Shown here piece after piece: positions 1 through 64,000 of a stretch of DNA of 64,000 nucleotides (its first letter is position 1; each line of letters opens with the position of its first letter). The stretch comes from Deltaproteobacteria bacterium (GTDB lineage Bacteria; Bdellovibrionota; Bdellovibrionia; Bdellovibrionales; JAMPXM01). The position numbers were made by a program, and so were the translations under genes. The stretch is from NCBI GenBank assembly GCA_017302795.1, contig JAFLCB010000001.1, forward strand, positions 310,001-374,000. Direction: 5' to 3'. The notes under the pieces were generated by a model. It worked only from the letters and a program-made list of their open reading frames with translations, searched no databases and had not been told where the DNA came from.

Positions 1-732
1 CGGAATGATCGAGTTAATCAGGAAATATTTATCCGTCGAATCTTCCGCCGGGCCAGAAATGATTAACGGCGTTCGAGCTTCATCGATCAAAATCGAGTCA
101 CATTCATCGACGATTGCAAAGTTCAACGGCCGCTGTGCGAATTCGCTGAGATCAAACTTCATGTTGTCGCGAAGATAATCAAAGCCGAGTTCGTTATTTG
201 TGCAGTACGAAATATCGGCGCGATATGCGCGGATCTTTTCCGCCTCACTTTGGCCGTGTCCAATGACATCGGTGGTTAATCCAAGCCAACCGTAAAGACG
301 CCCCATCCATTCCGCATCCCGTTTGGCGAGATAGTCGTTCACGGTAACAATGTGAACACCTTTGCCTTCTAGGCCATTCAAATAGGCGGGCAAAGTTGCC
401 ACCAGGGTTTTACCTTCGCCTGTTCGCATCTCCGCAATCGACCCACGGTGTAAAATCATGCCGCCAATAAGCTGCACGTCGTAATGGCGCATCTTCAAAA
501 CGCGGCGACTCGCTTCGCGGCAAACGGCGAACGCCTCTGGCAAAACTGAGTCTAAACTCTCTCCTTTTGCGATCCGCTCTTTGAATTGAACAGATTGATT
601 TTGAAGTTCTCCATCGGCCATGGCTTGGAACCGAGATTCGTAGCCATTGATTTTAGAAACGATGGGCCCAAGTCGCTTCATTTCGCGCTCGTGGGCGGTG
701 CCGAAAACTTTCGTAAGTACCGAATTGATCAT
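1..732 (-). CDS. secA: Protein translocase ATPase SecA, N-terminal part (cut by window start)
   Basis: SecA is the cytoplasmic ATPase that drives unfolded preproteins through the SecYEG channel. The reverse strand from 732 reads [20 protein letters not shown] and continues without a stop to the window edge, giving about 244 residues. Clear SecA signatures are the Walker A stretch [11 protein letters not shown], the motif [14 protein letters not shown], the segment [18 protein letters not shown] and the Walker B-type [15 protein letters not shown]. The ATG at 732 gives the usual SecA N-terminus. The gene lies 41 bases downstream of trmL on the same strand, so the two may be cotranscribed. Only the first nucleotide-binding domain is visible; the rest lies outside the window. 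Confidence 0.95.
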
Positions 733-749
733 GCGCTTTAGACTACCTT

Positions 750-787
750 TCGAATTAGCTCCTAGGCATCGAATTAGCTCCTAGGCA
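750..787. repeat. 19-bp perfect tandem duplication at the trmL stop codon
   Basis: Two head-to-tail identical 19-bp units (tcgaattagctcctaggca) occupy 750-768 and 769-787. The second copy contains the TAA stop of trmL (774-776 on the reverse strand), and the first fills most of the short gap before secA. It looks like a recent slippage or duplication event. It may slightly alter the trmL C-terminus or the secA leader. Confidence 0.85.
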
Positions 788-1334
788 CCCCAGAAATCGG
801 GGTCTTTAGGCGCGCCGCATCGACCTGGCGCAATAGTTCAAATACTGTGACCGCAACGGCGTTTGACAAGTTGAGACTGCGAACTTCACCAGACATAGGG
901 ATTTTCAGCACCCGATCGGGCCGTGTCGTGACCCGCTGGACCTGCTCCCGGGCAAGGCCCACCGTCTCCTTCCCGAAAACCAGCCAATCCCCGCTCTCGA
1001 AGCTCGCTTCGTGAAGGCTGGTGTCGCCCCAGGTTTCGACAAAAAACACACGGTCTGGATCAAAGTCGCGCTCAATCGAAGTCGCCCATGCCTCAAAACT
1101 GGCATGCGAGTCCATTGCCAAATGCTTCCAATAGTCCAATCCTGCTCGTTTTACACGGGATTCGGTGATCTCAAAACCTAGCGGGTGAACAAGGTGGAGT
1201 TCCGAGTTTGTACCGACGCATGTACGACTGATGTTTCCGGTGTTCTCGGGAATCAGAGGCTCGACAAGAACCACCCGACACAAGGGCGATTCAAGGTGGC
1301 GCTGCGGTGGGAGGAACATTGAGTCCGACGACAT
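774..1334 (-). CDS. trmL: tRNA (cytidine(34)-2'-O)-methyltransferase, SPOUT family (TrmL-like)
   Basis: The 186-residue product belongs to the SPOUT methyltransferases. TrmL methylates the 2'-O of the wobble nucleotide in certain leucine tRNAs using S-adenosylmethionine. Visible motifs are [20 protein letters not shown] near residue 30, [20 protein letters not shown], the knot motif VFGKETVGL, and [20 protein letters not shown] near the C-terminus. E. coli TrmL is about 157 residues, so this protein carries a short N-terminal extension (about 16 residues). An internal ATG at 1319 could be the true start, since neither start has a strong ribosome-binding site. The C-terminal codons fall within a 19-bp tandem duplication. 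Confidence 0.88.
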
Positions 1335-1415
1335 CGCGACTGTATGTCACATTTCCGGGCGAACGGGGAGTTCATACTCTAAACCATGAAACCTTCTTAA
1401 AGTCCGTTCTTTCTT

Positions 1416-1812
<397 letters not shown>

Positions 1813-1832
1813 CCCGAGGAGAAGGAGAGACT

Positions 1833-3245
1833 ATGTCCCCGGCAGAGGTAATTGAGTTCGCGAAGAAAAACGGCGTGAAGATGGTGGATTTAAAGTTCAT
1901 CGACCTTCCAGGATTGTGGCAGCATTTCACAATTCCATTGCATCAACTTGAACCAGAAGTCTTTGAAAACGGACTTATGTTTGACGGAAGTTCAATCCGC
2001 GGGTGGCGCAACATCCACGAATCCGACATGATGGTAAAACCCGATCCTAAAACGGCACGCATGGACCCCTTCATGGAAGTTCCAACTCTCTCTCTGCTCT
2101 GCGATGTGCACGTCCCAGAAACGGGCGAACCGTACAATCGCGATCCTCGTCAAATTGCTAAAAAGGCGATCGCTTATTTAAAGTCCCTCGGAATCGCTGA
2201 CACGGCCTACTTCGGACCCGAAGCTGAGTTCTTTATTTTTGATGATATTCGCTACGAGCAAAATCAGAACAGTGCTTTCTATCAAATCGATTCCGACGAG
2301 GCGCACTGGAATTCCGGCCGCGACGAAGGAAAAAACCTTGGTTACAAGCCACGCCCCAAAGAAGGTTACTTCCCTGCATTGCCGCATGACACTCACCACG
2401 ATCTTCGCACAGAAATATGCTTAGAGATGGAAAAAGTCGGCATGGTCGTCGAACGTCAGCACCATGAAGTGGCAAGTGCAGGACAAGGCGAAATCAATTT
2501 CCGCTTCGACAAGATGCTGGAAACTGCTGACAACTTGATGTGGTTCAAATACATCGTGAAAAACGTGGCTCGACGGCACGGAAAAGCTGCGACATTCATG
2601 CCGAAACCAATTTTCGGCGACAACGGTTCGGGCATGCATTGCCACATGTCTTTGTGGAAAGACGGCGTGAATATGTTTGCTGGCGACAAGTACGCTGGTC
2701 TTTCTCAAACAGCACTGCACTTCATCGGTGGAATCCTCAAGCACGCGCCAGCGATGTGCGCGATCACAAACCCTTCAACGAATTCTTATAAACGCTTAGT
2801 TCCTGGCTTCGAAGCGCCAGTTCGTTTGGCATATAGCTATCGCAACCGTTCGGCAGCGATTCGTATTCCAAACACCGGTACAAGCCCAAAAGCTAAACGT
2901 ATCGAATTCCGCACGCCAGACCCATCTTCGAATATCTATCTTTGCTTGGCAGCATTGTTGATGGCGGGAATTGATGGAGTCATGAATAAAACAAACCCAG
3001 GCGATCCGCTTGATAAAGACATTTATGGCCTTAGCCCGCAAGAGTTAGCCAATGTTCCTTCTGTTCCTGCGACTCTCGATAAAGCTCTCGAGAATCTCAA
3101 AGAAGGCAGCGGCTTCCTTCGCAAGGGCGACGTGTTTTCGGAAGATTTCCTAGATACTTGGATCGATTACAAGTACTCGAAAGAAGTGATCCCAATGCAA
3201 CAGCGTCCTTCGCCTTACGAGTTTATGCTGTACTTCGACACATAG
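1833..3245 (+). CDS. glnA: Glutamine synthetase, type I
   Basis: The enzyme makes glutamine from glutamate, ammonia and ATP as a dodecamer in the cytoplasm. The product is 470 residues, against 469 in E. coli. The start follows a strong purine-rich ribosome-binding site (gaggagaaggaga). Signatures visible are [10 protein letters not shown] near residue 50, [10 protein letters not shown] near 128, the glutamate and metal-binding region [10 protein letters not shown], the loop [13 protein letters not shown] near 261-273 and [14 protein letters not shown]. Tyr398 in the sequence DIYGLSPQE matches the adenylylation site of GSI-beta enzymes, so control by GlnE is likely. It is cotranscribed with glnB and followed by a strong terminator. 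Confidence 0.98.
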
Positions 3246-3275
3246 TCTGTGCCGAAGACATTCATGACAGATATG

Positions 3276-3305
3276 AACCCGCCAAAGCTTTTGGCGGGTT
3301 TTTTA
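3276..3305 (+). terminator. Rho-independent terminator after glnA
   Basis: An aacccgccaaa / tttggcgggtt hairpin is followed directly by a run of T residues, 31 bases after the glnA stop codon. Confidence 0.9.
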
Positions 3306-3352
3306 TGCACTGTGATTGACCGGGACGGCAAAGCCAGCTTAGCTGATGGGCT

Positions 3353-3718
3353 ATGAAAGACGATTTTATTCCATTTCTGGCATACGAGTGGCTTCAAGTT
3401 GAAGATGGTTCCGTTACAATCGGAATTAGCGAAGAAGGCCTCGAAGAGCTCACTGAAGTTTCAGCCATCAATCTGCCCGCAGAAGGCGAAGAAGTTGGTG
3501 CTGACGAAGTTTGTGGAGAAGTGGAAACCGAATCCGGTCCATTGAATCTGTATAGTCCGGTAGAGGGCAAAGTCGTTGAAATCAACGCGGCCGTCGTCGA
3601 GAATCCGCAATTACTTTTTGAGGATCCATACGGGGACGGTTGGCTGTTTCGTGTCGAAGCAACTAACCAAGAAGATCTCGACGAACTCACATCTGCTGAC
3701 TCAGGCGACGATGAATAG
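3353..3718 (+). CDS. GcvH-like protein lacking the lipoyl-lysine
   Basis: The 121-residue product has the fold signature of glycine cleavage H protein: an N-terminal strand region ending ITIG-like VTIGISEEGLEELTE, then CGEVETESGPLNLYSPVEGK and the C-terminal FEDPYGDGWLFRVE. In true GcvH the segment ESVKAASDIYAP carries the lipoylated lysine; anchoring on the YSP triplet places Ser61 at that position here, and no lysine is nearby. It therefore cannot be a normal lipoyl carrier. No gcvT or gcvP is adjacent. The next small lipoprotein gene overlaps its stop codon, so the two are probably cotranslated. Family membership is seen clearly; the function is unknown. Confidence 0.75.
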   Translation: MKDDFIPFLAYEWLQVEDGSVTIGISEEGLEELTEVSAINLPAEGEEVGADEVCGEVETESGPLNLYSPVEGKVVEINAAVVENPQLLFEDPYGDGWLFRVEATNQEDLDELTSADSGDDE

Positions 3719-4058
3719 AAGCCTAGCTTACTTGCTGGGCCTCTTTCTTCCCCTTTGTGCTGCGGCCTGTGCGCATACGGTCGGAAACTTTTCACGTGAT
3801 CAAAGAACTGTAGAAACAGAATTTGTATGCCCCGTTAAACCTAGTTGCTGGCGACATGTTTCTGTTTCATTAGGTCACCCTAAATATCTCAACATTCAGA
3901 AACCTGACCCAGATTACCTGAAGTCAGGCACGAAAAATCTTTGGCTTTCGTGTGATAAATCGGAAGCCTTTGAGCTGCCCGAAGCTGCGGAAGTTTGTAC
4001 GCCAAGCACTGATCCCGAAACGGCACCCTGTGGAAAAATCGTCTGTCGACGAAAATAA
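3711..4058 (+). CDS. Small predicted lipoprotein, unknown function
   Basis: A 115-residue protein starts at an ATG at 3711 that overlaps the end of the GcvH-like gene by 8 bases. The N-terminus MNRSLAYLLGLFLPLCAAACAH looks like a lipoprotein signal peptide with cleavage before Cys20, although the lipobox (AAAC) is imperfect. The mature part is short and has six further cysteines, suggesting disulfides in the periplasm. An upstream in-frame extension exists but would read back through the GcvH-like gene. No family was recognised. A terminator follows the stop codon closely. Confidence 0.6.
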   Translation: MNRSLAYLLGLFLPLCAAACAHTVGNFSRDQRTVETEFVCPVKPSCWRHVSVSLGHPKYLNIQKPDPDYLKSGTKNLWLSCDKSEAFELPEAAEVCTPSTDPETAPCGKIVCRRK

Positions 4059-4062
4059 AAAA

Positions 4063-4090
4063 CCCCGGCAAATGTGCCAGGGCTTTTTTT
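4063..4090 (+). terminator. Rho-independent terminator
   Basis: Arms ccccggca and tgccaggg (one mismatch) flank a 4-base loop and are followed by seven T residues. It lies just after the small lipoprotein stop and separates it from the convergent MotA-like gene. Confidence 0.8.
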
Positions 4091-4111
4091 GATCGACGAT
4101 CGAACAGCTCT

Positions 4112-5014
4112 TTAAGCAGTTTTGCGATCGGCTGGCAATTGGCCAGGAGTCGTTGGAACCGAGTGGCTGCTTGGTGAAACGCGCTCGTTCACATCAGTTT
4201 CTTGCCATGCAAGGGCCAAAGAGTCCGACATACGAGTGACCGCTGTGTAGTATGTCGTTTCAACCGACAAGAGTGTGTTCAAAACACCCATGATGGCGGA
4301 AAGACCGATACCCACGATCGACTTGATCATCGCAGCAGAGATATGGACAAGGAAACCATCCATAACTTTTTTCGTGTTCTCGATGTTGCTAAGATCCATG
4401 TTTCCAAGTTCTGGAAGGCCGGCAGCGATCCCCATGAAGGTACCGAAGATACCAAGGACAAGGAACAGTCCGGGCAACGTCGCCAAAAGCTCGTTCATTG
4501 TCGAAATCGGAAGGATCCCGAAAACTCGCGAAAAATATGGATTCGTGTCAAAAGATGAGCGAACGATATCTTGAAAATCATTGCGGCCTGAACGCTCGAC
4601 ACTCTTTTTCAAGTAACCGACATGAACCACAAGTTCTTCAACAAATCGCTGAAGAGCTGCGTGAAGCATGAACAAGCGATCGGCTAGCGATTCGACCTTA
4701 TCCAGGCTGCGAAGCTTGTAGCGATCGTTGATCTCGAAACATTCGAGATAGGTCTTTTCAAGTAGGGCGCGGATCAAGCGTGAGAATGAACCCACTCTTG
4801 GCGCTTCGCCTTGCGCTACTGCGCGAAGGTAAAAGTGCAGCCGCACGGCGAACTCGCGTGCGAAACGCAGCTTTGCACGAATGACCCAGAACAACGACAC
4901 CCGCATTAACACCGCGATCACAAACATCACCAGCATAACCGGCACGATGTTGTTCGACGCTTGGTTAAACAAGTTCGTCATTAACGCTTCACTAACATTA
5001 TCATGCATCTCCAT
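4112..5014 (-). CDS. MotA/TolQ/ExbB-like proton-channel subunit
   Basis: A 300-residue inner-membrane protein has three clear hydrophobic segments (about 23-45, 178-200 and 222-249) separated by a long cytoplasmic stretch. The C-terminal part, TLPGLFLVLGIFGTFMGIA followed by MIKSIVGIGLSAIMGVLNTL, is the MotA/TolQ/ExbB signature. This family forms pentameric ion channels around a dimeric MotB/TolR/ZorB-type partner and converts proton flow into motion. The gene follows the MotB-like gene with only a 6-base gap, so both are made together. It lacks the long cytoplasmic tail known for Zorya ZorA and ends in a polar Ser/Pro-rich tail. Which of the related systems it belongs to is not settled. Confidence 0.8.
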   Translation of the reverse strand: MEMHDNVSEALMTNLFNQASNNIVPVMLVMFVIAVLMRVSLFWVIRAKLRFAREFAVRLHFYLRAVAQGEAPRVGSFSRLIRALLEKTYLECFEINDRYKLRSLDKVESLADRLFMLHAALQRFVEELVVHVGYLKKSVERSGRNDFQDIVRSSFDTNPYFSRVFGILPISTMNELLATLPGLFLVLGIFGTFMGIAAGLPELGNMDLSNIENTKKVMDGFLVHISAAMIKSIVGIGLSAIMGVLNTLLSVETTYYTAVTRMSDSLALAWQETDVNERVSPSSHSVPTTPGQLPADRKTA

Positions 5015-5020
5015 GACGAC

Positions 5021-7021
5021 CTATTCCTTCAATGTAAATCGTATGACAACGATTTGATGTTTCTTACAATTATACTTTGCACAGTAATCTCCATCGGCTC
5101 CGGCCGCATTTGATGGCGCCCTGTCAGCCGACAAATAACTTCGTCCCGATACTTTGACCAGCGATAGAAGATCTTTCTGTTTGTCGAACGTGATCTTCTT
5201 GGGATCGAAAGAGAAATCGAAGATCGACTTCGCCCGACGGTAGCTGAGATCCATGTTGTAATTCACCGCTGCTCGGTCCCTAGAAGCCATCGACTGGGGA
5301 TCAACCACACGTCCCTGGAAGGTTGGCGATGCAAACCCAACGATCTCTACAGACTCAAGCTTCCCAGCGATCTCTACGCTCTCGAATAGACTCCGCGCAT
5401 AAACTGGCAGCGTCTTTCTAACAACCGAGATCATACCCGGCTTCAAAGTCGCCGAGCCCGTGTCGAAGTATTCGTCACCGAATGAAATCGTAACGTCGCC
5501 AGTTTTGGGATCAACCTCGGCATCAACACCCGCTGCACGGAGATTCGCCTTAATCTGTTGGGCCAGACGGCGCTGAGCATTCAGCTTGTTGACACTGGCA
5601 TTCAAATCTCGTTGTAACGACTGATTTGTTTTCTGTAAGTTCTGAATCGAGTCCCCGTACTGCCGCTCAGCCGACGCAAGCTTTCGCTTCGCACCGTCGA
5701 GGTCTGTCGAGAGTCCTGCAACTTTTTCCTGCATTTCACGCTCTGCTTGCGCCAGGCGTTCTTTTAATGCGCGCTCGGCCGCTGCCTTTTCCGCAGCCGA
5801 ACCTTTCGCTGCACGAAGTGCTGCTTCGTACTTGCCACGCTCGCGCGCAACAGCTGCGTCGTGCTCACCTTTTATGCCATCAAGTATGCGTTCGTACTCG
5901 CCGGTTTTTCGCTGCAAATCGCCGACAAGCTTTTCAGATTCGCGGGTTTTTGCTGCGAGATCTGCCTCAACTTGGCCAAGACGTTTAGATGTTTGCGCGC
6001 GCTCCCCTTCGAGGGCCGCAATCTTATCATTCATCTCACGTTCGGACTGCGCGAGCTTATCTTTTAACTCGCGAGCAGCTGCTGCTTTTTGCTGTGCTGT
6101 CATCTTTGCCGCGTTGATCTGCTGTTCATACTCAGTACGTTCACGCGCAACTGTTGCTTCATGATCAGCTTTTGCTTGGGCCATCGAATTCTCGAAGTCC
6201 TCTTTTGACTTTTTTAAGTCTGTCGAAAGGCGACTTGCGAGCCTCGTCTTGCGGTCCAATTCAACTTGTGTTTGTTGAAGCTGGGCTGTTGCTTCGCGAT
6301 TTTGTCCGTCAAGGTCGGCAATCTTTTGATTGGCTTCTTCACGCTCTGCGCGAATTTTCGCTTCTGCTTCTTTGCGCTGCTTCACAGATAGATTTTTTAG
6401 GTTTTTCAACGACTGCTCGCGAGTTGCGAGATCGTCTTTGATTTTCGCGATTCTTCGCTTATTTGCTTCGATCGTCTTTTCTTGTTTCTTTGTCTCTTCA
6501 TCAAGCTCGTCGATCTTGACGTCTTTTTCTTCAATGCGACCATCGCGATCGTCGAGCATTGTCAACTGACGCTTGGACTTAGCGGATGAAACCAAGTTTG
6601 CGTTGACGATGTTTTTGATTAGCGCCTGATAGCGGTTAAGTCCATTGAACTTTACCTTTGCTTCGCGCGCCCGCTCGGCGGCGTCTTGATACTCGGCTTG
6701 GGCCGATTCCTCAAGTAGCGCCAACTGCGACTCGAGATCTCGATACATCTCGACCTCATCGCGCGACGCGCCCTTTTCAATGTAATCATCTTTCAATACT
6801 TCATAAGCTCGAACTTGTTTTTCAAGTTCGCTCATTCTCAAACTTGAAACTCGAAGCTGCTCTTGCGCCACCACCGCCGCCGCACCACCGCGAAGATTCG
6901 CAACTGTGTAGAGAAGGAGGAAGGTGACAGAGAGAACGAGGAACAAGTCCGAGTACGAAGTCCATTGATGACCTGTACCGTGCTCTACTTTGTGTTTGAT
7001 GCGGTCAAAATCGAGTCCCAT
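5021..7021 (-). CDS. MotB/ZorB-like stator partner with giant coiled coil and OmpA-like domain
   Basis: The 666-residue protein begins with a short cytoplasmic region and one membrane segment, WTSYSDLFLVLSVTFLLLY, in which Asp25 sits where MotB carries its proton-binding aspartate. Residues from about 60 to 490 are a nearly continuous charged coiled coil rich in Ala, Glu, Lys and Arg. Residues from about 500 to 640 resemble an OmpA/MotB peptidoglycan-binding domain: FDTGSATLKPGM, a following VEIVGFASP, and NMDLSYRRAKSIFDF. The chosen ATG is at 7021; an upstream TTG at 7027 adds two residues. It is far longer than MotB (about 300) because of the coiled coil. Together with the MotA-like gene it should form an ion-driven envelope complex reaching the cell wall. 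Confidence 0.8.
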   Translation of the reverse strand: MGLDFDRIKHKVEHGTGHQWTSYSDLFLVLSVTFLLLYTVANLRGGAAAVVAQEQLRVSSLRMSELEKQVRAYEVLKDDYIEKGASRDEVEMYRDLESQLALLEESAQAEYQDAAERAREAKVKFNGLNRYQALIKNIVNANLVSSAKSKRQLTMLDDRDGRIEEKDVKIDELDEETKKQEKTIEANKRRIAKIKDDLATREQSLKNLKNLSVKQRKEAEAKIRAEREEANQKIADLDGQNREATAQLQQTQVELDRKTRLASRLSTDLKKSKEDFENSMAQAKADHEATVARERTEYEQQINAAKMTAQQKAAAARELKDKLAQSEREMNDKIAALEGERAQTSKRLGQVEADLAAKTRESEKLVGDLQRKTGEYERILDGIKGEHDAAVARERGKYEAALRAAKGSAAEKAAAERALKERLAQAEREMQEKVAGLSTDLDGAKRKLASAERQYGDSIQNLQKTNQSLQRDLNASVNKLNAQRRLAQQIKANLRAAGVDAEVDPKTGDVTISFGDEYFDTGSATLKPGMISVVRKTLPVYARSLFESVEIAGKLESVEIVGFASPTFQGRVVDPQSMASRDRAAVNYNMDLSYRRAKSIFDFSFDPKKITFDKQKDLLSLVKVSGRSYLSADRAPSNAAGADGDYCAKYNCKKHQIVVIRFTLKE

Positions 7022-7211
7022 GGGCAATCTATCGGACCGGCTATTAAGAGAATTAAGTCTGGGAGTGGTCTGATTTCATTTACTCGACTTTTGGGCCTAG
7101 ACCTTGGGCAAGGCTAGTCCGGGTTTTTGCTATTTTGCTCAACCACTCGCTCGCATTGACCGAAATGAGTACAGAGCTGAAAAGCACGACGCAATTAAGC
7201 GAGGATCTGAC

Positions 7212-8792
7212 GTGACAGGAAATTCAGGATCAGACTTCAGAATAAAACTGCTAGTGGTTCATCCCGATGGCAGACGACAGAAGTTTCTAGTCACTTTTCC
7301 AGAGCGACGAACTCTGAAAATTGACCAACGGTACATTGGTTTGCCGCTCACACTGAGAGTGGACTTCGTACCGGGTTCTATCGTTTGTCGACCAGGCACT
7401 GGACACACTCTTACGATCGCTGGGAAACCAGTGAAAGAACATTCTTTGAATGTGAACGATGTCGTTGGCCTTGATCAATATTCTATTGAATTTCTAGAGC
7501 TGCCAGAGCCCCTTCCGATGGAAGAGGCAACTCGATTTGTATCAATCAATGAAATGATCGAAGCAACAGTTGTTGTTTCCTCACCGCCGAAAGACGACAG
7601 TGAGTTTACTCCACTACCGCAAGTTCCCAGTGCGCAGCTCCCATATGCTCCGCAGGCGCCGGCCGTTCGCACGAAAACGCCAACTCCTGCTCCACGTATT
7701 CCCGATGCTCCAATTGCATCACCACAAGCTGTTCAACAGCAGCCCGCTCCGCAACAAGCAGCATACAGTGAAGAACCGCGCCGTCCAGATCCTGAAGATT
7801 CAACGGCGATCATACGTCGACTTCAGGTTCCGGGAACGATGCCCGCAAGTCAGAATTCGTATTCAAACTACTCGACCCTCGAGCCTGCCAATCGAAGCGA
7901 TGCAACGTCGACTGGCACTTTCTCGCGCAACACACATACCGGGTTAAATACGGAAGCTGGAATGGAAAACCCGGATGGAGCACCTCCTACCGGAATTACA
8001 TTCAACAAAAAACATTTGATGATGGCCGGCGCTGCACTCGCAGTATTGGCAGGCTACCTTTTCATTAATCCCGCCAATTTCAAAGGATCAGGAACAAATC
8101 CGACTGAACTCTCCTCTGAGGCAGGCCCGGACTCGGCGAGTGCTCCAGCAGACCCTGCTGGTGAAATGAAGCCGATGGACATCCCTGATACTCAGGCGGC
8201 TTCTGCGCCTAAGACCGATAGCCCAGTGTCAGTTGACTCGGATCCAGCTGTCGTTCCAAATCAGGCTCTAATTCCTGCGCCAGTGCCAATGGCCACTGGT
8301 GGATCAAGTCCAATGGAGAGTCCGTTCGACGACAAGTCTGGATTCGATCCAATTGCTGTCGACCAGTTCTTTGATGCCGTTGATGCGGGTGACGAATCCA
8401 GAATTAAAGAACTCGTCGAAAAGCGAGTCGTCGACATCAACCTTTCTCGTCGAAGAGGCTATGCTGCACTTCATCTTGCCTCTGCCAGAGGTGATTTGGC
8501 GACTGTGAAATACTTGATTCGAATGAAAGCCGATACGAATGTTCTCGATGGATCAGGCGCGACGCCACTGATGTGGGCCGTGTTCCGTCGCCACGAGACT
8601 GTGGTGAAGTTCTTAGCGCCAAAGACGGATCTCAAGATCGCAAGGCAGGGTGGCGAAACAGCACATGATCTGGCTAAGCGAATGAAAATGACCCGCTTGC
8701 TAAAAACACTCGATCCAGAACCGAAAAAGACAGCCAAAAAGCGAGACACGAAAAAACGTGTCCCCACTGCCCTTCCAAACAAGAAAAAGTAA
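7212..8792 (+). CDS. Membrane protein with C-terminal ankyrin repeats
   Basis: The product is about 526 residues. An N-terminal globular region of about 100 residues (beta-rich, FHA-like in pattern but not confirmed) is followed by a long Pro/Ala/Gln-rich linker. A single membrane segment (MMAGAALAVLAGYLFI) comes next, then a Ser/Ala/Pro-rich stretch. The C-terminus has about three ankyrin-type repeats, including GYAALHLASARGDLATVKYL and GATPLMWAVFRRHETVVKFL, and then a lysine-rich tail. The GTG at 7212 with GAGGA seven bases upstream is preferred; a TTG at 7104 would give 562 residues without a good ribosome-binding site. It is divergent from the MotB-like gene, and its stop codon is one base from the convergent spoVR stop. 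Topology implies periplasmic ankyrin repeats. Function unknown. Confidence 0.75.
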   Translation: MTGNSGSDFRIKLLVVHPDGRRQKFLVTFPERRTLKIDQRYIGLPLTLRVDFVPGSIVCRPGTGHTLTIAGKPVKEHSLNVNDVVGLDQYSIEFLELPEPLPMEEATRFVSINEMIEATVVVSSPPKDDSEFTPLPQVPSAQLPYAPQAPAVRTKTPTPAPRIPDAPIASPQAVQQQPAPQQAAYSEEPRRPDPEDSTAIIRRLQVPGTMPASQNSYSNYSTLEPANRSDATSTGTFSRNTHTGLNTEAGMENPDGAPPTGITFNKKHLMMAGAALAVLAGYLFINPANFKGSGTNPTELSSEAGPDSASAPADPAGEMKPMDIPDTQAASAPKTDSPVSVDSDPAVVPNQALIPAPVPMATGGSSPMESPFDDKSGFDPIAVDQFFDAVDAGDESRIKELVEKRVVDINLSRRRGYAALHLASARGDLATVKYLIRMKADTNVLDGSGATPLMWAVFRRHETVVKFLAPKTDLKIARQGGETAHDLAKRMKMTRLLKTLDPEPKKTAKKRDTKKRVPTALPNKKK

Positions 8793-8793
8793 A

Positions 8794-10323
8794 TTAAGCT
8801 TCCCCTGAAGAAGCATCAGTTTTGGCATTCGCGTCGCCAATGGCGATTTCTTGTATTTCTGCACCATCGTGCCGATACAATTTCGTCTGTTCATCCTGCA
8901 CAGTCGCAATACAAACTGGACGCCCCCAGATTGATTGCAGATTCTTAAGAGTTTCACGCATGTAATCTGGTTGCATTTCGATGCCTTCAAACATGTGGGT
9001 CAATAGCAGTTCACCGCGATTTTCAAAGTTAGCATTTTCAACTTGAATAATCGGCTGACCGAAGTTTGTTAACTGAAACAACAGCTGCCGCTTAATCAAT
9101 GGGAAGTCACGCGTATCGACTTCATATTGCCCTGTGCGTTTATTAAATTTATAGACAAACATTTTGTTTTCGACGCAGAAATCTTCCGTCAAGAATTCAT
9201 CGATGAAGGTCACGTCATTATAGTTTCGACGAATTTCAAAAATCTTTTCGCGGCCGATTCCAAGTTTTTTGTCCCAGTTAAGCTTTAGACGAATGTCGTC
9301 GCACTCGTTCCATTCTTTGCCAAACTGCCCTTTGTTCCATCGATCTTCGATATTGCGGAAAAGCTCGATCCCGATTTTATAAGGATTAAAGCCGTTCGGC
9401 GACATCGCCATTGTACCCGAGTGCGCGTCGGCGAAATCAATAATTTCCGAATCGCTTAAGATGTCTTGAGTCATCATTTTCGAGTGCCAGTACGAAGCCC
9501 AGCCCTCATTCATAATCTTAGTCATTCCCTGGGGAGCGAAGTAATAAGCCTCATCGCGGATAATTGAAATGATGTCCTGCTGCCAGTTCTTGAGCGGCGC
9601 ATGATGCATCAGAAAGGCCAAAATATCACGCTGTGGCTCGCGGGGAAACTTCTCCATTCGAGTAGTTTCCGCCGCGGCCTTTTGCTTTTGATGTTCAACG
9701 AACTCGCGGGGATTGATGTATTCATCCATGTAATCGCGATTGGCCATTTTCAAAAGTGAAACGTCCGCAGTCTTTGGGTCGTCCGTCTTAGCCTGCTGCT
9801 GCGGCGTGCGCCGCTGCATATACGGCGAATGGCGATCGATCAGGTTTTCTAATGAAAGTACTTTATCAATAAAGTCTTCAACCGTATTGATTCCATAGCG
9901 ATCGATATAGCGCCGAATTCTTGTGGCGTGGTTTGCCACCTGGTCCATCATTTTTCTATTCGTGGGCGCAAACCACTGATTGTTTTTAAAGAAATCACAG
10001 TGACCATAGACGTGGGCCATGACGAGCTTCTGGTCCACCATGCGGTTGCCTTCCATAAGATAGGCATAGCAAGGGTCCGTGTTGACCACCATTTCATAGA
10101 TCTTGGAAAGGCCGTACTCGTAACTCTTAGAAAGCTGCTCGTACTCCATACCAAAGCGCCAGTGTGGATAACGCACGGGAAAACCCCCGTAAGCCGCAAA
10201 CTGGTTAATTTGATCGTACGTGATAATTTCGAAAATGGTCTCGAACATGTCGAGGCCATAGCCTTCTGCAACTTTCAAAATCTTGACGCGCCATTTTTCA
10301 AGTTCGGGCGTTAGGTTTGCCAT
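8794..10323 (-). CDS. ycgB: SpoVR family protein (YcgB-like)
   Basis: The 509-residue product matches the SpoVR/YcgB family in length (E. coli YcgB about 510) and in segments such as YPHWRFGMEYEQLSKSYEYG, NTDPCYAYLMEGN, VMAHVYGHCDFFKNN and EGWASYWHSKMM. B. subtilis SpoVR is needed for spore cortex formation, but non-sporulating bacteria carry the gene in a stress operon with prkA and yeaH, as here. Biochemical activity is not established. It is the last gene of the three-gene operon; its start (ATG at 10323) abuts the yeaH stop. Confidence 0.93.
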   Translation of the reverse strand: MANLTPELEKWRVKILKVAEGYGLDMFETIFEIITYDQINQFAAYGGFPVRYPHWRFGMEYEQLSKSYEYGLSKIYEMVVNTDPCYAYLMEGNRMVDQKLVMAHVYGHCDFFKNNQWFAPTNRKMMDQVANHATRIRRYIDRYGINTVEDFIDKVLSLENLIDRHSPYMQRRTPQQQAKTDDPKTADVSLLKMANRDYMDEYINPREFVEHQKQKAAAETTRMEKFPREPQRDILAFLMHHAPLKNWQQDIISIIRDEAYYFAPQGMTKIMNEGWASYWHSKMMTQDILSDSEIIDFADAHSGTMAMSPNGFNPYKIGIELFRNIEDRWNKGQFGKEWNECDDIRLKLNWDKKLGIGREKIFEIRRNYNDVTFIDEFLTEDFCVENKMFVYKFNKRTGQYEVDTRDFPLIKRQLLFQLTNFGQPIIQVENANFENRGELLLTHMFEGIEMQPDYMRETLKNLQSIWGRPVCIATVQDEQTKLYRHDGAEIQEIAIGDANAKTDASSGEA

Positions 10324-11421
10324 CTACCGGCCCTTTCCCAGAAAGTCTTTGATCGAGCCAAGAATTTTGTCACGATTTTCGATTTTGGAAATCACAAGGC
10401 GCTCATCATCGGGAAACTCTCGTTCGAGATCTTTCGCAAATTGCCCGCTGCCGTATTTGGATTCAACTTGGCCATACCCAAACTGGTTCACATTCGGCAG
10501 AAAAAATTCCTGTAAAAGCCGCATGCAAAGCCGCGTGTCTTCGCCCGACCAATTATCACCATCTGAAAAATGAAACGGATAAATGTTCCATTGATTGGGC
10601 GGATAGTCGGCCTCAATGATATCTTTAGCTAGTTTGAAAGCAGAACTAATCAGCGTGCCACCGGATTCACTCGTCGAAAAGAACGTTTTTTCGTCGACTT
10701 CTTTAGCCGTTGCATCGTGAATGATAAATCGTGTTTCAAGCCCTTTGTAATGGCGCTTTAACCAGGTATTAATCCAAAAACTTTCCAAGCGAACGATTTC
10801 TTTTTGCTCTTCACCCATAGAACCCGACACGTCCATCATGTAAATGACGACAGCGTTTGCTTGCGGCTGAACCACCGGTTTAAACGAGCGATAGCGAAAG
10901 TCGCCGCGAATGGGAATGATCACTGGATTTTCTGGTGTGTAAATACCACTTGAAATGTAACGCTTTAGCGCACGCTTATAGGAAGACTTAAAGTGCCGCA
11001 GGCCCTCGGGTCCAACGGGGGCTATTCCAGAATATTTGTTTTTGGTCGCATCCTGTCTTGGACGACCTTTCGGTTTGATGTCCGGCAGTTCGAGCTCTTC
11101 ACCTAAAATCTGGGCGAGTTCGTCCATGGTGATGCCGACTTCAATCTGATGTTCGCCAGATTGATTTCCGGCTTCCCCGCTGCCATTTTGCGGATCCCCG
11201 TCCATCGAATCGCCTGGCTTACCTTGCCCCTGACCAACGCCGCCGCTCTGCTTGGGTCCGTACTTGAAACGAGGAATATCAATTGAAGGAACCGGAATCT
11301 TCACGAAATCGTTTTCACGCTTACCGATCATCTCGCCATGCGTGACGTACTTCTTGAAGTTCTCTTTGATCCGCCCTCGGACGATGTCACGAAAGCGGTT
11401 TTGGTCCTCACGAATCGACAT
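10324..11421 (-). CDS. yeaH: DUF444 family protein (YeaH-like), von Willebrand A-like
   Basis: The 365-residue product matches the DUF444/YeaH family. It has an N-terminal segment [20 protein letters not shown], a Gly/Gln-rich linker near residues 55-95, and a VWA-like core with the MIDAS motif [18 protein letters not shown]. coli YeaH is about 427 residues, so this version is somewhat shorter. YeaH is coexpressed with the PrkA kinase and SpoVR under starvation in E. coli; its molecular role is unresolved. It lies 5 bases downstream of prkA on the same strand and abuts spoVR. Confidence 0.92.
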
Positions 11422-11426
11422 AGCAC

Positions 11427-13517
11427 CTACTGTTTCTTAACGTCTCCACGAGCGAAAATACTTGCGACGTACTGAAGCACATCCGTCGCAGAAATCTCGT
11501 CATACCCGTAATCTTTAATCAGTCGCGACTTCACGATGTCGATCTTTTCCTGCGTCTCTTTGTCGACAACCGACGAAACCAAAGAGGTTAGCTTGATCGA
11601 ATCCTTTTGGTCTTCGAACAACTTAAGCTCCAGAGCCTTGTGTAGACGCTCGTTCGTCTTGTAATCGAACTTCTTTCCTTCGATCGAGAGTTTACCGATG
11701 TAGTTCATGATTTCGCTTCGGAAGTCCTGCTTGCGCGATTCAGGAATCTCGATTTTCTCTTCAACCGCGCGCATGAGACGCTCATCCGGCTCCTCATCGT
11801 GCCCCGTAAAGTGATTGCGAACACGTTCTTTGTGCGTGAACGCCTTCACGTGATCAATGTAATTCGCGCACAAGCGAGCCAGCGCCGAATCGTCGGCCGA
11901 AATCGCTCGTTGCACTTCGCCCTTGATAATCTCTTCGTATTCCTGCTTCACCACTCCAAGGAGTTCGCGGAATTCATTTCGAAGTTCTTCGTTCGATAAA
12001 AGTGCGTGGCTCTTAAGCCCCGATTCAAGCTCATTCAAAACCATGAACGGATTAACCGAACCGCGATTCGCTTGCTGGGCATTCACAAGTGCATTGGATA
12101 ACTTGTCCTGAATATAACGCGGAGAAATTCCGTCCAAACCTTCGCGAGTCGCTTCTTTGCGAAGCTCCTTTACGTTGTCTTCCGTGTAGTTTGGCAGGGT
12201 TTTTCCGTCGTAAAGCTTCATCTTCTGCAGCCGAGTGAGATTTGCTTTCTTCGGTTTTTCTAAACGCGTGAGGACCGCCCACATCGCCGCCATTTCAACG
12301 GTATGCGGTGCAATCGACACACCTCGAAGTTTGCGCGAGTTGAAATCCTTTTTATAAATATTCACTTCATGGCGCCACTTTGTGATGTACGGAATATCAA
12401 TTTTCACCGTTCGGTCACGAAGGGCTTCCATGAATTCGTTATCTTGCAGTCGGCGATACTCAGGTTCGTTCGTATGGCCAATGATCACTTCATCGATATG
12501 TGTTTGCGCAAACTTCTTCGGCTTCACTCGATGTTCTTGCGAGGCACCCAAAAGGTCGTACAAGAATGCGACGTCAAGCTTCAGAACTTCTACAAATTCA
12601 ATCATCCCACGATTGGCAACGTTGAATTCCCCATCGAAGTTAAAGGCTCGCGGATCTGAATCTGAACCGTATTCGGCGATCTTGCGGTAATTGATATCGC
12701 CAGTCAGTTCGGTTGAGTCTTGGTTCTTTTCGTCTTTCGGCTGGAACGTGCCAATGCCGATTCGGTCAGCTTCGCTCAACACAAGACGTTTTACTCTAAC
12801 GTGCGAGAGAACCTTAGTCACATCGCCAAGATACTTTTCCATCAACTGACGGAATATGTAGCGTGACGGCGGAGAAAGTTCGCCGTCGATGTTGATGCGG
12901 AACTCGGTTTTGTTGCCTCGATTCAGCTCTTCGATAACGCGCGGACGAAGATCGTCAGGAATCAAAAGAAGGGGCTCTTCGTGCATCGGCGACTGATACG
13001 ACTTTACGTCTTTTCCAAGAAGCCCCTGAAGCTCGCCCTTTTCGTCCACCCATTCGAAAGTGTACATCGCACCGCTATCCGTTTTCGAATAGCGTTCGAC
13101 ACCTTTTTTCAGTGACCGGCAGATCGTCGACTTTGCAGACCCAACTGGGCCGTGAAGAAGAATGACCCGTTTCTCCGTGCCATAACCGAGAGCTGCCGAT
13201 CTCAATACATTCACCAGCTTCATCAGCGGTACATCAAGACCGAACACAGCGTCTTTTCCATCGTTTTCCGCGTCGTCAAAGAACTTGTAGCGTACGACTT
13301 GCTTCTTGAAGTCGATGTATTCTTCCGAGCCCTTTTCAACGACCATGTCATACATCCGTTGAAACGCGTTTCGGGTAACCTTCGGATTTTCTTTTACGAG
13401 ACTCAGGTAATCGTTGAAGGTTCCCGACCATGCGAGGTCGCGAAACTTCTGATTTCCATTCCAGTCTTTAATAAGACTCGCGAGGTCGAAAGATTGGTTT
13501 GAGTTTCCTGTCGACAT
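11427..13517 (-). CDS. prkA: PrkA-type serine protein kinase / AAA protein (YeaG-like)
   Basis: PrkA/YeaG proteins combine an AAA-type ATPase core with a C-terminal kinase-like domain and act in starvation and stress responses. The 696-residue product has the P-loop [17 protein letters not shown], the region [14 protein letters not shown] and other PrkA signatures such as [16 protein letters not shown]. The ATG at 13517 follows GGAGGG at good spacing; an upstream in-frame extension to 13622 is not supported. It is longer than E. coli PrkA (about 644). It leads the prkA-yeaH-spoVR operon, and the conserved trio predicts a shared role. A 7-bp dyad (agacttt/aaagtct) at 13584-13606 upstream could be regulatory, but this is weak. 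Confidence 0.95.
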
Positions 13518-13748
13518 CAGCTGATCCCTCCGCCATGTTTCGGCGCTGCTGTTTGCTAGTTGGTGATGTTCCGTCTCAAGCCGAGACTTTCCCCTATGAA
13601 AAGTCTGACAGACTAAAGCCAATGAACCAAATCAAAACGACTTATAATTGCATACGGCGGGCATCGACTTCGCGGTGGGCTCATTACTAGACGTCCAAAC
13701 GCACCGAATCGACGGTCCAGTTGATGGCTACTATAAGGGAAACTGGCC

Positions 13749-14471
13749 TTATCGAATAATTTTGAAACCGCGCGGCGGCTCGAGCGACCAAAGTTCGGCA
13801 CGCTCCTCGACTTTAGACCTGACCGGCTTGAGATTCATTTTTAGCCGGCTACCGTCGTTCGACTTGATTTCAAAACTGGTCACTTCGTAGCCTCTTGTGC
13901 GATCGATTGAAAAACCAGTTCCTGATGCACAGAATTCTTTGGCTGGTTTACCGCGCCCCTCCGCGGTAGAGGTAGTGCAACTAATTCCGCGACGCTTCAA
14001 ATGTTCTCGATCAAAATCGCGATCGAACAAAATCGCTTCAATTTCGGCGGGCGAAACTTCCATTGGTAAAATCGACTGAAAGGCACGCGGAGAATTCGGT
14101 GCAATGACAAACTTCTTTTGGCTTGGTAGCAGTATCCGAGTTTCCGCTTCAGTCCAAGCAATGGTGCCGCCGTAAATGCCCATTGCTCCCGAGACTTCAA
14201 TTCGACCAAATCCAGGTGTCCGCGATACAATCTCTAGGCCGATCGTCCAATTCTCGGTCTTTTTACCCGTATCCGAGTTTTTGATTTTTGTTGCGGTTCC
14301 CTGCCCTCGCCATTGGCCAAAATCCGAGACTTGGCCTGTTTTTTTAGGTTCATAAGTTTGCTCGACCGTCGACACACAGCCGAGAAGCGCAAAAAAAGAA
14401 AAGATAGAAAAGAAAACGGCCACCGCTTGGATGGCCGCCATATGCGCGACCAGACGCGCACACCTGTGCAT
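13749..14471 (-). CDS. Predicted outer-membrane lipoprotein, possibly LolB-like
   Basis: The 240-residue product has a signal sequence with a good lipobox, FFALLGCVSTVEQ. The mature part contains GFGRIEVSGAMGIYGGTIAWTE-like beta-strand pattern, followed by PMEVSPAEIEAILF, which resembles the LolA/LolB or DUF4292 fold in arrangement. This is a by-eye resemblance only. LolB inserts lipoproteins into the outer membrane. The ATG at 14471 was chosen because upstream alternatives run back into the TPR gene and spoil the signal peptide. It lies 13 bases downstream of the TPR lipoprotein gene, so the pair is probably one operon. Confidence 0.6.
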   Translation of the reverse strand: MHRCARLVAHMAAIQAVAVFFSIFSFFALLGCVSTVEQTYEPKKTGQVSDFGQWRGQGTATKIKNSDTGKKTENWTIGLEIVSRTPGFGRIEVSGAMGIYGGTIAWTEAETRILLPSQKKFVIAPNSPRAFQSILPMEVSPAEIEAILFDRDFDREHLKRRGISCTTSTAEGRGKPAKEFCASGTGFSIDRTRGYEVTSFEIKSNDGSRLKMNLKPVRSKVEERAELWSLEPPRGFKIIR

Positions 14472-14484
14472 GTTTGCCTGGGTC

Positions 14485-16392
14485 TTATTCTGCTGTTGGT
14501 GGCTTCGCTGAGGCGGGACGACGATCCGTTGGAGACATTTGATCTTTTTGGCGATCGATGATGACGATTTTAGCGCGAACTTTTTCAACTGATACTCCCG
14601 TTGCCTCGCCAGATCCACCGTCTTGAGCGCTTCGCTTTTTGTCTTCTTCTGCTAACGCCGCCGCTTTTTCGTAGAGTCGCTTAGCGCGTTCTGGCATTCG
14701 GAAATAATAGTAAGCGTCTCCAAGGTGATCGGCAATGATCGCTTCATCTGGTTGCAGACGGTGTGCGTCTTCCAGGACTTTTACTGAATCTTCAAACTGA
14801 CCACGTTTGAACAAAACCCAGCCAAGCGTGTCCATTACGTACCCGTCTTCCGGCTTAAGTTCTAAAGCGCGACGCGCCATTTTTTCCGCGGAATCCAAAT
14901 CGGAGCTGATTTCTGCATACGTGTAAGCAAGATAGTTCAAAGCTTGAACGTGATCCTCTTCAATCGCCAAAACGGCTTTCATAGTTTCGATTGTCGCTTT
15001 TCGATCGCCGGTGCGATCTTGCATGTTTCCTAAAAAATAATGGAGCTGAGCATTTTGAGGAAATCGCTTCACTGCGTCTTTCAGCATCCCCAAAGCTTTT
15101 TTGAACTCGCGACGATCGTCCAAATGCGACGCGTAGAGCGAATAAAACGGAGCGTGGTCTGGCATTTCAGCAATCGCCGCTTCGATAACTTCAACCGCTT
15201 TTTCGCTTTCACCCAAAACCTTATAAAGGTACGAAGCGTGGATCCGCGACTCAGCGAAGAAAGAACTTCCTGCCGGAATCTTCAAAAAGTGTGGTGCCGC
15301 AGATTTGTAATCTTTCACTTCTTCGTAAACTGCACCTAAATAGAAACGAACTTTGTCTGCCGACGGCATTTTGCCCAGCAGCTCTTCAAGTTTCACGATT
15401 GCTTCTTTGTAGCGCTTTTCTTGGATCAAAATGAAGGCAATCTTCATTCGCGCATTCAAGTCATCAGGGTCCGCCGCTTCCATTACAGAAAACTGCTCCA
15501 GCGCCTTATCGAACTGCTCTTTATCTATGTACATTTGTGCCAATGATTCGGCGACCACCGCATTGGGGCCATGCTTTTCCTGATAGCCAGCATAAAGTGC
15601 TAGCGCCTTATCTTTCCGTCCAGTCGCCTCGTAAAGCGCGCCCAAAGAAAGAAGTGGATCGACAAAGGATGGCTTCAACGACACGGCTTGCTGAAACGCG
15701 AATTCAGCTCGACCGCCAACGTCGTCTTTGTTGTCTTCTAATCGCACGCGTCCAAGATAATACCAGCCGATGTGCGCATTCGGATTATCCTGGTTCTTGG
15801 CCAATTTTTCGAAACGCACTGCCGCTTCCGAATACTTTTTTTGCTCGGCGAAGAGTGCGCCGACAAACATCGGCGCATCAAAATTCATAGGGTTCAACTT
15901 TTGAACCGCCTCATACTGCCTCATCGCTTCGTCGAACATTCTTAGAGACGAATACAAACCACCCAAAAGCATGCGCGCTTCGACACTTTTTTCGTTAATT
16001 TCGATCGCTGCTTTGGCTTGATTGACGGCCTCTGCAACCATCCCCTGTTTCACGTATTCACCGGCAAGACGCAAGCGTACTGCGACGGACTTTTGGTCGT
16101 AAACAAGGGTCAAACGATATTCTTCGATTGCCTTAGATGGATTACCTTCAAGCGCATACGTTTCCCCAAGCGTGAAGTGATAGTCGGCTTGTGCGCGCAT
16201 CGAGTTGTTGTCCAAGGTTTCATCCACATTTTGCGGAATCGCCATCGAGGCCGGTGCGCGATCAACGACGTCAATCGCGCTTTCGGTGTAGGCGACCGGA
16301 GATGAATCTGAAGACCATGTTCCTGATCGCGTCGCACATCCTAACATCGAGGAGGCAGCGAGAACTGAAACTAACATCCAAGCTTTGGGCAT
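14485..16392 (-). CDS. Large TPR-repeat lipoprotein
   Basis: The 635-residue product starts at an ATG at 16392 with an excellent GGAGGG ribosome-binding site. It has a lipoprotein signal with lipobox SSMLGCATR. From about residue 70 onward it is built of about 14 tetratricopeptide repeats, recognisable from recurring patterns such as AIEEYRLTLVYDQKS, ALNYLAYTYAEI and DTLGWVLFKRGQFEDSVKVL. TPR lipoproteins of this kind scaffold envelope assemblies. The C-terminal tail is charged and Pro-rich. The next gene downstream encodes a LolB-like lipoprotein, suggesting an outer-membrane or lipoprotein-related role. Confidence 0.85.
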   Translation of the reverse strand: MPKAWMLVSVLAASSMLGCATRSGTWSSDSSPVAYTESAIDVVDRAPASMAIPQNVDETLDNNSMRAQADYHFTLGETYALEGNPSKAIEEYRLTLVYDQKSVAVRLRLAGEYVKQGMVAEAVNQAKAAIEINEKSVEARMLLGGLYSSLRMFDEAMRQYEAVQKLNPMNFDAPMFVGALFAEQKKYSEAAVRFEKLAKNQDNPNAHIGWYYLGRVRLEDNKDDVGGRAEFAFQQAVSLKPSFVDPLLSLGALYEATGRKDKALALYAGYQEKHGPNAVVAESLAQMYIDKEQFDKALEQFSVMEAADPDDLNARMKIAFILIQEKRYKEAIVKLEELLGKMPSADKVRFYLGAVYEEVKDYKSAAPHFLKIPAGSSFFAESRIHASYLYKVLGESEKAVEVIEAAIAEMPDHAPFYSLYASHLDDRREFKKALGMLKDAVKRFPQNAQLHYFLGNMQDRTGDRKATIETMKAVLAIEEDHVQALNYLAYTYAEISSDLDSAEKMARRALELKPEDGYVMDTLGWVLFKRGQFEDSVKVLEDAHRLQPDEAIIADHLGDAYYYFRMPERAKRLYEKAAALAEEDKKRSAQDGGSGEATGVSVEKVRAKIVIIDRQKDQMSPTDRRPASAKPPTAE

Positions 16393-16510
16393 AAAACCCT
16401 CCATCTCTTGGATCGGCCTATTTTGATGCGGTCTTGAAGGATTCCGGAGGTTCGAAAGCACTTCGTACAGAAATCCGGACTGGACCTCTTTAGATGAATC
16501 CTGATGGGTC

Positions 16511-16999
16511 CTACTGATATGAATTTGAGTTATGGCTGACTTGCACAAAACCGACATCGTCACCCATGAATCGGAACTCGTTCACTGGTTGTCCTGATTC
16601 GAGACGCTCAAGTGCTTTTTCGGAATCGGGCTCCTGATTTCGCCCAGCCGACCACACAATCACCGCCGAGTGCACAATCCGGTAGCTGTAAGGCTTTCCC
16701 CAAGGGTCACGGCCCAGTTTTCCTGATCTTAGCGCTAGATCTGCTGGAAGACTGGCTGCCACCGACGCAGGGCCGCGCACCGGGGACTCATCACTTTTCA
16801 CTGATGAAGCTGAAGCCAACTGTTGCGCGTACGCTTCGCTTTGGGCCTTGGCCATTGGAGTTTCCGAGTCACTCGCGAGTTCTGACATCACGCCGCCAAC
16901 CAAAACCGCCATGGCGCTCCAAAGAGCTAAAACAATCGCGAGATCCGTTGTTCCAAACCGGCGTGTCGACATTGCGTCGCTTCGATTGTTGTTCCGCAC
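16511..16999 (-). CDS. Pseudopilin-like single-pass membrane protein
   Basis: The 162-residue product has one N-terminal membrane segment (AIVLALWSAMAVLVGGVM). Its C-terminal half resembles type II secretion major pseudopilins: GRDPWGKPYSYRI, IVWSAGRNQEPDSE and RFMGDDVGFV match the GspG calcium-binding region in order and spacing. The N-terminus lacks the normal prepilin G-F-x-x-x-E cleavage motif (it reads TRRFGTTDLAIV), so this may be a non-processed relative. The GTG at 16999 has GAGG five bases upstream; an ATG at 16972 is an alternative. No other secretion genes are adjacent. The gap to the TPR gene is about 118 bases. Confidence 0.6.
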   Translation of the reverse strand: MRNNNRSDAMSTRRFGTTDLAIVLALWSAMAVLVGGVMSELASDSETPMAKAQSEAYAQQLASASSVKSDESPVRGPASVAASLPADLALRSGKLGRDPWGKPYSYRIVHSAVIVWSAGRNQEPDSEKALERLESGQPVNEFRFMGDDVGFVQVSHNSNSYQ

Positions 17000-17240
17000 C
17001 TTGGCCTCGTTCTTCTTTGGTCGAGTTTGATGATTCCTGAAGAGTGATCGGCACCTAGGTCTGGAAACTTGAGGCGATTAACCAGGCACTAACCTTTCCC
17101 TCGTAGACGCGCGTCGTTGAATAAACGCCACTTTTTCGGGCCGAAGTTCGTCGCCAGAAGGCTTAAGACATGTCAAAAGTTTCAATAAATGCATGGAATT
17201 TCAATGATTTGTAGATGTCGAAAGATAGAGTTTGGCTCGC

Positions 17241-17269
17241 TTGACAAGCTGTGGCGGCCTGAATATGGT
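17241..17269 (+). promoter_or_regulatory. Sigma70-like promoter for the PhaR-type gene
   Basis: TTGACA at 17241-17246 and TATGGT at 17264-17269 are 17 bases apart, close to the consensus. The predicted start of transcription (about 17276) leaves a leader of about 120 bases before the ATG at 17396. The stretch 17000-17395 holds no other convincing gene and is the divergent control region between the pseudopilin-like and PhaR-type genes. Confidence 0.65.
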
Positions 17270-17395
17270 GCGCACGGATTCGGGGGAAGCTTTCTAAGAC
17301 GTTGATTCTACGAAGTGAGTCGACTGATCGCGGTAAAAATCGCAGTTGGAAAGTGGAATGAACGGGACTTCGAAAACAGGGGGAGAGATCTCCAA

Positions 17396-18016
17396 ATGGG
17401 AGGCACTTTGATCAACAGCAACGGACACGGACCAGGACATATGCCAGGACACGGAACTGTGAACGCTCAAGAGGCAGTCCTGATGAGCAGCGGTTTGAGC
17501 AGCGGCGGAATGGTCACGAATACCGTGAGCACTCGAGCAAATGCGAAAACTAAAATCATCAAGCGCTATCAGAACCGCAAGCTCTATGACACTCAGCAAA
17601 GCTGTTATGTCACTCTCGACGACATTGCGAAAATGATTCGCACAAACGAAGAAGTGATGGTCATCGACAACAAAACTAAAAATGACATCACCGCGGCAAC
17701 TCTCACGCAGATCATTTTTGAAGCAGAGAAAAAAGCTTCGGCGTACGCTCCGCTTTTCACTCTGCGTGAAATCATCCAGAACGCGAACGGTTCGATCTCG
17801 AGCTACCTCGCGAAACTGGGTGCGATCCCGCAAGACTTCGCCCGCACTGAGGCTGTTGTTGCAGCTCCGGAGCGCACATCAAACGACGATCTCAAGCAAA
17901 CCCTTGAGAACCGCGTAGCGAAAGCAGCGGCGGCCGACTCGACAGACTTCGCAAACAAGTTTGCAAGCGAAGAAACGCCAAGCCTTCCAAACTCAAACAA
18001 GTCTCTCGATAACTAA
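17396..18016 (+). CDS. phaR: PhaR-type polyhydroxyalkanoate synthesis regulator
   Basis: The 206-residue product contains the PHB/PHA accumulation regulator DNA-binding domain: KIIKRYQNRKLYDTQQSCYV, followed by TLDDIAKMI and DITAATLTQIIFEAEKK. PhaR proteins bind DNA and polyester granules and repress phasin and PHA genes. The chosen ATG at 17396 follows the purine-rich AGGGGGAGAG; a GTG at 17315 would extend it without support. A Gly/His-rich N-terminal tail (NGHGPGHMPGHG) precedes the domain and is unusual. No PHA synthase is present nearby, so the target is unknown. Good promoter and terminator flank it as a single-gene unit. Confidence 0.85.
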   Translation: MGGTLINSNGHGPGHMPGHGTVNAQEAVLMSSGLSSGGMVTNTVSTRANAKTKIIKRYQNRKLYDTQQSCYVTLDDIAKMIRTNEEVMVIDNKTKNDITAATLTQIIFEAEKKASAYAPLFTLREIIQNANGSISSYLAKLGAIPQDFARTEAVVAAPERTSNDDLKQTLENRVAKAAAADSTDFANKFASEETPSLPNSNKSLDN

Positions 18017-18039
18017 ATTTATTTAGTTGAATGAGTCCG

Positions 18040-18076
18040 AAAAAGGGATGCGCCTAAAGGCTGTATCCCTTTTTTA
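18040..18076 (+). terminator. Rho-independent terminator after phaR
   Basis: A hairpin with aaaagggat / atccctttt outer arms and a gcc/ggc inner stem is followed by a T run. It lies between phaR and the convergent pentapeptide-repeat gene and may serve both. Confidence 0.8.
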
Positions 18077-18090
18077 TTGCACTAAGTTAA

Positions 18091-18804
18091 TCAGTCGCGG
18101 AATTCAAATCCAAAACGATCCGCTTGTTCGATCGGAAACGGCAAAACCGTTTGCAAATTGAAAAAGGCCCTTTCAAAAGGGCTATCAATCTTGGACGAGT
18201 CGAATTGGGCGGACGAAAAGTCACAAAGCTCGCAAAAGGAACCAACGAAATTCGTCCTCAGAAAGGTCGCCCCGCGAAAAGTCGTATCGAGTAAACGGGA
18301 ATTTTTAAACTCGCAGTCAATGAACTTCGCGCCGTTAAAATTGACACCTCGAAAATCGACATTCTCAAATTTAACGCCTGAAAATTCGGCAAATAGGAGC
18401 TCCGAATCCCAAATTTTTCCACCTTGGAAACTGATTTTAAACCAACGCATCCCATGGGCAGTTACCCAATCAAAGACCACGCCGTTGAATTCCGAGTCCC
18501 TGATGGTCCCGGCGATCATATTGTGATTTTCGATTTTAGCTCGTTTCAACTTAAGGCCGTTCGCCACTCCACATGGGCCCAAATGATTTTCCGAGACCCC
18601 CTTAACACCGGTGGAATCGACACAAGCACCGCTGGCGAGATTAAATCGAAAGCCTTTGTCGCCCTGCCGCCTCTGTGCAGGCACTTCGTAGCTAAATCGG
18701 TAGCTCCAGTCGGCAATCCAAAGCCCGAAAATGACCAAGACGAAAGTCCAGGCTATGACTGCGACCACAAACGGGTTCAATTTTCGGCCTGACTTGGGTG
18801 GCAT
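18091..18804 (-). CDS. Pentapeptide-repeat membrane protein
   Basis: The 237-residue product has one N-terminal membrane segment (VVAVIAWTFVLVIFGLWIA) and a C-terminal right-handed beta-helix of pentapeptide repeats with the A(D/N)LxX pattern. Examples are FAEFSGVKFENVDFRGVNFN and FKNSRLLDTTFRGATF. It is anchored with the repeats outside the cytoplasm. Pentapeptide repeats act as scaffolds; some mimic DNA and protect gyrase, but an extracytoplasmic placement argues against that here. No specific function is assigned. Confidence 0.8.
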   Translation of the reverse strand: MPPKSGRKLNPFVVAVIAWTFVLVIFGLWIADWSYRFSYEVPAQRRQGDKGFRFNLASGACVDSTGVKGVSENHLGPCGVANGLKLKRAKIENHNMIAGTIRDSEFNGVVFDWVTAHGMRWFKISFQGGKIWDSELLFAEFSGVKFENVDFRGVNFNGAKFIDCEFKNSRLLDTTFRGATFLRTNFVGSFCELCDFSSAQFDSSKIDSPFERAFFNLQTVLPFPIEQADRFGFEFRD

Positions 18805-18867
18805 TGGAACAGGTTCGTACCAATTTGATTCATATGCAAACGGGTCTTAATTTCCGCCACAATATAT

Positions 18868-18897
18868 TTGGCGCTTCCAAATGCTTTAACCTATTCT
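18868..18897 (+). promoter_or_regulatory. Candidate sigma70 promoter for dctP
   Basis: TTGGCG at 18868-18873 and TATTCT at 18892-18897 are 18 bases apart. A GC-rich dyad (cgccgc..gcggcg, 18944-18961) then precedes the ribosome-binding site of dctP and could fold in the leader. Confidence 0.4.
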
Positions 18898-18978
18898 AAT
18901 AATGTAGCAATCGCGGTGTTTCCTGCGGTTTGAGATTATCTACGCCGCCTAGGCGCGGCGCTTTATGAGGAGTTAACT

Positions 18979-20043
18979 ATGTTTCGTTCAATTGGCGCGT
19001 GTGTAGCAGCGCTGGCGCTTATAGCGAGCGTCGGCAAAGTGGCCGCAAGCCCAGCAGATGCAAATCCCACAGGAGGTCAGACAAAGGCAAAAGCTGAATT
19101 CAAAGTTCGGTGGCTTTTAGCTCATGAACCGGTCCGGGTTTTTGAACGTGCTGCTAAGCAATTTAAGAACGAAGTAGAATCTGCGTCTCAAGGTAAAATC
19201 GAAGTCGAAGTTCTAACGGTTTCGGAATACAAAGCCAAATATGGCATTGAAAAGAAATTCGTTGCCGACAACATCATCAACGACGTCGCATTGCTGAAAG
19301 CTGGCGGCATCGAAATGACTCAGACCTACACAACAGAGCTTGGACATTTGAATCCAAAAATGTGGGTTCTTGATTTGCCGTTCTTGTTCCGAGATCATGC
19401 CCACGCAAAAAAAGTGATGGATGGAGAAATCGGTCAACGAATTATGGCGGGCCTTTTAGAAAGTGATGTTCGGGGACTCGCATTCACCTATTCCGGTGGC
19501 TACCGAATCATTTCCACTCGCGACAAGGCACTTACGAAAGTGGACGATTTCAAAAATCTGACGATTAGAACGGCGCGAAGTCCTGTAGCAAAAGCGGTGT
19601 TCACAAAACTTGGAGCCGAAGTTGTTCCGATGAATCACGACGCCGGTATACAGAACGTAAAACGCGGATCGTTGATGGCCACAGAAACAACCGTCGCGCG
19701 ATTTGATGAGGCGCAAAGAGAGGCTACGCCGATCTTTAACGACACTCAGCACAGTCTCTTTTTGACCTCGATGGTGGTTAACGAAAAGTTTTTCGCGAAA
19801 CTCCCAGCAGCACTTCAAGACGTCGTTCGCACGGCGGCAAAAAATGCGGCAGAACTTGAACGTCAGGATTCTTTGACGGATGAGGCAAACCTTCGCAAAC
19901 AGTTCGCCAGTAGCGGAATGAAAATCGTCAGCATGGACAAAGCTGAGTTGAAAAAGATGAAGTCTTTGACGGCACCTTTGTACAACGACTTTAAGCCGAT
20001 GTTCGGAGCTGATCTTATTCAGGCCATCGAGCAGACGAAGTAA
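18979..20043 (+). CDS. dctP: TRAP transporter solute-binding protein, DctP family
   Basis: The 354-residue product has a signal peptide and DctP-family features: the N-terminal core FKVRWLLAHEPVRVFERAAKQF, the central DLPFLFRDHAHAKKVMDGE and FTYSGGYRIISTRDK. DctP proteins bind organic acids, most often through an arginine in the segment here reading LTIRTARSPV, and feed a DctQM membrane component using an ion gradient. No dctQ or dctM is adjacent, so it is an orphan receptor. The start has a strong GAGGAGTTAACT leader. It is followed by a terminator that lies within the 3' end of the convergent ligase gene. Substrate unknown. Confidence 0.88.
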   Translation: MFRSIGACVAALALIASVGKVAASPADANPTGGQTKAKAEFKVRWLLAHEPVRVFERAAKQFKNEVESASQGKIEVEVLTVSEYKAKYGIEKKFVADNIINDVALLKAGGIEMTQTYTTELGHLNPKMWVLDLPFLFRDHAHAKKVMDGEIGQRIMAGLLESDVRGLAFTYSGGYRIISTRDKALTKVDDFKNLTIRTARSPVAKAVFTKLGAEVVPMNHDAGIQNVKRGSLMATETTVARFDEAQREATPIFNDTQHSLFLTSMVVNEKFFAKLPAALQDVVRTAAKNAAELERQDSLTDEANLRKQFASSGMKIVSMDKAELKKMKSLTAPLYNDFKPMFGADLIQAIEQTK

Positions 20044-20059
20044 CCTAGCCGCGTACAAA

Positions 20060-21433
20060 TTATCGCGAAAACATAAGCCCGATCTCTGTGAGATCGGGCT
20101 TTCCATTTGAACGCCGCGGAATTCGATCTTCAAAACGCCAATTGCTTGGAATTTTTGCCGCCGACAAGACCTCGCGCAGGTGTTTTTCCAAATTCTGAAT
20201 CAGGACCGCCCGATCAGCTTTGGCCTCAACTACTATGACTGCCGCAACCGAACCCACTTCGCTATCACCGCGACGAGGTGCCTCTAACACGACGACTTCT
20301 TTTACCAGTCCCGTTTCTAAAATCGCGAGTTCAACCTCTTCTGGAGAAACTTTAAGCCCGCCGCGATTGATTTGTCTCTTCAGGCGCCCGGTTAAAACCA
20401 GCTGACCGTCGCTTCGAAGATAGCCGAGGTCGCCAGTGCTGTACCATTCTGATTGCGCTGCCTGCGGCAGCCACTCGCCCCAATAGCCGGCAAAAAGACT
20501 TTTAGTGGCGACGTAAATCTGTCCATCGGAATCTGTTCGGAACCTGGTTGACCACAATTCCCCATTGCCCACTGGAAACTCGTCGGCGCCGAGGGTGACC
20601 GGCGCATCCGAGACCCAGGAGGCCGTCTCAGTAAGACCATAGCAGTAAAAAACAGGAGCACCGGCCCATTGTGCAATTTCCGAAAAAAGCTTCTTGGTGG
20701 CGTGTGCAGAGGCCAACTGAACACGCTGCAGCGTTGAGCGCTTAGGAGGAGGACTAAAGCGAGCGATCAAACTCCAGGACGCCGGAGTGCCTGACACAAA
20801 GTCGACTTCATGCTGATCGATCCATTCCCCCACCCGTGACGCTTGTTGAAGATCTAACTTAGGTGCCAAAACAAGCGTGGTCCCATCTTGAATGGTCTGA
20901 AGGGCGACGCCAATAAGGCCGTGGCCAAAGTGAAGTGGCAAAGTACAAAGCGCCTTCTGCCTGCTGCCGATGGGAATCGCTTGGCGCGCGCTTGAAAGCC
21001 GCGCTAACAAATTTTCGTAACGGTGAATCACCGCTTTCGGAAGGGCCGAGGTGCCCGATGTGAAAAGAACCATCGCCGTATCAGTTGGAAGCGGTGGTCG
21101 GGCCCCGGCTAGTTGCCTATGCAGAGAAGAATCGACAATCCAATGCGGACTGATCGACGCGGCCAGGGCCTGGTGTTCGGAAGTCGTTTGAAATGCATCG
21201 ATGATAAAGGGGAAAGCACCCAACTGTTGAAGGGCGAAAAGAGCGATAAAGAAATCTGCGCGCGGCCGAGCAACGAGAATGACCCTCTGCCCTTTAAGGA
21301 CTCCCGCGCTTTGATACTCCAAGCGTCGAGCGGTAACTTGCTGCTGGAGCTCCAGTGCAGAAAAAGTCGAGCCTGTTTCCAGTTCGACGATTGCTGACTT
21401 TATTTGAAAAGCCGATGGGTCGATCATCTGCAT
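20060..21433 (-). CDS. ANL-superfamily AMP-forming acyl/aminoacyl ligase (DltA-class candidate)
   Basis: The 457-residue product has the ANL core motifs in order: the P-loop motif VLFTSGTSALPKAVIHRYEN, CYGLTETASW (A5-type), YSTGDLGYLRSDGQ (A7), LKRQINRGGLKVSPEEVE (A8) and the A10 lysine in RRSNGKPDL. These enzymes activate a carboxylate with ATP and transfer it to CoA or a carrier-protein thiol. The substrate cannot be read from sequence. It is divergent from the ABC operon with 58 bases between starts. The neighbouring MBOAT, SGNH-like and carrier-protein genes make a carrier-loading role (as in DltA) a reasonable inference. Its last codons overlap the dctP terminator. Confidence 0.8.
   Translation of the reverse strand: MQMIDPSAFQIKSAIVELETGSTFSALELQQQVTARRLEYQSAGVLKGQRVILVARPRADFFIALFALQQLGAFPFIIDAFQTTSEHQALAASISPHWIVDSSLHRQLAGARPPLPTDTAMVLFTSGTSALPKAVIHRYENLLARLSSARQAIPIGSRQKALCTLPLHFGHGLIGVALQTIQDGTTLVLAPKLDLQQASRVGEWIDQHEVDFVSGTPASWSLIARFSPPPKRSTLQRVQLASAHATKKLFSEIAQWAGAPVFYCYGLTETASWVSDAPVTLGADEFPVGNGELWSTRFRTDSDGQIYVATKSLFAGYWGEWLPQAAQSEWYSTGDLGYLRSDGQLVLTGRLKRQINRGGLKVSPEEVELAILETGLVKEVVVLEAPRRGDSEVGSVAAVIVVEAKADRAVLIQNLEKHLREVLSAAKIPSNWRFEDRIPRRSNGKPDLTEIGLMFSR
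20076..20104 (+). terminator. Rho-independent terminator of dctP, inside the convergent gene
   Basis: A perfect 11-bp inverted repeat (agcccgatctc/gagatcgggct, 3-base loop) is followed by a short T stretch. It lies 32 bases after dctP and within the last codons of the oppositely oriented ligase gene (stop at 20060), so coding sequence and terminator share the same DNA. Confidence 0.75.
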
Positions 21434-21491
21434 AGCATCAAAGGCCTTTGTGAGATTGTCATCCCATTCTCGCGAGTTCTAATGTTATGAC

Positions 21492-22574
21492 ATGGGAAAA
21501 TTTAAGTTTACCGTGGCTTCTCTTTTCGTTCTTGTCTCACTGTTCACCGGCGCCCCTTCCCTTGCGAGGAAAATCGACCCACCAGCGAAGGTGACCGTTG
21601 GAGTTTCGCCGGCCACCAGCACCGCGGGAATATTTTTTGCGCAAGAGATGGGATTCTTCAAAGACGAAAATCTTGATGTCGAACTGCAAGTGTTTCCGAC
21701 CAGCACGGCCCCGATGATTCCCCTTCTTGCGAAGGGTGATCTGGATGTCGGAGGCGGTGTCATAGCCGCAGGTTTGTTTTCTACTTCTCCGGAGGTCCAA
21801 GCCGGAATTTTACTGGTCGCTGACAAAGGATCCGTCAGAAAAAATGCTGACTATTTAAAGTTAATGGTCCGGACAGATCTGGTGACCTCCGGAAGGTACA
21901 AAGAGCTGAAGGACCTGAAGGGCTTTCGCGTCGGATTAACAGCCCTCGGGGGCACTTCCCAGGAGGCGACATTTGCATTGTTTTTGAAGAAAGCGGGTCT
22001 AACACCCAAGGACGTAACCTTCGTTAAGGCCGGCTACGCAGACGCCAACAAGGCATTCGCCTCGAAAGCTCTCGATGCTTATATTCAGATTGAACCCTAT
22101 CTGTCGGAAGCAGAAAAGTCAGGAGTTGCGAAAGTAGTCGCGGGAACTTACGAGATACATCCCGATCAACAATCCGCTGGTATTTTCTATTCTCCGCAGT
22201 TCGTGGCGAAACGCCGTGACATCGCAGTTCGATTTATGAGCGCTTATGTCCGCGGTTGCCGTGCGTATAACAAGGCGTTCCTTCCAGGGCGAATCGAAAA
22301 AGACTTCAACCGTGGAGTCGAGATTCTTACCAAATGGACAAGTGTAAAAGATCAGGCCATTTACAATACGATGATTCCGGCGGGACTTCATCCGGATGGA
22401 AAACTGAATCTGGATTCCATTCGATCAGATCTTCGATATTACTTCGAACAAAAATACTTAAAGTCAGAACCTGATCTTTCGAAGGTTGTCGACACAGGAA
22501 TATTGGAAGAAGCGCTGCTGGCTGTAGATGGACCCAAGCCAGGTAACACACCAACGCGAAAAAAAGTAAAGTGA
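21492..22574 (+). CDS. ABC transporter substrate-binding protein, NitT/TauT type
   Basis: The 360-residue product has a signal peptide ending near ALA-like APSLAR, then VTVGVSPATSTAGIFFAQEMGFF, KGDLDVGGGVIAAGL and GFRVGLTALGGTSQEATFALFL. That arrangement is typical of SsuA/TauA/NMT1-like periplasmic binding proteins for nitrate, sulfonates, taurine or thiamine precursors. Ligand specificity is not visible. It is the first gene of a tightly coupled operon: its stop overlaps the GTG start of the ABC ATPase gene by 4 bases. Confidence 0.85.
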   Translation: MGKFKFTVASLFVLVSLFTGAPSLARKIDPPAKVTVGVSPATSTAGIFFAQEMGFFKDENLDVELQVFPTSTAPMIPLLAKGDLDVGGGVIAAGLFSTSPEVQAGILLVADKGSVRKNADYLKLMVRTDLVTSGRYKELKDLKGFRVGLTALGGTSQEATFALFLKKAGLTPKDVTFVKAGYADANKAFASKALDAYIQIEPYLSEAEKSGVAKVVAGTYEIHPDQQSAGIFYSPQFVAKRRDIAVRFMSAYVRGCRAYNKAFLPGRIEKDFNRGVEILTKWTSVKDQAIYNTMIPAGLHPDGKLNLDSIRSDLRYYFEQKYLKSEPDLSKVVDTGILEEALLAVDGPKPGNTPTRKKVK

Positions 22575-23272
22575 ACGTCAGCAGGACGGCTCTTGAAATT
22601 CAAAACGTATCTTTAAGATATGAAGAGCGCTGGGTCTTAAAGGATTTATCGCTGTCAATTCAGGCTGGAGAGTTTATCTCGTTGCTTGGCGCAAGTGGCT
22701 CGGGGAAGTCTACGTTGCTTAAAGCGATTGTCGGTGAAATTCCACTAGCGAATGGCGAAATTTCCGGCCCCAAACGATATGCTTATGCTCCTCAGCGGGC
22801 CCCTCTGTTGCCCTGGTTGACTGTTCTTGAGAATTTGGAACTCGCTCGGTTGCCTTCGGAAGGTGTCGAAGAGTTTCGAAATCGAGCGAAATCTATGCTG
22901 AATCGGGCGGGTCTGCTAGAAGCTGAGAACGTGAAGGCCCACAAACTTTCTGGAGGAATGCGAGGGCGCGCAAGCGTCGCTCGGGCGTTTCTCATAATCG
23001 AGTCGCGGCCGGAAGTTCTTCTGATGGACGAGCCGTTTATCGGCCTCGATGTTGTGACCCGTGATCTTCTGCATGGATTGGTTCTGGAGCTATGGTCTTC
23101 AAAAAAACCAGCCTCGTTATTTGTCACGCACGACCTCGACGAAGCGATCAAACTTTCGAATCGGATTTTAGTGCTATCGAAAGACGGAACGAAATTCACC
23201 GTTGATCAGCCACTTACAGCCAGCACATCGGGCTCAGCCTTGCGGGCGCAGATTTATGAGGCGCTTCGATGA
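22571..23272 (+). CDS. ABC transporter ATPase, NitT/TauT type
   Basis: The 233-residue product has Walker A LLGASGSGKSTLL, the Q-loop region YAPQRAPLLPW, signature KLSGGMRGRASVARAFL, Walker B EVLLMDEPFIGLD and the H-loop SLFVTHDLDEAI. The signature is LSGGM where LSGGQ is usual. It pairs with the permease and binding protein to form an importer. The GTG start overlaps the upstream stop, and the stop overlaps the downstream ATG, so all three subunits are translationally coupled. Confidence 0.92.
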   Translation: MNVSRTALEIQNVSLRYEERWVLKDLSLSIQAGEFISLLGASGSGKSTLLKAIVGEIPLANGEISGPKRYAYAPQRAPLLPWLTVLENLELARLPSEGVEEFRNRAKSMLNRAGLLEAENVKAHKLSGGMRGRASVARAFLIIESRPEVLLMDEPFIGLDVVTRDLLHGLVLELWSSKKPASLFVTHDLDEAIKLSNRILVLSKDGTKFTVDQPLTASTSGSALRAQIYEALR

Positions 23273-24042
23273 AATTAAAATCGTTTTACGGACTTATTGG
23301 ACTCTTTTTCTTGCTCGCGTTGGCAGAAACACTCGGCCGCTTGGAACTTATCGACGCTCGCTATTTCCCTTACCCCAGTAGCGCGATTCGTCGGCTGGCA
23401 CAGCTCATTGCGACCAATGAAGATTCGAGCTCGGGTTTATTCCGCGAACATCTTGCGGCTAGCGCCTGGCGTTTTTCAATTGGTGTCGTTCTTGCCGTTG
23501 CCATTAGCCTCGTTTTGACAATGGCCTCCGGCATAAGTGAAGTTTCAAAGAGACTTAGCTCGGCGGTCATCGGCTTTTTGTATCCGTTGCCGAAGTCCGC
23601 CGTGTTTCCGCTTTTACTTTTGGTGTTTGGTTTAAATGGCGGCGCTCACATTGCACTCATCACCATTGGCTCTGTTGCGATGATGCTCGCGACCACGCTG
23701 GCCGGGCTGCAAAGACTTGAGGCGGCAGGCTACATGGAGGTCGTGCGGATCCTGAAGCTTCGGCCCTGGATCACGGCAAAGAAAGTTCTGTTGCCAGGTC
23801 TACTTCCCGAGTTCATGCATGGAATCAAGCTTGGCGCGAGCTACGCACTTGTCCTACTTCTCGTAGGGGAAATGATCGTCACCCGGCAAGGTGTTGGGGT
23901 GTTTCTTTGGGCCGCATGGGATCAGTTTAATATCTTAGATCTTTACGCCATGTTTTACCTTGTTAGCGTTATCGGCTTTCTATTGTTCGGAGTGTTCGAC
24001 TACTTGGGTGAACGCTTTTCCGATTCGCAGCGGGCGGTGTAG
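23269..24042 (+). CDS. ABC transporter permease, NitT/TauT type
   Basis: The 257-residue integral membrane protein has about six hydrophobic segments and the EAA-type loop region containing LRPWITAKKVLLPGLLPEFMHGIKLGASYALVLLLVGEM, which matches the SsuC/TauC family. It forms the channel with the ATPase. Its TAG stop is immediately followed by the TTG start of the MBOAT gene with no spacer, linking import to acyl transfer. Confidence 0.9.
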   Translation: MKLKSFYGLIGLFFLLALAETLGRLELIDARYFPYPSSAIRRLAQLIATNEDSSSGLFREHLAASAWRFSIGVVLAVAISLVLTMASGISEVSKRLSSAVIGFLYPLPKSAVFPLLLLVFGLNGGAHIALITIGSVAMMLATTLAGLQRLEAAGYMEVVRILKLRPWITAKKVLLPGLLPEFMHGIKLGASYALVLLLVGEMIVTRQGVGVFLWAAWDQFNILDLYAMFYLVSVIGFLLFGVFDYLGERFSDSQRAV

Positions 24043-25467
24043 TTGGATTTTTTGTCATGGGGCACTTTTTTGGCGGCGATCGCAATTGGCGGCATGGCCG
24101 TTTCCATCCCGACCATCCACCGGCACAAACTGTTCTTCTTTATGAATCTGCTTATGGGATTCGCCTTCCTAGGGTACTCGTTTATCCCTTTGCTGTTCGT
24201 TGGCTTGCTTCTTTTTCCGTTTCTCAAACACCTACGAGGGCCGCACGGAAGTAAATTGGTTTATCCGCTATGCTTGCTCAGTATTGCGCCGCTGATCGCC
24301 TTAAGATCAGAAATCGATCTCAGCTGGCGAGGTGTTTGGCTGTCCGCCAGTCTCGCTTTTTTCTGCCTCCAAAACTGCGGAGCGGTTTTTGAAATATTTT
24401 GGGGAAAGGCCGACGCTCCCAAGTCGGTTCTTCATTGGATGAGCTTTTCGGCTTTTTTCCCGTCTCTTGTCGCTGGTCCTGTCGGTCGGTGGAGCGCACT
24501 GGGGCCTCAGCTGGAATCACCCAGAAGTTTTCATGCAGAAGACGGGCGCGAATATATTTTTCTTTTAGCCCAGGGAATTTTTAAAAAAATCGTGTTTGCA
24601 GCGCCATTGTACTTTGTTATCGACCGATTTTTTGCCGCACCGAAAGAGTTTGGCTTGATTGCCGCCTTGGTGGTCTCGTTTCTATTTAGATATGCAGTAT
24701 GGGCCGATATCTCGGCCCATACTGACTGGGCGCAAGGGATCGCTCGAATACTTGGCATTCGTTTATGTTCTAATTTCGACAATCCCTTTCACACCGCGCG
24801 CCTTGCTGACTTCTGGCGCCGTTGGCATAGCAGCTTATCGCGATGGCTACAAGATTTCGTATTTATGCCGATTGCCTTTGGCCCGCTTCGAAGGTTGATA
24901 CCCGCAAACATTGCAATGGTGGTTGCGCTTTTGATCGCTTTTATTTGCCTCGGCCTATGGCACGGACTTGCAGCTGGCTTCCTCGTTATGGGTCTGTACA
25001 AAGGGGTTGGGGTTTTGGTCGCCGAGTGGCTTTGGAAGTCCTTGGACAGAAAACATATTGCGTTTCAAATCATCAAAATCTTTTCTGGCGCTGCGATGAT
25101 GGTCGTCTTCATGGTTTTTCCTACTCTGCTCATTCGTATGAGTCTCGATGATGCGATTCACATCTTCACGTCTTCAGATCTCTTTTGGCCAACGAGCTGG
25201 CTGAAGCTTACGGCCGCCTACGACGCCGAAGATCTTACACACAAAGTTCTTTGGCCAACCTTCGCAATTGCAGTCGCATTTGAATGTTTGCAACACGTAT
25301 CTAAAATGAAGAAAAACCAAGGCATCGTTGAAACATCTGAGCCCTGCTCATTAGTTTCCCCGTTCAGCACATGGACGCAGGTTGCGATTATCAGTACTGC
25401 GATCGTAATATTCTTTGTGTTTGGATCATTTTCAACATGGTTAGGGTTCAGCTATGTTAACCACTGA
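24043..25467 (+). CDS. MBOAT-family membrane acyltransferase (DltB-class candidate)
   Basis: The 474-residue polytopic protein has the MBOAT signature: ADFWRRWHSSLSRWLQDFVF, followed by a long hydrophobic region and CLGLWHGLAAGF, in which His307 is the conserved catalytic histidine (numbered from the TTG start). MBOAT proteins of the DltB/AlgI branch transfer acyl groups from a cytoplasmic donor to an acceptor outside the inner membrane. The TTG at 24043 abuts the permease stop codon; the nearest in-frame ATG would remove part of the first membrane segment. The gene overlaps the SGNH-like gene by 14 bases. Confidence 0.9.
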   Translation: MDFLSWGTFLAAIAIGGMAVSIPTIHRHKLFFFMNLLMGFAFLGYSFIPLLFVGLLLFPFLKHLRGPHGSKLVYPLCLLSIAPLIALRSEIDLSWRGVWLSASLAFFCLQNCGAVFEIFWGKADAPKSVLHWMSFSAFFPSLVAGPVGRWSALGPQLESPRSFHAEDGREYIFLLAQGIFKKIVFAAPLYFVIDRFFAAPKEFGLIAALVVSFLFRYAVWADISAHTDWAQGIARILGIRLCSNFDNPFHTARLADFWRRWHSSLSRWLQDFVFMPIAFGPLRRLIPANIAMVVALLIAFICLGLWHGLAAGFLVMGLYKGVGVLVAEWLWKSLDRKHIAFQIIKIFSGAAMMVVFMVFPTLLIRMSLDDAIHIFTSSDLFWPTSWLKLTAAYDAEDLTHKVLWPTFAIAVAFECLQHVSKMKKNQGIVETSEPCSLVSPFSTWTQVAIISTAIVIFFVFGSFSTWLGFSYVNH

Positions 25468-26503
25468 GCAGAGAACCTATTTCAGATTTTCGGTTCACGT
25501 AGTGACGCTGATTTCATTAACGGTGGGTGCCGTCGCGATTTTCACTTATATCGTGTCCGATAGAATGCTTGGCTATCAACACCAAATGATTAAGTTCCAC
25601 CGGGAGCTCATTAACGGGCAGTACGACCATTTGAAGGATCAGGATCTTTTGATCATCGGCGACTCGACAGCCGCTCAAAGTTTGATTCCTAGCGAATTTC
25701 GACGCGTGCGGGCTGTTTCGCTTGCCTCGTCGGCAGCTGGCGCCATCGAGTCCTACTACCTTTTGCGTGAATACCTCAAGAAAAACGGAAAACCGCGCTG
25801 TGTGCTTCTTCTGACTTCATACGGCGCCCGACAATTTCATATAAATACTGTTTTCTGGCCGTTCATTGTTGGGCACGGACTTTTGTCGTATGACCAGATT
25901 GTCGATTACTATGACATTTCAAAAAAATTGAACGAGTGGCCTGGCAACGCGATGTCGCCGATTTCAGCTCGAGCCCGGATCTTTTCAGAGCGATTTCAAT
26001 ATTTCGTCCAGTTTGGAATATTTAACCAAGCGGTTTTCCAGCCCAATCTCATGTTTAACCACCCTCAAAGATCGTACAGGATATTTCGGAGATCTTATGG
26101 CGGCGGCCCGCTCCTTCGGCGGCCAGAATGGCTAAATATCCCGTTTGATGGACCTAACCAAGAATATTTAAAGAGTGAGTTTCAGCCGAGTCCAGCGTTG
26201 GATCACTATATACAGAAGATTCTTCAACTCACCAAAGAGCGCGGGATCCGGTTTTATTCTGATTACGGCCCGGTTGCGGCCTCCATGAGAAACGAAACGT
26301 CCAGCAGCTGGCTTCGGAGCGCTATACAGCACATCGAGGGTTTGATAAAGCCATTTGACCACGCGAAAAGTCTTCTGGATTTAGAGTGGTATGTTGACAC
26401 TTCTTTTTCCGACAGTACTCACTTAAACTGGAATGCCGCCCGTAAGTACTCCGCGAAAGTCGATGAGGAAGTAAGCGACTGTGCTGCATCATCTTCGCGG
26501 TAG
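25454..26503 (+). CDS. SGNH/DltD-like extracytoplasmic esterase-transferase
   Basis: The 349-residue product has an N-terminal membrane segment and then LLIIGDSTAAQSLIP, the block I motif of SGNH hydrolases with Ser71. The end of the protein has a D..H pair (Asp320, His323 in SDSTHLNWNAARKYS). The segment between is unlike a typical lipase, as in DltD and AlgX-type proteins. DltD-like proteins act with MBOAT partners to complete acyl transfer in the envelope. The MBOAT gene upstream overlaps it by 14 bases, and its own 3' end overlaps the convergent carrier-protein gene by 15 bases. Confidence 0.8.
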   Translation: MLTTEQRTYFRFSVHVVTLISLTVGAVAIFTYIVSDRMLGYQHQMIKFHRELINGQYDHLKDQDLLIIGDSTAAQSLIPSEFRRVRAVSLASSAAGAIESYYLLREYLKKNGKPRCVLLLTSYGARQFHINTVFWPFIVGHGLLSYDQIVDYYDISKKLNEWPGNAMSPISARARIFSERFQYFVQFGIFNQAVFQPNLMFNHPQRSYRIFRRSYGGGPLLRRPEWLNIPFDGPNQEYLKSEFQPSPALDHYIQKILQLTKERGIRFYSDYGPVAASMRNETSSSWLRSAIQHIEGLIKPFDHAKSLLDLEWYVDTSFSDSTHLNWNAARKYSAKVDEEVSDCAASSSR

Positions 26504-26737
26504 CTGATTGAGAATTGCCAGAATCTCCTCGAAAGAGTTCGCCGAAGTCGCTTCTGCAAACGAGAACCGAACTCTGAACTCGGCTTCAATCGCATTAACA
26601 AGTTCGATATGCTTTAGGGAGTCCCAGGGAGCCGTTCCTCGCCTTAGCTGCAAAAGTCTCTCCTGCGAGGAGCCTTGAAATTGCTGTTCGAATACCTGAG
26701 CGAGACTTTTTTCTGATTTAGAATTCGAACTATTCAT
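26489..26737 (-). CDS. Stand-alone acyl/peptidyl carrier protein (DltC/ACP-like)
   Basis: The 82-residue acidic-helical protein has the carrier signature WDSLKHIELVNAIEAEF, with Ser40 placed to accept 4'-phosphopantetheine. ACP and DltC are about 78 residues. The stretch before the motif is Gln/Ser-rich. It is not a fatty-acid ACP by context (no fab genes are nearby). Its ATG overlaps the last bases of the penicillin-acylase-type gene by 8 bases, so the two are translationally coupled. Given the ANL ligase and MBOAT genes, it probably carries the activated acyl or aminoacyl group. Confidence 0.82.
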   Translation of the reverse strand: MNSSNSKSEKSLAQVFEQQFQGSSQERLLQLRRGTAPWDSLKHIELVNAIEAEFRVRFSFAEATSANSFEEILAILNQLPRR

Positions 26738-29069
26738 TCTCGTCGCCTTTAAATGGTAACACGTCGTAAAGATCCCGGTTCGACCAATCTAGAGACCAGT
26801 TTGTTGACCACGGTGAGCTGGGATCGCCGTCAACTCCGCCGATAGATGAGAACTTAACCTCTGGAGGGTCAGTCACTTTCGCGACCCATCGAAAAACAGT
26901 TCCGTGATCTCTTGCTTGAGAAAATAAACTGAAGCCATTTCCCGCGACCCGCAATTTATCCATTTCTGAAGGGATCTCGCCCGAGAGCGAGGTGAAAACC
27001 GGCCGGGAGGCCAATTGCCATTGATAGGCTTCGATTTTAGCTAAGTCATCGCCGAATTCACTTTTGCACATTTCAGACAAGACGGAGGAAACAAATTTTT
27101 TCCTGCCACCTACAGGCGCCCAGACTTTACTTTCTTCCGTCTCGGCTATTAGTTCGACGGTCCGCCATCGATCTGGCCATTCAAATGTTCTTTCGTCGCC
27201 TAGCCAGGATCTCCACAGTTTCCTGTGTATCACCGCCATCCATGTATTGAACAGCCGCGCACGATAAGAGTCCTTTTCGAAGCGTCCATCCCAAAGTCGA
27301 ATTTCGTTTAAGATTCGGCCCTCACACTGGTTGGGACTGCTTTCAATTTGTTCGGTTAACCGCAGAAGCGGACCGCGAACCACTTCGGTCCTCGAGTCTT
27401 CGATGTCTGCCTGTCCATTCGCCACTTCGTCGAAGGTTACATTCTTCTTTTCAAAAAAAAGTTCGTTCATGCGCATGGCCCGCAGGGGCGGTGAAAAGTT
27501 CCATCCGAGATAGTAAGGTCCGCGATTGGACATGATTTTTTGATTCCCCAATGCATAGAATTCTTTTGCAGGAAAAACCGCCGGATTATTTTTCGCATCT
27601 AAAAACTCGTGCCAAACGTCTTTGTCGGAGGTTGCCTCGGTCAAAATTCGCGGGTCGCTAGTAAGGTTCCTTTTCGGAATATGGCCCGTTACCCATACTC
27701 CCTGTCGACCTTTTGAATCAACACAAGTAACCACGAACCAACCCAAAGTGCGTATGAAATTCTCGCCGCCACATTCTTCCGCGGTTTCCAGATTTGGCAG
27801 GCGTAGCGACGGAAAGATAAAATTTAGTTCAGTGCTACCAGCCCACCGGTAGGCCAGTTCTGTGACCACCCCTTTAGAGTTTCTAATCGCGGGAATCATG
27901 GGTCCCGCGGCCGAAATCCTTCTTTTTATTTCTACGTCGGCTCCTCCTCGCACTTTCAAAGTTTTTTTGAGGACGTCAAACTTGCGAAACGTTCCATTCC
28001 AAAGATATTCATTTGGATTTTCGGGATTTATTTTTAGCCGATACCAATCGGTGGTATCAACGAGGGCTGCAACAAAGCCGACACCCACTTTTCCATTTGT
28101 ACCGGCCGAAACTCCAGGCTGCCCAGGTATTGTTGCGCCTAAAAACCGTTTTCCATCCAAATTTAAGACCATCGGCATATATAGACCGGGAAGATGATAG
28201 TGGATGTGAAAGTCATTGGCGATCATCGGCTTCCCGTCGGAGGAACGATCTGCACCTATGACCCACGCGTTGCTTCCAGAATCGGGCCGGCCGCGAACCC
28301 AACTCTTGTGCAAAGGATCGCTGGGAATCTCATCCAACGAAATGACAGATTTGGATTTCGGGCGCTTGGGCATGGCCGCTGTGGTCGGTCCAAAAAGCTG
28401 AGCTGGCTCGTCGTGTTGGGGAAGCCAAGGAAACAACCGGTCAAAAATTTCCGCCGGAAGTTTAGCATGGGTACGGGAGAGCCGCAGCTCAATGTACGGA
28501 TCCGTTAAAACCATGTTTTTCGAGTAACTGATTCGGACAACATCCAACACAGAAAACTGCCGAGGCCGAACACCAAATTTTTTATATTCGAAAGGTAGCT
28601 GTCCGTCCTTCAGTTGGCCGACTCGGGCGTTGATGCCCGCCGCATAAGCCTCAATAATCGCTTTGAGGCGGCCGTCCGAAATGTGCTGTTGACTCACCTT
28701 TTGCGCGATCTCATCATACCCAACTAAATAGGCCGACCGATCAAAGATGAGGCCACGTTCGCCGATCATTTCCGCCATTGACCCCTCGACTAAACGAACA
28801 AATGTCTCCATCTGCCAAAGTCGAAAATAGGCGTGCGCGAAGCCTTGTGCAAAATAGAGATCCTCTTCTGTTTTTCCCGAAAGGTGCGGAACCGCATTTA
28901 TATCAAGAGAAGCTTTTGACGTCCGACCATTTTCGGAAACAGCCCTCACAAGCGCATTTGAAAAATCATCGCTAAACGTGCGATGATCTGTCCTTGAAGC
29001 GCATGAAAGTTGCGCAAGGACCGACGAGAGGGCGATCAAAACAATTCCTACTCGAGCACTGCCGAACAT
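26730..29069 (-). CDS. Penicillin-acylase-family Ntn hydrolase, predicted lipoprotein
   Basis: The 779-residue product has an N-terminal signal with lipobox SVLAQLSC. Its central PDSGSNAWVIGADRSSDGKP provides the nucleophile serine (Ser266) at the start of the beta chain, followed by the canonical oxyanion and ligand region TDWYRLKINPENPNEY. Members self-cleave between alpha and beta chains and hydrolyse amide bonds of N-acyl substrates (penicillin G, acyl-homoserine lactones, or acyl tails on natural products). The ATG at 29069 was preferred over the GTG at 29084 because it places the lipobox normally. It leads into the carrier-protein gene with overlap. The true substrate cannot be told. 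Confidence 0.85.
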   Translation of the reverse strand: MFGSARVGIVLIALSSVLAQLSCASRTDHRTFSDDFSNALVRAVSENGRTSKASLDINAVPHLSGKTEEDLYFAQGFAHAYFRLWQMETFVRLVEGSMAEMIGERGLIFDRSAYLVGYDEIAQKVSQQHISDGRLKAIIEAYAAGINARVGQLKDGQLPFEYKKFGVRPRQFSVLDVVRISYSKNMVLTDPYIELRLSRTHAKLPAEIFDRLFPWLPQHDEPAQLFGPTTAAMPKRPKSKSVISLDEIPSDPLHKSWVRGRPDSGSNAWVIGADRSSDGKPMIANDFHIHYHLPGLYMPMVLNLDGKRFLGATIPGQPGVSAGTNGKVGVGFVAALVDTTDWYRLKINPENPNEYLWNGTFRKFDVLKKTLKVRGGADVEIKRRISAAGPMIPAIRNSKGVVTELAYRWAGSTELNFIFPSLRLPNLETAEECGGENFIRTLGWFVVTCVDSKGRQGVWVTGHIPKRNLTSDPRILTEATSDKDVWHEFLDAKNNPAVFPAKEFYALGNQKIMSNRGPYYLGWNFSPPLRAMRMNELFFEKKNVTFDEVANGQADIEDSRTEVVRGPLLRLTEQIESSPNQCEGRILNEIRLWDGRFEKDSYRARLFNTWMAVIHRKLWRSWLGDERTFEWPDRWRTVELIAETEESKVWAPVGGRKKFVSSVLSEMCKSEFGDDLAKIEAYQWQLASRPVFTSLSGEIPSEMDKLRVAGNGFSLFSQARDHGTVFRWVAKVTDPPEVKFSSIGGVDGDPSSPWSTNWSLDWSNRDLYDVLPFKGDENE

Positions 29070-29091
29070 TGTTCCATCATACACAGCTCTC

Positions 29092-30420
29092 TCATTGTGT
29101 ACGACGCCAAATTACAAACGATTTGCTTTGCGGACGAACTTCAACATTTCGAATGCTGGCAGCAAGACTATTGCCCTCGCTTGGAGCAAATGCCCCTCCG
29201 CTTTGCAGCTGGATCCTGTAGCTTCCCGCTTTCAACGGAATCCGCGCCACTTGGAAGGCTGAGGGAAGCATCGACCACTGGCGAAGATCCGCGCGATCGG
29301 CCAAATTCATCGCAATCCATGCAAGCTGTCCTAAAACATTGTCCTTTTGTCGAAGCTGGTCAGCCAATACCGCTTTAGCCGCAACGCCAGCGATTCTTGA
29401 TCCCACCAATCGCGCAAAATCCCCGTCGAGGGCCTTAATCGCTACCTCGTCGATCGAGTAGATTTCACTTCCGCTAGCATAGGCCTCGAGCTTTCCAGTA
29501 TCGATGGCTTCACCGTTGATGGGTACATTTTCACCCGAGCGCTTGGCCGCCACAGAAACCCCAAGTATCGGATGATCGTAAGTAATCGAAACTAACTTCG
29601 GAAATCGGGGACTTTCGGGGCGCGGCTGTTTACGTGGCCCCCAGCCGTGAAGGTAAAGGACAACGATTTCGCCCATATTCCGATCGCGCCACTCTGGCCG
29701 AATGACAACTTCCGGAAATGCTTTCTTCCACTTTTCGACCTCCTCTGGCCTTTGAGCGCGAACTGCCGATCGAATCAGGTCTTCGCGGAGTGGCTTGTAC
29801 AGAGGAGCGACATCGTAGGTATTTTTATAAGCAATGTAGGCGTCATCGAACTTTCGATCCGATTCCCAAATCATAGCACCCAAATAGAATGCCAACGGGC
29901 TTTGATTAAAATCTTTTTTGCCATCGATTCTCAATTTGGTCAGCTTCTCATTGACCCGTCGAACCTCAACAAGTGCCTCATCAAGCCGGCCCATTGCCAG
30001 AAAGTTGAGGGCGTTCATATTATTGATCAGAACCTTCTCGAAATCTTCCCCTTTGTACTGAACCATTTCTTCGCTGAGCGCCAACGAGCCCGCGACATTC
30101 GTAATGGAATGGTAGTCCTTTAGATCCGCAAGCATTTCGGCGCGCAAAAATGCCCTGACGCTATCTTCAAATCGTCCGGCAGTTTGAAGCGCGGTTGCAT
30201 AGTCGAGAAGGTAAACAAGTTGATCGCGCCCCTCTTCGTCCGCGAGAGGCTTAAGTTTCTCTGCTGCTTGCTCGGGATCGGAAATCAAAAGTCGGCGCGC
30301 ATCTTCGACCTTGGTTTGGTAGGTAGCGCAGCCGACCTGTAGAATGACAAACGTGATCGCTCCTACAATCGCACCAACATTCCTGATTGGAATTCGCCAG
30401 AACATCGGTGCGAGCATCAT
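29092..30420 (-). CDS. COG3014-type lipoprotein
   Basis: The 442-residue product has a lipobox ITFVILQVGCATYQ and an alpha-helical, TPR-like N-terminal half. Segments such as VYLLDYATALQTAGRFEDSVRAF and FYLGAMIWESDRKFDDAYIAY show the repeat pattern. The C-terminal half is beta-rich. Length, layout and position next to an LpoB-like gene match the COG3014 family by recollection of gene neighbourhoods. It is 15 bases downstream of that gene. Its role with the PBP activator is inferred, not shown. Confidence 0.7.
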   Translation of the reverse strand: MMLAPMFWRIPIRNVGAIVGAITFVILQVGCATYQTKVEDARRLLISDPEQAAEKLKPLADEEGRDQLVYLLDYATALQTAGRFEDSVRAFLRAEMLADLKDYHSITNVAGSLALSEEMVQYKGEDFEKVLINNMNALNFLAMGRLDEALVEVRRVNEKLTKLRIDGKKDFNQSPLAFYLGAMIWESDRKFDDAYIAYKNTYDVAPLYKPLREDLIRSAVRAQRPEEVEKWKKAFPEVVIRPEWRDRNMGEIVVLYLHGWGPRKQPRPESPRFPKLVSITYDHPILGVSVAAKRSGENVPINGEAIDTGKLEAYASGSEIYSIDEVAIKALDGDFARLVGSRIAGVAAKAVLADQLRQKDNVLGQLAWIAMNLADRADLRQWSMLPSAFQVARIPLKAGSYRIQLQSGGAFAPSEGNSLAASIRNVEVRPQSKSFVIWRRTQ

Positions 30421-30435
30421 ATTGATCCAGACGCC

Positions 30436-31074
30436 TTAGAGGCCTACCGACTGTTTGCGATATTTTTTGCGAATCTGTTTATAATCCGTCCAGACAATCA
30501 GGTTTTTCTTAAGATTGGTGAGATTCAAAGTAACTTTGTAATACACCGTCTTGTTTTTTCCTGCTTCTTGAACGATGGAATCTAAACGTCCGTTAATGAT
30601 ATAGTCGGCACCTATTTGACCGCCTTTGCCCTTCTTAGTTTCTTCCGACATCATACCCGAATCTTGGTACTCGTATTCCGCCGCAACGTCTTCTCGCGCT
30701 TCTTTATCGACAAATGCGACTCTTCCTCCTCGAGAAAGTTCGACTCGAACCATGTCCATGACCGACTGCGTATCGATGTGTTCGCTAGTTTTGTTCTGCA
30801 GTTTCGTCACCATGACGATTGGCGGACGATCTGCATTTGAAATTTCGCGGTGATTAACCATAGACGCAACAAGATCGGCGACGACTTTTTGCATGTCGGT
30901 TTCTGACCAGAGGTCATTGAGGTTATTTTCTTTCTCAACATCGTCGTAATCGCCCCGGACAAATGCTTTTTCGGCACAGCCAGCAGACATCAGGCTTGTT
31001 CCAATTGCAGCAACGAGCGTGGCTTTAGAAAGCGTACTTTTAATGACTGTCGAAATAGATGCAGGAGAAAACAT
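30436..31074 (-). CDS. LpoB-like penicillin-binding protein activator lipoprotein
   Basis: The 212-residue product has a lipoprotein signal (SLMSAGCAEKAF) and the LpoB/COG3417 core. Clear elements are VASMVNHREISNADRPPIVM, DKEAREDVAAEYEYQ, IGADYIINGRLDSIVQEAG and VTLNLTNLKKNLIVWTDYKQI. In E. coli, LpoB reaches through the peptidoglycan to activate PBP1B. A PBP1A-type gene lies in this same window at 59.8 kb, which makes an activator role plausible. The ATG at 31074 has GGAGG upstream. That start overlaps, in antisense, the start of the RadC-like gene. Confidence 0.82.
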   Translation of the reverse strand: MFSPASISTVIKSTLSKATLVAAIGTSLMSAGCAEKAFVRGDYDDVEKENNLNDLWSETDMQKVVADLVASMVNHREISNADRPPIVMVTKLQNKTSEHIDTQSVMDMVRVELSRGGRVAFVDKEAREDVAAEYEYQDSGMMSEETKKGKGGQIGADYIINGRLDSIVQEAGKNKTVYYKVTLNLTNLKKNLIVWTDYKQIRKKYRKQSVGL

Positions 31075-31723
31075 GATGCCTCCGAAAGTAGATATAAAAT
31101 CTGAGTCGAACAGCGACTCACTTATGGTCCTTCAAAATTGTAGATGTGCGGCTGGCAGGTCAGCAAACAGTAGCGCTGAATGCGACGCAGTTCGGCCTAA
31201 TTACCGTTCCAATTCTGATCCACTTCCCATTTCCGAACCAGTAACAGCCGATGAACACAGGGAAAAACCTAAACTCGCGCGTCAAACCATACGTTCGTCC
31301 CGCTCAGCTGCACGACTTATCAGAAAGAACGTTTCTCGAGAACAAGAGGAGCTGTGGCTTCTGGCGCTTTGCCCGGCAAAGTCAGTTTTATCATGTAAAT
31401 TGATGTTTCGCGGAACTGCCAATATCTGCGTGATTCATCCCCGAGACATCTTCCGAGAACTTTGCAGAGTTAACGCCGCTTGCTTCATCGTCGCACACAA
31501 TCACCCAAGCCAAGATCCGAACCCATCTCCCGAAGACTGGGACGTGACTAAGCGGCTTTTAGCTTGTGCTGAAATGTTTCAAATTCCGATGATTGATCAT
31601 CTGATAGTTACAGACCAAAATCACCGGTCAATGGCGTCTCTTCGGCCTCAGATATTCAGCGACCCGAACTGGGGGCAGAGCCAGGCACACGGGACTGGCC
31701 AGGCAGGACTTTTACGTCAATGA
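31073..31723 (+). CDS. RadC-like JAB-domain protein
   Basis: The 216-residue product has a C-terminal JAB/RadC domain with the HNHPSQDPNPSPED metal motif (HxH...D) and IPMIDHLIV. RadC proteins have an MPN+/JAB metal-binding fold; despite the name, their role in repair is unproven. The N-terminal 80 residues are low complexity and lack the usual helix-hairpin-helix. The ATG at 31073 has AGGAG six bases upstream. It overlaps, in reverse, the lpoB-like start, and its 3' end overlaps the next gene by 68 bases. Confidence 0.7.
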   Translation: MMPPKVDIKSESNSDSLMVLQNCRCAAGRSANSSAECDAVRPNYRSNSDPLPISEPVTADEHREKPKLARQTIRSSRSAARLIRKNVSREQEELWLLALCPAKSVLSCKLMFRGTANICVIHPRDIFRELCRVNAACFIVAHNHPSQDPNPSPEDWDVTKRLLACAEMFQIPMIDHLIVTDQNHRSMASLRPQIFSDPNWGQSQAHGTGQAGLLRQ

Positions 31724-32588
31724 CGTTGTACTCGCTATCGAGTTTTACATCGTATCCATTTGCTCGCGCGTTTGAAATGAACTCTTGAGTGAAAGCTTTG
31801 TCTGCCATTTGCTGAAACTGGTCGCGATGCTCTTCTTCCTGAAGCCCGTATTGAATTCTTGCATCAGGATGATCAGGATGCACTGGAGTAGATCGGTCTC
31901 GAGGCGAGGTTCTGTAATAGCCCTCCGGCATTAAAGGGGCGCCGTACATCATCGCCCGATCGGATTTAGGTACGTCCGAAATTCCAAGCGTTGGTGACCG
32001 AACCACATTTTCGACTTCAACATCGACACGTTGACGATTGAGCCGATGTCCAAGCTGTTGCCGATAAAAATCAACGCGCGAACGATCATCTGAATTCACT
32101 TGTCGCTTGGCGTCCGTGGCGGGAATCGACTTTGCGGCCCTCATTGCAGCGGATCTTTCGATATTCCAGTAGCCTACAAATCCCATGAAAAGGGCTGCGA
32201 CCAAGAGCAACGGACCCAACCAACGGTTTGAATCGTCTTGCTCTTTTTCTTTCGCTTGCGGACGAACCGGAACGTCGATTCGACGGGCCGGACTGTAGGG
32301 CTGATTTGAAACTACTGTGCGTAAAGATGTTGCCTCTTGCGGTCGCTCATAAATGCGCAGCGCTGCTGGTGAACTGGTTGCTGTCCTGGTTTTCGTGAGA
32401 TCGCCATCCGCCACTTTCGGACGTCTTGAAGCAGTTAACTCGGTCGGAGTCGGTGTCAGCGTTTTGTCGTCCGTGTATTCTACGCGGTCGGAAGATTCAA
32501 ACAGCGCGCGTAAATCTTCGGCACGGCGAGCTTTCGTTCGTTTTCCGTCTGATCGCTGTTTTTCTTTCGCGTTTTTCTTCGCGCTCAT
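31656..32588 (-). CDS. Single-pass membrane protein, unknown function
   Basis: The 310-residue product begins with a very basic, Lys/Arg-rich N-terminal region, has one membrane segment (RWLGPLLLVAALFMGFVGYWNI) near residue 130, and then a charged exported C-terminal part. The ATG at 32588 follows an AGAAGAG-type ribosome-binding site; an upstream in-frame extension is unlikely. No family was recognised. Its 3' end overlaps the RadC-like gene by 68 bases in antisense. Confidence 0.65.
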   Translation of the reverse strand: MSAKKNAKEKQRSDGKRTKARRAEDLRALFESSDRVEYTDDKTLTPTPTELTASRRPKVADGDLTKTRTATSSPAALRIYERPQEATSLRTVVSNQPYSPARRIDVPVRPQAKEKEQDDSNRWLGPLLLVAALFMGFVGYWNIERSAAMRAAKSIPATDAKRQVNSDDRSRVDFYRQQLGHRLNRQRVDVEVENVVRSPTLGISDVPKSDRAMMYGAPLMPEGYYRTSPRDRSTPVHPDHPDARIQYGLQEEEHRDQFQQMADKAFTQEFISNARANGYDVKLDSEYNVIDVKVLPGQSRVPGSAPSSGR

Positions 32589-32714
32589 GCCCGCTCTTCT
32601 TTTTCGTCTCAAAATGAGACAGAAAACATACACAATCGCCTTGTCGGAGACATGTCTCGTTATCGGGCGCTTGGATCCCGGACTTTAGGAAAAGAATTGA
32701 ACTATTCTAAGTAT

Positions 32715-34640
32715 TTACTGTGGACCATCGATGGGAATCTCGATGCTGAACTCAGCGCCACGTCCGGGCTCTGATTTGACGTAGATTTCGCCGCCGTGCT
32801 TTTTCACAATCTCGTAGGAAATACTCAGGCCCAGGCCAGTTCCCTGACCGACCGTTTTTGTGGTGAAGAATGGATCAAATATTCGCTCCAGTACTTCCTG
32901 TTTAATGCCTGGTCCAGAGTCTCGAATGACGACTCTTGCAACTTTTCCGTCGGCCATTAGGGAAATCCAAATATCTCCCTCATCACCGACGGCCTGCGAC
33001 GCATTGGAAAGAATATTCATAAATACTTGATTGATTTGACTGGCGTAGCACAGAACTTCCGGTACTGCCGCAAAATCAGTATGAAGTCGAATGCGATTCT
33101 TCGTTTCACCCTGAAGAAGCGAAAGGGTAGTTTCGATTCCTTCTCGAAGATCAACCCGCTTGAGCTTGGCTTCATCCAGCCGCGAGAAGTTTCTTAGCTT
33201 AACAACAATGTCGCGCATTCGTCTTGCGCCCTCTTCACTTGAGGCAATCAGCTTCGGCAAGTCGGACGACAAAAACCCATAGTCGACTTTCTTCATCATT
33301 TTTTCTGCGGCAGCGGGACCTTCTGCTGCGGCCTCGATAACCAAGTGCAGTTTTTCGACATAATCGCGAAGAGTCGCCATGTTGGAATAGACGAAGCCGA
33401 TGGGATTATTGAGTTCGTGCGCAACGCCTGCGACCAATTGTCCAAGGCTGGCCATTTTTGCCGTGTGAACTAGGCGCGCTTGAGTATCGCGGATCTCTCG
33501 GTTGGCAGACTCGAGTTCGGCGATTTTTGATTTTAAATCTTCACGGGCAGCGTGAATTCTTTGCGACATCTCGTTGAAGCTTTCGGTCAACACTCCGATT
33601 TCAGTTTCCGTGGTCACCGGCATGGCGATCGGGCCTTCACGGAGGTCCATAGTCTGCAGCGCCTCCACGAGATCGTTCAATGGTCTTAAAACAATTTTTG
33701 ACGTTACAAATGCAGTCAAAATCAAAAGCAAGCCGACAGCGCCAATGACGGTGAAAAATGCGTAATTGATATTTCTTAAAACAGATTTCGACTTTTGCTT
33801 GGATGCCCCGATTCCTATGAAAAAATAGGAATCGCCCCATTTCACTTTAGAAACCATGAATCCAAAGGGTTCGTTCCGCAAAGTCAGATCGAAAACGACT
33901 TCGTCGCGCTCGAGCATCGATCGCGAAAACATGTCATTCGGATACAAAAGAATGTCGGGCTGGCTGGCGCCAACAATTAGTCCCCGCGCATCGAACAATA
34001 CCACTTCAAGACCAAGCCGCTTCTTAAGATTTTCAAGAAACCCCGGTCCGAGATTAATTATTTCTTCTACGGCCCCCGCAAGGCGATTGGCCTTTGTTTC
34101 CAGTTTGATGAGCGAAATCAGATCCAGGCTGTTCCCGACGCCGACATCGGCGACGGCCACATGTCCTTGGCGCTCGAGAGCGGTTCGATAGGCGTCGCTT
34201 AGAAAAACAGGTGGCTCGGGAGTTCTCGCGCCTCGACTTTTCTGTACGTCGTCTTGCGATACGATCGCGATCTGCTGCGCTTCGCGGTCAAAAATGCTAA
34301 GAGCCGAGACTAGCGTGTTTGAAATCAGCGACGGAGCGATTTCGCGAACTTGTTGAATGTTCCCGGTCGACAGATGAAAAAGCAGCTGCGCGTCGTTGCG
34401 TAGTCGAGCACGCCGTCCCTCGAGATACCGCTCGTACTCTGCAATTGTGGCAGATACTTCTCTTGAATTAGCGCGTAAGCGCTGCACCAATTCGTTGTCG
34501 ATCGCCTCTTCATACTTCACTAGCGAATAACCTGTAACAAACATCAGCGGTACAAGTGACAACAGTAAAAACCAAATCAAAAGAATCGTTCGCAACGATC
34601 TTTTGGGCCGCCGATGTCGAAATACTTGTTTGTCTTGCAC
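32715..34640 (-). CDS. Orphan sensor histidine kinase (Cache-type input, HAMP, HisKA, HATPase_c)
   Basis: The 641-residue product has two membrane segments (about 17-37 and 288-311) bracketing a periplasmic sensor region that looks like a Cache fold. A HAMP linker follows (PLNDLVEALQTMD). The phosphorylation helix LGQLVAGVAHELNNPIGFVY carries the H box. The ATP-binding part has NILSNASQAV (N), IRDSGPGIKQEVLERIFDPFF (G1/F) and GQGTGLGLSISYEIV (G2). These are features of NtrB/ZraS-type kinases. No response regulator is adjacent, so its partner is unknown. Confidence 0.92.
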   Translation of the reverse strand: MQDKQVFRHRRPKRSLRTILLIWFLLLSLVPLMFVTGYSLVKYEEAIDNELVQRLRANSREVSATIAEYERYLEGRRARLRNDAQLLFHLSTGNIQQVREIAPSLISNTLVSALSIFDREAQQIAIVSQDDVQKSRGARTPEPPVFLSDAYRTALERQGHVAVADVGVGNSLDLISLIKLETKANRLAGAVEEIINLGPGFLENLKKRLGLEVVLFDARGLIVGASQPDILLYPNDMFSRSMLERDEVVFDLTLRNEPFGFMVSKVKWGDSYFFIGIGASKQKSKSVLRNINYAFFTVIGAVGLLLILTAFVTSKIVLRPLNDLVEALQTMDLREGPIAMPVTTETEIGVLTESFNEMSQRIHAAREDLKSKIAELESANREIRDTQARLVHTAKMASLGQLVAGVAHELNNPIGFVYSNMATLRDYVEKLHLVIEAAAEGPAAAEKMMKKVDYGFLSSDLPKLIASSEEGARRMRDIVVKLRNFSRLDEAKLKRVDLREGIETTLSLLQGETKNRIRLHTDFAAVPEVLCYASQINQVFMNILSNASQAVGDEGDIWISLMADGKVARVVIRDSGPGIKQEVLERIFDPFFTTKTVGQGTGLGLSISYEIVKKHGGEIYVKSEPGRGAEFSIEIPIDGPQ

Positions 34641-34674
34641 CGCTTTACCCAGACTTAAAGGTTATAGCCGAAAA

Positions 34675-35700
34675 CTAAATTCCGGATTCGACCCATAGGA
34701 TAAAACGAACCTGCCCTTCGGGCATCACGCGAGGGTGAGGATCCTTAGAGATCCGGACTGGACCATAGCCGCGCAAGGTCTCTAGCAGGCGCTGTTCGTT
34801 ATTTTCGGGCATACTGAAATGGTAATAGCGACCGGAACCTCGACGCCAACCAAGCTCCACTTCGCCAGCCTTTTCTGCGCCTAGCTCTTTCAGCTGCTGG
34901 GTGATCTTCGGCGCAACATTCTCGAGATCCGCAAGTGTCATAAACGCTCGATAGACATAGCCGCGTGAGGCTTTGGCGCTAGAGGCCACCGGAGGCAAAA
35001 CTGCAACCGGGGGAGCGGCTGTGGGAGCAACCGGCTTGGGTGTTGGTGCAGATGTACTTACCGGCGCATTCGCTGTTGTTGAAATAACGGGGGTAGGAGT
35101 CGACAACTTCGGTGAAGGGATGACGGCGGATGGAACCGCCGCCGAAGTCGTTGGCACTCCGCCTGATGATTCTTCTGCAAATTCTTCGTCCCCGGAACCT
35201 TCCATTGGCCCGGTTTGTTGATCGTCGGTTTCGTCGTCGTTTGCAGCAATCGCCACTGTGCCATCCGGAAGCTTTCGGCCATCGACACGCGCAATTTCGA
35301 CTGTCCCCGGCTCAAATTTCGGACCTGACCGAAGCATCGGGAGTAAATTCCAGGGTATCAACACGACGATTCCGGCAGTGCCGACAGAAATCATTAAGGC
35401 GATCAAAGACCACCTAAGTGAATCCGGCCACTGGGACCAGCGAGCCAATCGCCGCGAAAGCGTGATAAAACTTTCGGCTTGCTCAAACTCCTCATAACTG
35501 GCAGCTGACAGTTCGATCTTTTTTAAAGACTCCGAATACGAAATTCCGCGACGAATCGCTTCGAGCAAGTTTTGACTTTCGCGATCGTCCTTTATGAAGT
35601 CGTCGATCGCCTGCCTGCGCCCCGGATCAAGATGATCAGTCACATAATCGAACAACATTTCGTGGGCTAAAAAGGGCGTGAGCTTTCGTTTTTCACTCAT
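34675..35700 (-). CDS. Predicted anti-sigma-like membrane protein
   Basis: The 341-residue product has a cytoplasmic N-terminus (about 100 residues, LFDYVTDHLDPGRRQAIDDFI), one membrane segment (SLIALMISVGTAGIVVLIPWNL), a Pro/Ser/Thr/Ala-rich linker and a C-terminal extracytoplasmic domain. This layout is typical of anti-sigma factors of the RskA/FecR style, but no zinc-binding HxxxCxxC motif was seen. The ATG overlaps the stop of the sigma-like gene by 4 bases, which strongly supports a regulatory pair. Confidence 0.6.
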   Translation of the reverse strand: MSEKRKLTPFLAHEMLFDYVTDHLDPGRRQAIDDFIKDDRESQNLLEAIRRGISYSESLKKIELSAASYEEFEQAESFITLSRRLARWSQWPDSLRWSLIALMISVGTAGIVVLIPWNLLPMLRSGPKFEPGTVEIARVDGRKLPDGTVAIAANDDETDDQQTGPMEGSGDEEFAEESSGGVPTTSAAVPSAVIPSPKLSTPTPVISTTANAPVSTSAPTPKPVAPTAAPPVAVLPPVASSAKASRGYVYRAFMTLADLENVAPKITQQLKELGAEKAGEVELGWRRGSGRYYHFSMPENNEQRLLETLRGYGPVRISKDPHPRVMPEGQVRFILWVESGI

Positions 35701-36155
35701 GGCGTCGCACCCGTTCGCTGAGAGCGGACGACGAGACCTAGCTGCCGCACACCTTTCCCTAGGCGATAGCGGATCGTGCCTACCGATGTTTGAAATCCAT
35801 CTGCCAAATCCAGGTCGGACACACCAAGCACCAAAGAAAACAACAGCGCCATGATGTCTTCATCCGCAGCGTCTTTTTGATAACGAGTCCAAATAGAGAT
35901 GTCGAGATCCGGCGGCAAGATCCAGCTGTCGCTAGGTGTCGTAAGAGGCTGGTTGCGCGGAATTTGTTTTCGAAAAGCTTTCCACGCTTCTCGACAGACT
36001 TTGATCAGCTCGATTGTTTCAACCGGGGTCCCCGAGGATTCTTGAGCGACTTTCACTTTTGCCACGCAACGAGAAGCAGCCGCTAAGGCCACTCTCTCAT
36101 CCATGAAACCCAGTAAGAAGAAAAGTCCGATTTCCCGGACCTGGTCTCGCTTCAT
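35697..36155 (-). CDS. Small sigma-factor-like protein, region 4 type
   Basis: The 152-residue product ends in a helix-turn-helix segment, ADGFQTSVGTIRYRLGKGVRQLGL, similar to sigma region 4 of ECF factors. The N-terminal part could correspond to region 2, but matches weakly. It lies 9 bases downstream of mreB and overlaps the anti-sigma-like gene. The pair should control a membrane-signalled regulon. It is a divergent member at best, and could instead be another HTH regulator. Confidence 0.55.
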   Translation of the reverse strand: MKRDQVREIGLFFLLGFMDERVALAAASRCVAKVKVAQESSGTPVETIELIKVCREAWKAFRKQIPRNQPLTTPSDSWILPPDLDISIWTRYQKDAADEDIMALLFSLVLGVSDLDLADGFQTSVGTIRYRLGKGVRQLGLVVRSQRTGATP

Positions 36156-36164
36156 AATCCCGAC

Positions 36165-37241
<1,077 letters not shown>

Positions 37242-37334
37242 TCAATTCCACAGCTTAGAACTTTCTAACGCGACAGGTCGCGGCAGATGACGAAATTGCA
37301 CGCGTTCTGTTCAATCTCTGACTACCTTCAAAGC

Positions 37335-37790
37335 ATGACCGTCGATAATTCCTTCGAAGTGCTTTGCCAGTTTTTTCGCGAGCGTCGCGCTCCAAAACGC
37401 GCATTGGCCGCCTTGCGTGAAGGCGTAGAAATTGGAATTCGGATCGGCGGGCAGCTTGAATGTGCTGTTTTTCGCCGAGAAGACGAAATTTTTGTGGAAC
37501 GCCGCGAAGCCATTCATCCCGATTTCATTTTTTCGGTGAATCCAGAAACCGTGATCATCCTAGCCCAGCAAACCACCGACGACATCGGCAACATCGGCTT
37601 GGCGGTTTTCAAAGAGATGCTTGCGGGCAGCGTTCATGTAACGATGCCCGGCGGACTATTCTCAGTTCTTCGAAATGGCTATCTCGAAGTGGTCGCGACC
37701 GGAGGCCCCGCAGTCGCGGCTTATCTTGCGCAGGTCGGCTTAAATTCACCCACGCGTGTCATTCACTTTTTAAAGAATCTCGGCAAATAA
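37335..37790 (+). CDS. Small uncharacterised protein, SCP2-like in pattern
   Basis: The product is about 151 residues. A beta-rich N-terminal half with GQLECAVFRREDEIFVERREA is followed by VFKEMLAGSVHVTMPGGLFS, which is somewhat like sterol-carrier-protein 2 folds. No firm family could be assigned. An upstream ATG at 37287 would give 167 residues; the internal one at 37335 was chosen because the first 16 codons look non-conserved, though neither has a good ribosome-binding site. Confidence 0.5.
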   Translation: MTVDNSFEVLCQFFRERRAPKRALAALREGVEIGIRIGGQLECAVFRREDEIFVERREAIHPDFIFSVNPETVIILAQQTTDDIGNIGLAVFKEMLAGSVHVTMPGGLFSVLRNGYLEVVATGGPAVAAYLAQVGLNSPTRVIHFLKNLGK

Positions 37791-37830
37791 GTCCGCAACA
37801 ACGTAACTGTCGAGGTCTATCTTGCCGCGA

Positions 37831-38559
37831 CTACCTTGGACAGATCGCAGCTTGCTCCTTGAGACTCAGTTTTAAACTAGGAATTGGATGGAAGTTTTCA
37901 ATCCGCGAAAGTACTCGGCCATACTTCGGCAGGTTTCCTTTATCACCGATGTTAGTCTTCCAATACTCCGTCGCTTGCGCGTTCGAATAGTCGCAGAACT
38001 GCTTAAGTGCCATCGCTGCAATTTCTCCACTTGCATGCCAGCCGTTCCAGCAATGTACGAATGTCGATCCCACAGCGGGATTGACGATCGAATTGTGAAT
38101 CGCTCTCATCGAATCTTCGATTCCTTTTTTGTCGAGAAATCGGAAATAGGAATATTCGATTTTACCTGGACGACCATCTTTCATCGTGCACGTGCGCGCA
38201 GGCGCTTTCTTGAAACCCGTGTCGTACGTATAAATAGCGTGTCCAACACCCTCTTCACATAGATACTTAAGCTGGGTCTCTGAAAGCGGGTTCTGGCCGC
38301 GAGATCCGCCCCGATAAAGAATACCGCTGATCGTCGTCTGAAAGTCCTTGATAATCGGCTTCTTACCGGAGGGTTGGGCTTCAGAGTTTTGCGCAAACGC
38401 CACAACGAAGAGTGCCAGAACTGTTGCCAATAATACAGCTTTGCGAATTCCCGCGTTACGGGCTGCGTTTTTGGTCAGCTTTGACCGAGGCTTAGCCGGT
38501 CCTTTGTTTTTCGCTCTCGTGGTAGTTTTCGCAGGTTGCGACTTTTTCTTAGCGGCCAT
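37831..38559 (-). CDS. Exported phosphatase-like protein with a broken CX5R motif
   Basis: The 242-residue product has a Lys/Ala/Pro-rich basic N-terminal tail of about 40 residues, a membrane or signal segment (KAVLLATVLALFVVAFA) and a domain resembling dual-specificity phosphatases (GILYRGGSRGQNPLSETQL). The active-site segment reads FVHCWNGWHASGEIAAM. The cysteine and the following Ser-Gly match the HCxxGxxR(S/T)G pattern, but the invariant arginine is Ala. It is probably not a normal phosphatase. The start has AAGGAG at good spacing. Confidence 0.65.
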   Translation of the reverse strand: MAAKKKSQPAKTTTRAKNKGPAKPRSKLTKNAARNAGIRKAVLLATVLALFVVAFAQNSEAQPSGKKPIIKDFQTTISGILYRGGSRGQNPLSETQLKYLCEEGVGHAIYTYDTGFKKAPARTCTMKDGRPGKIEYSYFRFLDKKGIEDSMRAIHNSIVNPAVGSTFVHCWNGWHASGEIAAMALKQFCDYSNAQATEYWKTNIGDKGNLPKYGRVLSRIENFHPIPSLKLSLKEQAAICPR

Positions 38560-38741
38560 TGCTCATCTCCTTAACAAAATTTATTAACGGTAAAAAATAT
38601 TCAGCCATCGCGCCGCAAGACGGCACTTCCGAAATGCGCAGCCTCGCGTTTAATCGAGATTGCGGGCATACGGACGTGCCTTTTGGCGGGCGAGCTGTTT
38701 ATCAGCAGCTACGTCATAAGGGGTTGCAATGCGTGCGCCGT

Positions 38742-40400
38742 TTAGACGGAATCGCGCCAGGAAAGTTCTTTGCGAATATATTCTTGAAGAGCCTGGCAGG
38801 CATTTACACGTTCTGACTCAGTCCATCCGAGCTCTTCTTGGAACGCTCTTGAAATTCGATTTAAATATCCGAGGCCGTGATCGCGCTGAGACAAAAAGAG
38901 CGGCACACGTCGAGAATAAAAATCGACCAGCGAATCGCACATCGTTTCTCTTATGGCGTGCTTCGCTTCCATTATCCACATACGTTCTTTCGAGCTTAAA
39001 GGTGGACCCGGATCATGCTTGAGGAGAGCTTCAATTTCCATCGCATGTCTTTCGACCAAAAGAGTGACCTCTTCTAGGTCGAGTCCGGATCCGTTCATAT
39101 AGCGCTCAATCGATTGTCTCGCTGACGTCAATGCCTCAACAGAGGCAAGGCGATTGAGTGGCGCTTCAGTTCCTGACCGTCCAAAGCGTACACGCTCTTC
39201 GAGATTAAAAAAATCGAGTGTGCTTTCGACGGTGTCCAAGGCCATGCGACGGTAGGTGGTGTACTTTCCGCCCGCAACGAACGTGATGTTTCGTGGATCA
39301 TTTAAAACCACATGTTCGCGGGATGTTTTAGATTCGGTCACCGAACCGTCGTCGACCAAGGGCCGCACGCCCGCGTAGCTAGAGATAATGTCATCCTTCG
39401 TGAGCTTTGCGCCTGGGAAATAGTGGCTTGCAACTTCTAAAAGATATTTCACGTCTTCTGGGGTTACTGAGACATCCTTGGGATCGCCCGAAAAATCTGT
39501 ATCTGTGGTTCCGATGATGTACATTTCATGCCGCGGAATTCCGAAGACGATTCGCTTCTCGTCATCTGCCGCCATAACAATGGCGTCTTTAACGTCGAAG
39601 CGCGACCGCTTAAAAGTTAAGTGAACGCCCTTTGAGGGCCGCAATATTTTCTTCCAGTCCTTTAAAAGGTCCGTGGCCACGCGATCTGTCCACGGGCCGA
39701 CAGTACTGACGAAGTGCTTGCCACGAATCTCAAAATCTTTTCCTGACTTTGAGTCGTGCGCGATGACCGCGGTGATTTTTCCGTCCTTCATGACTACGTC
39801 TTTAGCCCGAGCACGATTGACCACTCGGGCGCCAAGAGCCACGGCCGAGCGAAGCGTTTCGTGCACGAGCCGATCGTCGTCCATGTACGCATCGCTGTAA
39901 ACATAACTTCCTTGGAGGCCTTTGGGCTGAAGCAAAGGAAGACGACGGCAAGATTCCTCTGCACTTAAGCGCTCATGCGGTTCTGGTGCTTCAAAAAGCG
40001 ATAGCGCATCGTAGGCCCACATTCCTAGGCCCATTAGAAACATGCCGACTCGGTTTCCTTTATAAAGCGGCAGAACAAAGCGCAGGGGGTGGACCAAGTT
40101 CGGTGCTATATCAAAAAGCAGTGCTCGCTCACTAAGCGCTTCGAAGACTAAATGGAATTCATAGTTTTCGAGGTAGCGGATTCCACCATGAATCAGTTTC
40201 GAAGACCGCGAGCTCGTGCCGACCGCGAAATCTTCCGCCTCGATGACGGCAACTTTCATTCCGCGGGAGGCGGCATCACGGGCAACGCCTGCGCCATTAA
40301 TTCCCCCGCCAATAATCACGAGGTCATACTCTTCGCGCTTCATCAGATTAAGCATCACCGGGCGATCGTGAACAGAAAGACGCAGTTCATTTGGCGGCAT
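38742..40400 (-). CDS. glpD: Aerobic glycerol-3-phosphate dehydrogenase
   Basis: The 552-residue flavoprotein oxidises glycerol 3-phosphate to dihydroxyacetone phosphate and passes electrons to quinone at the membrane. The N-terminal FAD site is YDLVIIGGGINGAGVARDAA. Family segments SSRSSKLIHGGIRYLENYE, FVSTVGPWTDR and YAGVRPLVDDG are clear. The ATG at 40400 has GAGGA close by; a TTG at 40409 adds three residues. It is the second gene after the putative acetyltransferase. Confidence 0.95.
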   Translation of the reverse strand: MPPNELRLSVHDRPVMLNLMKREEYDLVIIGGGINGAGVARDAASRGMKVAVIEAEDFAVGTSSRSSKLIHGGIRYLENYEFHLVFEALSERALLFDIAPNLVHPLRFVLPLYKGNRVGMFLMGLGMWAYDALSLFEAPEPHERLSAEESCRRLPLLQPKGLQGSYVYSDAYMDDDRLVHETLRSAVALGARVVNRARAKDVVMKDGKITAVIAHDSKSGKDFEIRGKHFVSTVGPWTDRVATDLLKDWKKILRPSKGVHLTFKRSRFDVKDAIVMAADDEKRIVFGIPRHEMYIIGTTDTDFSGDPKDVSVTPEDVKYLLEVASHYFPGAKLTKDDIISSYAGVRPLVDDGSVTESKTSREHVVLNDPRNITFVAGGKYTTYRRMALDTVESTLDFFNLEERVRFGRSGTEAPLNRLASVEALTSARQSIERYMNGSGLDLEEVTLLVERHAMEIEALLKHDPGPPLSSKERMWIMEAKHAIRETMCDSLVDFYSRRVPLFLSQRDHGLGYLNRISRAFQEELGWTESERVNACQALQEYIRKELSWRDSV

Positions 40401-40405
40401 AGTCC

Positions 40406-40879
40406 TCAACTCTTTGTTGTAGGAAATTCTAAGATGTCATCTTCAATCATCCTACCGTTTCTTGCACGAACCACGTCACCCAGCCCTAAGTCCAAGCGAG
40501 TCGGGCTGTAGTCCATAAGAACCCGCTGCATGTGTTTTTCGCGCCCAATGCGAACAAGGGTATCGATGAGATCCGCGGCGATGGCCGGAGTTTCTGCTTC
40601 TACGTGCTCTATCCATACTGTCTGCGTTTGGCGGCGAAAGAACAAAAATGGTTGGGCCAATGCGTAACCAATAAGTTTACCCGTATGCGGATCGCGACGG
40701 GCCATCGACCAACCGAGCCTGAGGTAATGTTCAAGCGATTCTTTCCGCCACGGCGCGGACCACTCGAGAAATGGGTCCGCTGCCGGAGCTCGAGACCTGG
40801 AAAAAAGATAAACTTCTTCCGCCTCATTCGCCGAAAGGATACGAAATTCGGGAAACTGTGGCGCTTGCGATTCAGTCAT
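40406..40879 (-). CDS. Putative GNAT-like protein upstream of glpD
   Basis: The 157-residue product has a pattern of strands and helices like the GNAT N-acetyltransferase fold (GWSMARRDPHTGKLIGYALA and VRIGREKHMQRVLMD), but no strong acetyl-CoA motif was found. Its stop is 5 bases from the glpD start. The 5' end is close to, and divergent from, the HAD-family gene at 40895. Confidence 0.5.
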   Translation of the reverse strand: MTESQAPQFPEFRILSANEAEEVYLFSRSRAPAADPFLEWSAPWRKESLEHYLRLGWSMARRDPHTGKLIGYALAQPFLFFRRQTQTVWIEHVEAETPAIAADLIDTLVRIGREKHMQRVLMDYSPTRLDLGLGDVVRARNGRMIEDDILEFPTTKS

Positions 40880-40894
40880 GTTTCAATCTTCCTC

Positions 40895-41686
40895 ATGTTC
40901 AATGAATTCAGCTCGGCCCTGTGGAGTGATGTCGATACTTCGATCGCAGGCGCAATTCAACGGCGCAGTTCAAATAATACTCGGCCTGTTGCCGCGTTTG
41001 ATGCCGATGGAACCCTATGGGACTGTGACGCAGGCGAAGCGTTTTTCCAGTGGCAGTTAGATAATTGCCAGCTTCAAGGGCTTCCAGAGGATCCCTGGGC
41101 CCACTATCGAAACTGGAAAAAGCGTGATCCCCACGGCGCCTACGGATGGCTAGCACAGATTTCCGCAGGGACGTCGCTCGAGACAGTCCGCGAATGGGCG
41201 CAGCATTGTTTCGAAAAACATCAACCGTGGCCCTTGTTCCGCAGCATCGGAACTTTGTTTGAAAAATTGAAAGCTGCCGATTTTGAAATCTACGTTGTTA
41301 CCGCCTCCGTAAAATGGGCGGTTGAACCTGGAGCACTACATTTACTTGGTGTCCCGCATGATCACGTTTTGGGAATTGAAACAGAATCCGTAGCCGCGCC
41401 GGCCGGCGGCCCGTTAATTGTTACCGAACAAGTCAAATCTCCGATCACCTATCGCCAAGGAAAAGCTGACGCTTTACTTCGAGCGACCGGCGGCCGTAAG
41501 CCAGTCTTTGCCGCAGGCAATACGATCGGAGATATCGCTCTCCTTGAGTCCGCGACCGATTTAAAGCTGATGATCCAGTCCCAATCCCCCCTGGCATCGA
41601 ATGAACCCGAGCTCGCTCTATCGGAAAAAAAATTGCGCGATCACGGCCGCCCACTGGGCTGGCGCCTCCACGCTTTCCGCTCCTAA
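40895..41686 (+). CDS. HAD-superfamily phosphatase (phosphoserine phosphatase-like)
   Basis: The 263-residue product has the HAD motif I AAFDADGTLWDCDAG, motif II VVTASVKWAVE and motif IV FAAGNTIGDIALLESA. These residues form the Asp nucleophile and magnesium site. Long cap helices lie between. It is similar in layout to SerB-type enzymes, but the substrate is unknown. The ATG at 40895 was chosen over upstream in-frame sequence that reads through the neighbouring gene. Its stop codon is immediately followed by the first 54-bp palindrome. Confidence 0.82.
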   Translation: MFNEFSSALWSDVDTSIAGAIQRRSSNNTRPVAAFDADGTLWDCDAGEAFFQWQLDNCQLQGLPEDPWAHYRNWKKRDPHGAYGWLAQISAGTSLETVREWAQHCFEKHQPWPLFRSIGTLFEKLKAADFEIYVVTASVKWAVEPGALHLLGVPHDHVLGIETESVAAPAGGPLIVTEQVKSPITYRQGKADALLRATGGRKPVFAAGNTIGDIALLESATDLKLMIQSQSPLASNEPELALSEKKLRDHGRPLGWRLHAFRS

Positions 41687-41740
41687 GGTACCGCCTACAT
41701 TTTGGTAGCGCAGGTGCGCTACCAAAATGTAGGCGGTACC
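41687..41740. repeat. 54-bp perfect palindrome, copy 1 (terminator-like)
   Basis: Two exactly complementary 25-base arms (starting ggtaccgcctacattttgg) flank the loop aggt. The element begins at the first base after the HAD gene stop and ends three bases before the stop of the convergent methyltransferase gene (its stop codon begins at 41743). TTTT follows on the plus strand, so it could end transcription of the HAD gene. An identical copy lies at 52452-52505. Confidence 0.95.
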
Positions 41741-41742
41741 TT

Positions 41743-42417
41743 TTAGCTTCGGTAGATAGAAAATCTCTTGAAATGGCGCGGGGGATTCACGTCGCACAAC
41801 CACTTCTCAGTTTTTTGAATGAGATCGCGGGACCGTCCACCACGGGCGATGACAGTAATTGGTTTAGTGGCGGCAATTTTCCTCAAGGACCTAAAGACAA
41901 ACTCAAAGTCTTCTCGAGAGCCAAAATCATATATAAAAAACTGCGAGGCTTCTCGCCCATCGACCTTGGCATCCGCTAATTCGAAAGTACGAAGGTCTCC
42001 ACTATAGAGTTTGAAGGGTAAGTTGGAAAACTGCTTTAGCACCCGTTCCGCTTCGTCCAATCGTTCCTTGACTACTTCAATTCCTATGAATCCAGTGCCT
42101 GGAAACTGAAGGGCTAAGACGGCACCCATCCGGCCATAGCCGCACCCGAGGTCTACAACTACGTCAGCGCTAGAAGTGCCGGCTTCTCGAAGTGCATGGA
42201 AAATATCTAAGTAAGGTGTCGAAAATGTTTGGACCGGTTTACTGATCCAGAATTCCCGGTCGGGAACCACGGCGGATCCGGATCGAACCACGGCCTCGAC
42301 CTCTTCAAGTCGATAGCCAAGCCAAGTGTCCATTTGCTCGGCGTGCGCTTTCACCGATTCATAGTCGACGTTTTCGACTTCGATCAACGGCAGCGGAATC
42401 CCAGAATCGAAAATCAA
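41743..42417 (-). CDS. Class I SAM-dependent methyltransferase
   Basis: The 224-residue product has the SAM-binding motif I VVVDLGCGYGRMGAVLA, an acidic motif II (GFIGIEVVKERLDEA) and motif III-like FIYDFGSREDFEFVF. It belongs to the Rossmann-fold methyltransferases, DOT1-like in its small size and N-terminal helices. The TTG at 42417 is preceded by GAGGGA at good spacing; the next in-frame ATG would remove 28 residues. The substrate is unknown. Confidence 0.7.
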   Translation of the reverse strand: MIFDSGIPLPLIEVENVDYESVKAHAEQMDTWLGYRLEEVEAVVRSGSAVVPDREFWISKPVQTFSTPYLDIFHALREAGTSSADVVVDLGCGYGRMGAVLALQFPGTGFIGIEVVKERLDEAERVLKQFSNLPFKLYSGDLRTFELADAKVDGREASQFFIYDFGSREDFEFVFRSLRKIAATKPITVIARGGRSRDLIQKTEKWLCDVNPPRHFKRFSIYRS

Positions 42418-42557
42418 ACAAGTCCCTCAGTAAACGTTCTTTACCGTCGTCTTTTTAGCCAATTCAATCCACGCTGTCACAATTGAATTTACATTTTTTG
42501 GATTTGCGCTTGCGGCAGGCGCCGCCTCAGCACAGTCTGAAAATGCGGAGGTCTTCG

Positions 42558-43232
42558 GTGCATCGAATACTCAGATTTTCATTGTTTAGCTTAATCTTTG
42601 GAATCAGTGCAGAAGTGACGGCGACACCGAAAGTCACTTTTGACTATTCGTATGCCTTGGACTTTGTTTGTCCAGAGCCAGTCGCTCCGACCATGCAGGA
42701 CGAACTTTTGGCCCGACTTCCAGAGCTGCAACAAGAGTGGAACGCGCAGGGACCTCATCTTTTAAAGGCTACCGTCGCTGCGATCGGTACTCCCTTTCCG
42801 GCGATGGAACTGCAGGCCGCCGTCTTTGCCTGCCCCCGTTTCCCATCGATGGGAACACCACTCGCATTGAATTCGGTCGCCTATCTGCAAAGTGCAGCTT
42901 CTTTGATCCCTGAGATGGGAGGGCAGACACTGCCGGTTTTCTTTTTTGTTTCAACGGCGTTTCATGAAATTCTTCACAAATACATCCAGGGAATTCTCGA
43001 AAAGCGCCCGTCTCGCATTTTGCTCGCTCACAAACGAGAATCTGAGCTCTACAAAGCCCATCTTCATCTGTTTGCGCTTCAGAAAAAAGTTTTCGAGGAT
43101 CTAAAGCTCGGCAATCTTTTGGATTCGATTGGAAAAGTTGAAGCACTTCATGGCGCTGACTATGCCCGGGCCTGGCGCGACGTACACGGTGACCCCTCGG
43201 TCTGCGCTCAGCTCATCGAGGAACTGCGGTAA
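42558..43232 (+). CDS. Exported protein with a HEILH metal-binding motif
   Basis: The 224-residue product has a signal peptide (HRILRFSLFSLIFGISAEVTA). Its centre has STAFHEILHKYIQGIL, which matches the HExxH zinc-protease motif, though the third ligand was not located. A GTG at 42558 is preferred because GGAGG lies six bases upstream and it gives a clean signal peptide; an upstream ATG at 42543 is possible. It is not a recognised protease family. Confidence 0.65.
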   Translation: MHRILRFSLFSLIFGISAEVTATPKVTFDYSYALDFVCPEPVAPTMQDELLARLPELQQEWNAQGPHLLKATVAAIGTPFPAMELQAAVFACPRFPSMGTPLALNSVAYLQSAASLIPEMGGQTLPVFFFVSTAFHEILHKYIQGILEKRPSRILLAHKRESELYKAHLHLFALQKKVFEDLKLGNLLDSIGKVEALHGADYARAWRDVHGDPSVCAQLIEELR

Positions 43233-43346
43233 CTGATATCTTTCAGGCCCACTTCCTGCGTCTACGATCAGTTCCATTTGTGCTTATTTGCGTTAGCTCA
43301 TAAGCTTGTAGCGGCCGCTGACCCAAAACACCCCGAGGAGTTTAAT

Positions 43347-44240
43347 ATGCGCGCGCTTTGGCTTACCGACATTTTCGACCCCGCACTTCGTTCTTCGCCA
43401 CGTTCAGCTTCATTGCCAGGCCAGGCGCTTCGTCTGCTTGGCTGGAACAAGTCGGATGCTACGACGATCACTTACCTTGCCCATCAGGGCGAACAAAACC
43501 TTTTCCTTGCTTACGACATTCCGAAAGACCAACGATTTTCAATTTACCCCGAAAAGCTTTTGAAAAAGCACGCATCTAAACTTGATACACGGTCATTAAA
43601 GGTAAAGCTCCAAGTAATCACCGAAGGCTCGACGTCCATGAGCGCAGGAGCGGAAAGAGTTATTGGTTTCGCGAAAAAAGATGGCGCCGATCTGATCGCC
43701 CTTCAAACTCACTCTCACAAGGGTTTCAAACGCTTGGTGTTAGGAAGCTTTGCTGAAACGATGATGCTTCTTTCGCCGATTTCGCTTCTCATTCTGAATC
43801 CAGATTCAAAAGTGGGCAAGAAGGCGAAGCGCATTCTTTACGCCACAGACATCGAAAAGTCGGCTGATGCTGGCGTAAAAAAAGCGGCACAGTTTGCAAA
43901 GAAGGCCGGAGCGACGCTTCGTCTACTCCACATGGTGCTTCCTGCCTATTCCGCAACAATTGAAGGGCAAGACGCCGACGTTGTGAAATATCGAAAGCAA
44001 GTGGATGACCGTATTCAAGAACTTGTCGCCGTCGCTGAAGCGGAGGGCGCTTCATGCGAAGCGGTTATTCGCGATGAACTGATCTCCAATACGGATCTCA
44101 TACTCAAAGAGGCAAAGGCCTCAAAGGCCGAAATATTAGCGGTTCAATCGAAGGCCGGACTACTTCGCCGCATGCTTCTGGGAAGCGTGGCGCGCCACGT
44201 GGTGCGCGCCGCAAAGATCCCAGTGCTTGTTATTCGCTAA
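43347..44240 (+). CDS. Tandem universal stress protein (UspA-type)
   Basis: The 297-residue product has two UspA-like halves. The first has GFAKKDGADLIALQTHSHKG and VLGSFAETMMLLSPISLLIL; the second has KRILYATDIEKSADAGVKKA and MLLGSVARHVVRAAKIPVLVI, the ATP-binding G-(2x)-G-(9x)-G(S/T) style tail. Duplicated Usp proteins are common stress factors. The ATG at 43347 has GAGGAG just upstream. It is monocistronic by layout. Confidence 0.88.
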   Translation: MRALWLTDIFDPALRSSPRSASLPGQALRLLGWNKSDATTITYLAHQGEQNLFLAYDIPKDQRFSIYPEKLLKKHASKLDTRSLKVKLQVITEGSTSMSAGAERVIGFAKKDGADLIALQTHSHKGFKRLVLGSFAETMMLLSPISLLILNPDSKVGKKAKRILYATDIEKSADAGVKKAAQFAKKAGATLRLLHMVLPAYSATIEGQDADVVKYRKQVDDRIQELVAVAEAEGASCEAVIRDELISNTDLILKEAKASKAEILAVQSKAGLLRRMLLGSVARHVVRAAKIPVLVIR

Positions 44241-44245
44241 TTTTT

Positions 44246-44767
44246 CTATTTCAGGGCTTCGACGTTGAACTTTAAACTTTGAAGCCCTTTGTCGAAGGTC
44301 CCGCCCATCATAGGCGCAATTAACAAGCCAAAATACCGTTTTAGATATGGAAACTCTTGTTGAAAGGTCCAGGTAACTTTGGTGACCGTATCGCTGATTT
44401 TCTCGGTGTGCCATTCACTTTTCGCCGTACCTTCCATAGGAGCCGTGAATTCAAGACCTAGCTTGATAGTTTGATTGGGAACAATTTCTGCGATCGTCAT
44501 TCGCCCCGAACCAGTTTTTTCACCAACCCATGAAAATGTCGAACCGACTCCTTCGTTGAATACCTCTGCCGTGGACGTTGGATCTTCAGCAGCGAAGGGG
44601 CTCCAAGATGCAAAGTTTTTTAGGTCGACTAAGTAGCGATGAGTTTTTTCGACGTCGGAATTAATTTCTATGGATCGCACAAGTTCAGCCTTGGAGCTAA
44701 GCGCCGCGGGCAACAGCGCCAAAACAAGAACGAGAACAAAAACACCGAGCACGGTTTTCTTAATCAT
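44246..44767 (-). CDS. SRPBCC-fold membrane-anchored protein
   Basis: The 173-residue product (from the ATG at 44767) has an N-terminal hydrophobic segment (KKTVLGVFVLVLVLALLP) and a START/polyketide-cyclase-like domain with SWSPFAAEDPTSTAEV and MTIAEIVPNQTIKLGLEF. Such domains bind hydrophobic ligands. The longer in-frame reading to 44821 has no better start. It is convergent with the Usp gene, with no terminator between. Confidence 0.7.
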   Translation of the reverse strand: MIKKTVLGVFVLVLVLALLPAALSSKAELVRSIEINSDVEKTHRYLVDLKNFASWSPFAAEDPTSTAEVFNEGVGSTFSWVGEKTGSGRMTIAEIVPNQTIKLGLEFTAPMEGTAKSEWHTEKISDTVTKVTWTFQQEFPYLKRYFGLLIAPMMGGTFDKGLQSLKFNVEALK

Positions 44768-44962
44768 GCTTAAACTTGAGTTCAGCAGAATACGAAAGTC
44801 AAATAGGCCATCTTTAGACATTGCCGCCGGCGTCGTACTTGGTGCCGTTGTATCTTAGCCCATATTTTTAATGGTAGGTGATCGATGAGCTTTGGAATCA
44901 GCGGTCAAATACTCCGTAGAATACTTGAATTTTACGAAGACCGACCGCTGCAATCAGGACTG

Positions 44963-45976
44963 TTATTTTGTATTAGCTAATCCGTAAACACCGTACTGAA
45001 TCATGTAGCCCAAAGTGTATTCGGGAAATGCGCTTTCAAAAACACTCTGAAGAGCCAAATAGTGCTGGCCGGCTTTTTCTGTCTGAAGCTCGGTTTTTTG
45101 CGCACCCAGAGCCGAGACATATTTCGTTACGATCGAATCTGCCTTCTTCAAGTAGGCAATCTGGGCAGACGCCGCAACATTCAGCTCGGCCGCTTCGCCG
45201 CGACCGCCATACACCTTCGGATTCTTCGAACCAAATCTCTTTGAAAGTTCGTTAAGGCCGGCGATCCAACCTTTTATGGCCGGGACCGGTTTCGCATTTA
45301 CAATCCCACCCTCGAGCCATGCATGGGCGTTATGATGAACTAAGTCGCCGACGAACAATGCATTCGGACCAGAGAGGTAAGCGACGGTTTGATTGCTGCT
45401 AACACCGGAAGAGGAAAGTTCCGAAAGCTCAACTGTCTCGCCATTGCGAAGCTTGATTTCATAGCTTTGATCAAAAACCACATCCACTTGCGAAAGCTTG
45501 GGGTAGGTTTCTTCAGTAAACATTTTCGCGATTTGTACAAAATAATATTTTTTGTAGTCGTGGACCCCCTTCATGCTGTCGGACGTCGCTCTTGAGGCGA
45601 CTACTTTTGCTCCTTGCTCTTGAAAAACACTCATACCGTTGAATTTGTCGGGATTCGGATGAGTGACGACGACAAATGTGATCGGATTCTGAGTTTTAGT
45701 GCGCAAGAATTCTAACGATTTTTTCGCGGTCTCCGCGGTAAATTGAGTGTCGAAAACCACGACTTCTTGTCCGTTGTCATAAAAGAAATTTTTCGTGTTA
45801 AAGCCGTTGGCGTCTGACTCGAACGTGTAAATTTGAGGGCTTGCACTTGTATCGTTTAAATTGCCGTCCTTTTTTACGGGCGCTGTTGAGCAACCAATTA
45901 TGCTAACAGCTGCGCTGCCAGCTAAGAATAGCGCAGGCAAAATCGCGGACCTGAGTAGGGATTTCTTATAGTTCAT
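44963..45976 (-). CDS. Metallo-beta-lactamase-fold lipoprotein with altered metal site
   Basis: The 337-residue product has a lipobox VSIIGCSTA and an MBL-type strand and loop pattern (VVVFDTQFTAETAKKSLEF). The segment normally reading HxHxDH is THPNPDKFNG, so two of the usual histidines are replaced (Asn, Lys). The later GDLVHHNAHAW retains Asp and His. It may have one metal or none. It is divergent from an AraC-type regulator across a control region with repeated CGATATTT. The 195-base stretch downstream to the SRPBCC gene has an 8-bp inverted repeat (44899-44906 with 44943-44950) and nothing else obvious. Confidence 0.75.
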   Translation of the reverse strand: MNYKKSLLRSAILPALFLAGSAAVSIIGCSTAPVKKDGNLNDTSASPQIYTFESDANGFNTKNFFYDNGQEVVVFDTQFTAETAKKSLEFLRTKTQNPITFVVVTHPNPDKFNGMSVFQEQGAKVVASRATSDSMKGVHDYKKYYFVQIAKMFTEETYPKLSQVDVVFDQSYEIKLRNGETVELSELSSSGVSSNQTVAYLSGPNALFVGDLVHHNAHAWLEGGIVNAKPVPAIKGWIAGLNELSKRFGSKNPKVYGGRGEAAELNVAASAQIAYLKKADSIVTKYVSALGAQKTELQTEKAGQHYLALQSVFESAFPEYTLGYMIQYGVYGLANTK

Positions 45977-46004
45977 TTGGGCCTCCGTTTAAGATTGTTT
46001 CTAT

Positions 46005-46044
46005 CGATATTTCGCGATATTTCGATATTTTTCTCGCGATATTT
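46005..46044. promoter_or_regulatory. Four CGATATTT direct repeats in the MBL/AraC control region
   Basis: CGATATTT occurs at 46005-46012, 46015-46022, 46023-46030 and 46037-46044, between the divergent MBL-like and AraC-type genes, followed by the related cgcgatcgat. The density and spacing are not expected by chance in this GC context. They are candidate operators for the AraC-family protein encoded next to them. Confidence 0.6.
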
Positions 46045-46145
46045 GTCGCGATCGATGAAACCAAATTAACGGTTTCCGCTATTGCTGGCTTTCTTGATTC
46101 GGCCTAAGATAGTGCGAAAGTCGGCCAATCAAGGGTAAATATCAA

Positions 46146-46940
46146 ATGCGGCAGGATCGGGATGCGTCCATTCAACTCAATGGAGTTACGATCATTCACC
46201 AAAAGATCAGGGGGAATGAGGTAGGTCATCATACCCACAACGAGCATGAGTTCTTTTTTCCGCTCCAGGGCGAGATTCAAATTTCTGTACAACAAAAAAC
46301 CCTGAAGGCTGGTGCGGGTAAACTCATTTACCTACCCCCGAATACGACTCACTCATTTAAATCTGACTCTGCCTCGCAAGGCGAACGAGTTATTCTAATC
46401 ATCGATCATAAGCTTTGGCAGAAATTTGATGGACCAAGTGTTGAGGCGCGAGTGCTTGCTGCGAGCCAGCTATGCAAAGAAATCGTTTTTCAACTTTTGA
46501 TTTATCCCAAGACAAAAGCCGGAAGTGCTCTCATTCAAACTTTAATTCAAACTTTGGCAGAGATGCTTGAGGCGGCAAACGATAGTTCGGAAGGCGACAT
46601 TGCCTTCTTCCTGGCAAAAACCAGCGACGAACGAATGAAAAAGGCGCTACAATATATCGCCGATGAGTTCGATAAAAATCTTGCGGCGAATTCCATTTCT
46701 CAAAAAGCGGGATTAAGTGTTCGCAACCTCAATCGCCTTTTCCTAAAGGAGCTCGGTATGACTCCGAAACAAGTTCTCACTTCTCACAGAATTCAAGAAG
46801 CGAAGAAGTTGCTTTCTAAAGGCCGCATGACGGTCACCGACACCGCCTTCGAAGTTGGTTATAGCTCGGTCTCGCAATTTATCTCGACCTTCCGAAAGCA
46901 CACGGGACAGATTCCCTCAGCTTTTTTGCCGACTTTGTAG
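46146..46940 (+). CDS. AraC-family regulator with cupin-like sensor domain
   Basis: The 264-residue product has an N-terminal beta-barrel (cupin-like, HHTHNEHEFFFPLQGEI and LIYLPPNTTHSF). The C-terminal double helix-turn-helix of the AraC family includes ISQKAGLSVRNLNRLFLKELGM and VTDTAFEVGYSSVSQFISTF. It likely senses a small ligand and controls the neighbouring MBL-like gene, from which it is divergent. Confidence 0.92.
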   Translation: MRQDRDASIQLNGVTIIHQKIRGNEVGHHTHNEHEFFFPLQGEIQISVQQKTLKAGAGKLIYLPPNTTHSFKSDSASQGERVILIIDHKLWQKFDGPSVEARVLAASQLCKEIVFQLLIYPKTKAGSALIQTLIQTLAEMLEAANDSSEGDIAFFLAKTSDERMKKALQYIADEFDKNLAANSISQKAGLSVRNLNRLFLKELGMTPKQVLTSHRIQEAKKLLSKGRMTVTDTAFEVGYSSVSQFISTFRKHTGQIPSAFLPTL

Positions 46941-46957
46941 GGCGCTTGAGAAACTCC

Positions 46958-46993
46958 TGACCCTAGCGGAGCTCATGACCCTAGCGAAGCTCA
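46958..46993. repeat. 18-bp near-perfect tandem duplication at a stop codon
   Basis: Two 18-bp units (tgaccctagcggagctca at 46958-46975 and the same with one change at 46976-46993) sit at the 3' end of the DUF1080 gene. They include its TAG stop (46981-46983, reverse strand). Confidence 0.85.
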
Positions 46994-47757
46994 TGAATAG
47001 TCACTTTGCTAAATCGCAGAGCTCGCACACTTCCGCCATTCGAGTAATAGGACTGAAGTCCGACATAGCCAGGCTCGAAACTTCGCGTTGGATCGCTGTT
47101 TGTCATCGCCGCCACTAGAACAAAGTCGGCACTCTTCGCCCACTTCATATAAACTTTGAAATCTTGTTCGATAACAACCAAGCGAACCTGGTAGGTTTCT
47201 CCCGGATCAAATTTATATTCGCTACGAGTTTGCTGCCCCTGCGAGGCCCCTTCCGGAACCCCGTAAAATGCACCGTTTGTTTTATTGGCAGAAGGTCCCC
47301 CAAGGTTAGTACCCGCAAGAAGCTGAACTTCGTAGCTTGACCAATTGGATACGAACCCAGGGGTTCTGTTCTTTGCTAATTGTATGATTTCTTCTGGTAG
47401 ACCGGGGTGATCGAGCCGTCTTGGATCTTTGGAGCGAAAGAAGATGCCCGAATTAGCATATTCGAAATGACCTGAAGGGACAGAAACCTCGAGGTCGAGT
47501 TGAAAATTTCTGTACTGTTGATCAATGAAAACCAATCCAAAATCCCCGTCTCCCGAATAGGTCAAATACCCATTTTCATCGACTATAAATCTTGGCGGCT
47601 GAGATCCCTGGGCGACCACTTCCGAACATCTATTGGTTTGGGTAACAAAATTTAGGGCATTCCGCTCGAATAGAACTTCCTGGGCTGACGCCGAAAAGGT
47701 GAAGAGATTTACCGCCGCTGTCGCTATGAAAAAAATGAGTGTCTGATTCATATTCAT
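46981..47757 (-). CDS. DUF1080 (3-keto-disaccharide hydrolase)-type exported protein
   Basis: The 258-residue product has a signal peptide (TLIFFIATAAVNLFTFSASA). It has the DUF1080 beta-jelly-roll pattern: YRNFQLDLEVSVPSG, YANSGIFFRSKDPRR, SSYEVQLLAG and the closing GYVGLQSYYSNGGSVRALRF. DUF1080 domains act on glycans in the envelope or outside. The substrate is unknown. Its 3' end carries an 18-bp tandem duplication. Confidence 0.82.
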   Translation of the reverse strand: MNMNQTLIFFIATAAVNLFTFSASAQEVLFERNALNFVTQTNRCSEVVAQGSQPPRFIVDENGYLTYSGDGDFGLVFIDQQYRNFQLDLEVSVPSGHFEYANSGIFFRSKDPRRLDHPGLPEEIIQLAKNRTPGFVSNWSSYEVQLLAGTNLGGPSANKTNGAFYGVPEGASQGQQTRSEYKFDPGETYQVRLVVIEQDFKVYMKWAKSADFVLVAAMTNSDPTRSFEPGYVGLQSYYSNGGSVRALRFSKVTIHELR

Positions 47758-47911
47758 ATGGATTTATTCATGGTTTGCCACATCAGTCAGTTTTGAACAA
47801 ACAGTGAGAACAAAAGTAAAAATGGTGCCCCCTAGTGGACGATCTTCGAACCGCTCTTTCTGATGATCTCGAAAAATTAAGTGTCTGATTTTCTTGTCGA
47901 TTTTGAAATTC

Positions 47912-47980
47912 GTGGAGAACAATTACTTTTCGCAAGTATATGTTCTCCACGCTGGAGAACGGTTACTAAGTGTTCTCCAG
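47912..47980. promoter_or_regulatory. Two GGAGAAC dyad operators upstream of the DUF4160/CopG pair
   Basis: Dyad 1 has arms gtggagaaca (47912-47921) and tgttctccac (47941-47950); dyad 2 has arms ctggagaac (47952-47960) and gttctccag (47972-47980). The shared half-site GGAGAAC occurs four times. The set lies just upstream of a strong promoter and the DUF4160 gene, as expected for autoregulation by the CopG-like protein. Confidence 0.75.
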
Positions 47981-47989
47981 ATCTCAAAT

Positions 47990-48018
47990 TTGACTTATAT
48001 GTGCAATATATGTATAAT
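47990..48018 (+). promoter_or_regulatory. Near-consensus sigma70 promoter, apparently leaderless
   Basis: TTGACT at 47990-47995, a 17-base spacer containing an extended -10 TG, and a perfect TATAAT at 48013-48018. The first base of the DUF4160 ATG (48025) lies seven bases after the -10, where transcription should start, so the mRNA would have almost no leader. Confidence 0.8.
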
Positions 48019-48024
48019 GCAATT

Positions 48025-48261
48025 ATGCCGACGATCTTTGTTATTGGCCCATTTAGAATCATCATCAACACCAAAGATCATAGGCCAGCCCATGTGCACT
48101 GTGTGGGACCAGGAATATTTGTGATTATTGAAATTGCGACCCAGGAAGTGACTCGCAATAAAGGCGTTTCTCAGAAAGATATAAAACGACTGCAAGTCAT
48201 CGTCGCGGAAAACAAAGATGTCTTGATGAATGAGTGGAGGCATTACCATGAAGAAGAATAA
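48025..48261 (+). CDS. DUF4160 small protein (toxin-antitoxin-like module)
   Basis: The 78-residue product has the DUF4160 pattern: MPTIFVIGPFRIIINTKDHR, PAHVHCVGPG and the C-terminal NEWRHYHEE. DUF4160 proteins are often paired with small DNA-binding partners in toxin-antitoxin-like arrangements; activity is undefined. The ATG at 48025 is preferred over a longer in-frame reading because the strong promoter lies directly before it. It overlaps the CopG-like gene by 14 bases. Confidence 0.8.
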   Translation: MPTIFVIGPFRIIINTKDHRPAHVHCVGPGIFVIIEIATQEVTRNKGVSQKDIKRLQVIVAENKDVLMNEWRHYHEEE

Positions 48262-48490
48262 AGAACCAAAAAGTCTTCTGACTGACGAAGACATGAAGCC
48301 AGAAAATATTAAAGCCAATATTACGATTCGCGTTTCAGGTGAGCTTCTTAATGCTTACCGGGCTGAGGCGGAGAAGCTAGGCATTGGGTATCAAACGCTC
48401 ATGCAGATTAAGTTGAAAGAGGGTTTGCAAAACTCGCTCGAGAAGAGGCTCGAGAAACTTGAAAATGCGATGAAAGTTAAAGCTGGCTAA
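48248..48490 (+). CDS. CopG/RHH-like antitoxin-type protein
   Basis: The 80-residue product has a ribbon-helix-helix-like pattern, ANITIRVSGELLNAYRAEAE followed by GIGYQTLMQIKLKEGL, and a helical C-terminus. Such proteins bind palindromic operators as dimers; two suitable dyads lie upstream of the pair. The ATG at 48248 has GGAGG seven bases upstream. It follows DUF4160 with a 14-base overlap. Confidence 0.78.
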   Translation: MKKNKEPKSLLTDEDMKPENIKANITIRVSGELLNAYRAEAEKLGIGYQTLMQIKLKEGLQNSLEKRLEKLENAMKVKAG

Positions 48491-48912
48491 AATATTAGCG
48501 CTTTATTCGAATTTGCGCGTGATTCAAAAATTCGCGACTCACGCAAGAAAAACCGACGCTGAGAGATCACGATGTAGAATGCGATCGTTATTAACGATGC
48601 CATGAGTGCTTGAAGTAAAGGTTGGTCATACTTTTTTAAGATGGCTTCGATCGTCCAATAGATTTGCGAGATCACTCCGTACCCGAGAAATACTACGATA
48701 AAATAGAAACTAGGTTTTCCGCGAAAGAGAACGGCGAAAAGTAAAACCGAATCCAAAACGGTCATTACGACATGGCTTACAACCGGCGCGTCGCCGATGC
48801 CGAGCTGGAGGAATCCAAGCACGTGAATGACTACACCAGCAATCGCGAGCAATACGACGTAGCCATAGAGCAATTTGATGTTTCGTGAATCTGGTCGGTT
48901 CATCGCATTCAT
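48487..48912 (-). CDS. Four-helix integral membrane protein, unknown function
   Basis: The 141-residue product has about four hydrophobic segments (including YVVLLAIAGVVIHVLGFLQ and YFIVVFLGYGVISQIYW). Its ATG at 48912 overlaps the stop of the esterase gene (ATGA), so it is cotranslated with it. The 3' end touches the end of the CopG-like gene by 4 bases. No family was recognised. Confidence 0.65.
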   Translation of the reverse strand: MNAMNRPDSRNIKLLYGYVVLLAIAGVVIHVLGFLQLGIGDAPVVSHVVMTVLDSVLLFAVLFRGKPSFYFIVVFLGYGVISQIYWTIEAILKKYDQPLLQALMASLITIAFYIVISQRRFFLRESRIFESRANSNKALIF

Positions 48913-49766
48913 CTTGAAAGAAAATCGGCGATAGCTTTCGCGTTCGAAACGCAATGGCCCCCTGCCATCGGGTCCCACTTGACGTTTGCACCAGTGACGC
49001 TGGCCAGATCCGAAAACTTTCCGGCTCCCTCAAAAAAACCGTATTCGTCCTGCTCTCCGCAGGATACGTAAAGTTCAGCCGAGCGCTTAGCGCCGTTTTG
49101 GATGAGAGCTAGAGGATCGTGATCGACCCAGCTTTGGACTGTTGGAAATTCCCACTTTGTCCATTCAAGCAATTCATTAACGCGCGCCAGATCAATGTAA
49201 AGTTTGTTCCGGTCGAGAAATTCGGCGATAGCCATCTTTGATGAGTAAGGTCCGATCGTTGAAATGCCAGGGCAAACCAGAGCAACACGAGAAAACGAAT
49301 TGGGTTTTTTCAGCCACAACTGACTCGCATTGAATCCTCCCATCGATTCACCTTTTAATAGGCGCTTCCCGACTGGAGTTCCAAGTTTTGATTCGAGGTG
49401 AGACATGATGTCGTCAGTGAATATCGGGAAGAGCGCCGGATTATCCGGCTTCGCAACTTCTGTGAGAAGCCAGCTTGCTCCGAAGGAAACTGTGATAACG
49501 GTCGGTGATTTCGAATGACTAAAATCCCATTCTTTCTGAATTTCTAGATTATCGGTTGCGGTCGTCCACGATGTTTCGTTACCACCGCCACCATGAAGGT
49601 AATAAAGAACATCATTATTTCCAACTAGCGGACGATCAATACACCAGCGATACTCCACACCGCCGGCAATATCTTTGCCGCATGTATGGCTAGAGGCGGT
49701 ATGTGCGGTCGAAATATTTACGATGAGTATGAGTGTCGAAGTGAACGTAGAAATCAAGATTTTCAT
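48909..49766 (-). CDS. Exported alpha/beta-hydrolase (esterase D-like)
   Basis: The 285-residue product has a signal peptide and the esterase pattern: YYLHGGGGNETSW (oxyanion), LKGESMGGFNASQLW with the nucleophile Ser, a GEQDEYGFF acid and GGHCVSNA with the catalytic His. It resembles S-formylglutathione or feruloyl-type esterases, but substrates are unknown. AGGAG lies six bases upstream of the start. The small membrane protein gene follows with overlap. Confidence 0.85.
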   Translation of the reverse strand: MKILISTFTSTLILIVNISTAHTASSHTCGKDIAGGVEYRWCIDRPLVGNNDVLYYLHGGGGNETSWTTATDNLEIQKEWDFSHSKSPTVITVSFGASWLLTEVAKPDNPALFPIFTDDIMSHLESKLGTPVGKRLLKGESMGGFNASQLWLKKPNSFSRVALVCPGISTIGPYSSKMAIAEFLDRNKLYIDLARVNELLEWTKWEFPTVQSWVDHDPLALIQNGAKRSAELYVSCGEQDEYGFFEGAGKFSDLASVTGANVKWDPMAGGHCVSNAKAIADFLSR

Positions 49767-49903
49767 TTCTATCTCCTAAAACGCGAAAATATAGCTCGGC
49801 TACTTTCCGACTGGTATCCACAGTGCTCCACACGAGGATTTCGCACAAAAATCATGACTCGCGTCCCAATAACTTCGTGCGAGCGGCACGTTCAGTTCAT
49901 TCA

Positions 49904-50191
49904 ATGAACCTTACTGGACATCTGCCGCCTGCGCCTGACCGCGAAGAAATGCCGGTTTTCGACGAATCGATTTTTTATCCCGAACGCAGACTTTATGAAC
50001 TCGGTTTCACCGACGAAGATATCGAAGTTCTTGTGGATTGTTTCCGCTGGCATTTGAATCAACGAAATCTTCGTGCCGAGAATCCACGCTTGGTTTCGCT
50101 GTTAAAGTTACGAGCGGAGCAATTGATTGTTCGTAGGAAATTCGAACTCACTCGCGACATCGAAGCACTCAAATTATTTTCGAAGTCGTAG
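49904..50191 (+). CDS. Small conserved-looking hypothetical protein
   Basis: A 95-residue acidic-to-basic helical protein starts at an ATG at 49904. A later in-frame ATG (MPVFDES) is also possible. It has no membrane segment and no recognised motif; a charged helix with LRAEQLIVRRKFELTRDIEAL ends it. Coding status is moderate. The following stretch to the tRNA contains a 7-bp hairpin (50227-50251) with no T run. Confidence 0.45.
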   Translation: MNLTGHLPPAPDREEMPVFDESIFYPERRLYELGFTDEDIEVLVDCFRWHLNQRNLRAENPRLVSLLKLRAEQLIVRRKFELTRDIEALKLFSKS

Positions 50192-50372
50192 AACCGAACC
50201 CAAGTCCGCTCGGCCTTCGCACCCTCGGGGACTTGAAAAGTTCCAGTCCCCTAAGCCTGCGGTCTCCCGCTAATTTTCAACTGGCGCGCGGTTCAAGTCC
50301 GTTTTGCCACTTGCAGCTAGTGTTCGAGTTCACTATGGTCTTTAAATTCTTGATTTTACTAAGGAAAAAAAT

Positions 50373-50449
50373 TGGTGCACTCACCAGGACTTGAACCTGG
50401 AACCCTGTGATTCGAAGTCACATACTCTATCCAGTTGAGCTATGAGTGC
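50373..50449 (-). tRNA. tRNA-Arg(TCG), CCA encoded
   Basis: The reverse strand folds as a full cloverleaf: acceptor stem GCACTCA/TGAGTGC, T8, a D arm with GCTC/GAGT, anticodon stem TGTGA/TCACA with loop CTTCGAA, a variable GGGTT and T arm CCAGG-TTCAAGT-CCTGG. Discriminator A and CCA follow. The anticodon TCG (50413-50415 on the reverse strand) reads CGA codons for arginine. Confidence 0.95.
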
Positions 50450-50572
50450 ACATACCAGGAAAGGACACGATATAAGCCCAATCAGCGCCTCGAGACAAGC
50501 GAAGACCTGCCCGGATTGCTTAAATTGAAAGCAAGGCCTCAAAAAACAGGGCCCGTGTGTTGAACGCCGAGC

Positions 50573-51898
50573 TTAACGACCGATCATTGCCTCTAGATCA
50601 GCAACTTCTTTCGGCGCTTCAGCCGTCAAGTTTTCACAACCGGTTGCAGTTACGACGACATCGTCTTCGATTCGAACGCCAATTCCACGAAATTCTTCCG
50701 GAGCATCCATATCGGTAGCTGGTACATAAAGTCCGGGTTCGATGGTGAACGCCACCCCCGGCTCGAGCACGCGCGAGACAGAACTGTCGCCAATTGTTTG
50801 ATAAAGACCGGTGTCGTGAACATCCATCCCCAAATAATGACTGACGCCATGGGGGTAATACTTTTTGTAAAGTTGAAGATCAATGGCTTCTTTTCGTTTC
50901 GTCTTGATGAGACCAAGATCGATCATCGCATCGGTCAGTAGCTCGACGGTCGTCTCTTGAAGCGACTTGAACGCTGTACCCGGCTTTGCAAGCGTGAACA
51001 GGTGCTTTTGAACTTCTAGAACTCGATCGTAAACCTTGCGCTGAGGTGCTGTGAACTTCCCATTCAACGGAAAAGTTCGCGTGATATCACCGGTGTAATG
51101 GCGAACTTCTGCTCCTGCGTCGATCAACAACAAATCGCCGTCGCGACAAGTTTGATCGTTAAACACATAGTGAAGCGTGCAAGCGTTGGCGCCTGAGGCG
51201 ACTATCGAACCATACCCTTCGCGATCCGCGTTCTGCCGATAGATAGAACCCAAGAAAACACCTAGCAGCTGCCTCTCAGTCATTCCGGGTTTCGCAGCCT
51301 TGATGACGTCCACGTGCGCTCGCGCAGTGACGACACACGCTTTTCGCATGGCCTCAACATCATCAGCGGTTTTCAAAACTCGCATTTCGCCGATCAGTTC
51401 CCATGAGTCTAGCAAAGGAAGGTGTCCCCGGCCGGTGCGACCGTGGCTTCGCTTGACGTCTCCGAGCAACATCAAAAGATTTTGGTCAAATTCTTTATCG
51501 ACGTTGAAGTGATAGAAGACTCGGTCAACGGGCTTAAGGAGTTCGACGATTTGTTTGTCGAATTCGGAAATCAAATATGTTTTCTCGATCCGGAACTCTT
51601 GTGCGCAGCCTGCAGGACCATACCGAAAACCGTCCCACGTTTCGCGTTCGACGTCTTTCGGGCGCACAAACATGACAGTTTCGGGCGTCTGGCCTGGACG
51701 AAAAACAAAAACAGAATCCGATTCTTCCCAGCCAGTGAGGTAGTACAGGTTCGTGTCCTGACGATACGGGTGGTGCACGTCATTGTTTCTAACTTTTTCG
51801 GGATGCGAAGGAAGAATGATGGCTGCGCCTTTTGCTTTTTCAGCAAGGAGCCTGCGTCGTCGAGCAAATGTGTCCATGTTATCAGTAGGTTTTCTCAT
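50573..51898 (-). CDS. pepP: Xaa-Pro aminopeptidase (aminopeptidase P)
   Basis: PepP removes N-terminal residues before proline using two manganese ions. The 441-residue product from the ATG at 51898 aligns with E. coli PepP from its start. Metal ligands are visible in order: DAGAEVRHYTGDITRTFP (two Asp), HGVSHYLGMDVHD (His), IEPGLYVP (Glu) and IRIEDDVVV (Glu). A second ATG at 51877 would remove seven residues. It is a single-gene unit by layout. Confidence 0.93.
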   Translation of the reverse strand: MRKPTDNMDTFARRRRLLAEKAKGAAIILPSHPEKVRNNDVHHPYRQDTNLYYLTGWEESDSVFVFRPGQTPETVMFVRPKDVERETWDGFRYGPAGCAQEFRIEKTYLISEFDKQIVELLKPVDRVFYHFNVDKEFDQNLLMLLGDVKRSHGRTGRGHLPLLDSWELIGEMRVLKTADDVEAMRKACVVTARAHVDVIKAAKPGMTERQLLGVFLGSIYRQNADREGYGSIVASGANACTLHYVFNDQTCRDGDLLLIDAGAEVRHYTGDITRTFPLNGKFTAPQRKVYDRVLEVQKHLFTLAKPGTAFKSLQETTVELLTDAMIDLGLIKTKRKEAIDLQLYKKYYPHGVSHYLGMDVHDTGLYQTIGDSSVSRVLEPGVAFTIEPGLYVPATDMDAPEEFRGIGVRIEDDVVVTATGCENLTAEAPKEVADLEAMIGR

Positions 51899-51998
51899 GC
51901 GTAACAGGTTACCAGAATGCGAAAAAAAAGGGTATCGGCAAGACTTTGATCCTGTGTTCTGTTGGTCAAAAACATTGAAACACTTCAGACTTGTCAGC

Positions 51999-52445
51999 AT
52001 GGGTGCGGCAAAGTTCACGGAGATCTATTTAAAACTACTGGTTTGCGCATGCTGCGCGTTGATGACGGGACTCCTATCGACGCCGTCCGCTTACGCGCTG
52101 CCCTCCGACTTTCTTGGAAGTTACGAAATCCTCGACAGCCGGCGGCTTTCAATTTCAGGTGGTGCTGCCTATGTCATTCAAGATGGGCAGTTGGTCGTAG
52201 AAATTTCGCGCAATCGAAATCGCCCCTACTGCCGGGCCCTTCAGTCGTTCTTTGACGAGTCCGAAGGCACGATCGAAGTACGATTCTCAGCGTTAGCCGA
52301 TGGTTCTGAGCGCGCGGTTTTAAAAACAGTTCCCGCCATTGCGGGTGCTCGGCCAACCACGATCGAATGCAATTCCGAACCAGGCTTCTTCGGTTCGCTT
52401 GATCTGTCGGTCGCTCTCGGTCTAATCGTTCGCCTCAGCCGGTAG
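51999..52445 (+). CDS. Small exported protein, unknown
   Basis: The 148-residue product starts at an ATG at 51999 and has a signal peptide (LLVCACCALMTGLLSTPSAYA). The remainder is a small beta-rich domain with two cysteines. No family recognised. It ends six bases before the second 54-bp palindrome, which probably serves as its terminator. Confidence 0.6.
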   Translation: MGAAKFTEIYLKLLVCACCALMTGLLSTPSAYALPSDFLGSYEILDSRRLSISGGAAYVIQDGQLVVEISRNRNRPYCRALQSFFDESEGTIEVRFSALADGSERAVLKTVPAIAGARPTTIECNSEPGFFGSLDLSVALGLIVRLSR

Positions 52446-52451
52446 CCCGGC

Positions 52452-52505
52452 GGTACCGCCTACATTTTGGTAGCGCAGGTGCGCTACCAAAATGTAGGCG
52501 GTACC
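52452..52505. repeat. 54-bp perfect palindrome, copy 2 (terminator-like)
   Basis: Identical to the copy at 41687-41740 over all 54 bases, including loop aggt and orientation, and followed by six T residues on the plus strand. It again sits in a convergent gene junction, between the small exported protein and the patatin-like gene. Confidence 0.95.
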
Positions 52506-52509
52506 TTTT

Positions 52510-53547
52510 TTAGAAGCCGTACTGCTTAGTCAGCTTGGTTGTCAGGTCGGCGGCGGCCTTCGCGCCCAACTCGACACTTGCGCGGCGACCGTCAAACTCA
52601 TCAATTTTCTGGTTGGTTGTGTTGACGCTGACGACCCAGTTCACGATCGGGGCGCGAGACCGCAAGATTTTACGACGAATCTCTGTCCAAAGAACGCTTG
52701 TCCCGTACTGATCCTCTGCGAGCTTGTCGTCCAAAGTTTCGCCGGATCCCAATACATTTACGAGAATGATCAAGTTTGCACCCTGTGACCTAAGCCACTG
52801 TGCAGATTCTTCGACTGCATCTGCTGCAGCAGTGAAATCTTTTGTTCCGCTAATCAACGGCGGATAGGGAAGACAGCGCGCAACCACTTCCTTGATATAG
52901 CCTTTTGCTTGCCACTGAAATCGGTCGCGCTTCCAAACAGCGGGACAGCCAAAAGGAATTTTTCCTTTTTCGGCACTTCCTCCTGGGAAAATCGTCTGCA
53001 AGAAAGAATCGAAATCAGAAACACTTTTCGGACGGTGGCCGCGAAGCACACCTGCGGATGGCAAATCGCCTTCTCGTAAACGAAACGCCTTCCAGTCGAC
53101 ATCGTTGGCCTGCGCTTTTTCAGAATAAATCGCGGCCATCATCGCACCCCACTCAAGGCCGGCCACAGCGTGAATCGGGATTCGCGCGCGACTAAACTCG
53201 CGAAGAACTCCGACGTGTGCATAAGCTTTGAGCCCTCCAGGGCCGAGGATAATTCCGATTTTTGGAAGTTCGCGGTTGAGAAATGTATCGGCTGGCGCAA
53301 CTGGCGGAGGCGTTGCGACGGGTGCCGGTGTCGGCTGCGGGGGAAGCGCATCAGCGCCCGAATCTTCTGGAGTGGGTTGACTTGTGACAAGCGGCGGTGG
53401 CGTCGGATTCACGTTCGGCCGGGAGTCGCTGCGGGTTCCAGATCGTGGATCTTGCTCGATATCTTTGCGGGTCTTTAAGCCTTGACAGCCCGAAACAAGA
53501 ATCGTGGTCACTACACTAAAAGAGACCCACTTGAGGATTTGTTGCAT
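52510..53547 (-). CDS. Patatin-like lipoprotein without the catalytic serine
   Basis: The 345-residue product has a lipobox TILVSGC (Cys21), a Pro-rich linker and a patatin-type domain starting KIGIILGPGGLKAYAHVGVLRE. The nucleophile elbow, normally GxSxG, reads GLEWG at 130-134, with Glu at the serine position. The DG(A/G) dyad expected near the end was not found. It is therefore probably a non-catalytic patatin homologue. The ATG at 53547 has AAGGAG upstream, with a long spacing. It overlaps the end of tlyA by 32 bases. Confidence 0.72.
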   Translation of the reverse strand: MQQILKWVSFSVVTTILVSGCQGLKTRKDIEQDPRSGTRSDSRPNVNPTPPPLVTSQPTPEDSGADALPPQPTPAPVATPPPVAPADTFLNRELPKIGIILGPGGLKAYAHVGVLREFSRARIPIHAVAGLEWGAMMAAIYSEKAQANDVDWKAFRLREGDLPSAGVLRGHRPKSVSDFDSFLQTIFPGGSAEKGKIPFGCPAVWKRDRFQWQAKGYIKEVVARCLPYPPLISGTKDFTAAADAVEESAQWLRSQGANLIILVNVLGSGETLDDKLAEDQYGTSVLWTEIRRKILRSRAPIVNWVVSVNTTNQKIDEFDGRRASVELGAKAAADLTTKLTKQYGF

Positions 53548-54337
53548 AGATGAAGTACTCCTTGTTGCCATCAGACCCCAGAATAGGGCTTTCGAAGAAA
53601 TCTTCAACCTTTAGCCCCAACGCAACACAAGTATCCCGAATGGACGTTTCGACTTGCGGATAAAGTTTCGCATCTTTCACGATTCCGTTTTTTCCCAGGC
53701 CCTCGCGCCCAACCTCAAATTGGGGCTTTACAAGTGCCAATATTTTTCCCGAACCTCCATCGGAGGCTGCGGCGGAGTCAGCCAGGAGCGCGGCGGCAGC
53801 AGGTAAAACCAATTTCAAAGAAATAAAAGAAACATCGATCACCACTCGCGAAAATTTTCGGTCGCGGTTTGCTTTCAGAATCAGCGCGCGTGCCGTCGAG
53901 TTTTCGGCTGCGGCATCGCGAGCATTTATTCCCTCTAATAGAGTGACGCGCGAGTCGGTGCGCAACTTTTCTGCTAGCTGGCCATGTCCGACGTCGACGC
54001 CGACCACGCCTAATGCGCCTGCCTGAAGAAGACAGTCCGTAAATCCGCCGGTTGAAATTCCCAAATCTAAAACTGTATGGCCGCGAACATCGAAATCAGG
54101 CAGTCGTTGAAGCGCACCGGAAAGCTTAAGGCCCCCGCGAGAAACAAACTCGGGGCCATCAGTTTCGGCGACTTCTATTTGAAACTCAGCTTCAGGAACG
54201 GTGAGACTAGATTTTTTCACGAGCTGACGGCGTCCGCGAGCGTCAATCAAATGAACTCGCCCTTCGCCAATCAGCTCTTGAGCTTTTTGCCGAGAGCTCA
54301 CTTTTCCGTTTTCTACGAGCCAGACATCGATCCGCAC
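53516..54337 (-). CDS. tlyA: TlyA-family rRNA 2'-O-methyltransferase
   Basis: The 273-residue product has an N-terminal S4 RNA-binding domain (MRIDVWLVENGKVSSRQKAQ) and a FtsJ-like SAM domain (DLGISTGGFTDCLLQAGALG). TlyA methylates 16S/23S rRNA cytidines in some bacteria and affects capreomycin sensitivity; its label as a hemolysin is historical. The GTG at 54337 has GAGG five bases upstream. It follows ispA by 11 bases in an operon. Confidence 0.9.
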   Translation of the reverse strand: MRIDVWLVENGKVSSRQKAQELIGEGRVHLIDARGRRQLVKKSSLTVPEAEFQIEVAETDGPEFVSRGGLKLSGALQRLPDFDVRGHTVLDLGISTGGFTDCLLQAGALGVVGVDVGHGQLAEKLRTDSRVTLLEGINARDAAAENSTARALILKANRDRKFSRVVIDVSFISLKLVLPAAAALLADSAAASDGGSGKILALVKPQFEVGREGLGKNGIVKDAKLYPQVETSIRDTCVALGLKVEDFFESPILGSDGNKEYFIYATNPQVGLF

Positions 54338-54348
54338 GAATTCCTCGA

Positions 54349-55221
54349 TTAGTGGCTGCGGCGAAGGTTGAATTCAGCGAGTTCGCGCAGAGAGTCCGCG
54401 CGTTCGTCCCAATCGATGATCGCTTCAAGCGCTTCTTCTGTCAGCTCAGCGAGCAATTCCTTCGTTTTCTCTGGCCCAAGAAGCGCACAGTAGCTTCCAG
54501 TCTCTGGTCGCTCCTGGGAATAGTCCAAGATGTCGTCAGCCACTTGGAATGCAAGACCCAGTGATGAAGAGTAATCAGAAAGATCTTCAATCTGATCTTC
54601 ATCGGCGCCCGAAACAATCGCAGCACCGACGGCAGCCACTCGAATCAAGGCGCCGGTTTTTAAAAGATGTAGAAGACGCAGGTCTTCGATATCAAACGCT
54701 GCCTTCTTGGCCGCCATGTCGATCGCCTGTCCGCCGACCATCCCTTGGGATCCAGCTGCTTTTGAAAGCTCAGCGATCGCGCGCACCGCCGCCTCTGGAG
54801 TTTCGACGTAGGCATCTGCCACAATGCCAAAAGCGTCAGTAAGAAGGGCGTCACCAGCAAGAATCGCAGTCGCTTCATCAAACTCTCTATGGTTTGTCGG
54901 CTTGCCCCGCCGGAAGTCGTCATTGTCCATCGACGGAAGATCATCGTGAATCAACGAATAGGTGTGAATGCATTCAACAGCAGCTGCAAACGGCAAGGCG
55001 ATCGAGCGATCCACGCCCAGAGCATCCGCCGTCAGAAGCGCCAATGCTGGACGAAATCTTTTTGCGCCTTCCTGTAAGAGCGAGTAGCGCATCGATTCGT
55101 TCAGCTTGCGCCAACCATCAGCACGTTCGACATCGGGTTGAAAAACGCGATCGAGAAGTGATGCAACTTCGGCAGCCGCTGATTCCATTTTACTTTCAAG
55201 CGTCGGATTATTGGTAATCAT
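54349..55221 (-). CDS. ispA: Short-chain polyprenyl diphosphate synthase (IspA-type)
   Basis: The 290-residue product makes farnesyl or geranyl diphosphate from DMAPP and IPP. The first aspartate-rich motif is SLIHDDLPSMDNDD and the second is QVADDILDYSQE. Length and position after xseB match the xseB-ispA arrangement seen in other Proteobacteria. The ATG overlaps the xseB stop by 4 bases. Confidence 0.95.
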   Translation of the reverse strand: MITNNPTLESKMESAAAEVASLLDRVFQPDVERADGWRKLNESMRYSLLQEGAKRFRPALALLTADALGVDRSIALPFAAAVECIHTYSLIHDDLPSMDNDDFRRGKPTNHREFDEATAILAGDALLTDAFGIVADAYVETPEAAVRAIAELSKAAGSQGMVGGQAIDMAAKKAAFDIEDLRLLHLLKTGALIRVAAVGAAIVSGADEDQIEDLSDYSSSLGLAFQVADDILDYSQERPETGSYCALLGPEKTKELLAELTEEALEAIIDWDERADSLRELAEFNLRRSH

Positions 55222-55454
55222 GCTTCTCCAGAATCGTCATCGGGATCAAAATCGCGCGTAACCGCTTTGCCATCGGCGTCGATAGAAAGCAGGAGCTTCA
55301 CTTTTTCTTCGGCAACAGTCAGTTGCGACTGACATTCGCGAGACATTTTCACGCCCTCTTCAAAGAGCTTCATCGAATCATCCAACGAGAGATCGCCCGA
55401 TTCCATTTTCTCGACGATGTCTTCCAATCGTTTCAGTTTCTTTTCAAACTCCAT
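55218..55454 (-). CDS. xseB: Exodeoxyribonuclease VII small subunit
   Basis: The 78-residue product has the XseB pattern (FEKKLKRLEDIVEKMESGDLSLDDSMKLFEEGV) and binds XseA. It overlaps xseA by 11 bases and ispA by 4 bases, so translation is coupled on both sides. Confidence 0.95.
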   Translation of the reverse strand: MEFEKKLKRLEDIVEKMESGDLSLDDSMKLFEEGVKMSRECQSQLTVAEEKVKLLLSIDADGKAVTRDFDPDDDSGEA

Positions 55455-56997
55455 CGAATTTACTCCTCGTTATTTCAGCTTCAAACTTTCCCTTGGCCAA
55501 GCGAACCTCAACCAGATCGCCCTTTGAAAGAGCGTCCGCATTGGTAATCGCCCGCCCCGCCCTGGTCGCAATCGCATACCCTCTATCTAAAACTTTAAGC
55601 GGACTAAGTCCGTCGAGCATCGCCGCTGATTTTGTAAATCGCGACCGCGCAAAGTCCAATCGCCGCTGAAACCGAGATTTCATTCGGTCGGTATTCATAT
55701 CGAGTTCCAAGCGCGTGCGGTCAATGGATTCGTAAATCATACGCTCAAGCCGGTCGATCAGATCATCACAACGGATGATGGCGTCTGCAATTTTACGTCT
55801 AGGATCCATCAACAGTCTTTGCGACGTGCGAACACGCTCTACCAGTCGATTGATGTGCCCGAGGTAGCTTGCAACTAAACTGCGCTCAAAACGGCGGATT
55901 GATGCCGAAAGTTCGTCTGCGTTTTTCGCGACGAGTTCTGCCGCAGCAGAAGGTGTCGGCGCGCGCAAATCTGCTACGAAATCTGCTATCGTAAAATCGA
56001 CTTCGTGACCTACTGCTGAAATCACGGGAAGACGACTGGCGGCAATCGCTCGCGCCACCGCTTCTTCGTTGAAGGACCACATGTCTTCCACCGAGCCGCC
56101 ACCTCGGCCGACAATGATGACGTCGGCATCCGTCAGGCGATTTGCGAGCTCAAGCCCGCGAACAATTTCTGCGGTAGCTTTTACGCCCTGAACCGCACAT
56201 GGGACGATAGTGATTTTTGCAGCTTTGTAGCGGCGTCCAAGTACGTTCAACATATCGCGAATCGCTGCGCCTGACGGAGATGTGACAATTGCGATGTGTC
56301 GGGGCGCGGTGGGAATTGCGCGCTTGCGACTTGAATCGAATAAGCCTTCGGCTTGCAGCTTTCGCTTTAGTTGTTCAAACGCTTTTTGAAGTGCACCCGC
56401 GCCAACGGGTTCCATGGTTTCGCAAAATATTTGATAGTTACCTCGCGGCTCGTAAACGGTAATTTTACCGCGAACCACGACTTCCATTCCATCTTCGGGC
56501 TTAAACCTCAGTTGGGAATTGAACCCGCGGAACATCACTGCGCTGATCTGCGCCTCTTTGTCTTTGAGGCTAAAATAAAAGTGGCCCGACGGATGTGCCT
56601 TGAAGTTTGAAATTTCCCCACGCAGCCACAGCGTTGAAAACTCGTCCTCTAACCGTCTACGAATCAATTTGTTCAACGCACCGACGGTAAGAATTTTCGG
56701 CTCTAAATTGACGGACGCGGCAGGAGTTGGCGCAGCGGGAGGCCCATTGGGAGGCCCGGAATGTAAGGTCTGACCCGCGCTCGGCGGTGGACTCTCGACT
56801 GGCGAAGATTTTGTAGGTGGCGTTGTAGGTGACGTTGTAGTTGGTTGTGTAGTTGGCTGTGTAGTTAGTTGTGCAGCTGGCATTTTTGGTTTCGGAAAAT
56901 CCAACTTCGACCAATCACTCCAACTGAGTTGCTCGGTTGCGACGGGCGGTGCTCCCGCCTTTGGCGTCGATTTAGATTTTCCTGATTTCCCTGCCAT
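55444..56997 (-). CDS. xseA: Exodeoxyribonuclease VII large subunit with Thr/Pro-rich extension
   Basis: XseA is the catalytic subunit of the single-strand exonuclease, with an N-terminal OB-fold. The core is visible from about residue 100 (ILTVGALNKLIRRRLEDEF, then VTSPSGAAIRDMLNVLGRR and PVISAVGHEVDFTIADFVAD). The 517 residues exceed the usual 450 because of a low-complexity N-terminus rich in Thr, Pro and Gln, which at the DNA level has imperfect short repeats near 56818-56872. The ATG at 56997 is the only good start. Confidence 0.94.
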   Translation of the reverse strand: MAGKSGKSKSTPKAGAPPVATEQLSWSDWSKLDFPKPKMPAAQLTTQPTTQPTTTSPTTPPTKSSPVESPPPSAGQTLHSGPPNGPPAAPTPAASVNLEPKILTVGALNKLIRRRLEDEFSTLWLRGEISNFKAHPSGHFYFSLKDKEAQISAVMFRGFNSQLRFKPEDGMEVVVRGKITVYEPRGNYQIFCETMEPVGAGALQKAFEQLKRKLQAEGLFDSSRKRAIPTAPRHIAIVTSPSGAAIRDMLNVLGRRYKAAKITIVPCAVQGVKATAEIVRGLELANRLTDADVIIVGRGGGSVEDMWSFNEEAVARAIAASRLPVISAVGHEVDFTIADFVADLRAPTPSAAAELVAKNADELSASIRRFERSLVASYLGHINRLVERVRTSQRLLMDPRRKIADAIIRCDDLIDRLERMIYESIDRTRLELDMNTDRMKSRFQRRLDFARSRFTKSAAMLDGLSPLKVLDRGYAIATRAGRAITNADALSKGDLVEVRLAKGKFEAEITRSKFDGV

Positions 56998-57099
56998 GCG
57001 CGGGATACTAGAAAGCCGAGGTGCACGAAGTCAAAGGTGAAGTCAGTAGAAGCGACCCGGAGAATCGCGAATCCGATAAGCGAATCCTGCAAGTCAGAA

Positions 57100-57327
57100 T
57101 TAAAAACCCCAGAGCCCCTGCAGGATCCAAGTGGCACCAACGAATAGGCAAATCCACGCCAACGGCCCGTGAGCAAGAAATCGCGAACGATGTGGCTCTG
57201 GCAATCTTTCATTTGCAAGCTGAATCAGCTTCGGTTGGCTCAATACCAAAATCATGACCGCCCCATAGGCAAATGCCAGCCAAGGTACGATTTTATCGAG
57301 GGTTTCGTGAAAGGCATGAGGTGTCAT
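57100..57327 (-). CDS. Small two-helix membrane protein
   Basis: The 75-residue product has two hydrophobic segments (WLAFAYGAVMILVLSQP and LAWICLFVGATWILQGLW) starting at an ATG at 57327 with GGA nearby. An upstream in-frame extension to 57408 has a less plausible start. No family recognised. Confidence 0.55.
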   Translation of the reverse strand: MTPHAFHETLDKIVPWLAFAYGAVMILVLSQPKLIQLANERLPEPHRSRFLAHGPLAWICLFVGATWILQGLWGF

Positions 57328-57435
57328 AGAAATCCATCGGATTTTTTTTTCCGTCTCTCGATGCGCCAAAGGTCCAATAAAAATGTGAGAAGTTATTAAG
57401 AATCGCAATTTGTAGCTACGCTTCGGCGCGAGCTC

Positions 57436-57444
57436 TGGTATTCT
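57436..57444 (+). promoter_or_regulatory. Extended -10 promoter for the 6S RNA
   Basis: TGG followed by TATTCT (57439-57444) gives an extended -10 element. The predicted start is near 57451, the 5' end of the 6S fold. A -35 element at proper spacing is weak. Confidence 0.55.
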
Positions 57445-57450
57445 GGCCGT

Positions 57451-57636
57451 GGGTTTGTTGGCAATAGCCTCCAGACAAAAGAGACCCTACAAGTTTTAAT
57501 TTAGGGGACTGTCCCTGGTGATGGTGTGCAAGCTTGGCCCTTTGGGGATCCGAGAAGCCTGAAGTCGCTAAATGGTCGCCCACCTTAAACACCACGGGTC
57601 TCTCTGTCTGTTGAGCGCCAGCAGCCCTTTTTTTTT
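57451..57636 (+). ncRNA. ssrS: 6S RNA
   Basis: 6S RNA mimics an open promoter and binds sigma70 RNA polymerase in stationary phase. The plus strand shows the conserved core GATCCGAGAAGCCTGAAG, near the E. coli tccgagaagcctt, preceded by a GGTG-GCA-GCT-GG-like segment. The ends pair: gttggc with gccagc and ccagacaaaagagaccc with gggtctctctgtctg, giving a long rod with a central bubble. A run of T residues (57628-57636) closes it. Length about 186 bases, near the family norm. The reverse strand can fold too but lacks the terminator at its 3' end. No ygfA-type gene follows. The short reading frame on the other strand is an artefact. Confidence 0.85.
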
Positions 57637-57876
57637 GCCTTAGGCAATAGACCGTTTTGTTTGCCTTCGGCAAAACTGATAGCGTCTCAATCTGAGACAC
57701 CAAACCTCTATCAATCGCGACCAACATCTAGTCCTACTTCTCCACTCGGTTTTCCACATCTCGCTTTCAAAGGCGATCGGCAGTACCTACGTCGAACCTC
57801 TAAGCAACAGGACGTTAAACGGCACCGCACTTGCTGTTAGACTGTGTAGATCAACGTCAACAAGGGGCCAGGACGA

Positions 57877-59634
57877 ATGAAACGCTTCTCATCGAAACTT
57901 TCTCTGTCGAACTGTCAGACAGGTGTGAGAGAGACCGTCAATTTGATCTTCGGATCAGCTTCGAAAATCACAACGGCCTTAACTCTGGGTTTCACTTTGG
58001 GCAGCGGCGGAATTGCGGCAGCAAGCCCGGCGATTACGACACCGGGTGGAGACTCATCCGCGATGTCGCACTATCAGACCGTACTGTATTGTGCCGACAA
58101 GATGGACAAACCGATTTGCAAATCCTTATTTCAAGATCGACCGGATCCATCGGTCGCAATTAGGACAAGATCCTGCGAACGTCTTAGCGAAGAGATTAGT
58201 AAGGCCGGCGAAAAAGCCGCAAAAGCATGTAGCGGAGCCAATCTTGGCGGCAGCAACTTTAGCCGCTGCTTCAGCCAAATTTCGTGGTGTCGGGACGCAG
58301 AAGATGAAATTCTCACAATGGCCGAAGATGAAGAAACGTCTGAGGATTCGTTCTGTGACGCCTCCCTGGCCAACAAGTGCGGCGGCCTTCCTCGCTATGC
58401 AGAAAGCAGAAACTTCCGTGAAGAAGAAAAGGAAGCAGAGCGCGATCGTCTAGAGTCAAAGCGAGCGCTTGATGATCTCAACAAAGAACGAAAAGAAGCC
58501 CAGCGCGACCTCTTGAAAAAGCAACGCGAGATGCAAGAGTCGCAGCAAGACGCCGCCTATGAAGTTCGCAAGATGGAACGAGAAATTGCGAAAGACATGG
58601 CCGATCAGTTTAAGGAAGTTCAAGAGGGCCAGAAGAAAGCCTTTGAGGATGCGCAGAAAACTTATCAGGAAATGGATGCCGCCTACATAAAAATGCGCCA
58701 AGAGTCGCGCAATATGGCCTTGAAAGTAGATCAAGCAAAAGACGAATTTCACGGTAAGTGTATTGCGCAAGCAGAATCGCAATTCAGAACTGCAGAGGCC
58801 GCACGTTTAGCGGCGAAGAAAACCGCGACCAAAAAGAATGCGGGGTCTGCGTCACGCCTAGCCGGAACATCGCGAAGAAACGCGGCGAACGCAACGCGAA
58901 CACGAAACTTCGATTACTCTGCTTACTTAAACGAATGCTTGAATGCCCAAACTGGCGTTGGAAAATCTTTATCGAATTCCGTTCGCGCGGCAGAACGCGA
59001 AAAAGCTGCGAACGACCAGTTCCTTGCTGAACAAGCGACGCTGATCGAACAGCAGCGCCAGACGATGCTGAAGAAGCTTGGCGAAATGGAAGGCGTAGTG
59101 AATGGTCAGAATGAAGAAATCGTAAAGAGCACGAACGAGCGAACCCAGCAGCTGTACGAAGAACAGCAGCGAATCGCGCAAAAGAACCAAATGCGCCTAC
59201 AGGAATTCCAACAAGAACAACAGTTGTTAATGGGTGATATCGATTCCCGAATTCAGACCGAAAACCAACAGTTCATGCGCCATCAATCTGAAAGCACGGC
59301 GGCACAACGCCGAGTTGCCTGTTCAGGTGGCGCCGCGCGAAGATCAGAGCGAACTTCAGAGCGAATGGGCGAAGCATTTGGGGAAGCGGTCGAATTGATT
59401 GGTGGCGTTCATTCGATGTGCAGGCAGTTCGAGTCAAACTGCCCTGTTGATGCTGTCTCGTCTACGGACGATGGTGCCGTCCGCGCGGTCGCTTCTGCGC
59501 CAATACCCACGGCAGCAGACGGCTTCAAATTTTCTTTGCCTCAACCTTGTGTGCTGTCCCGCGATGTCGATATTAAACGAACTGACAAGAAGAAAAATCG
59601 GCCACGCTACTCAGCTCCTGGCACCGACATTTAG
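57877..59634 (+). CDS. Exported coiled-coil protein, Cys-containing, unknown function
   Basis: The 585-residue product has a membrane or signal segment near residues 30-50 (ITTALTLGFTLGSGGIAAASP). A cysteine-containing region of about 120 residues with ten cysteines follows. Most of the rest, from about 165 to 470, is charged coiled coil (EEEKEAERDRLESKRALDDL onwards). The C-terminal part has more cysteines (RVACSGGA, MCRQFESNC, QPCVL). AGGA lies a few bases before the ATG. No family was recognised; disulfides and coiled coils suggest an extracytoplasmic structural or assembly role. Confidence 0.65.
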   Translation: MKRFSSKLSLSNCQTGVRETVNLIFGSASKITTALTLGFTLGSGGIAAASPAITTPGGDSSAMSHYQTVLYCADKMDKPICKSLFQDRPDPSVAIRTRSCERLSEEISKAGEKAAKACSGANLGGSNFSRCFSQISWCRDAEDEILTMAEDEETSEDSFCDASLANKCGGLPRYAESRNFREEEKEAERDRLESKRALDDLNKERKEAQRDLLKKQREMQESQQDAAYEVRKMEREIAKDMADQFKEVQEGQKKAFEDAQKTYQEMDAAYIKMRQESRNMALKVDQAKDEFHGKCIAQAESQFRTAEAARLAAKKTATKKNAGSASRLAGTSRRNAANATRTRNFDYSAYLNECLNAQTGVGKSLSNSVRAAEREKAANDQFLAEQATLIEQQRQTMLKKLGEMEGVVNGQNEEIVKSTNERTQQLYEEQQRIAQKNQMRLQEFQQEQQLLMGDIDSRIQTENQQFMRHQSESTAAQRRVACSGGAARRSERTSERMGEAFGEAVELIGGVHSMCRQFESNCPVDAVSSTDDGAVRAVASAPIPTAADGFKFSLPQPCVLSRDVDIKRTDKKKNRPRYSAPGTDI

Positions 59635-59690
59635 ACTGACAAGTAAGTAGAAGACTAAGAGCTCGGCCAGCGCTGCCTTTTCGTTATGCG

Positions 59691-59720
59691 AGCGCGCCGT
59701 GATGCGGCGCGCTTTGTTTT
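59691..59720 (+). terminator. Rho-independent terminator after the coiled-coil gene
   Basis: The hairpin agcgcgccg-tgatg-cggcgcgct is followed by ttgtttt, 57 bases after the stop codon and 45 bases before PBP1A. Confidence 0.85.
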
Positions 59721-59764
59721 ACTAAGTTGAGCCATCCGCCTGCGATGAGCTACTCTTTTGCTCT

Positions 59765-62566
59765 ATGAAATTCCTGAAATTCTTTTCGATCAAAAAGCTG
59801 ATTGCCCTCGTATTAGCCGCGGTACTGATTGGCGTTGTCGCCGTGTCTGCGGTCTTCGTTGCGGCATCAAGTTCGCTTCCGCAAATCATGGCCGTCAGCG
59901 ATTACAAACCTCGTCTTGTCAGCGATGTCTTTGCCCGGGGCGGTGAACGTATTGGTGAATACAAATACGAAGTTCGAAAACTTGTGACGATCGACAAAGT
60001 ACCGAAACAAATGATCGACGCCTTCTTGGCGATCGAAGATCGTCAGTTCTACGAACACACAGGAATTAACTACCTCGCTATTGCACGAGCGATGTTGACT
60101 AACCTGACTTCCAGCCGAACCCAAGGTGCATCGACGATCACGCAACAGCTGGCGAAGCAGTTATTTCTTTCGCCCGAGCGAACCTACACCAGAAAAATCA
60201 AAGAAGCATTGCTCGCGAAAAAGTTGGAAGAGAATTTATCGAAAGACGAGATTCTTTATTTGTACCTGAACCAAATCTTCTTTGGTTCGGGCGCAAACGG
60301 TGTCGCTGCAGCGGCGGATATTTATTTTAGAAAAACTTTAGACAAGTTGACGCTTGCGGAAATCGCAGTGATCGCCGGGCTTCCACAGCGACCAAGTGCT
60401 TATTCGCCTATTCGAAATCCGAAACTTGCAAAAGGTCGACAGCGCGAAGTTTTGAACGCGATGGTTGCCTTCGGAAAAATCACACAAGCAGAAGCTGATA
60501 AAGCTTTTAATGAGCCGCTGACTGTTTACCTCGAAAAGGAATATAATTCGATCGCGCCGTTTGCGGTCGAAACAATCCGCCAGATTCTTGTCGAAAAAAT
60601 CGGTGAGAACAAAGTTATCAATGAAGGTATTCAGGTTTACACGACCATTGATTTTAATCAGCAAAAGGCGGCTCAGGAACAAGTGCGCGCGGGACTTCGA
60701 GAGGTCGATAAACGACAAGGGTATCGCGGGCCTCTGAAAAACTTGAAAACTCCGGAAGAGGTGGAAAAACTTTTAGGTGAAGTCCGAGCGAAGCTGATGG
60801 AAGAACTTTCTCCCGTTCGCGTGGTGACGCCTGAAGGTGCCGTGAAGGAAGAAACACCCGCAGATTTCAAAAAACCGTACCGAAAGCTCGATGCAAAAGG
60901 ACAGGTCGTCGGAAATCTTCCGCCCTATGCTCTGCTCGATCGCGCGGTCGAAGTTGTCGTCACGCGGGTCGACGATGATTTGGGCCTTGTGTATGTGCGT
61001 CTCGCAGAAAGCGAAGCACTGATGGACATCGCAGATCTCGAGTGGGCGCGAAAGCCTGATCCCCAAATCAATGCCGAGCGAGCGCCGAAAGTCACGAAGC
61101 CGTCGGCGGTGTTGAAATCGGGCGATGTTGTGCTAGCGAAAATTCTTGGAGATCGCTTTGTTTCACCGCGAGAAAAAGAACTGACTGCGAAAATCGCCAG
61201 CATCAAAAAAACCAATGCCCGTTACATTGCTCCAGACTTCAATCTTTATGCGCGTGTAGCGCTTGAACAAGAGCCGATCGTTCAGGGTTCACTAATCTCG
61301 TTTGACCTGAAGTCCGGCGAAACAGTTGCCCTTGTTGGCGGATATGAGTTTGGTAAATCCGCAGGTCAGTCGGAGTTCAATCGGGCGATCCAAGCCAAAC
61401 GTCAAACGGGTTCGAGCTTTAAGTCGATCGTCTATGCTGCTGCTCTGGATAAAGGCTTCAACCCCGCGACTCCCGTTCAAGATGCCCCAATTGTTTACGA
61501 AGGAGATGCGTCCACTGTTGAGGGCCAAGACACTGATATTAAAAAGTGGAAGCCCCACAATCACGGAGAAAAATTCGCCGGTGACATCCTGTTCCGCAAC
61601 GCACTTGTTCGGTCGCTGAATATTCCTACTGTTAAAATCCTAGAATCCGTCGGCGTTTCGTGGGTGATTGATTACGCTCGCAGGTTCGGTATTTTCTCTC
61701 CGCTCAATGCCGATCTCTCGTTGGGCTTGGGTTCGAGCTCGATGACTCTTTACGAAATGACTCGAACATTCGGTCAATTCGCAAAGCTAGGAAAACGCTT
61801 AAAGCCTTTGATCGTTCACAAAGTTACGGACCGCGAAGGCAATGTTTTGATAGAGAACATCACGCTCGATATGTTCTTCGAAAAAGATCTCGCGCCGATT
61901 GAAGCCGAGTACGAGGAGAAGCGCGTCAGCTACATGCAGTCGCTGAAATCCGGTGAAGGCGCTGCCGCGCCAACCGCCACTCCGTCGGTTCAAGACGGTT
62001 CGCCTCCGGCCGAAGGCGAAGTCGTAGCCGAAGACCCTTCGAAGAGAAAAATTCCGCTGATTTATTTCGAAGATCCCAATCAATTGATGCAGCCACAGAC
62101 GGCGTTCGTCATGACGTCTTTGCTGGCGGCCACTGTGACCGATGAAGGCGGAACAGCTGGCAGAGCTCGCTCGCTGGGGCGACCAACTGCAGGAAAAACT
62201 GGTACAACCAATGGGTATTTTGATGGTTGGTTTGTCGGCTATACTGCACAGTACGCCACCGGAGTTTGGGTCGGCTTTGACGAAGAGCGATCCATGGGTG
62301 CAGGCGAAGTGGGCGGACGCACCGCCCTGCCTATTTGGATCGAATATATGAGGCTCGCGCACGGCGAGGATCAACCTCAACCGTTCGCGGTCCCACCTGG
62401 AATCGTTTTCGCGAATATCGATTCACAAACGGGTAAATTGGCGTCTTCTTCTAGTCGATCTGTAGTGAATCAGGCGTTCGTTCGAGGTACTGAACCTCGT
62501 GAGCTTAGCGGTGCACCTGCGACGCGAGACGATTCTGATTTCTACAAAGAGGACATGGCCGAATGA
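59765..62566 (+). CDS. mrcA: Bifunctional penicillin-binding protein 1A
   Basis: PBP1A polymerises glycan strands and crosslinks peptides. The 933-residue product has an N-terminal membrane anchor and the GT51 glycosyltransferase domain with AIEDRQFYEHTGINY, RTQGASTITQQLAKQLFL and EILYLYLNQIFFGSG. The transpeptidase domain has TGSSFKSIVYAAAL (SxxK), a GSSSM region (SxN-like position) and GKTGTTNGYFDGWFVG (KTGT). A low-complexity insert with SQDGSPPAEGE lies before the last motif. The LpoB-like lipoprotein in this window could be an activator. It overlaps uvrA by 4 bases. Confidence 0.95.
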   Translation: MKFLKFFSIKKLIALVLAAVLIGVVAVSAVFVAASSSLPQIMAVSDYKPRLVSDVFARGGERIGEYKYEVRKLVTIDKVPKQMIDAFLAIEDRQFYEHTGINYLAIARAMLTNLTSSRTQGASTITQQLAKQLFLSPERTYTRKIKEALLAKKLEENLSKDEILYLYLNQIFFGSGANGVAAAADIYFRKTLDKLTLAEIAVIAGLPQRPSAYSPIRNPKLAKGRQREVLNAMVAFGKITQAEADKAFNEPLTVYLEKEYNSIAPFAVETIRQILVEKIGENKVINEGIQVYTTIDFNQQKAAQEQVRAGLREVDKRQGYRGPLKNLKTPEEVEKLLGEVRAKLMEELSPVRVVTPEGAVKEETPADFKKPYRKLDAKGQVVGNLPPYALLDRAVEVVVTRVDDDLGLVYVRLAESEALMDIADLEWARKPDPQINAERAPKVTKPSAVLKSGDVVLAKILGDRFVSPREKELTAKIASIKKTNARYIAPDFNLYARVALEQEPIVQGSLISFDLKSGETVALVGGYEFGKSAGQSEFNRAIQAKRQTGSSFKSIVYAAALDKGFNPATPVQDAPIVYEGDASTVEGQDTDIKKWKPHNHGEKFAGDILFRNALVRSLNIPTVKILESVGVSWVIDYARRFGIFSPLNADLSLGLGSSSMTLYEMTRTFGQFAKLGKRLKPLIVHKVTDREGNVLIENITLDMFFEKDLAPIEAEYEEKRVSYMQSLKSGEGAAAPTATPSVQDGSPPAEGEVVAEDPSKRKIPLIYFEDPNQLMQPQTAFVMTSLLAATVTDEGGTAGRARSLGRPTAGKTGTTNGYFDGWFVGYTAQYATGVWVGFDEERSMGAGEVGGRTALPIWIEYMRLAHGEDQPQPFAVPPGIVFANIDSQTGKLASSSSRSVVNQAFVRGTEPRELSGAPATRDDSDFYKEDMAE

Positions 62567-64000
62567 AGTCGATCCACCTGTGGGGGGTCCGTCAGAATAA
62601 TCTGAAGAACATCGAAGTGGAAATTCCGCTTGGATCGTTCACTGTTGTTTGTGGGCCAAGCGGTTCTGGAAAATCATCGCTCGCGTTTCAGACACTTTAT
62701 GCTGAAGGCCAGCGTCGCTACATCGAATCACTTTCGAGTTATGCGAGGCAGTTTCTGGGAAAGGCGCCAAAGCCAGAACTTGATGGTATTTCAAATATTC
62801 CTCCGGCGATCGCGATCGAACAAAAGAACTCAGTCAAAACGTCGCGCTCGACAGTCGGCACGACAACTGAGGTGATTGATTATCTGCGCTTGCTGTTTGA
62901 AAAAATCGGCGCGCCCACCTGCCCGACTTATGGCTTCCGAATCACCAACGATGCGCCAACTGAGGCAACGAGAAAAGTCGTGCAGGAGCTTGAAGGTAAA
63001 CGCGGCTACATTCTGGCGCCGGTTACTTTTTCCAAGGGCCGACTTCCCGCTGACGTACTTTTGAAGCTTTTGATTCAAGAGGGCTATCAAAGAATCTTGA
63101 TCCCGCCTGGGGCGACTATGCCGGCGACGGAGCCCAAAGCCGGCAAGGGCGCGCGCGGCACCGGACGCGGATCCAGCAAAGAAGCGATGTCGAAAGGGAA
63201 AAAGACATCGAAAAAGTCCTCCGTCTTGGGCGAGGACGATTCTAGTGATGATTCAGCCACGCCTCCCGCAGAAGGCGAATCGCTTTCGGTTCTGCAAGCC
63301 ACAGCTTCAGTAGGACTACCGAAATGTCGCGAATATGATGCGAGCCCTGAGATCGGAACAGTTTACGAAATTCAGCCGACGGATGCGGAAACAGTTTTAC
63401 CCTTGAGCGATTTCTATATCGTCGTAGATCGCGTCGCCTTTCGGGCCGACGATCAAGGCAGAATCGGCGATTCAATTTCGCAAGCCTACCAGACGGCGAT
63501 GAAGTTTAACATTGGACTTGAAGCGGGCCGGGTCACTGTTCTTACTACCGAGGGAAAGCGTTTATCTTTCAGCGCTGATCGAGCGTGCGCCCAATGTGGG
63601 TTCACGTTTCCGACTCCGAGCGCGGCACTCTTTTCATTTAATTCTCCCATCGGGGCCTGCACGTCGTGCAATGGATTCGGCAATACACTTTCTCTCGATG
63701 AAGCGAAAATTGTCCCAAATCCCGCGCTAAGCCTCAGCGAAGGCGCCCTTCATCCGTTTTCGATGCCTTCAGCTGCCTATGACCGCAAACAGTTGGCCAG
63801 CTACTGTAAGTCCGCCGGCATCAATATGAAGCTCCCCTGGAACCGTCTGTCCCAATCGGCTCGCGAAAAAATCTGGAATGGCGACGGCAAGTTCTATGGA
63901 GTGACCGGACTTTTTGAATATCTCGAAACAAAGAAATATAAAATGCACGTGCGCGTGTTTTTGTCGCGCTACAAATCGCCCCAACCATGCGGCGTCTGTA
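62563..64000 (+). CDS. uvrA: Excinuclease ABC subunit A, N-terminal part (cut by window end)
   Basis: UvrA recognises DNA damage in nucleotide excision repair with UvrB. The visible 479 residues include the first Walker A FTVVCGPSGSGKSSLAFQTL, AIAIEQKNSVKTSRSTVGTT and the zinc module CAQCGFTFPTPSASLFSFN to TSCNGFG. A Lys/Gly/Ser-rich insert of about 55 residues (PKAGKGARGTGRGSSKEAM onward, roughly residues 185-240) interrupts the region that in other UvrAs contacts UvrB. The ATG overlaps the PBP1A stop (ATGA), so translation is coupled. The gene runs off the window. Confidence 0.95.
   Translation, partial: MKSIHLWGVRQNNLKNIEVEIPLGSFTVVCGPSGSGKSSLAFQTLYAEGQRRYIESLSSYARQFLGKAPKPELDGISNIPPAIAIEQKNSVKTSRSTVGTTTEVIDYLRLLFEKIGAPTCPTYGFRITNDAPTEATRKVVQELEGKRGYILAPVTFSKGRLPADVLLKLLIQEGYQRILIPPGATMPATEPKAGKGARGTGRGSSKEAMSKGKKTSKKSSVLGEDDSSDDSATPPAEGESLSVLQATASVGLPKCREYDASPEIGTVYEIQPTDAETVLPLSDFYIVVDRVAFRADDQGRIGDSISQAYQTAMKFNIGLEAGRVTVLTTEGKRLSFSADRACAQCGFTFPTPSAALFSFNSPIGACTSCNGFGNTLSLDEAKIVPNPALSLSEGALHPFSMPSAAYDRKQLASYCKSAGINMKLPWNRLSQSAREKIWNGDGKFYGVTGLFEYLETKKYKMHVRVFLSRYKSPQPCGVC

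Follow-up and report, generated by a model that had tools for sequence, protein, structure and literature searches.

Gene content of the locus

The window, a 64,000-nt stretch of contig JAFLCB010000001.1 from a member of the phylum Bdellovibrionota, carries an inserted cassette whose genes and features are listed in Table 1. The positions and protein types given by a sequence-only reading of this DNA agreed with our ORF check and Pfam searches, except that the acylase gene starts at a GTG at 29084 (29069 being a later start) and that the SGNH and carrier proteins gave weak profile matches. That reading had the core genes of the system right but omitted the TRAP-type solute-binding protein (SBP), and the inserted block takes in all of 18091 to 29084. 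The three importer proteins passed the family cut-offs (PF09084, PF00005, and PF00528), giving a NitT/TauT-type make-up, with the best NCBIfam models for the ATPase (SaoA, TauB, and NtrCD) each below its cut-off.

Table 1. Features of the inserted cassette (positions within the window)
Feature	Position	Strand	Evidence and remarks
Inserted cassette (~11 kb)	18091..29084		Between a phaR-like gene (ends 18016) and a COG3014-type lipoprotein gene (29092-30420)
Pentapeptide-repeat protein, membrane-anchored	18091..18804	-	Weak pentapeptide-repeat matches; on inserted block
DctP-family (TRAP-type) SBP, orphan	18979..20043	+	PF03480 3e-48
ANL (AMP-forming) ligase, predicted carrier-loading	20060..21433	-	PF00501/PF13193; AMP-binding 5e-36
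NMT1/SsuA-type periplasmic SBP of ABC importer	21492..22574	+	PF09084, PF13379; NMT1 1e-19
Importer ATPase, NitT/TauT type	22571..23272	+	PF00005; ABC_tran 3e-25
Importer permease	23269..24042	+	PF00528; BPD_transp 3e-10; SsuC/TauC-like
MBOAT acyltransferase	24043..25467	+	TTG start; PF03062 MBOAT 7e-8, above cut-off; RWH (H262), GLWHG (H307)
Candidate acyl-shuttle hexapeptide FSYVNH (Tyr471), C-terminal in MBOAT	25447..25464	+	Variant of FXYXXF
SGNH-type transferase, membrane-anchored	25454..26503	+	Ser71 (GDST), Asp320/His323 (DSTH); one N-terminal hydrophobic segment
Acyl carrier protein	26489..26737	-	Phosphopantetheine site Ser40 in WDSLKH; PF00550 weak (0.016)
Penicillin-acylase-family Ntn hydrolase	26730..29084	-	PF01804 Penicil_amidase 2e-117; predicted nucleophile Ser271, GSNAW

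The importer SBP and ATPase genes overlap by 4 bp, as do the ATPase and permease genes, while the permease and MBOAT genes abut with a gap of zero and the MBOAT and SGNH genes overlap by 14 bp. The (+) strand operon thus lacks any intergenic space, which bears out the translational coupling proposed earlier. On the (−) strand, the carrier and acylase genes overlap by 8 bp. Promoter and terminator scans yielded none above shuffles.

Insertion of the block and its spread among genomes

The flanking genes are joined without the cassette in a same-genus genome (G231, with a 326-bp gap) and a same-family genome (G239), and the cassette is found in identical gene order in a further genome of the genus (G294; L069), where an ortholog of the pentapeptide-repeat protein occupies the matching position. 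The G+C content of the cassette (0.494) lies inside the range of its flanks, and base composition was dropped as a sign of transfer. Across a sample of 291 genomes of the phylum, the arrangement recurs in altered order in about ten genomes besides G294, indicating that it did not arise by chance. The importer and the MBOAT-SGNH pair form a single operon in three same-genus genomes, and the ligase, carrier, and importer genes adjoin in most system genomes despite their reshuffled order. Specifically, orthologs of the importer SBP occur in 10 genomes and those of DctP in 9, with both present in 9 (p about 3e-16; 290-291 sampled genomes), and ligase, carrier, and MBOAT or SGNH genes cluster around both binding proteins in the genomes that bear them. 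The sequence-only reading had staked its proposal on co-occurrence of these genes across related genomes, which proved strong; its view that carrier-type MBOAT loci are limited to a few Gram-negatives did not hold, since there are several in Bdellovibrionota, including this genome.

Some genomes count against the explanation that we favor below. For G246 and G187, the neighbor of the ligase-carrier pair is another kind of membrane protein, of unassigned family, and no MBOAT turned up beside the pair; in G170, the importer lacks the remaining genes nearby, with an MBOAT on another short contig. The importer and DctP genes are distant or on separate contigs in several genomes. A pattern scan of the whole collection based on the SBP alignment returned only the two known same-genus genomes, since just three sequences had been used to derive its overly narrow patterns.

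A ligase unlike the amino-acid type

The pocket motif of the ligase, LPLHFGHGLI, is of a non-amino-acid type. At the position of the amino-binding Asp (LSFDI or CFDVA in amino-acid enzymes), all 10 aligned system ligases have Gly or Ser (FGHG or FSHG), whereas the Asp is retained in the NRPS domains of the phylum and in the L077 and L140 ligases. In a tree, the system ligases formed their own clade (support 97/88), apart from those that contain the phylum's fatty acyl-CoA ligases; grouping with fatty-acid or NRPS enzymes, the result that the sequence-only reading had named as damaging to it, was not seen. The best model matches were long-chain acyl-CoA ligases. Among the 291 genomes searched, orthologs were confined to importer-bearing genomes and scored at least 556 bits versus 217 for the next best, with the high scorers included in the profile. 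The ligase is fused to the carrier in G111, and in G203 the end of a fused ligase-carrier lies upstream of an MBOAT.

The carrier is kept next to the ligase or MBOAT across system clusters, and the W, D, S, and H of its WDSLKH motif are invariant in 15 homologs. Its AlphaFold model (pLDDT 85) predicts a four-helix acyl carrier protein (ACP) fold with a TM of 0.7-0.8 to ACPs. By profile, the best PDB match was the ACP 2lml (E 3.5e-18), with DltC a weak match (E 3.5e-4). No ketosynthase or further chain-building gene was found in the cassette.

Shuttle and catalytic motifs of the MBOAT and SGNH proteins

DltB (6bug) was the only solved structure to which the MBOAT aligned (E 4e-30). Against the DltB equivalog TIGR04091, it scored 127.9 bits (cut-off, 375), no better than unrelated MBOATs of the phylum (106-169 bits); the DltB family score was therefore rejected as evidence of Dlt membership. 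The MBOAT tails in the system (FSYVNH, FIYSHY, FVYSIF, FIYSNY, and FLYYAF) match the FXYXXF shuttle motif shown for PatA and DltX (PMC12148441), although the cassette's own tail ends in His in place of a Phe/Tyr-type aromatic ring, a deviation that counts against our favored explanation. Also against it, a quick tree with long branches did not recover the system MBOATs as a single clade, suggesting that the transferase pair was exchanged or that the system was assembled more than once.

For the SGNH protein, no Pfam family exceeded its cut-off, PF04914 (DltD) gave no match, and a profile search of solved structures was likewise negative; fold comparison of its AlphaFold model (pLDDT 86) alone pointed to DltD, with 3bma as the closest structure. 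The G111 ortholog fell just short of the DltD Pfam cut-off (1.5e-4; 21.7 versus 22.7 bits). Among 14 homologs, Ser71 and Asp320 are nearly invariant and His323 is invariant; the first SGNH protein of G292 has Asn at the expected Asp320, which also speaks against the favored explanation.

Importer and DctP binding proteins

The SBP orthologs are 41-47% identical across the 10 sampled genomes. Plasmid relatives of the SBP, at 30-39% identity, lie in aromatic-acid gene clusters in all six annotated plasmid loci; those of the ligase and DctP are generic. Because the closest plasmid relatives of the SBP belong to aromatic-acid degradation clusters, an aromatic acid brought in by the importer may supply the acyl group, an assignment that we regard as tentative. 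All nine genomes with strong DctP orthologs also encode the SBP and, judged by this distribution, the DctP-type protein belongs to the system as a near-constant partner. The DctM membrane subunit is absent from the genome under study (G000) and from G294, G292, and G229, leaving the TRAP transporter incomplete; genomes of the other class do encode a DctM elsewhere. The conserved TRAP Arg was dropped as a sign of a carboxylate ligand, as it varies among the DctP orthologs.

Proposed mechanism and alternative explanations

From the gene content, its conserved co-occurrence, the insertion of the block, and the catalytic and shuttle motifs, together with the predicted carrier and SGNH folds, we infer that the cassette probably encodes an MBOAT-SGNH system for envelope acylation that depends on a carrier protein and is tied to import of its own acyl donor. 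The ABC importer, possibly assisted by the orphan DctP protein, would take up a carboxylic acid other than an alpha-amino acid, which the ligase would adenylate and load onto the WDSL carrier at its phosphopantetheine. On the cytoplasmic side, the MBOAT would then take over the thioester-bound acyl group from the carrier and move it to its own C-terminal Tyr471, and the SGNH protein would accept it on Ser71 and esterify an envelope acceptor. A more specific version is doubtful: two different periplasmic binding proteins might catch an exogenous aromatic carboxylic acid, which would be imported and activated on the carrier, and the carrier-fed MBOAT, using the acyl shuttle in its own tail, would link it as an ester to an envelope polymer (aroylation).

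A true Dlt- or Dra-type system, in which the importer supplies D-alanine or another amino acid for a Gram-negative envelope, appears quite unlikely, even though the four protein classes are the same, the structural matches of the MBOAT and SGNH proteins are to DltB and DltD, and Gram-negative Dlt loci are known from Bordetella (dra; PMC4448142) and Dickeya (dltBAC; PMC3544676). In the system ligases, the amino-acid Asp is missing, and they group by themselves in the tree; the MBOAT stays below the DltB cut-off, the SGNH protein has a DltD-like fold but no DltD match above cut-off, and the gapless operon leaves no room for DltX. On these sequence criteria, the cassette does not appear to be a Dlt D-alanylation system. 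Of the Dlt-like relay with an importer proposed by the sequence-only reading, the physical and evolutionary linkage (co-occurrence and a separate ligase clade) stands, but the D-alanine-type chemistry does not. Also unlikely is a role of the carrier and ligase in small-molecule or lipid metabolism, such as recycling fatty acids or making a secondary metabolite, with the MBOAT-SGNH pair acylating a lipid instead of a polymer: the carrier's nearest profile match and the long-chain acyl-CoA ligase models favor this, whereas the position of the ligase outside the fatty acyl-CoA ligase clades, the lack of chain-building genes, and the DltD-like, membrane-anchored SGNH protein do not.

The importer and acylation genes could instead belong to separate pathways under common regulation, with the ABC and DctP proteins serving nutrient uptake and the acid for acylation made in the cell. 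The G170 importer without a ligase or MBOAT nearby, the separation of importer and DctP genes in several genomes, and DctM elsewhere in other-class genomes fit such an arrangement, but the restriction of ligase orthologs to importer-bearing genomes, the repeated adjacency of ligase, carrier, and importer in rearranged orders, and the shared operon in three genomes make it improbable. Penicillin amidases hydrolyze amides, not O-esters, and the predicted product of the MBOAT-SGNH pair is an ester. The earlier proposal that the acylase trims or recycles the added acyl groups is thus very unlikely: its gene overlaps that of the carrier and lies on the same inserted block, but only the window and G294 show this linkage, every other cluster of the system lacking the gene, while paralogs (28-31% identity) are widespread without such linkage. 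We therefore rejected the acylase as a core part; its linkage marks it as an accessory of this lineage, where it may free acids in the periplasm for uptake.

If envelope acylation coupled to donor uptake is confirmed, it would mean that the surface of some bacteria is decorated with acids acquired from outside, and the cassette would offer a testable way into new ester chemistry of the envelope in lineages of predatory bacteria.

Comparison with known systems

We found no description in the literature of an importer paired with an envelope-decorating machine. Similar to Dlt (DltA, DltB, DltC, DltD, and DltX), the cassette has an adenylating ligase, a stand-alone carrier, an MBOAT with the conserved His, and an SGNH protein of DltD fold. 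Unlike Dlt, it has a ligase without the amino-acid Asp, misses the family cut-offs, resides in a Gram-negative host, and includes an importer and an orphan TRAP-type SBP; no DltX microprotein was found in the (+) strand operon, the shuttle tyrosine lying on the MBOAT and not on DltX. The Gram-negative Bordetella dra and Dickeya (dltB, dltA, dltC) loci are annotated for D-alanine, and the parts of those reports available to us mention no importer or DctP; the cassette's ligase is not amino-acid-like.

We know of no importer link for the ACP 2lml, which shares WDSLxH around the phosphopantetheine serine with the cassette's carrier. We take it to be GmACP3 of Geobacter, the protein of Ramelot 2011. 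Its proposed setting, according to the title of that report (Ramelot 2011, in PMC4847154), is lipopolysaccharide biosynthesis, in contrast to the importer-linked cassette. NitT/TauT importers of aromatic-acid clusters have the same SBP-ATPase-permease trio but adjoin degradative ring dioxygenases or UbiD decarboxylases, whereas next to the cassette's importer lies an acyl-transfer relay, with no gene for degradation.

MBOAT-SGNH acylation comprises two branches, one carrier-fed with a separate DltX (Dlt) and one acyl-CoA-fed in which the MBOAT itself carries the shuttle (PatAB and others) (PMC12148441). With the O-acetylation systems PatA/PatB and AlgI/AlgJ/AlgX, the cassette shares an MBOAT with a C-terminal FXYXXF-type tail and a separate SGNH protein (PMC12148441), including H262, H307, and the tail FSYVNH (deviating in its last residue) on the MBOAT and S71, D320, and H323 on the SGNH protein. 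PatAB-type systems are reported to use an acyl-CoA donor and no carrier protein (PMC12148441), whereas in the cassette the MBOAT-SGNH pair is accompanied by a conserved ligase and carrier of its own, and a carrier-fed donor is predicted from the genes. The cassette would thereby join a carrier-fed donor side to a fused shuttle, with a ligase that is not amino-acid-like and a link to an importer.

Gene content and probable insertion of the cassette

Inspection of ORFs and family profile searches bore out both the coordinates and the protein classes of the eight ORFs that the sequence-only reading had assigned to a Dlt-like acyl-transfer system with an ABC importer and a penicillin-acylase-type protein. 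On the (+) strand, the importer (NMT1-type binding protein [SBP], ATPase, and permease), MBOAT, and SGNH genes form an operon in which every junction overlaps or abuts, as expected from the proposed coupling of MBOAT and SGNH behind the importer. The carrier gene is antiparallel to this operon; its overlaps with the stop ends of the neighbouring genes are 15 bp (SGNH) and 8 bp (acylase). The carrier (82 aa) and SGNH protein (349 aa) are weak by sequence; they are predicted to adopt a four-helix acyl carrier protein fold (pLDDT 85; TM 0.7–0.8 to ACPs) and an SGNH fold (pLDDT 86), respectively, and the solved structures nearest to the SGNH model are DltD proteins (3bma [E = 8.6e-4], 7dxm, and 6o93).

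In two relatives (loci L182 and L183), G231 of the same genus and G239 of the same family, the genes flanking the window block (LpoB-COG3014, then phaR, TPR, etc.) keep their order and are direct neighbours; the block is therefore best read as a single insertion. The flanking genes also lie close together by coordinates in other family members, and the G+C of the block resembles that of its flanks. Ancestral presence followed by loss in several relatives would be less parsimonious than a single insertion.

Distribution in the phylum

Among the 291 Bdellovibrionota genomes searched, strong SBP orthologs (E ≤ 1e-68; next match, 1.7e-13) were found in 10 besides the window's own genome, and orthologs of DctP, a TRAP-type binding protein, in 9 (E ≤ about 1e-60). 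Co-occurrence in relatives, which the sequence-only reading had proposed to check, proved strong, with all nine DctP genomes falling within the 10 SBP genomes (hypergeometric P = 2.8e-16, uncorrected for kinship); most of the 10 belong to one genus, leaving effectively fewer independent cases, and the set covers several families and both sampled classes. Gene order in G294 (MAG KLAP46, CAUJGS01; same genus) is identical from the histidine kinase to the phaR-like gene, with 70% (SBP) and 42% (MBOAT) identity to the window. G292 (JAEUWE01) carries SBP-ATPase-permease-MBOAT-SGNH, then the carrier and DctP on the opposite strand, with the ligase on a different contig. Other neighbourhoods are rearranged (see table). 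The split MBOAT of G229 may reflect a decaying system or faulty assembly, and the membrane protein at the MBOAT's place in G246 and G187 is a possible alternative transferase.

Coordinates and gene content of the window block, rearranged clusters, and related loci
Genome	Locus	Coordinates	Content
Own	Window	18091-29084	Pentapeptide-repeat protein, DctP, ligase, importer, MBOAT, SGNH, carrier, acylase
G238			SGNH-DctP, carrier-ligase, MBOAT-SBP-ATPase-permease; all in 8 kb
G208			Carrier-ligase, MBOAT-SBP-ATPase-permease-SGNH, DctP; all in 7.5 kb
G111			SGNH, ligase with C-terminal fused carrier, MBOAT-SBP-ATPase-permease
G272			SBP-ATPase-permease-ligase-carrier, DctP
G229	L142	10641-12068 (MBOAT)	Permease-ATPase, SBP, MBOAT in two ORFs, carrier, ligase
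G282			MBOAT-carrier-DctP
G246, G187	L145; L150	6947-8418; 5697-7193 (membrane protein)	Importer, ligase-carrier; immediately next to the pair, a 490–498-aa membrane protein (no Pfam/NCBIfam family) in place of the MBOAT
G289			Importer and ligase-DctP split over two contigs
G170	L152 (C2)	10853-19372 (ORF)	2839-aa ORF immediately upstream of importer; no nearby ligase or carrier
G203	L184 (C88)	8902-10775	Ligase C-terminus fused to carrier, upstream of MBOAT (tail FVYMVF)
Own	L192 (C1:460001-478000)	4874-10141	MBOAT (tail FYYMRL), adjacent ANL ligase, large SGNH-like protein, carrier
Own	L193 (C3:347001-364000)	5490-9652	MBOAT (tail FIYFGF), adjacent ANL ligase, large SGNH-like protein
Own	L186 (C6:279001-291299)	8590-9732	DctP paralog (35% identity)
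G246	L146 (C130)	1-7251	Second module, adjoining DctP
	L148	12267-16733	Second module
	L072	1-5508	Compare second module

Proposed carrier loading and acyl transfer

Grouping of the ligase with fatty-acid or NRPS enzymes, which would have spoken against the sequence-only reading, was not seen: the system ligases form one clade (support 97/88) separate from the phylum's fatty acyl-CoA ligases and NRPS domains. The amino-group-binding Asp of DltA and NRPS enzymes is Gly or Ser in all of them, within a conserved FGHGLI-type motif; the phylum's NRPS domains retain it, as do the ligases of two other loci (L077 and L140), each linked to a carrier. The C-terminal Lys is conserved. Since ligase-carrier fusions occur in G111 and G203 (importer not found in the latter), we argue that the system ligase probably loads the system carrier. 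Within the carrier's WDSLxH, the residues W, D, S, and H do not vary across 15 homologs. The best solved relative of the carrier profile, 2lml, itself contains WDSLSH and is presumably Geobacter GmACP3, for which Ramelot et al. in 2011 reportedly noted WDSLxH as a motif. That paper is in the reference list of PMC4847154.

According to PMC12148441, the C-terminal FXYXXF of DltX and PatA carries acyl groups on its Tyr before the SGNH serine receives them; the same work describes MBOAT-SGNH systems outside Dlt as having an acyl-CoA donor and no carrier protein. The window MBOAT possesses both conserved His motifs and ends in FSYVNH; other system tails are FIYSHY, FVYSIF, FIYSNY, FLYYAF, and, longer by two residues, FLYAPIGQ (G292), while most other MBOATs of the phylum end in FIYFQF. 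A carrier-fed MBOAT with a fused shuttle is therefore the best reading. The ligase would charge the carrier, and the MBOAT would hand the acyl group via its own tail Tyr to the SGNH serine (candidate catalytic residues Ser71, Asp320, and His323).

Acyl group and acylase

Searches with two different system SBPs converge on the same few plasmid-borne relatives, which score about 120 bits or more, clearly above the rest (at most about 74). All six annotated ones sit in apparent aromatic or aryl-hydroxy acid breakdown clusters: Aromatoleum (UbiD/UbiX), Rhodococcus (ring-hydroxylating dioxygenases with PdxA-like and pcaD genes), Arthrobacter (Rieske oxygenase, VanB-like reductase), Thermus (ring dioxygenase, 4-hydroxybenzoate monooxygenase, catechol dioxygenase), Phyllobacterium (ring dioxygenase), and, least clearly, Rhizobium (TPP enzyme, alpha-hydroxy acid oxidase, amidohydrolase). 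Together with the ligase type, which does not resemble amino-acid-activating enzymes, these clusters make an aromatic carboxylate taken up from outside a reasonable candidate for the acyl group, although the relatives are only 30–39% identical and their ligands may differ. DctM was not found in the own genome, G294, G292, or G229, and DctP is an orphan in the own genome, which encodes a paralog elsewhere.

The acylase is a genuine penicillin-amidase family member linked to the system in the window and G294 only; it was seen in none of the rearranged clusters (G238, G208, G111, G272, G229, G282, G246, G187, G289, and G170), and more distant paralogs are widespread at other locations. The suggested trimming of esters by this enzyme would suit the family chemistry less well; if the acylase participates, a periplasmic role in which it cleaves amides and so supplies acids to the importer would be the better fit.

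Relation to other systems

The idea that Dlt-like loci exist in a few Gram-negatives held as to their existence but not their rarity: carrier-linked MBOAT loci that have no importer, and whose ligase is of another type or absent, are recurrent in the phylum (L072, L080, L086, and L185). The own genome adds two MBOAT loci next to a ligase (L192 and L193), the former with a carrier. The importer link and distinct ligase clade set the present system apart. A second module is also recurrent and looks like a further carrier-based pathway; it comprises an ATP-grasp protein, a PLP decarboxylase, a WDS carrier, a fatty acid desaturase, a 416–420-aa familyless membrane protein, and an SGNH protein.

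In open-access full text, we found neither a paper on a system of this kind in Bdellovibrio relatives nor one that describes an MBOAT both fed by a carrier and accompanied by an importer. The donor side of the system resembles Dlt and its shuttle resembles PatAB; by the features tested, the system belongs to neither, and it is coupled to uptake.
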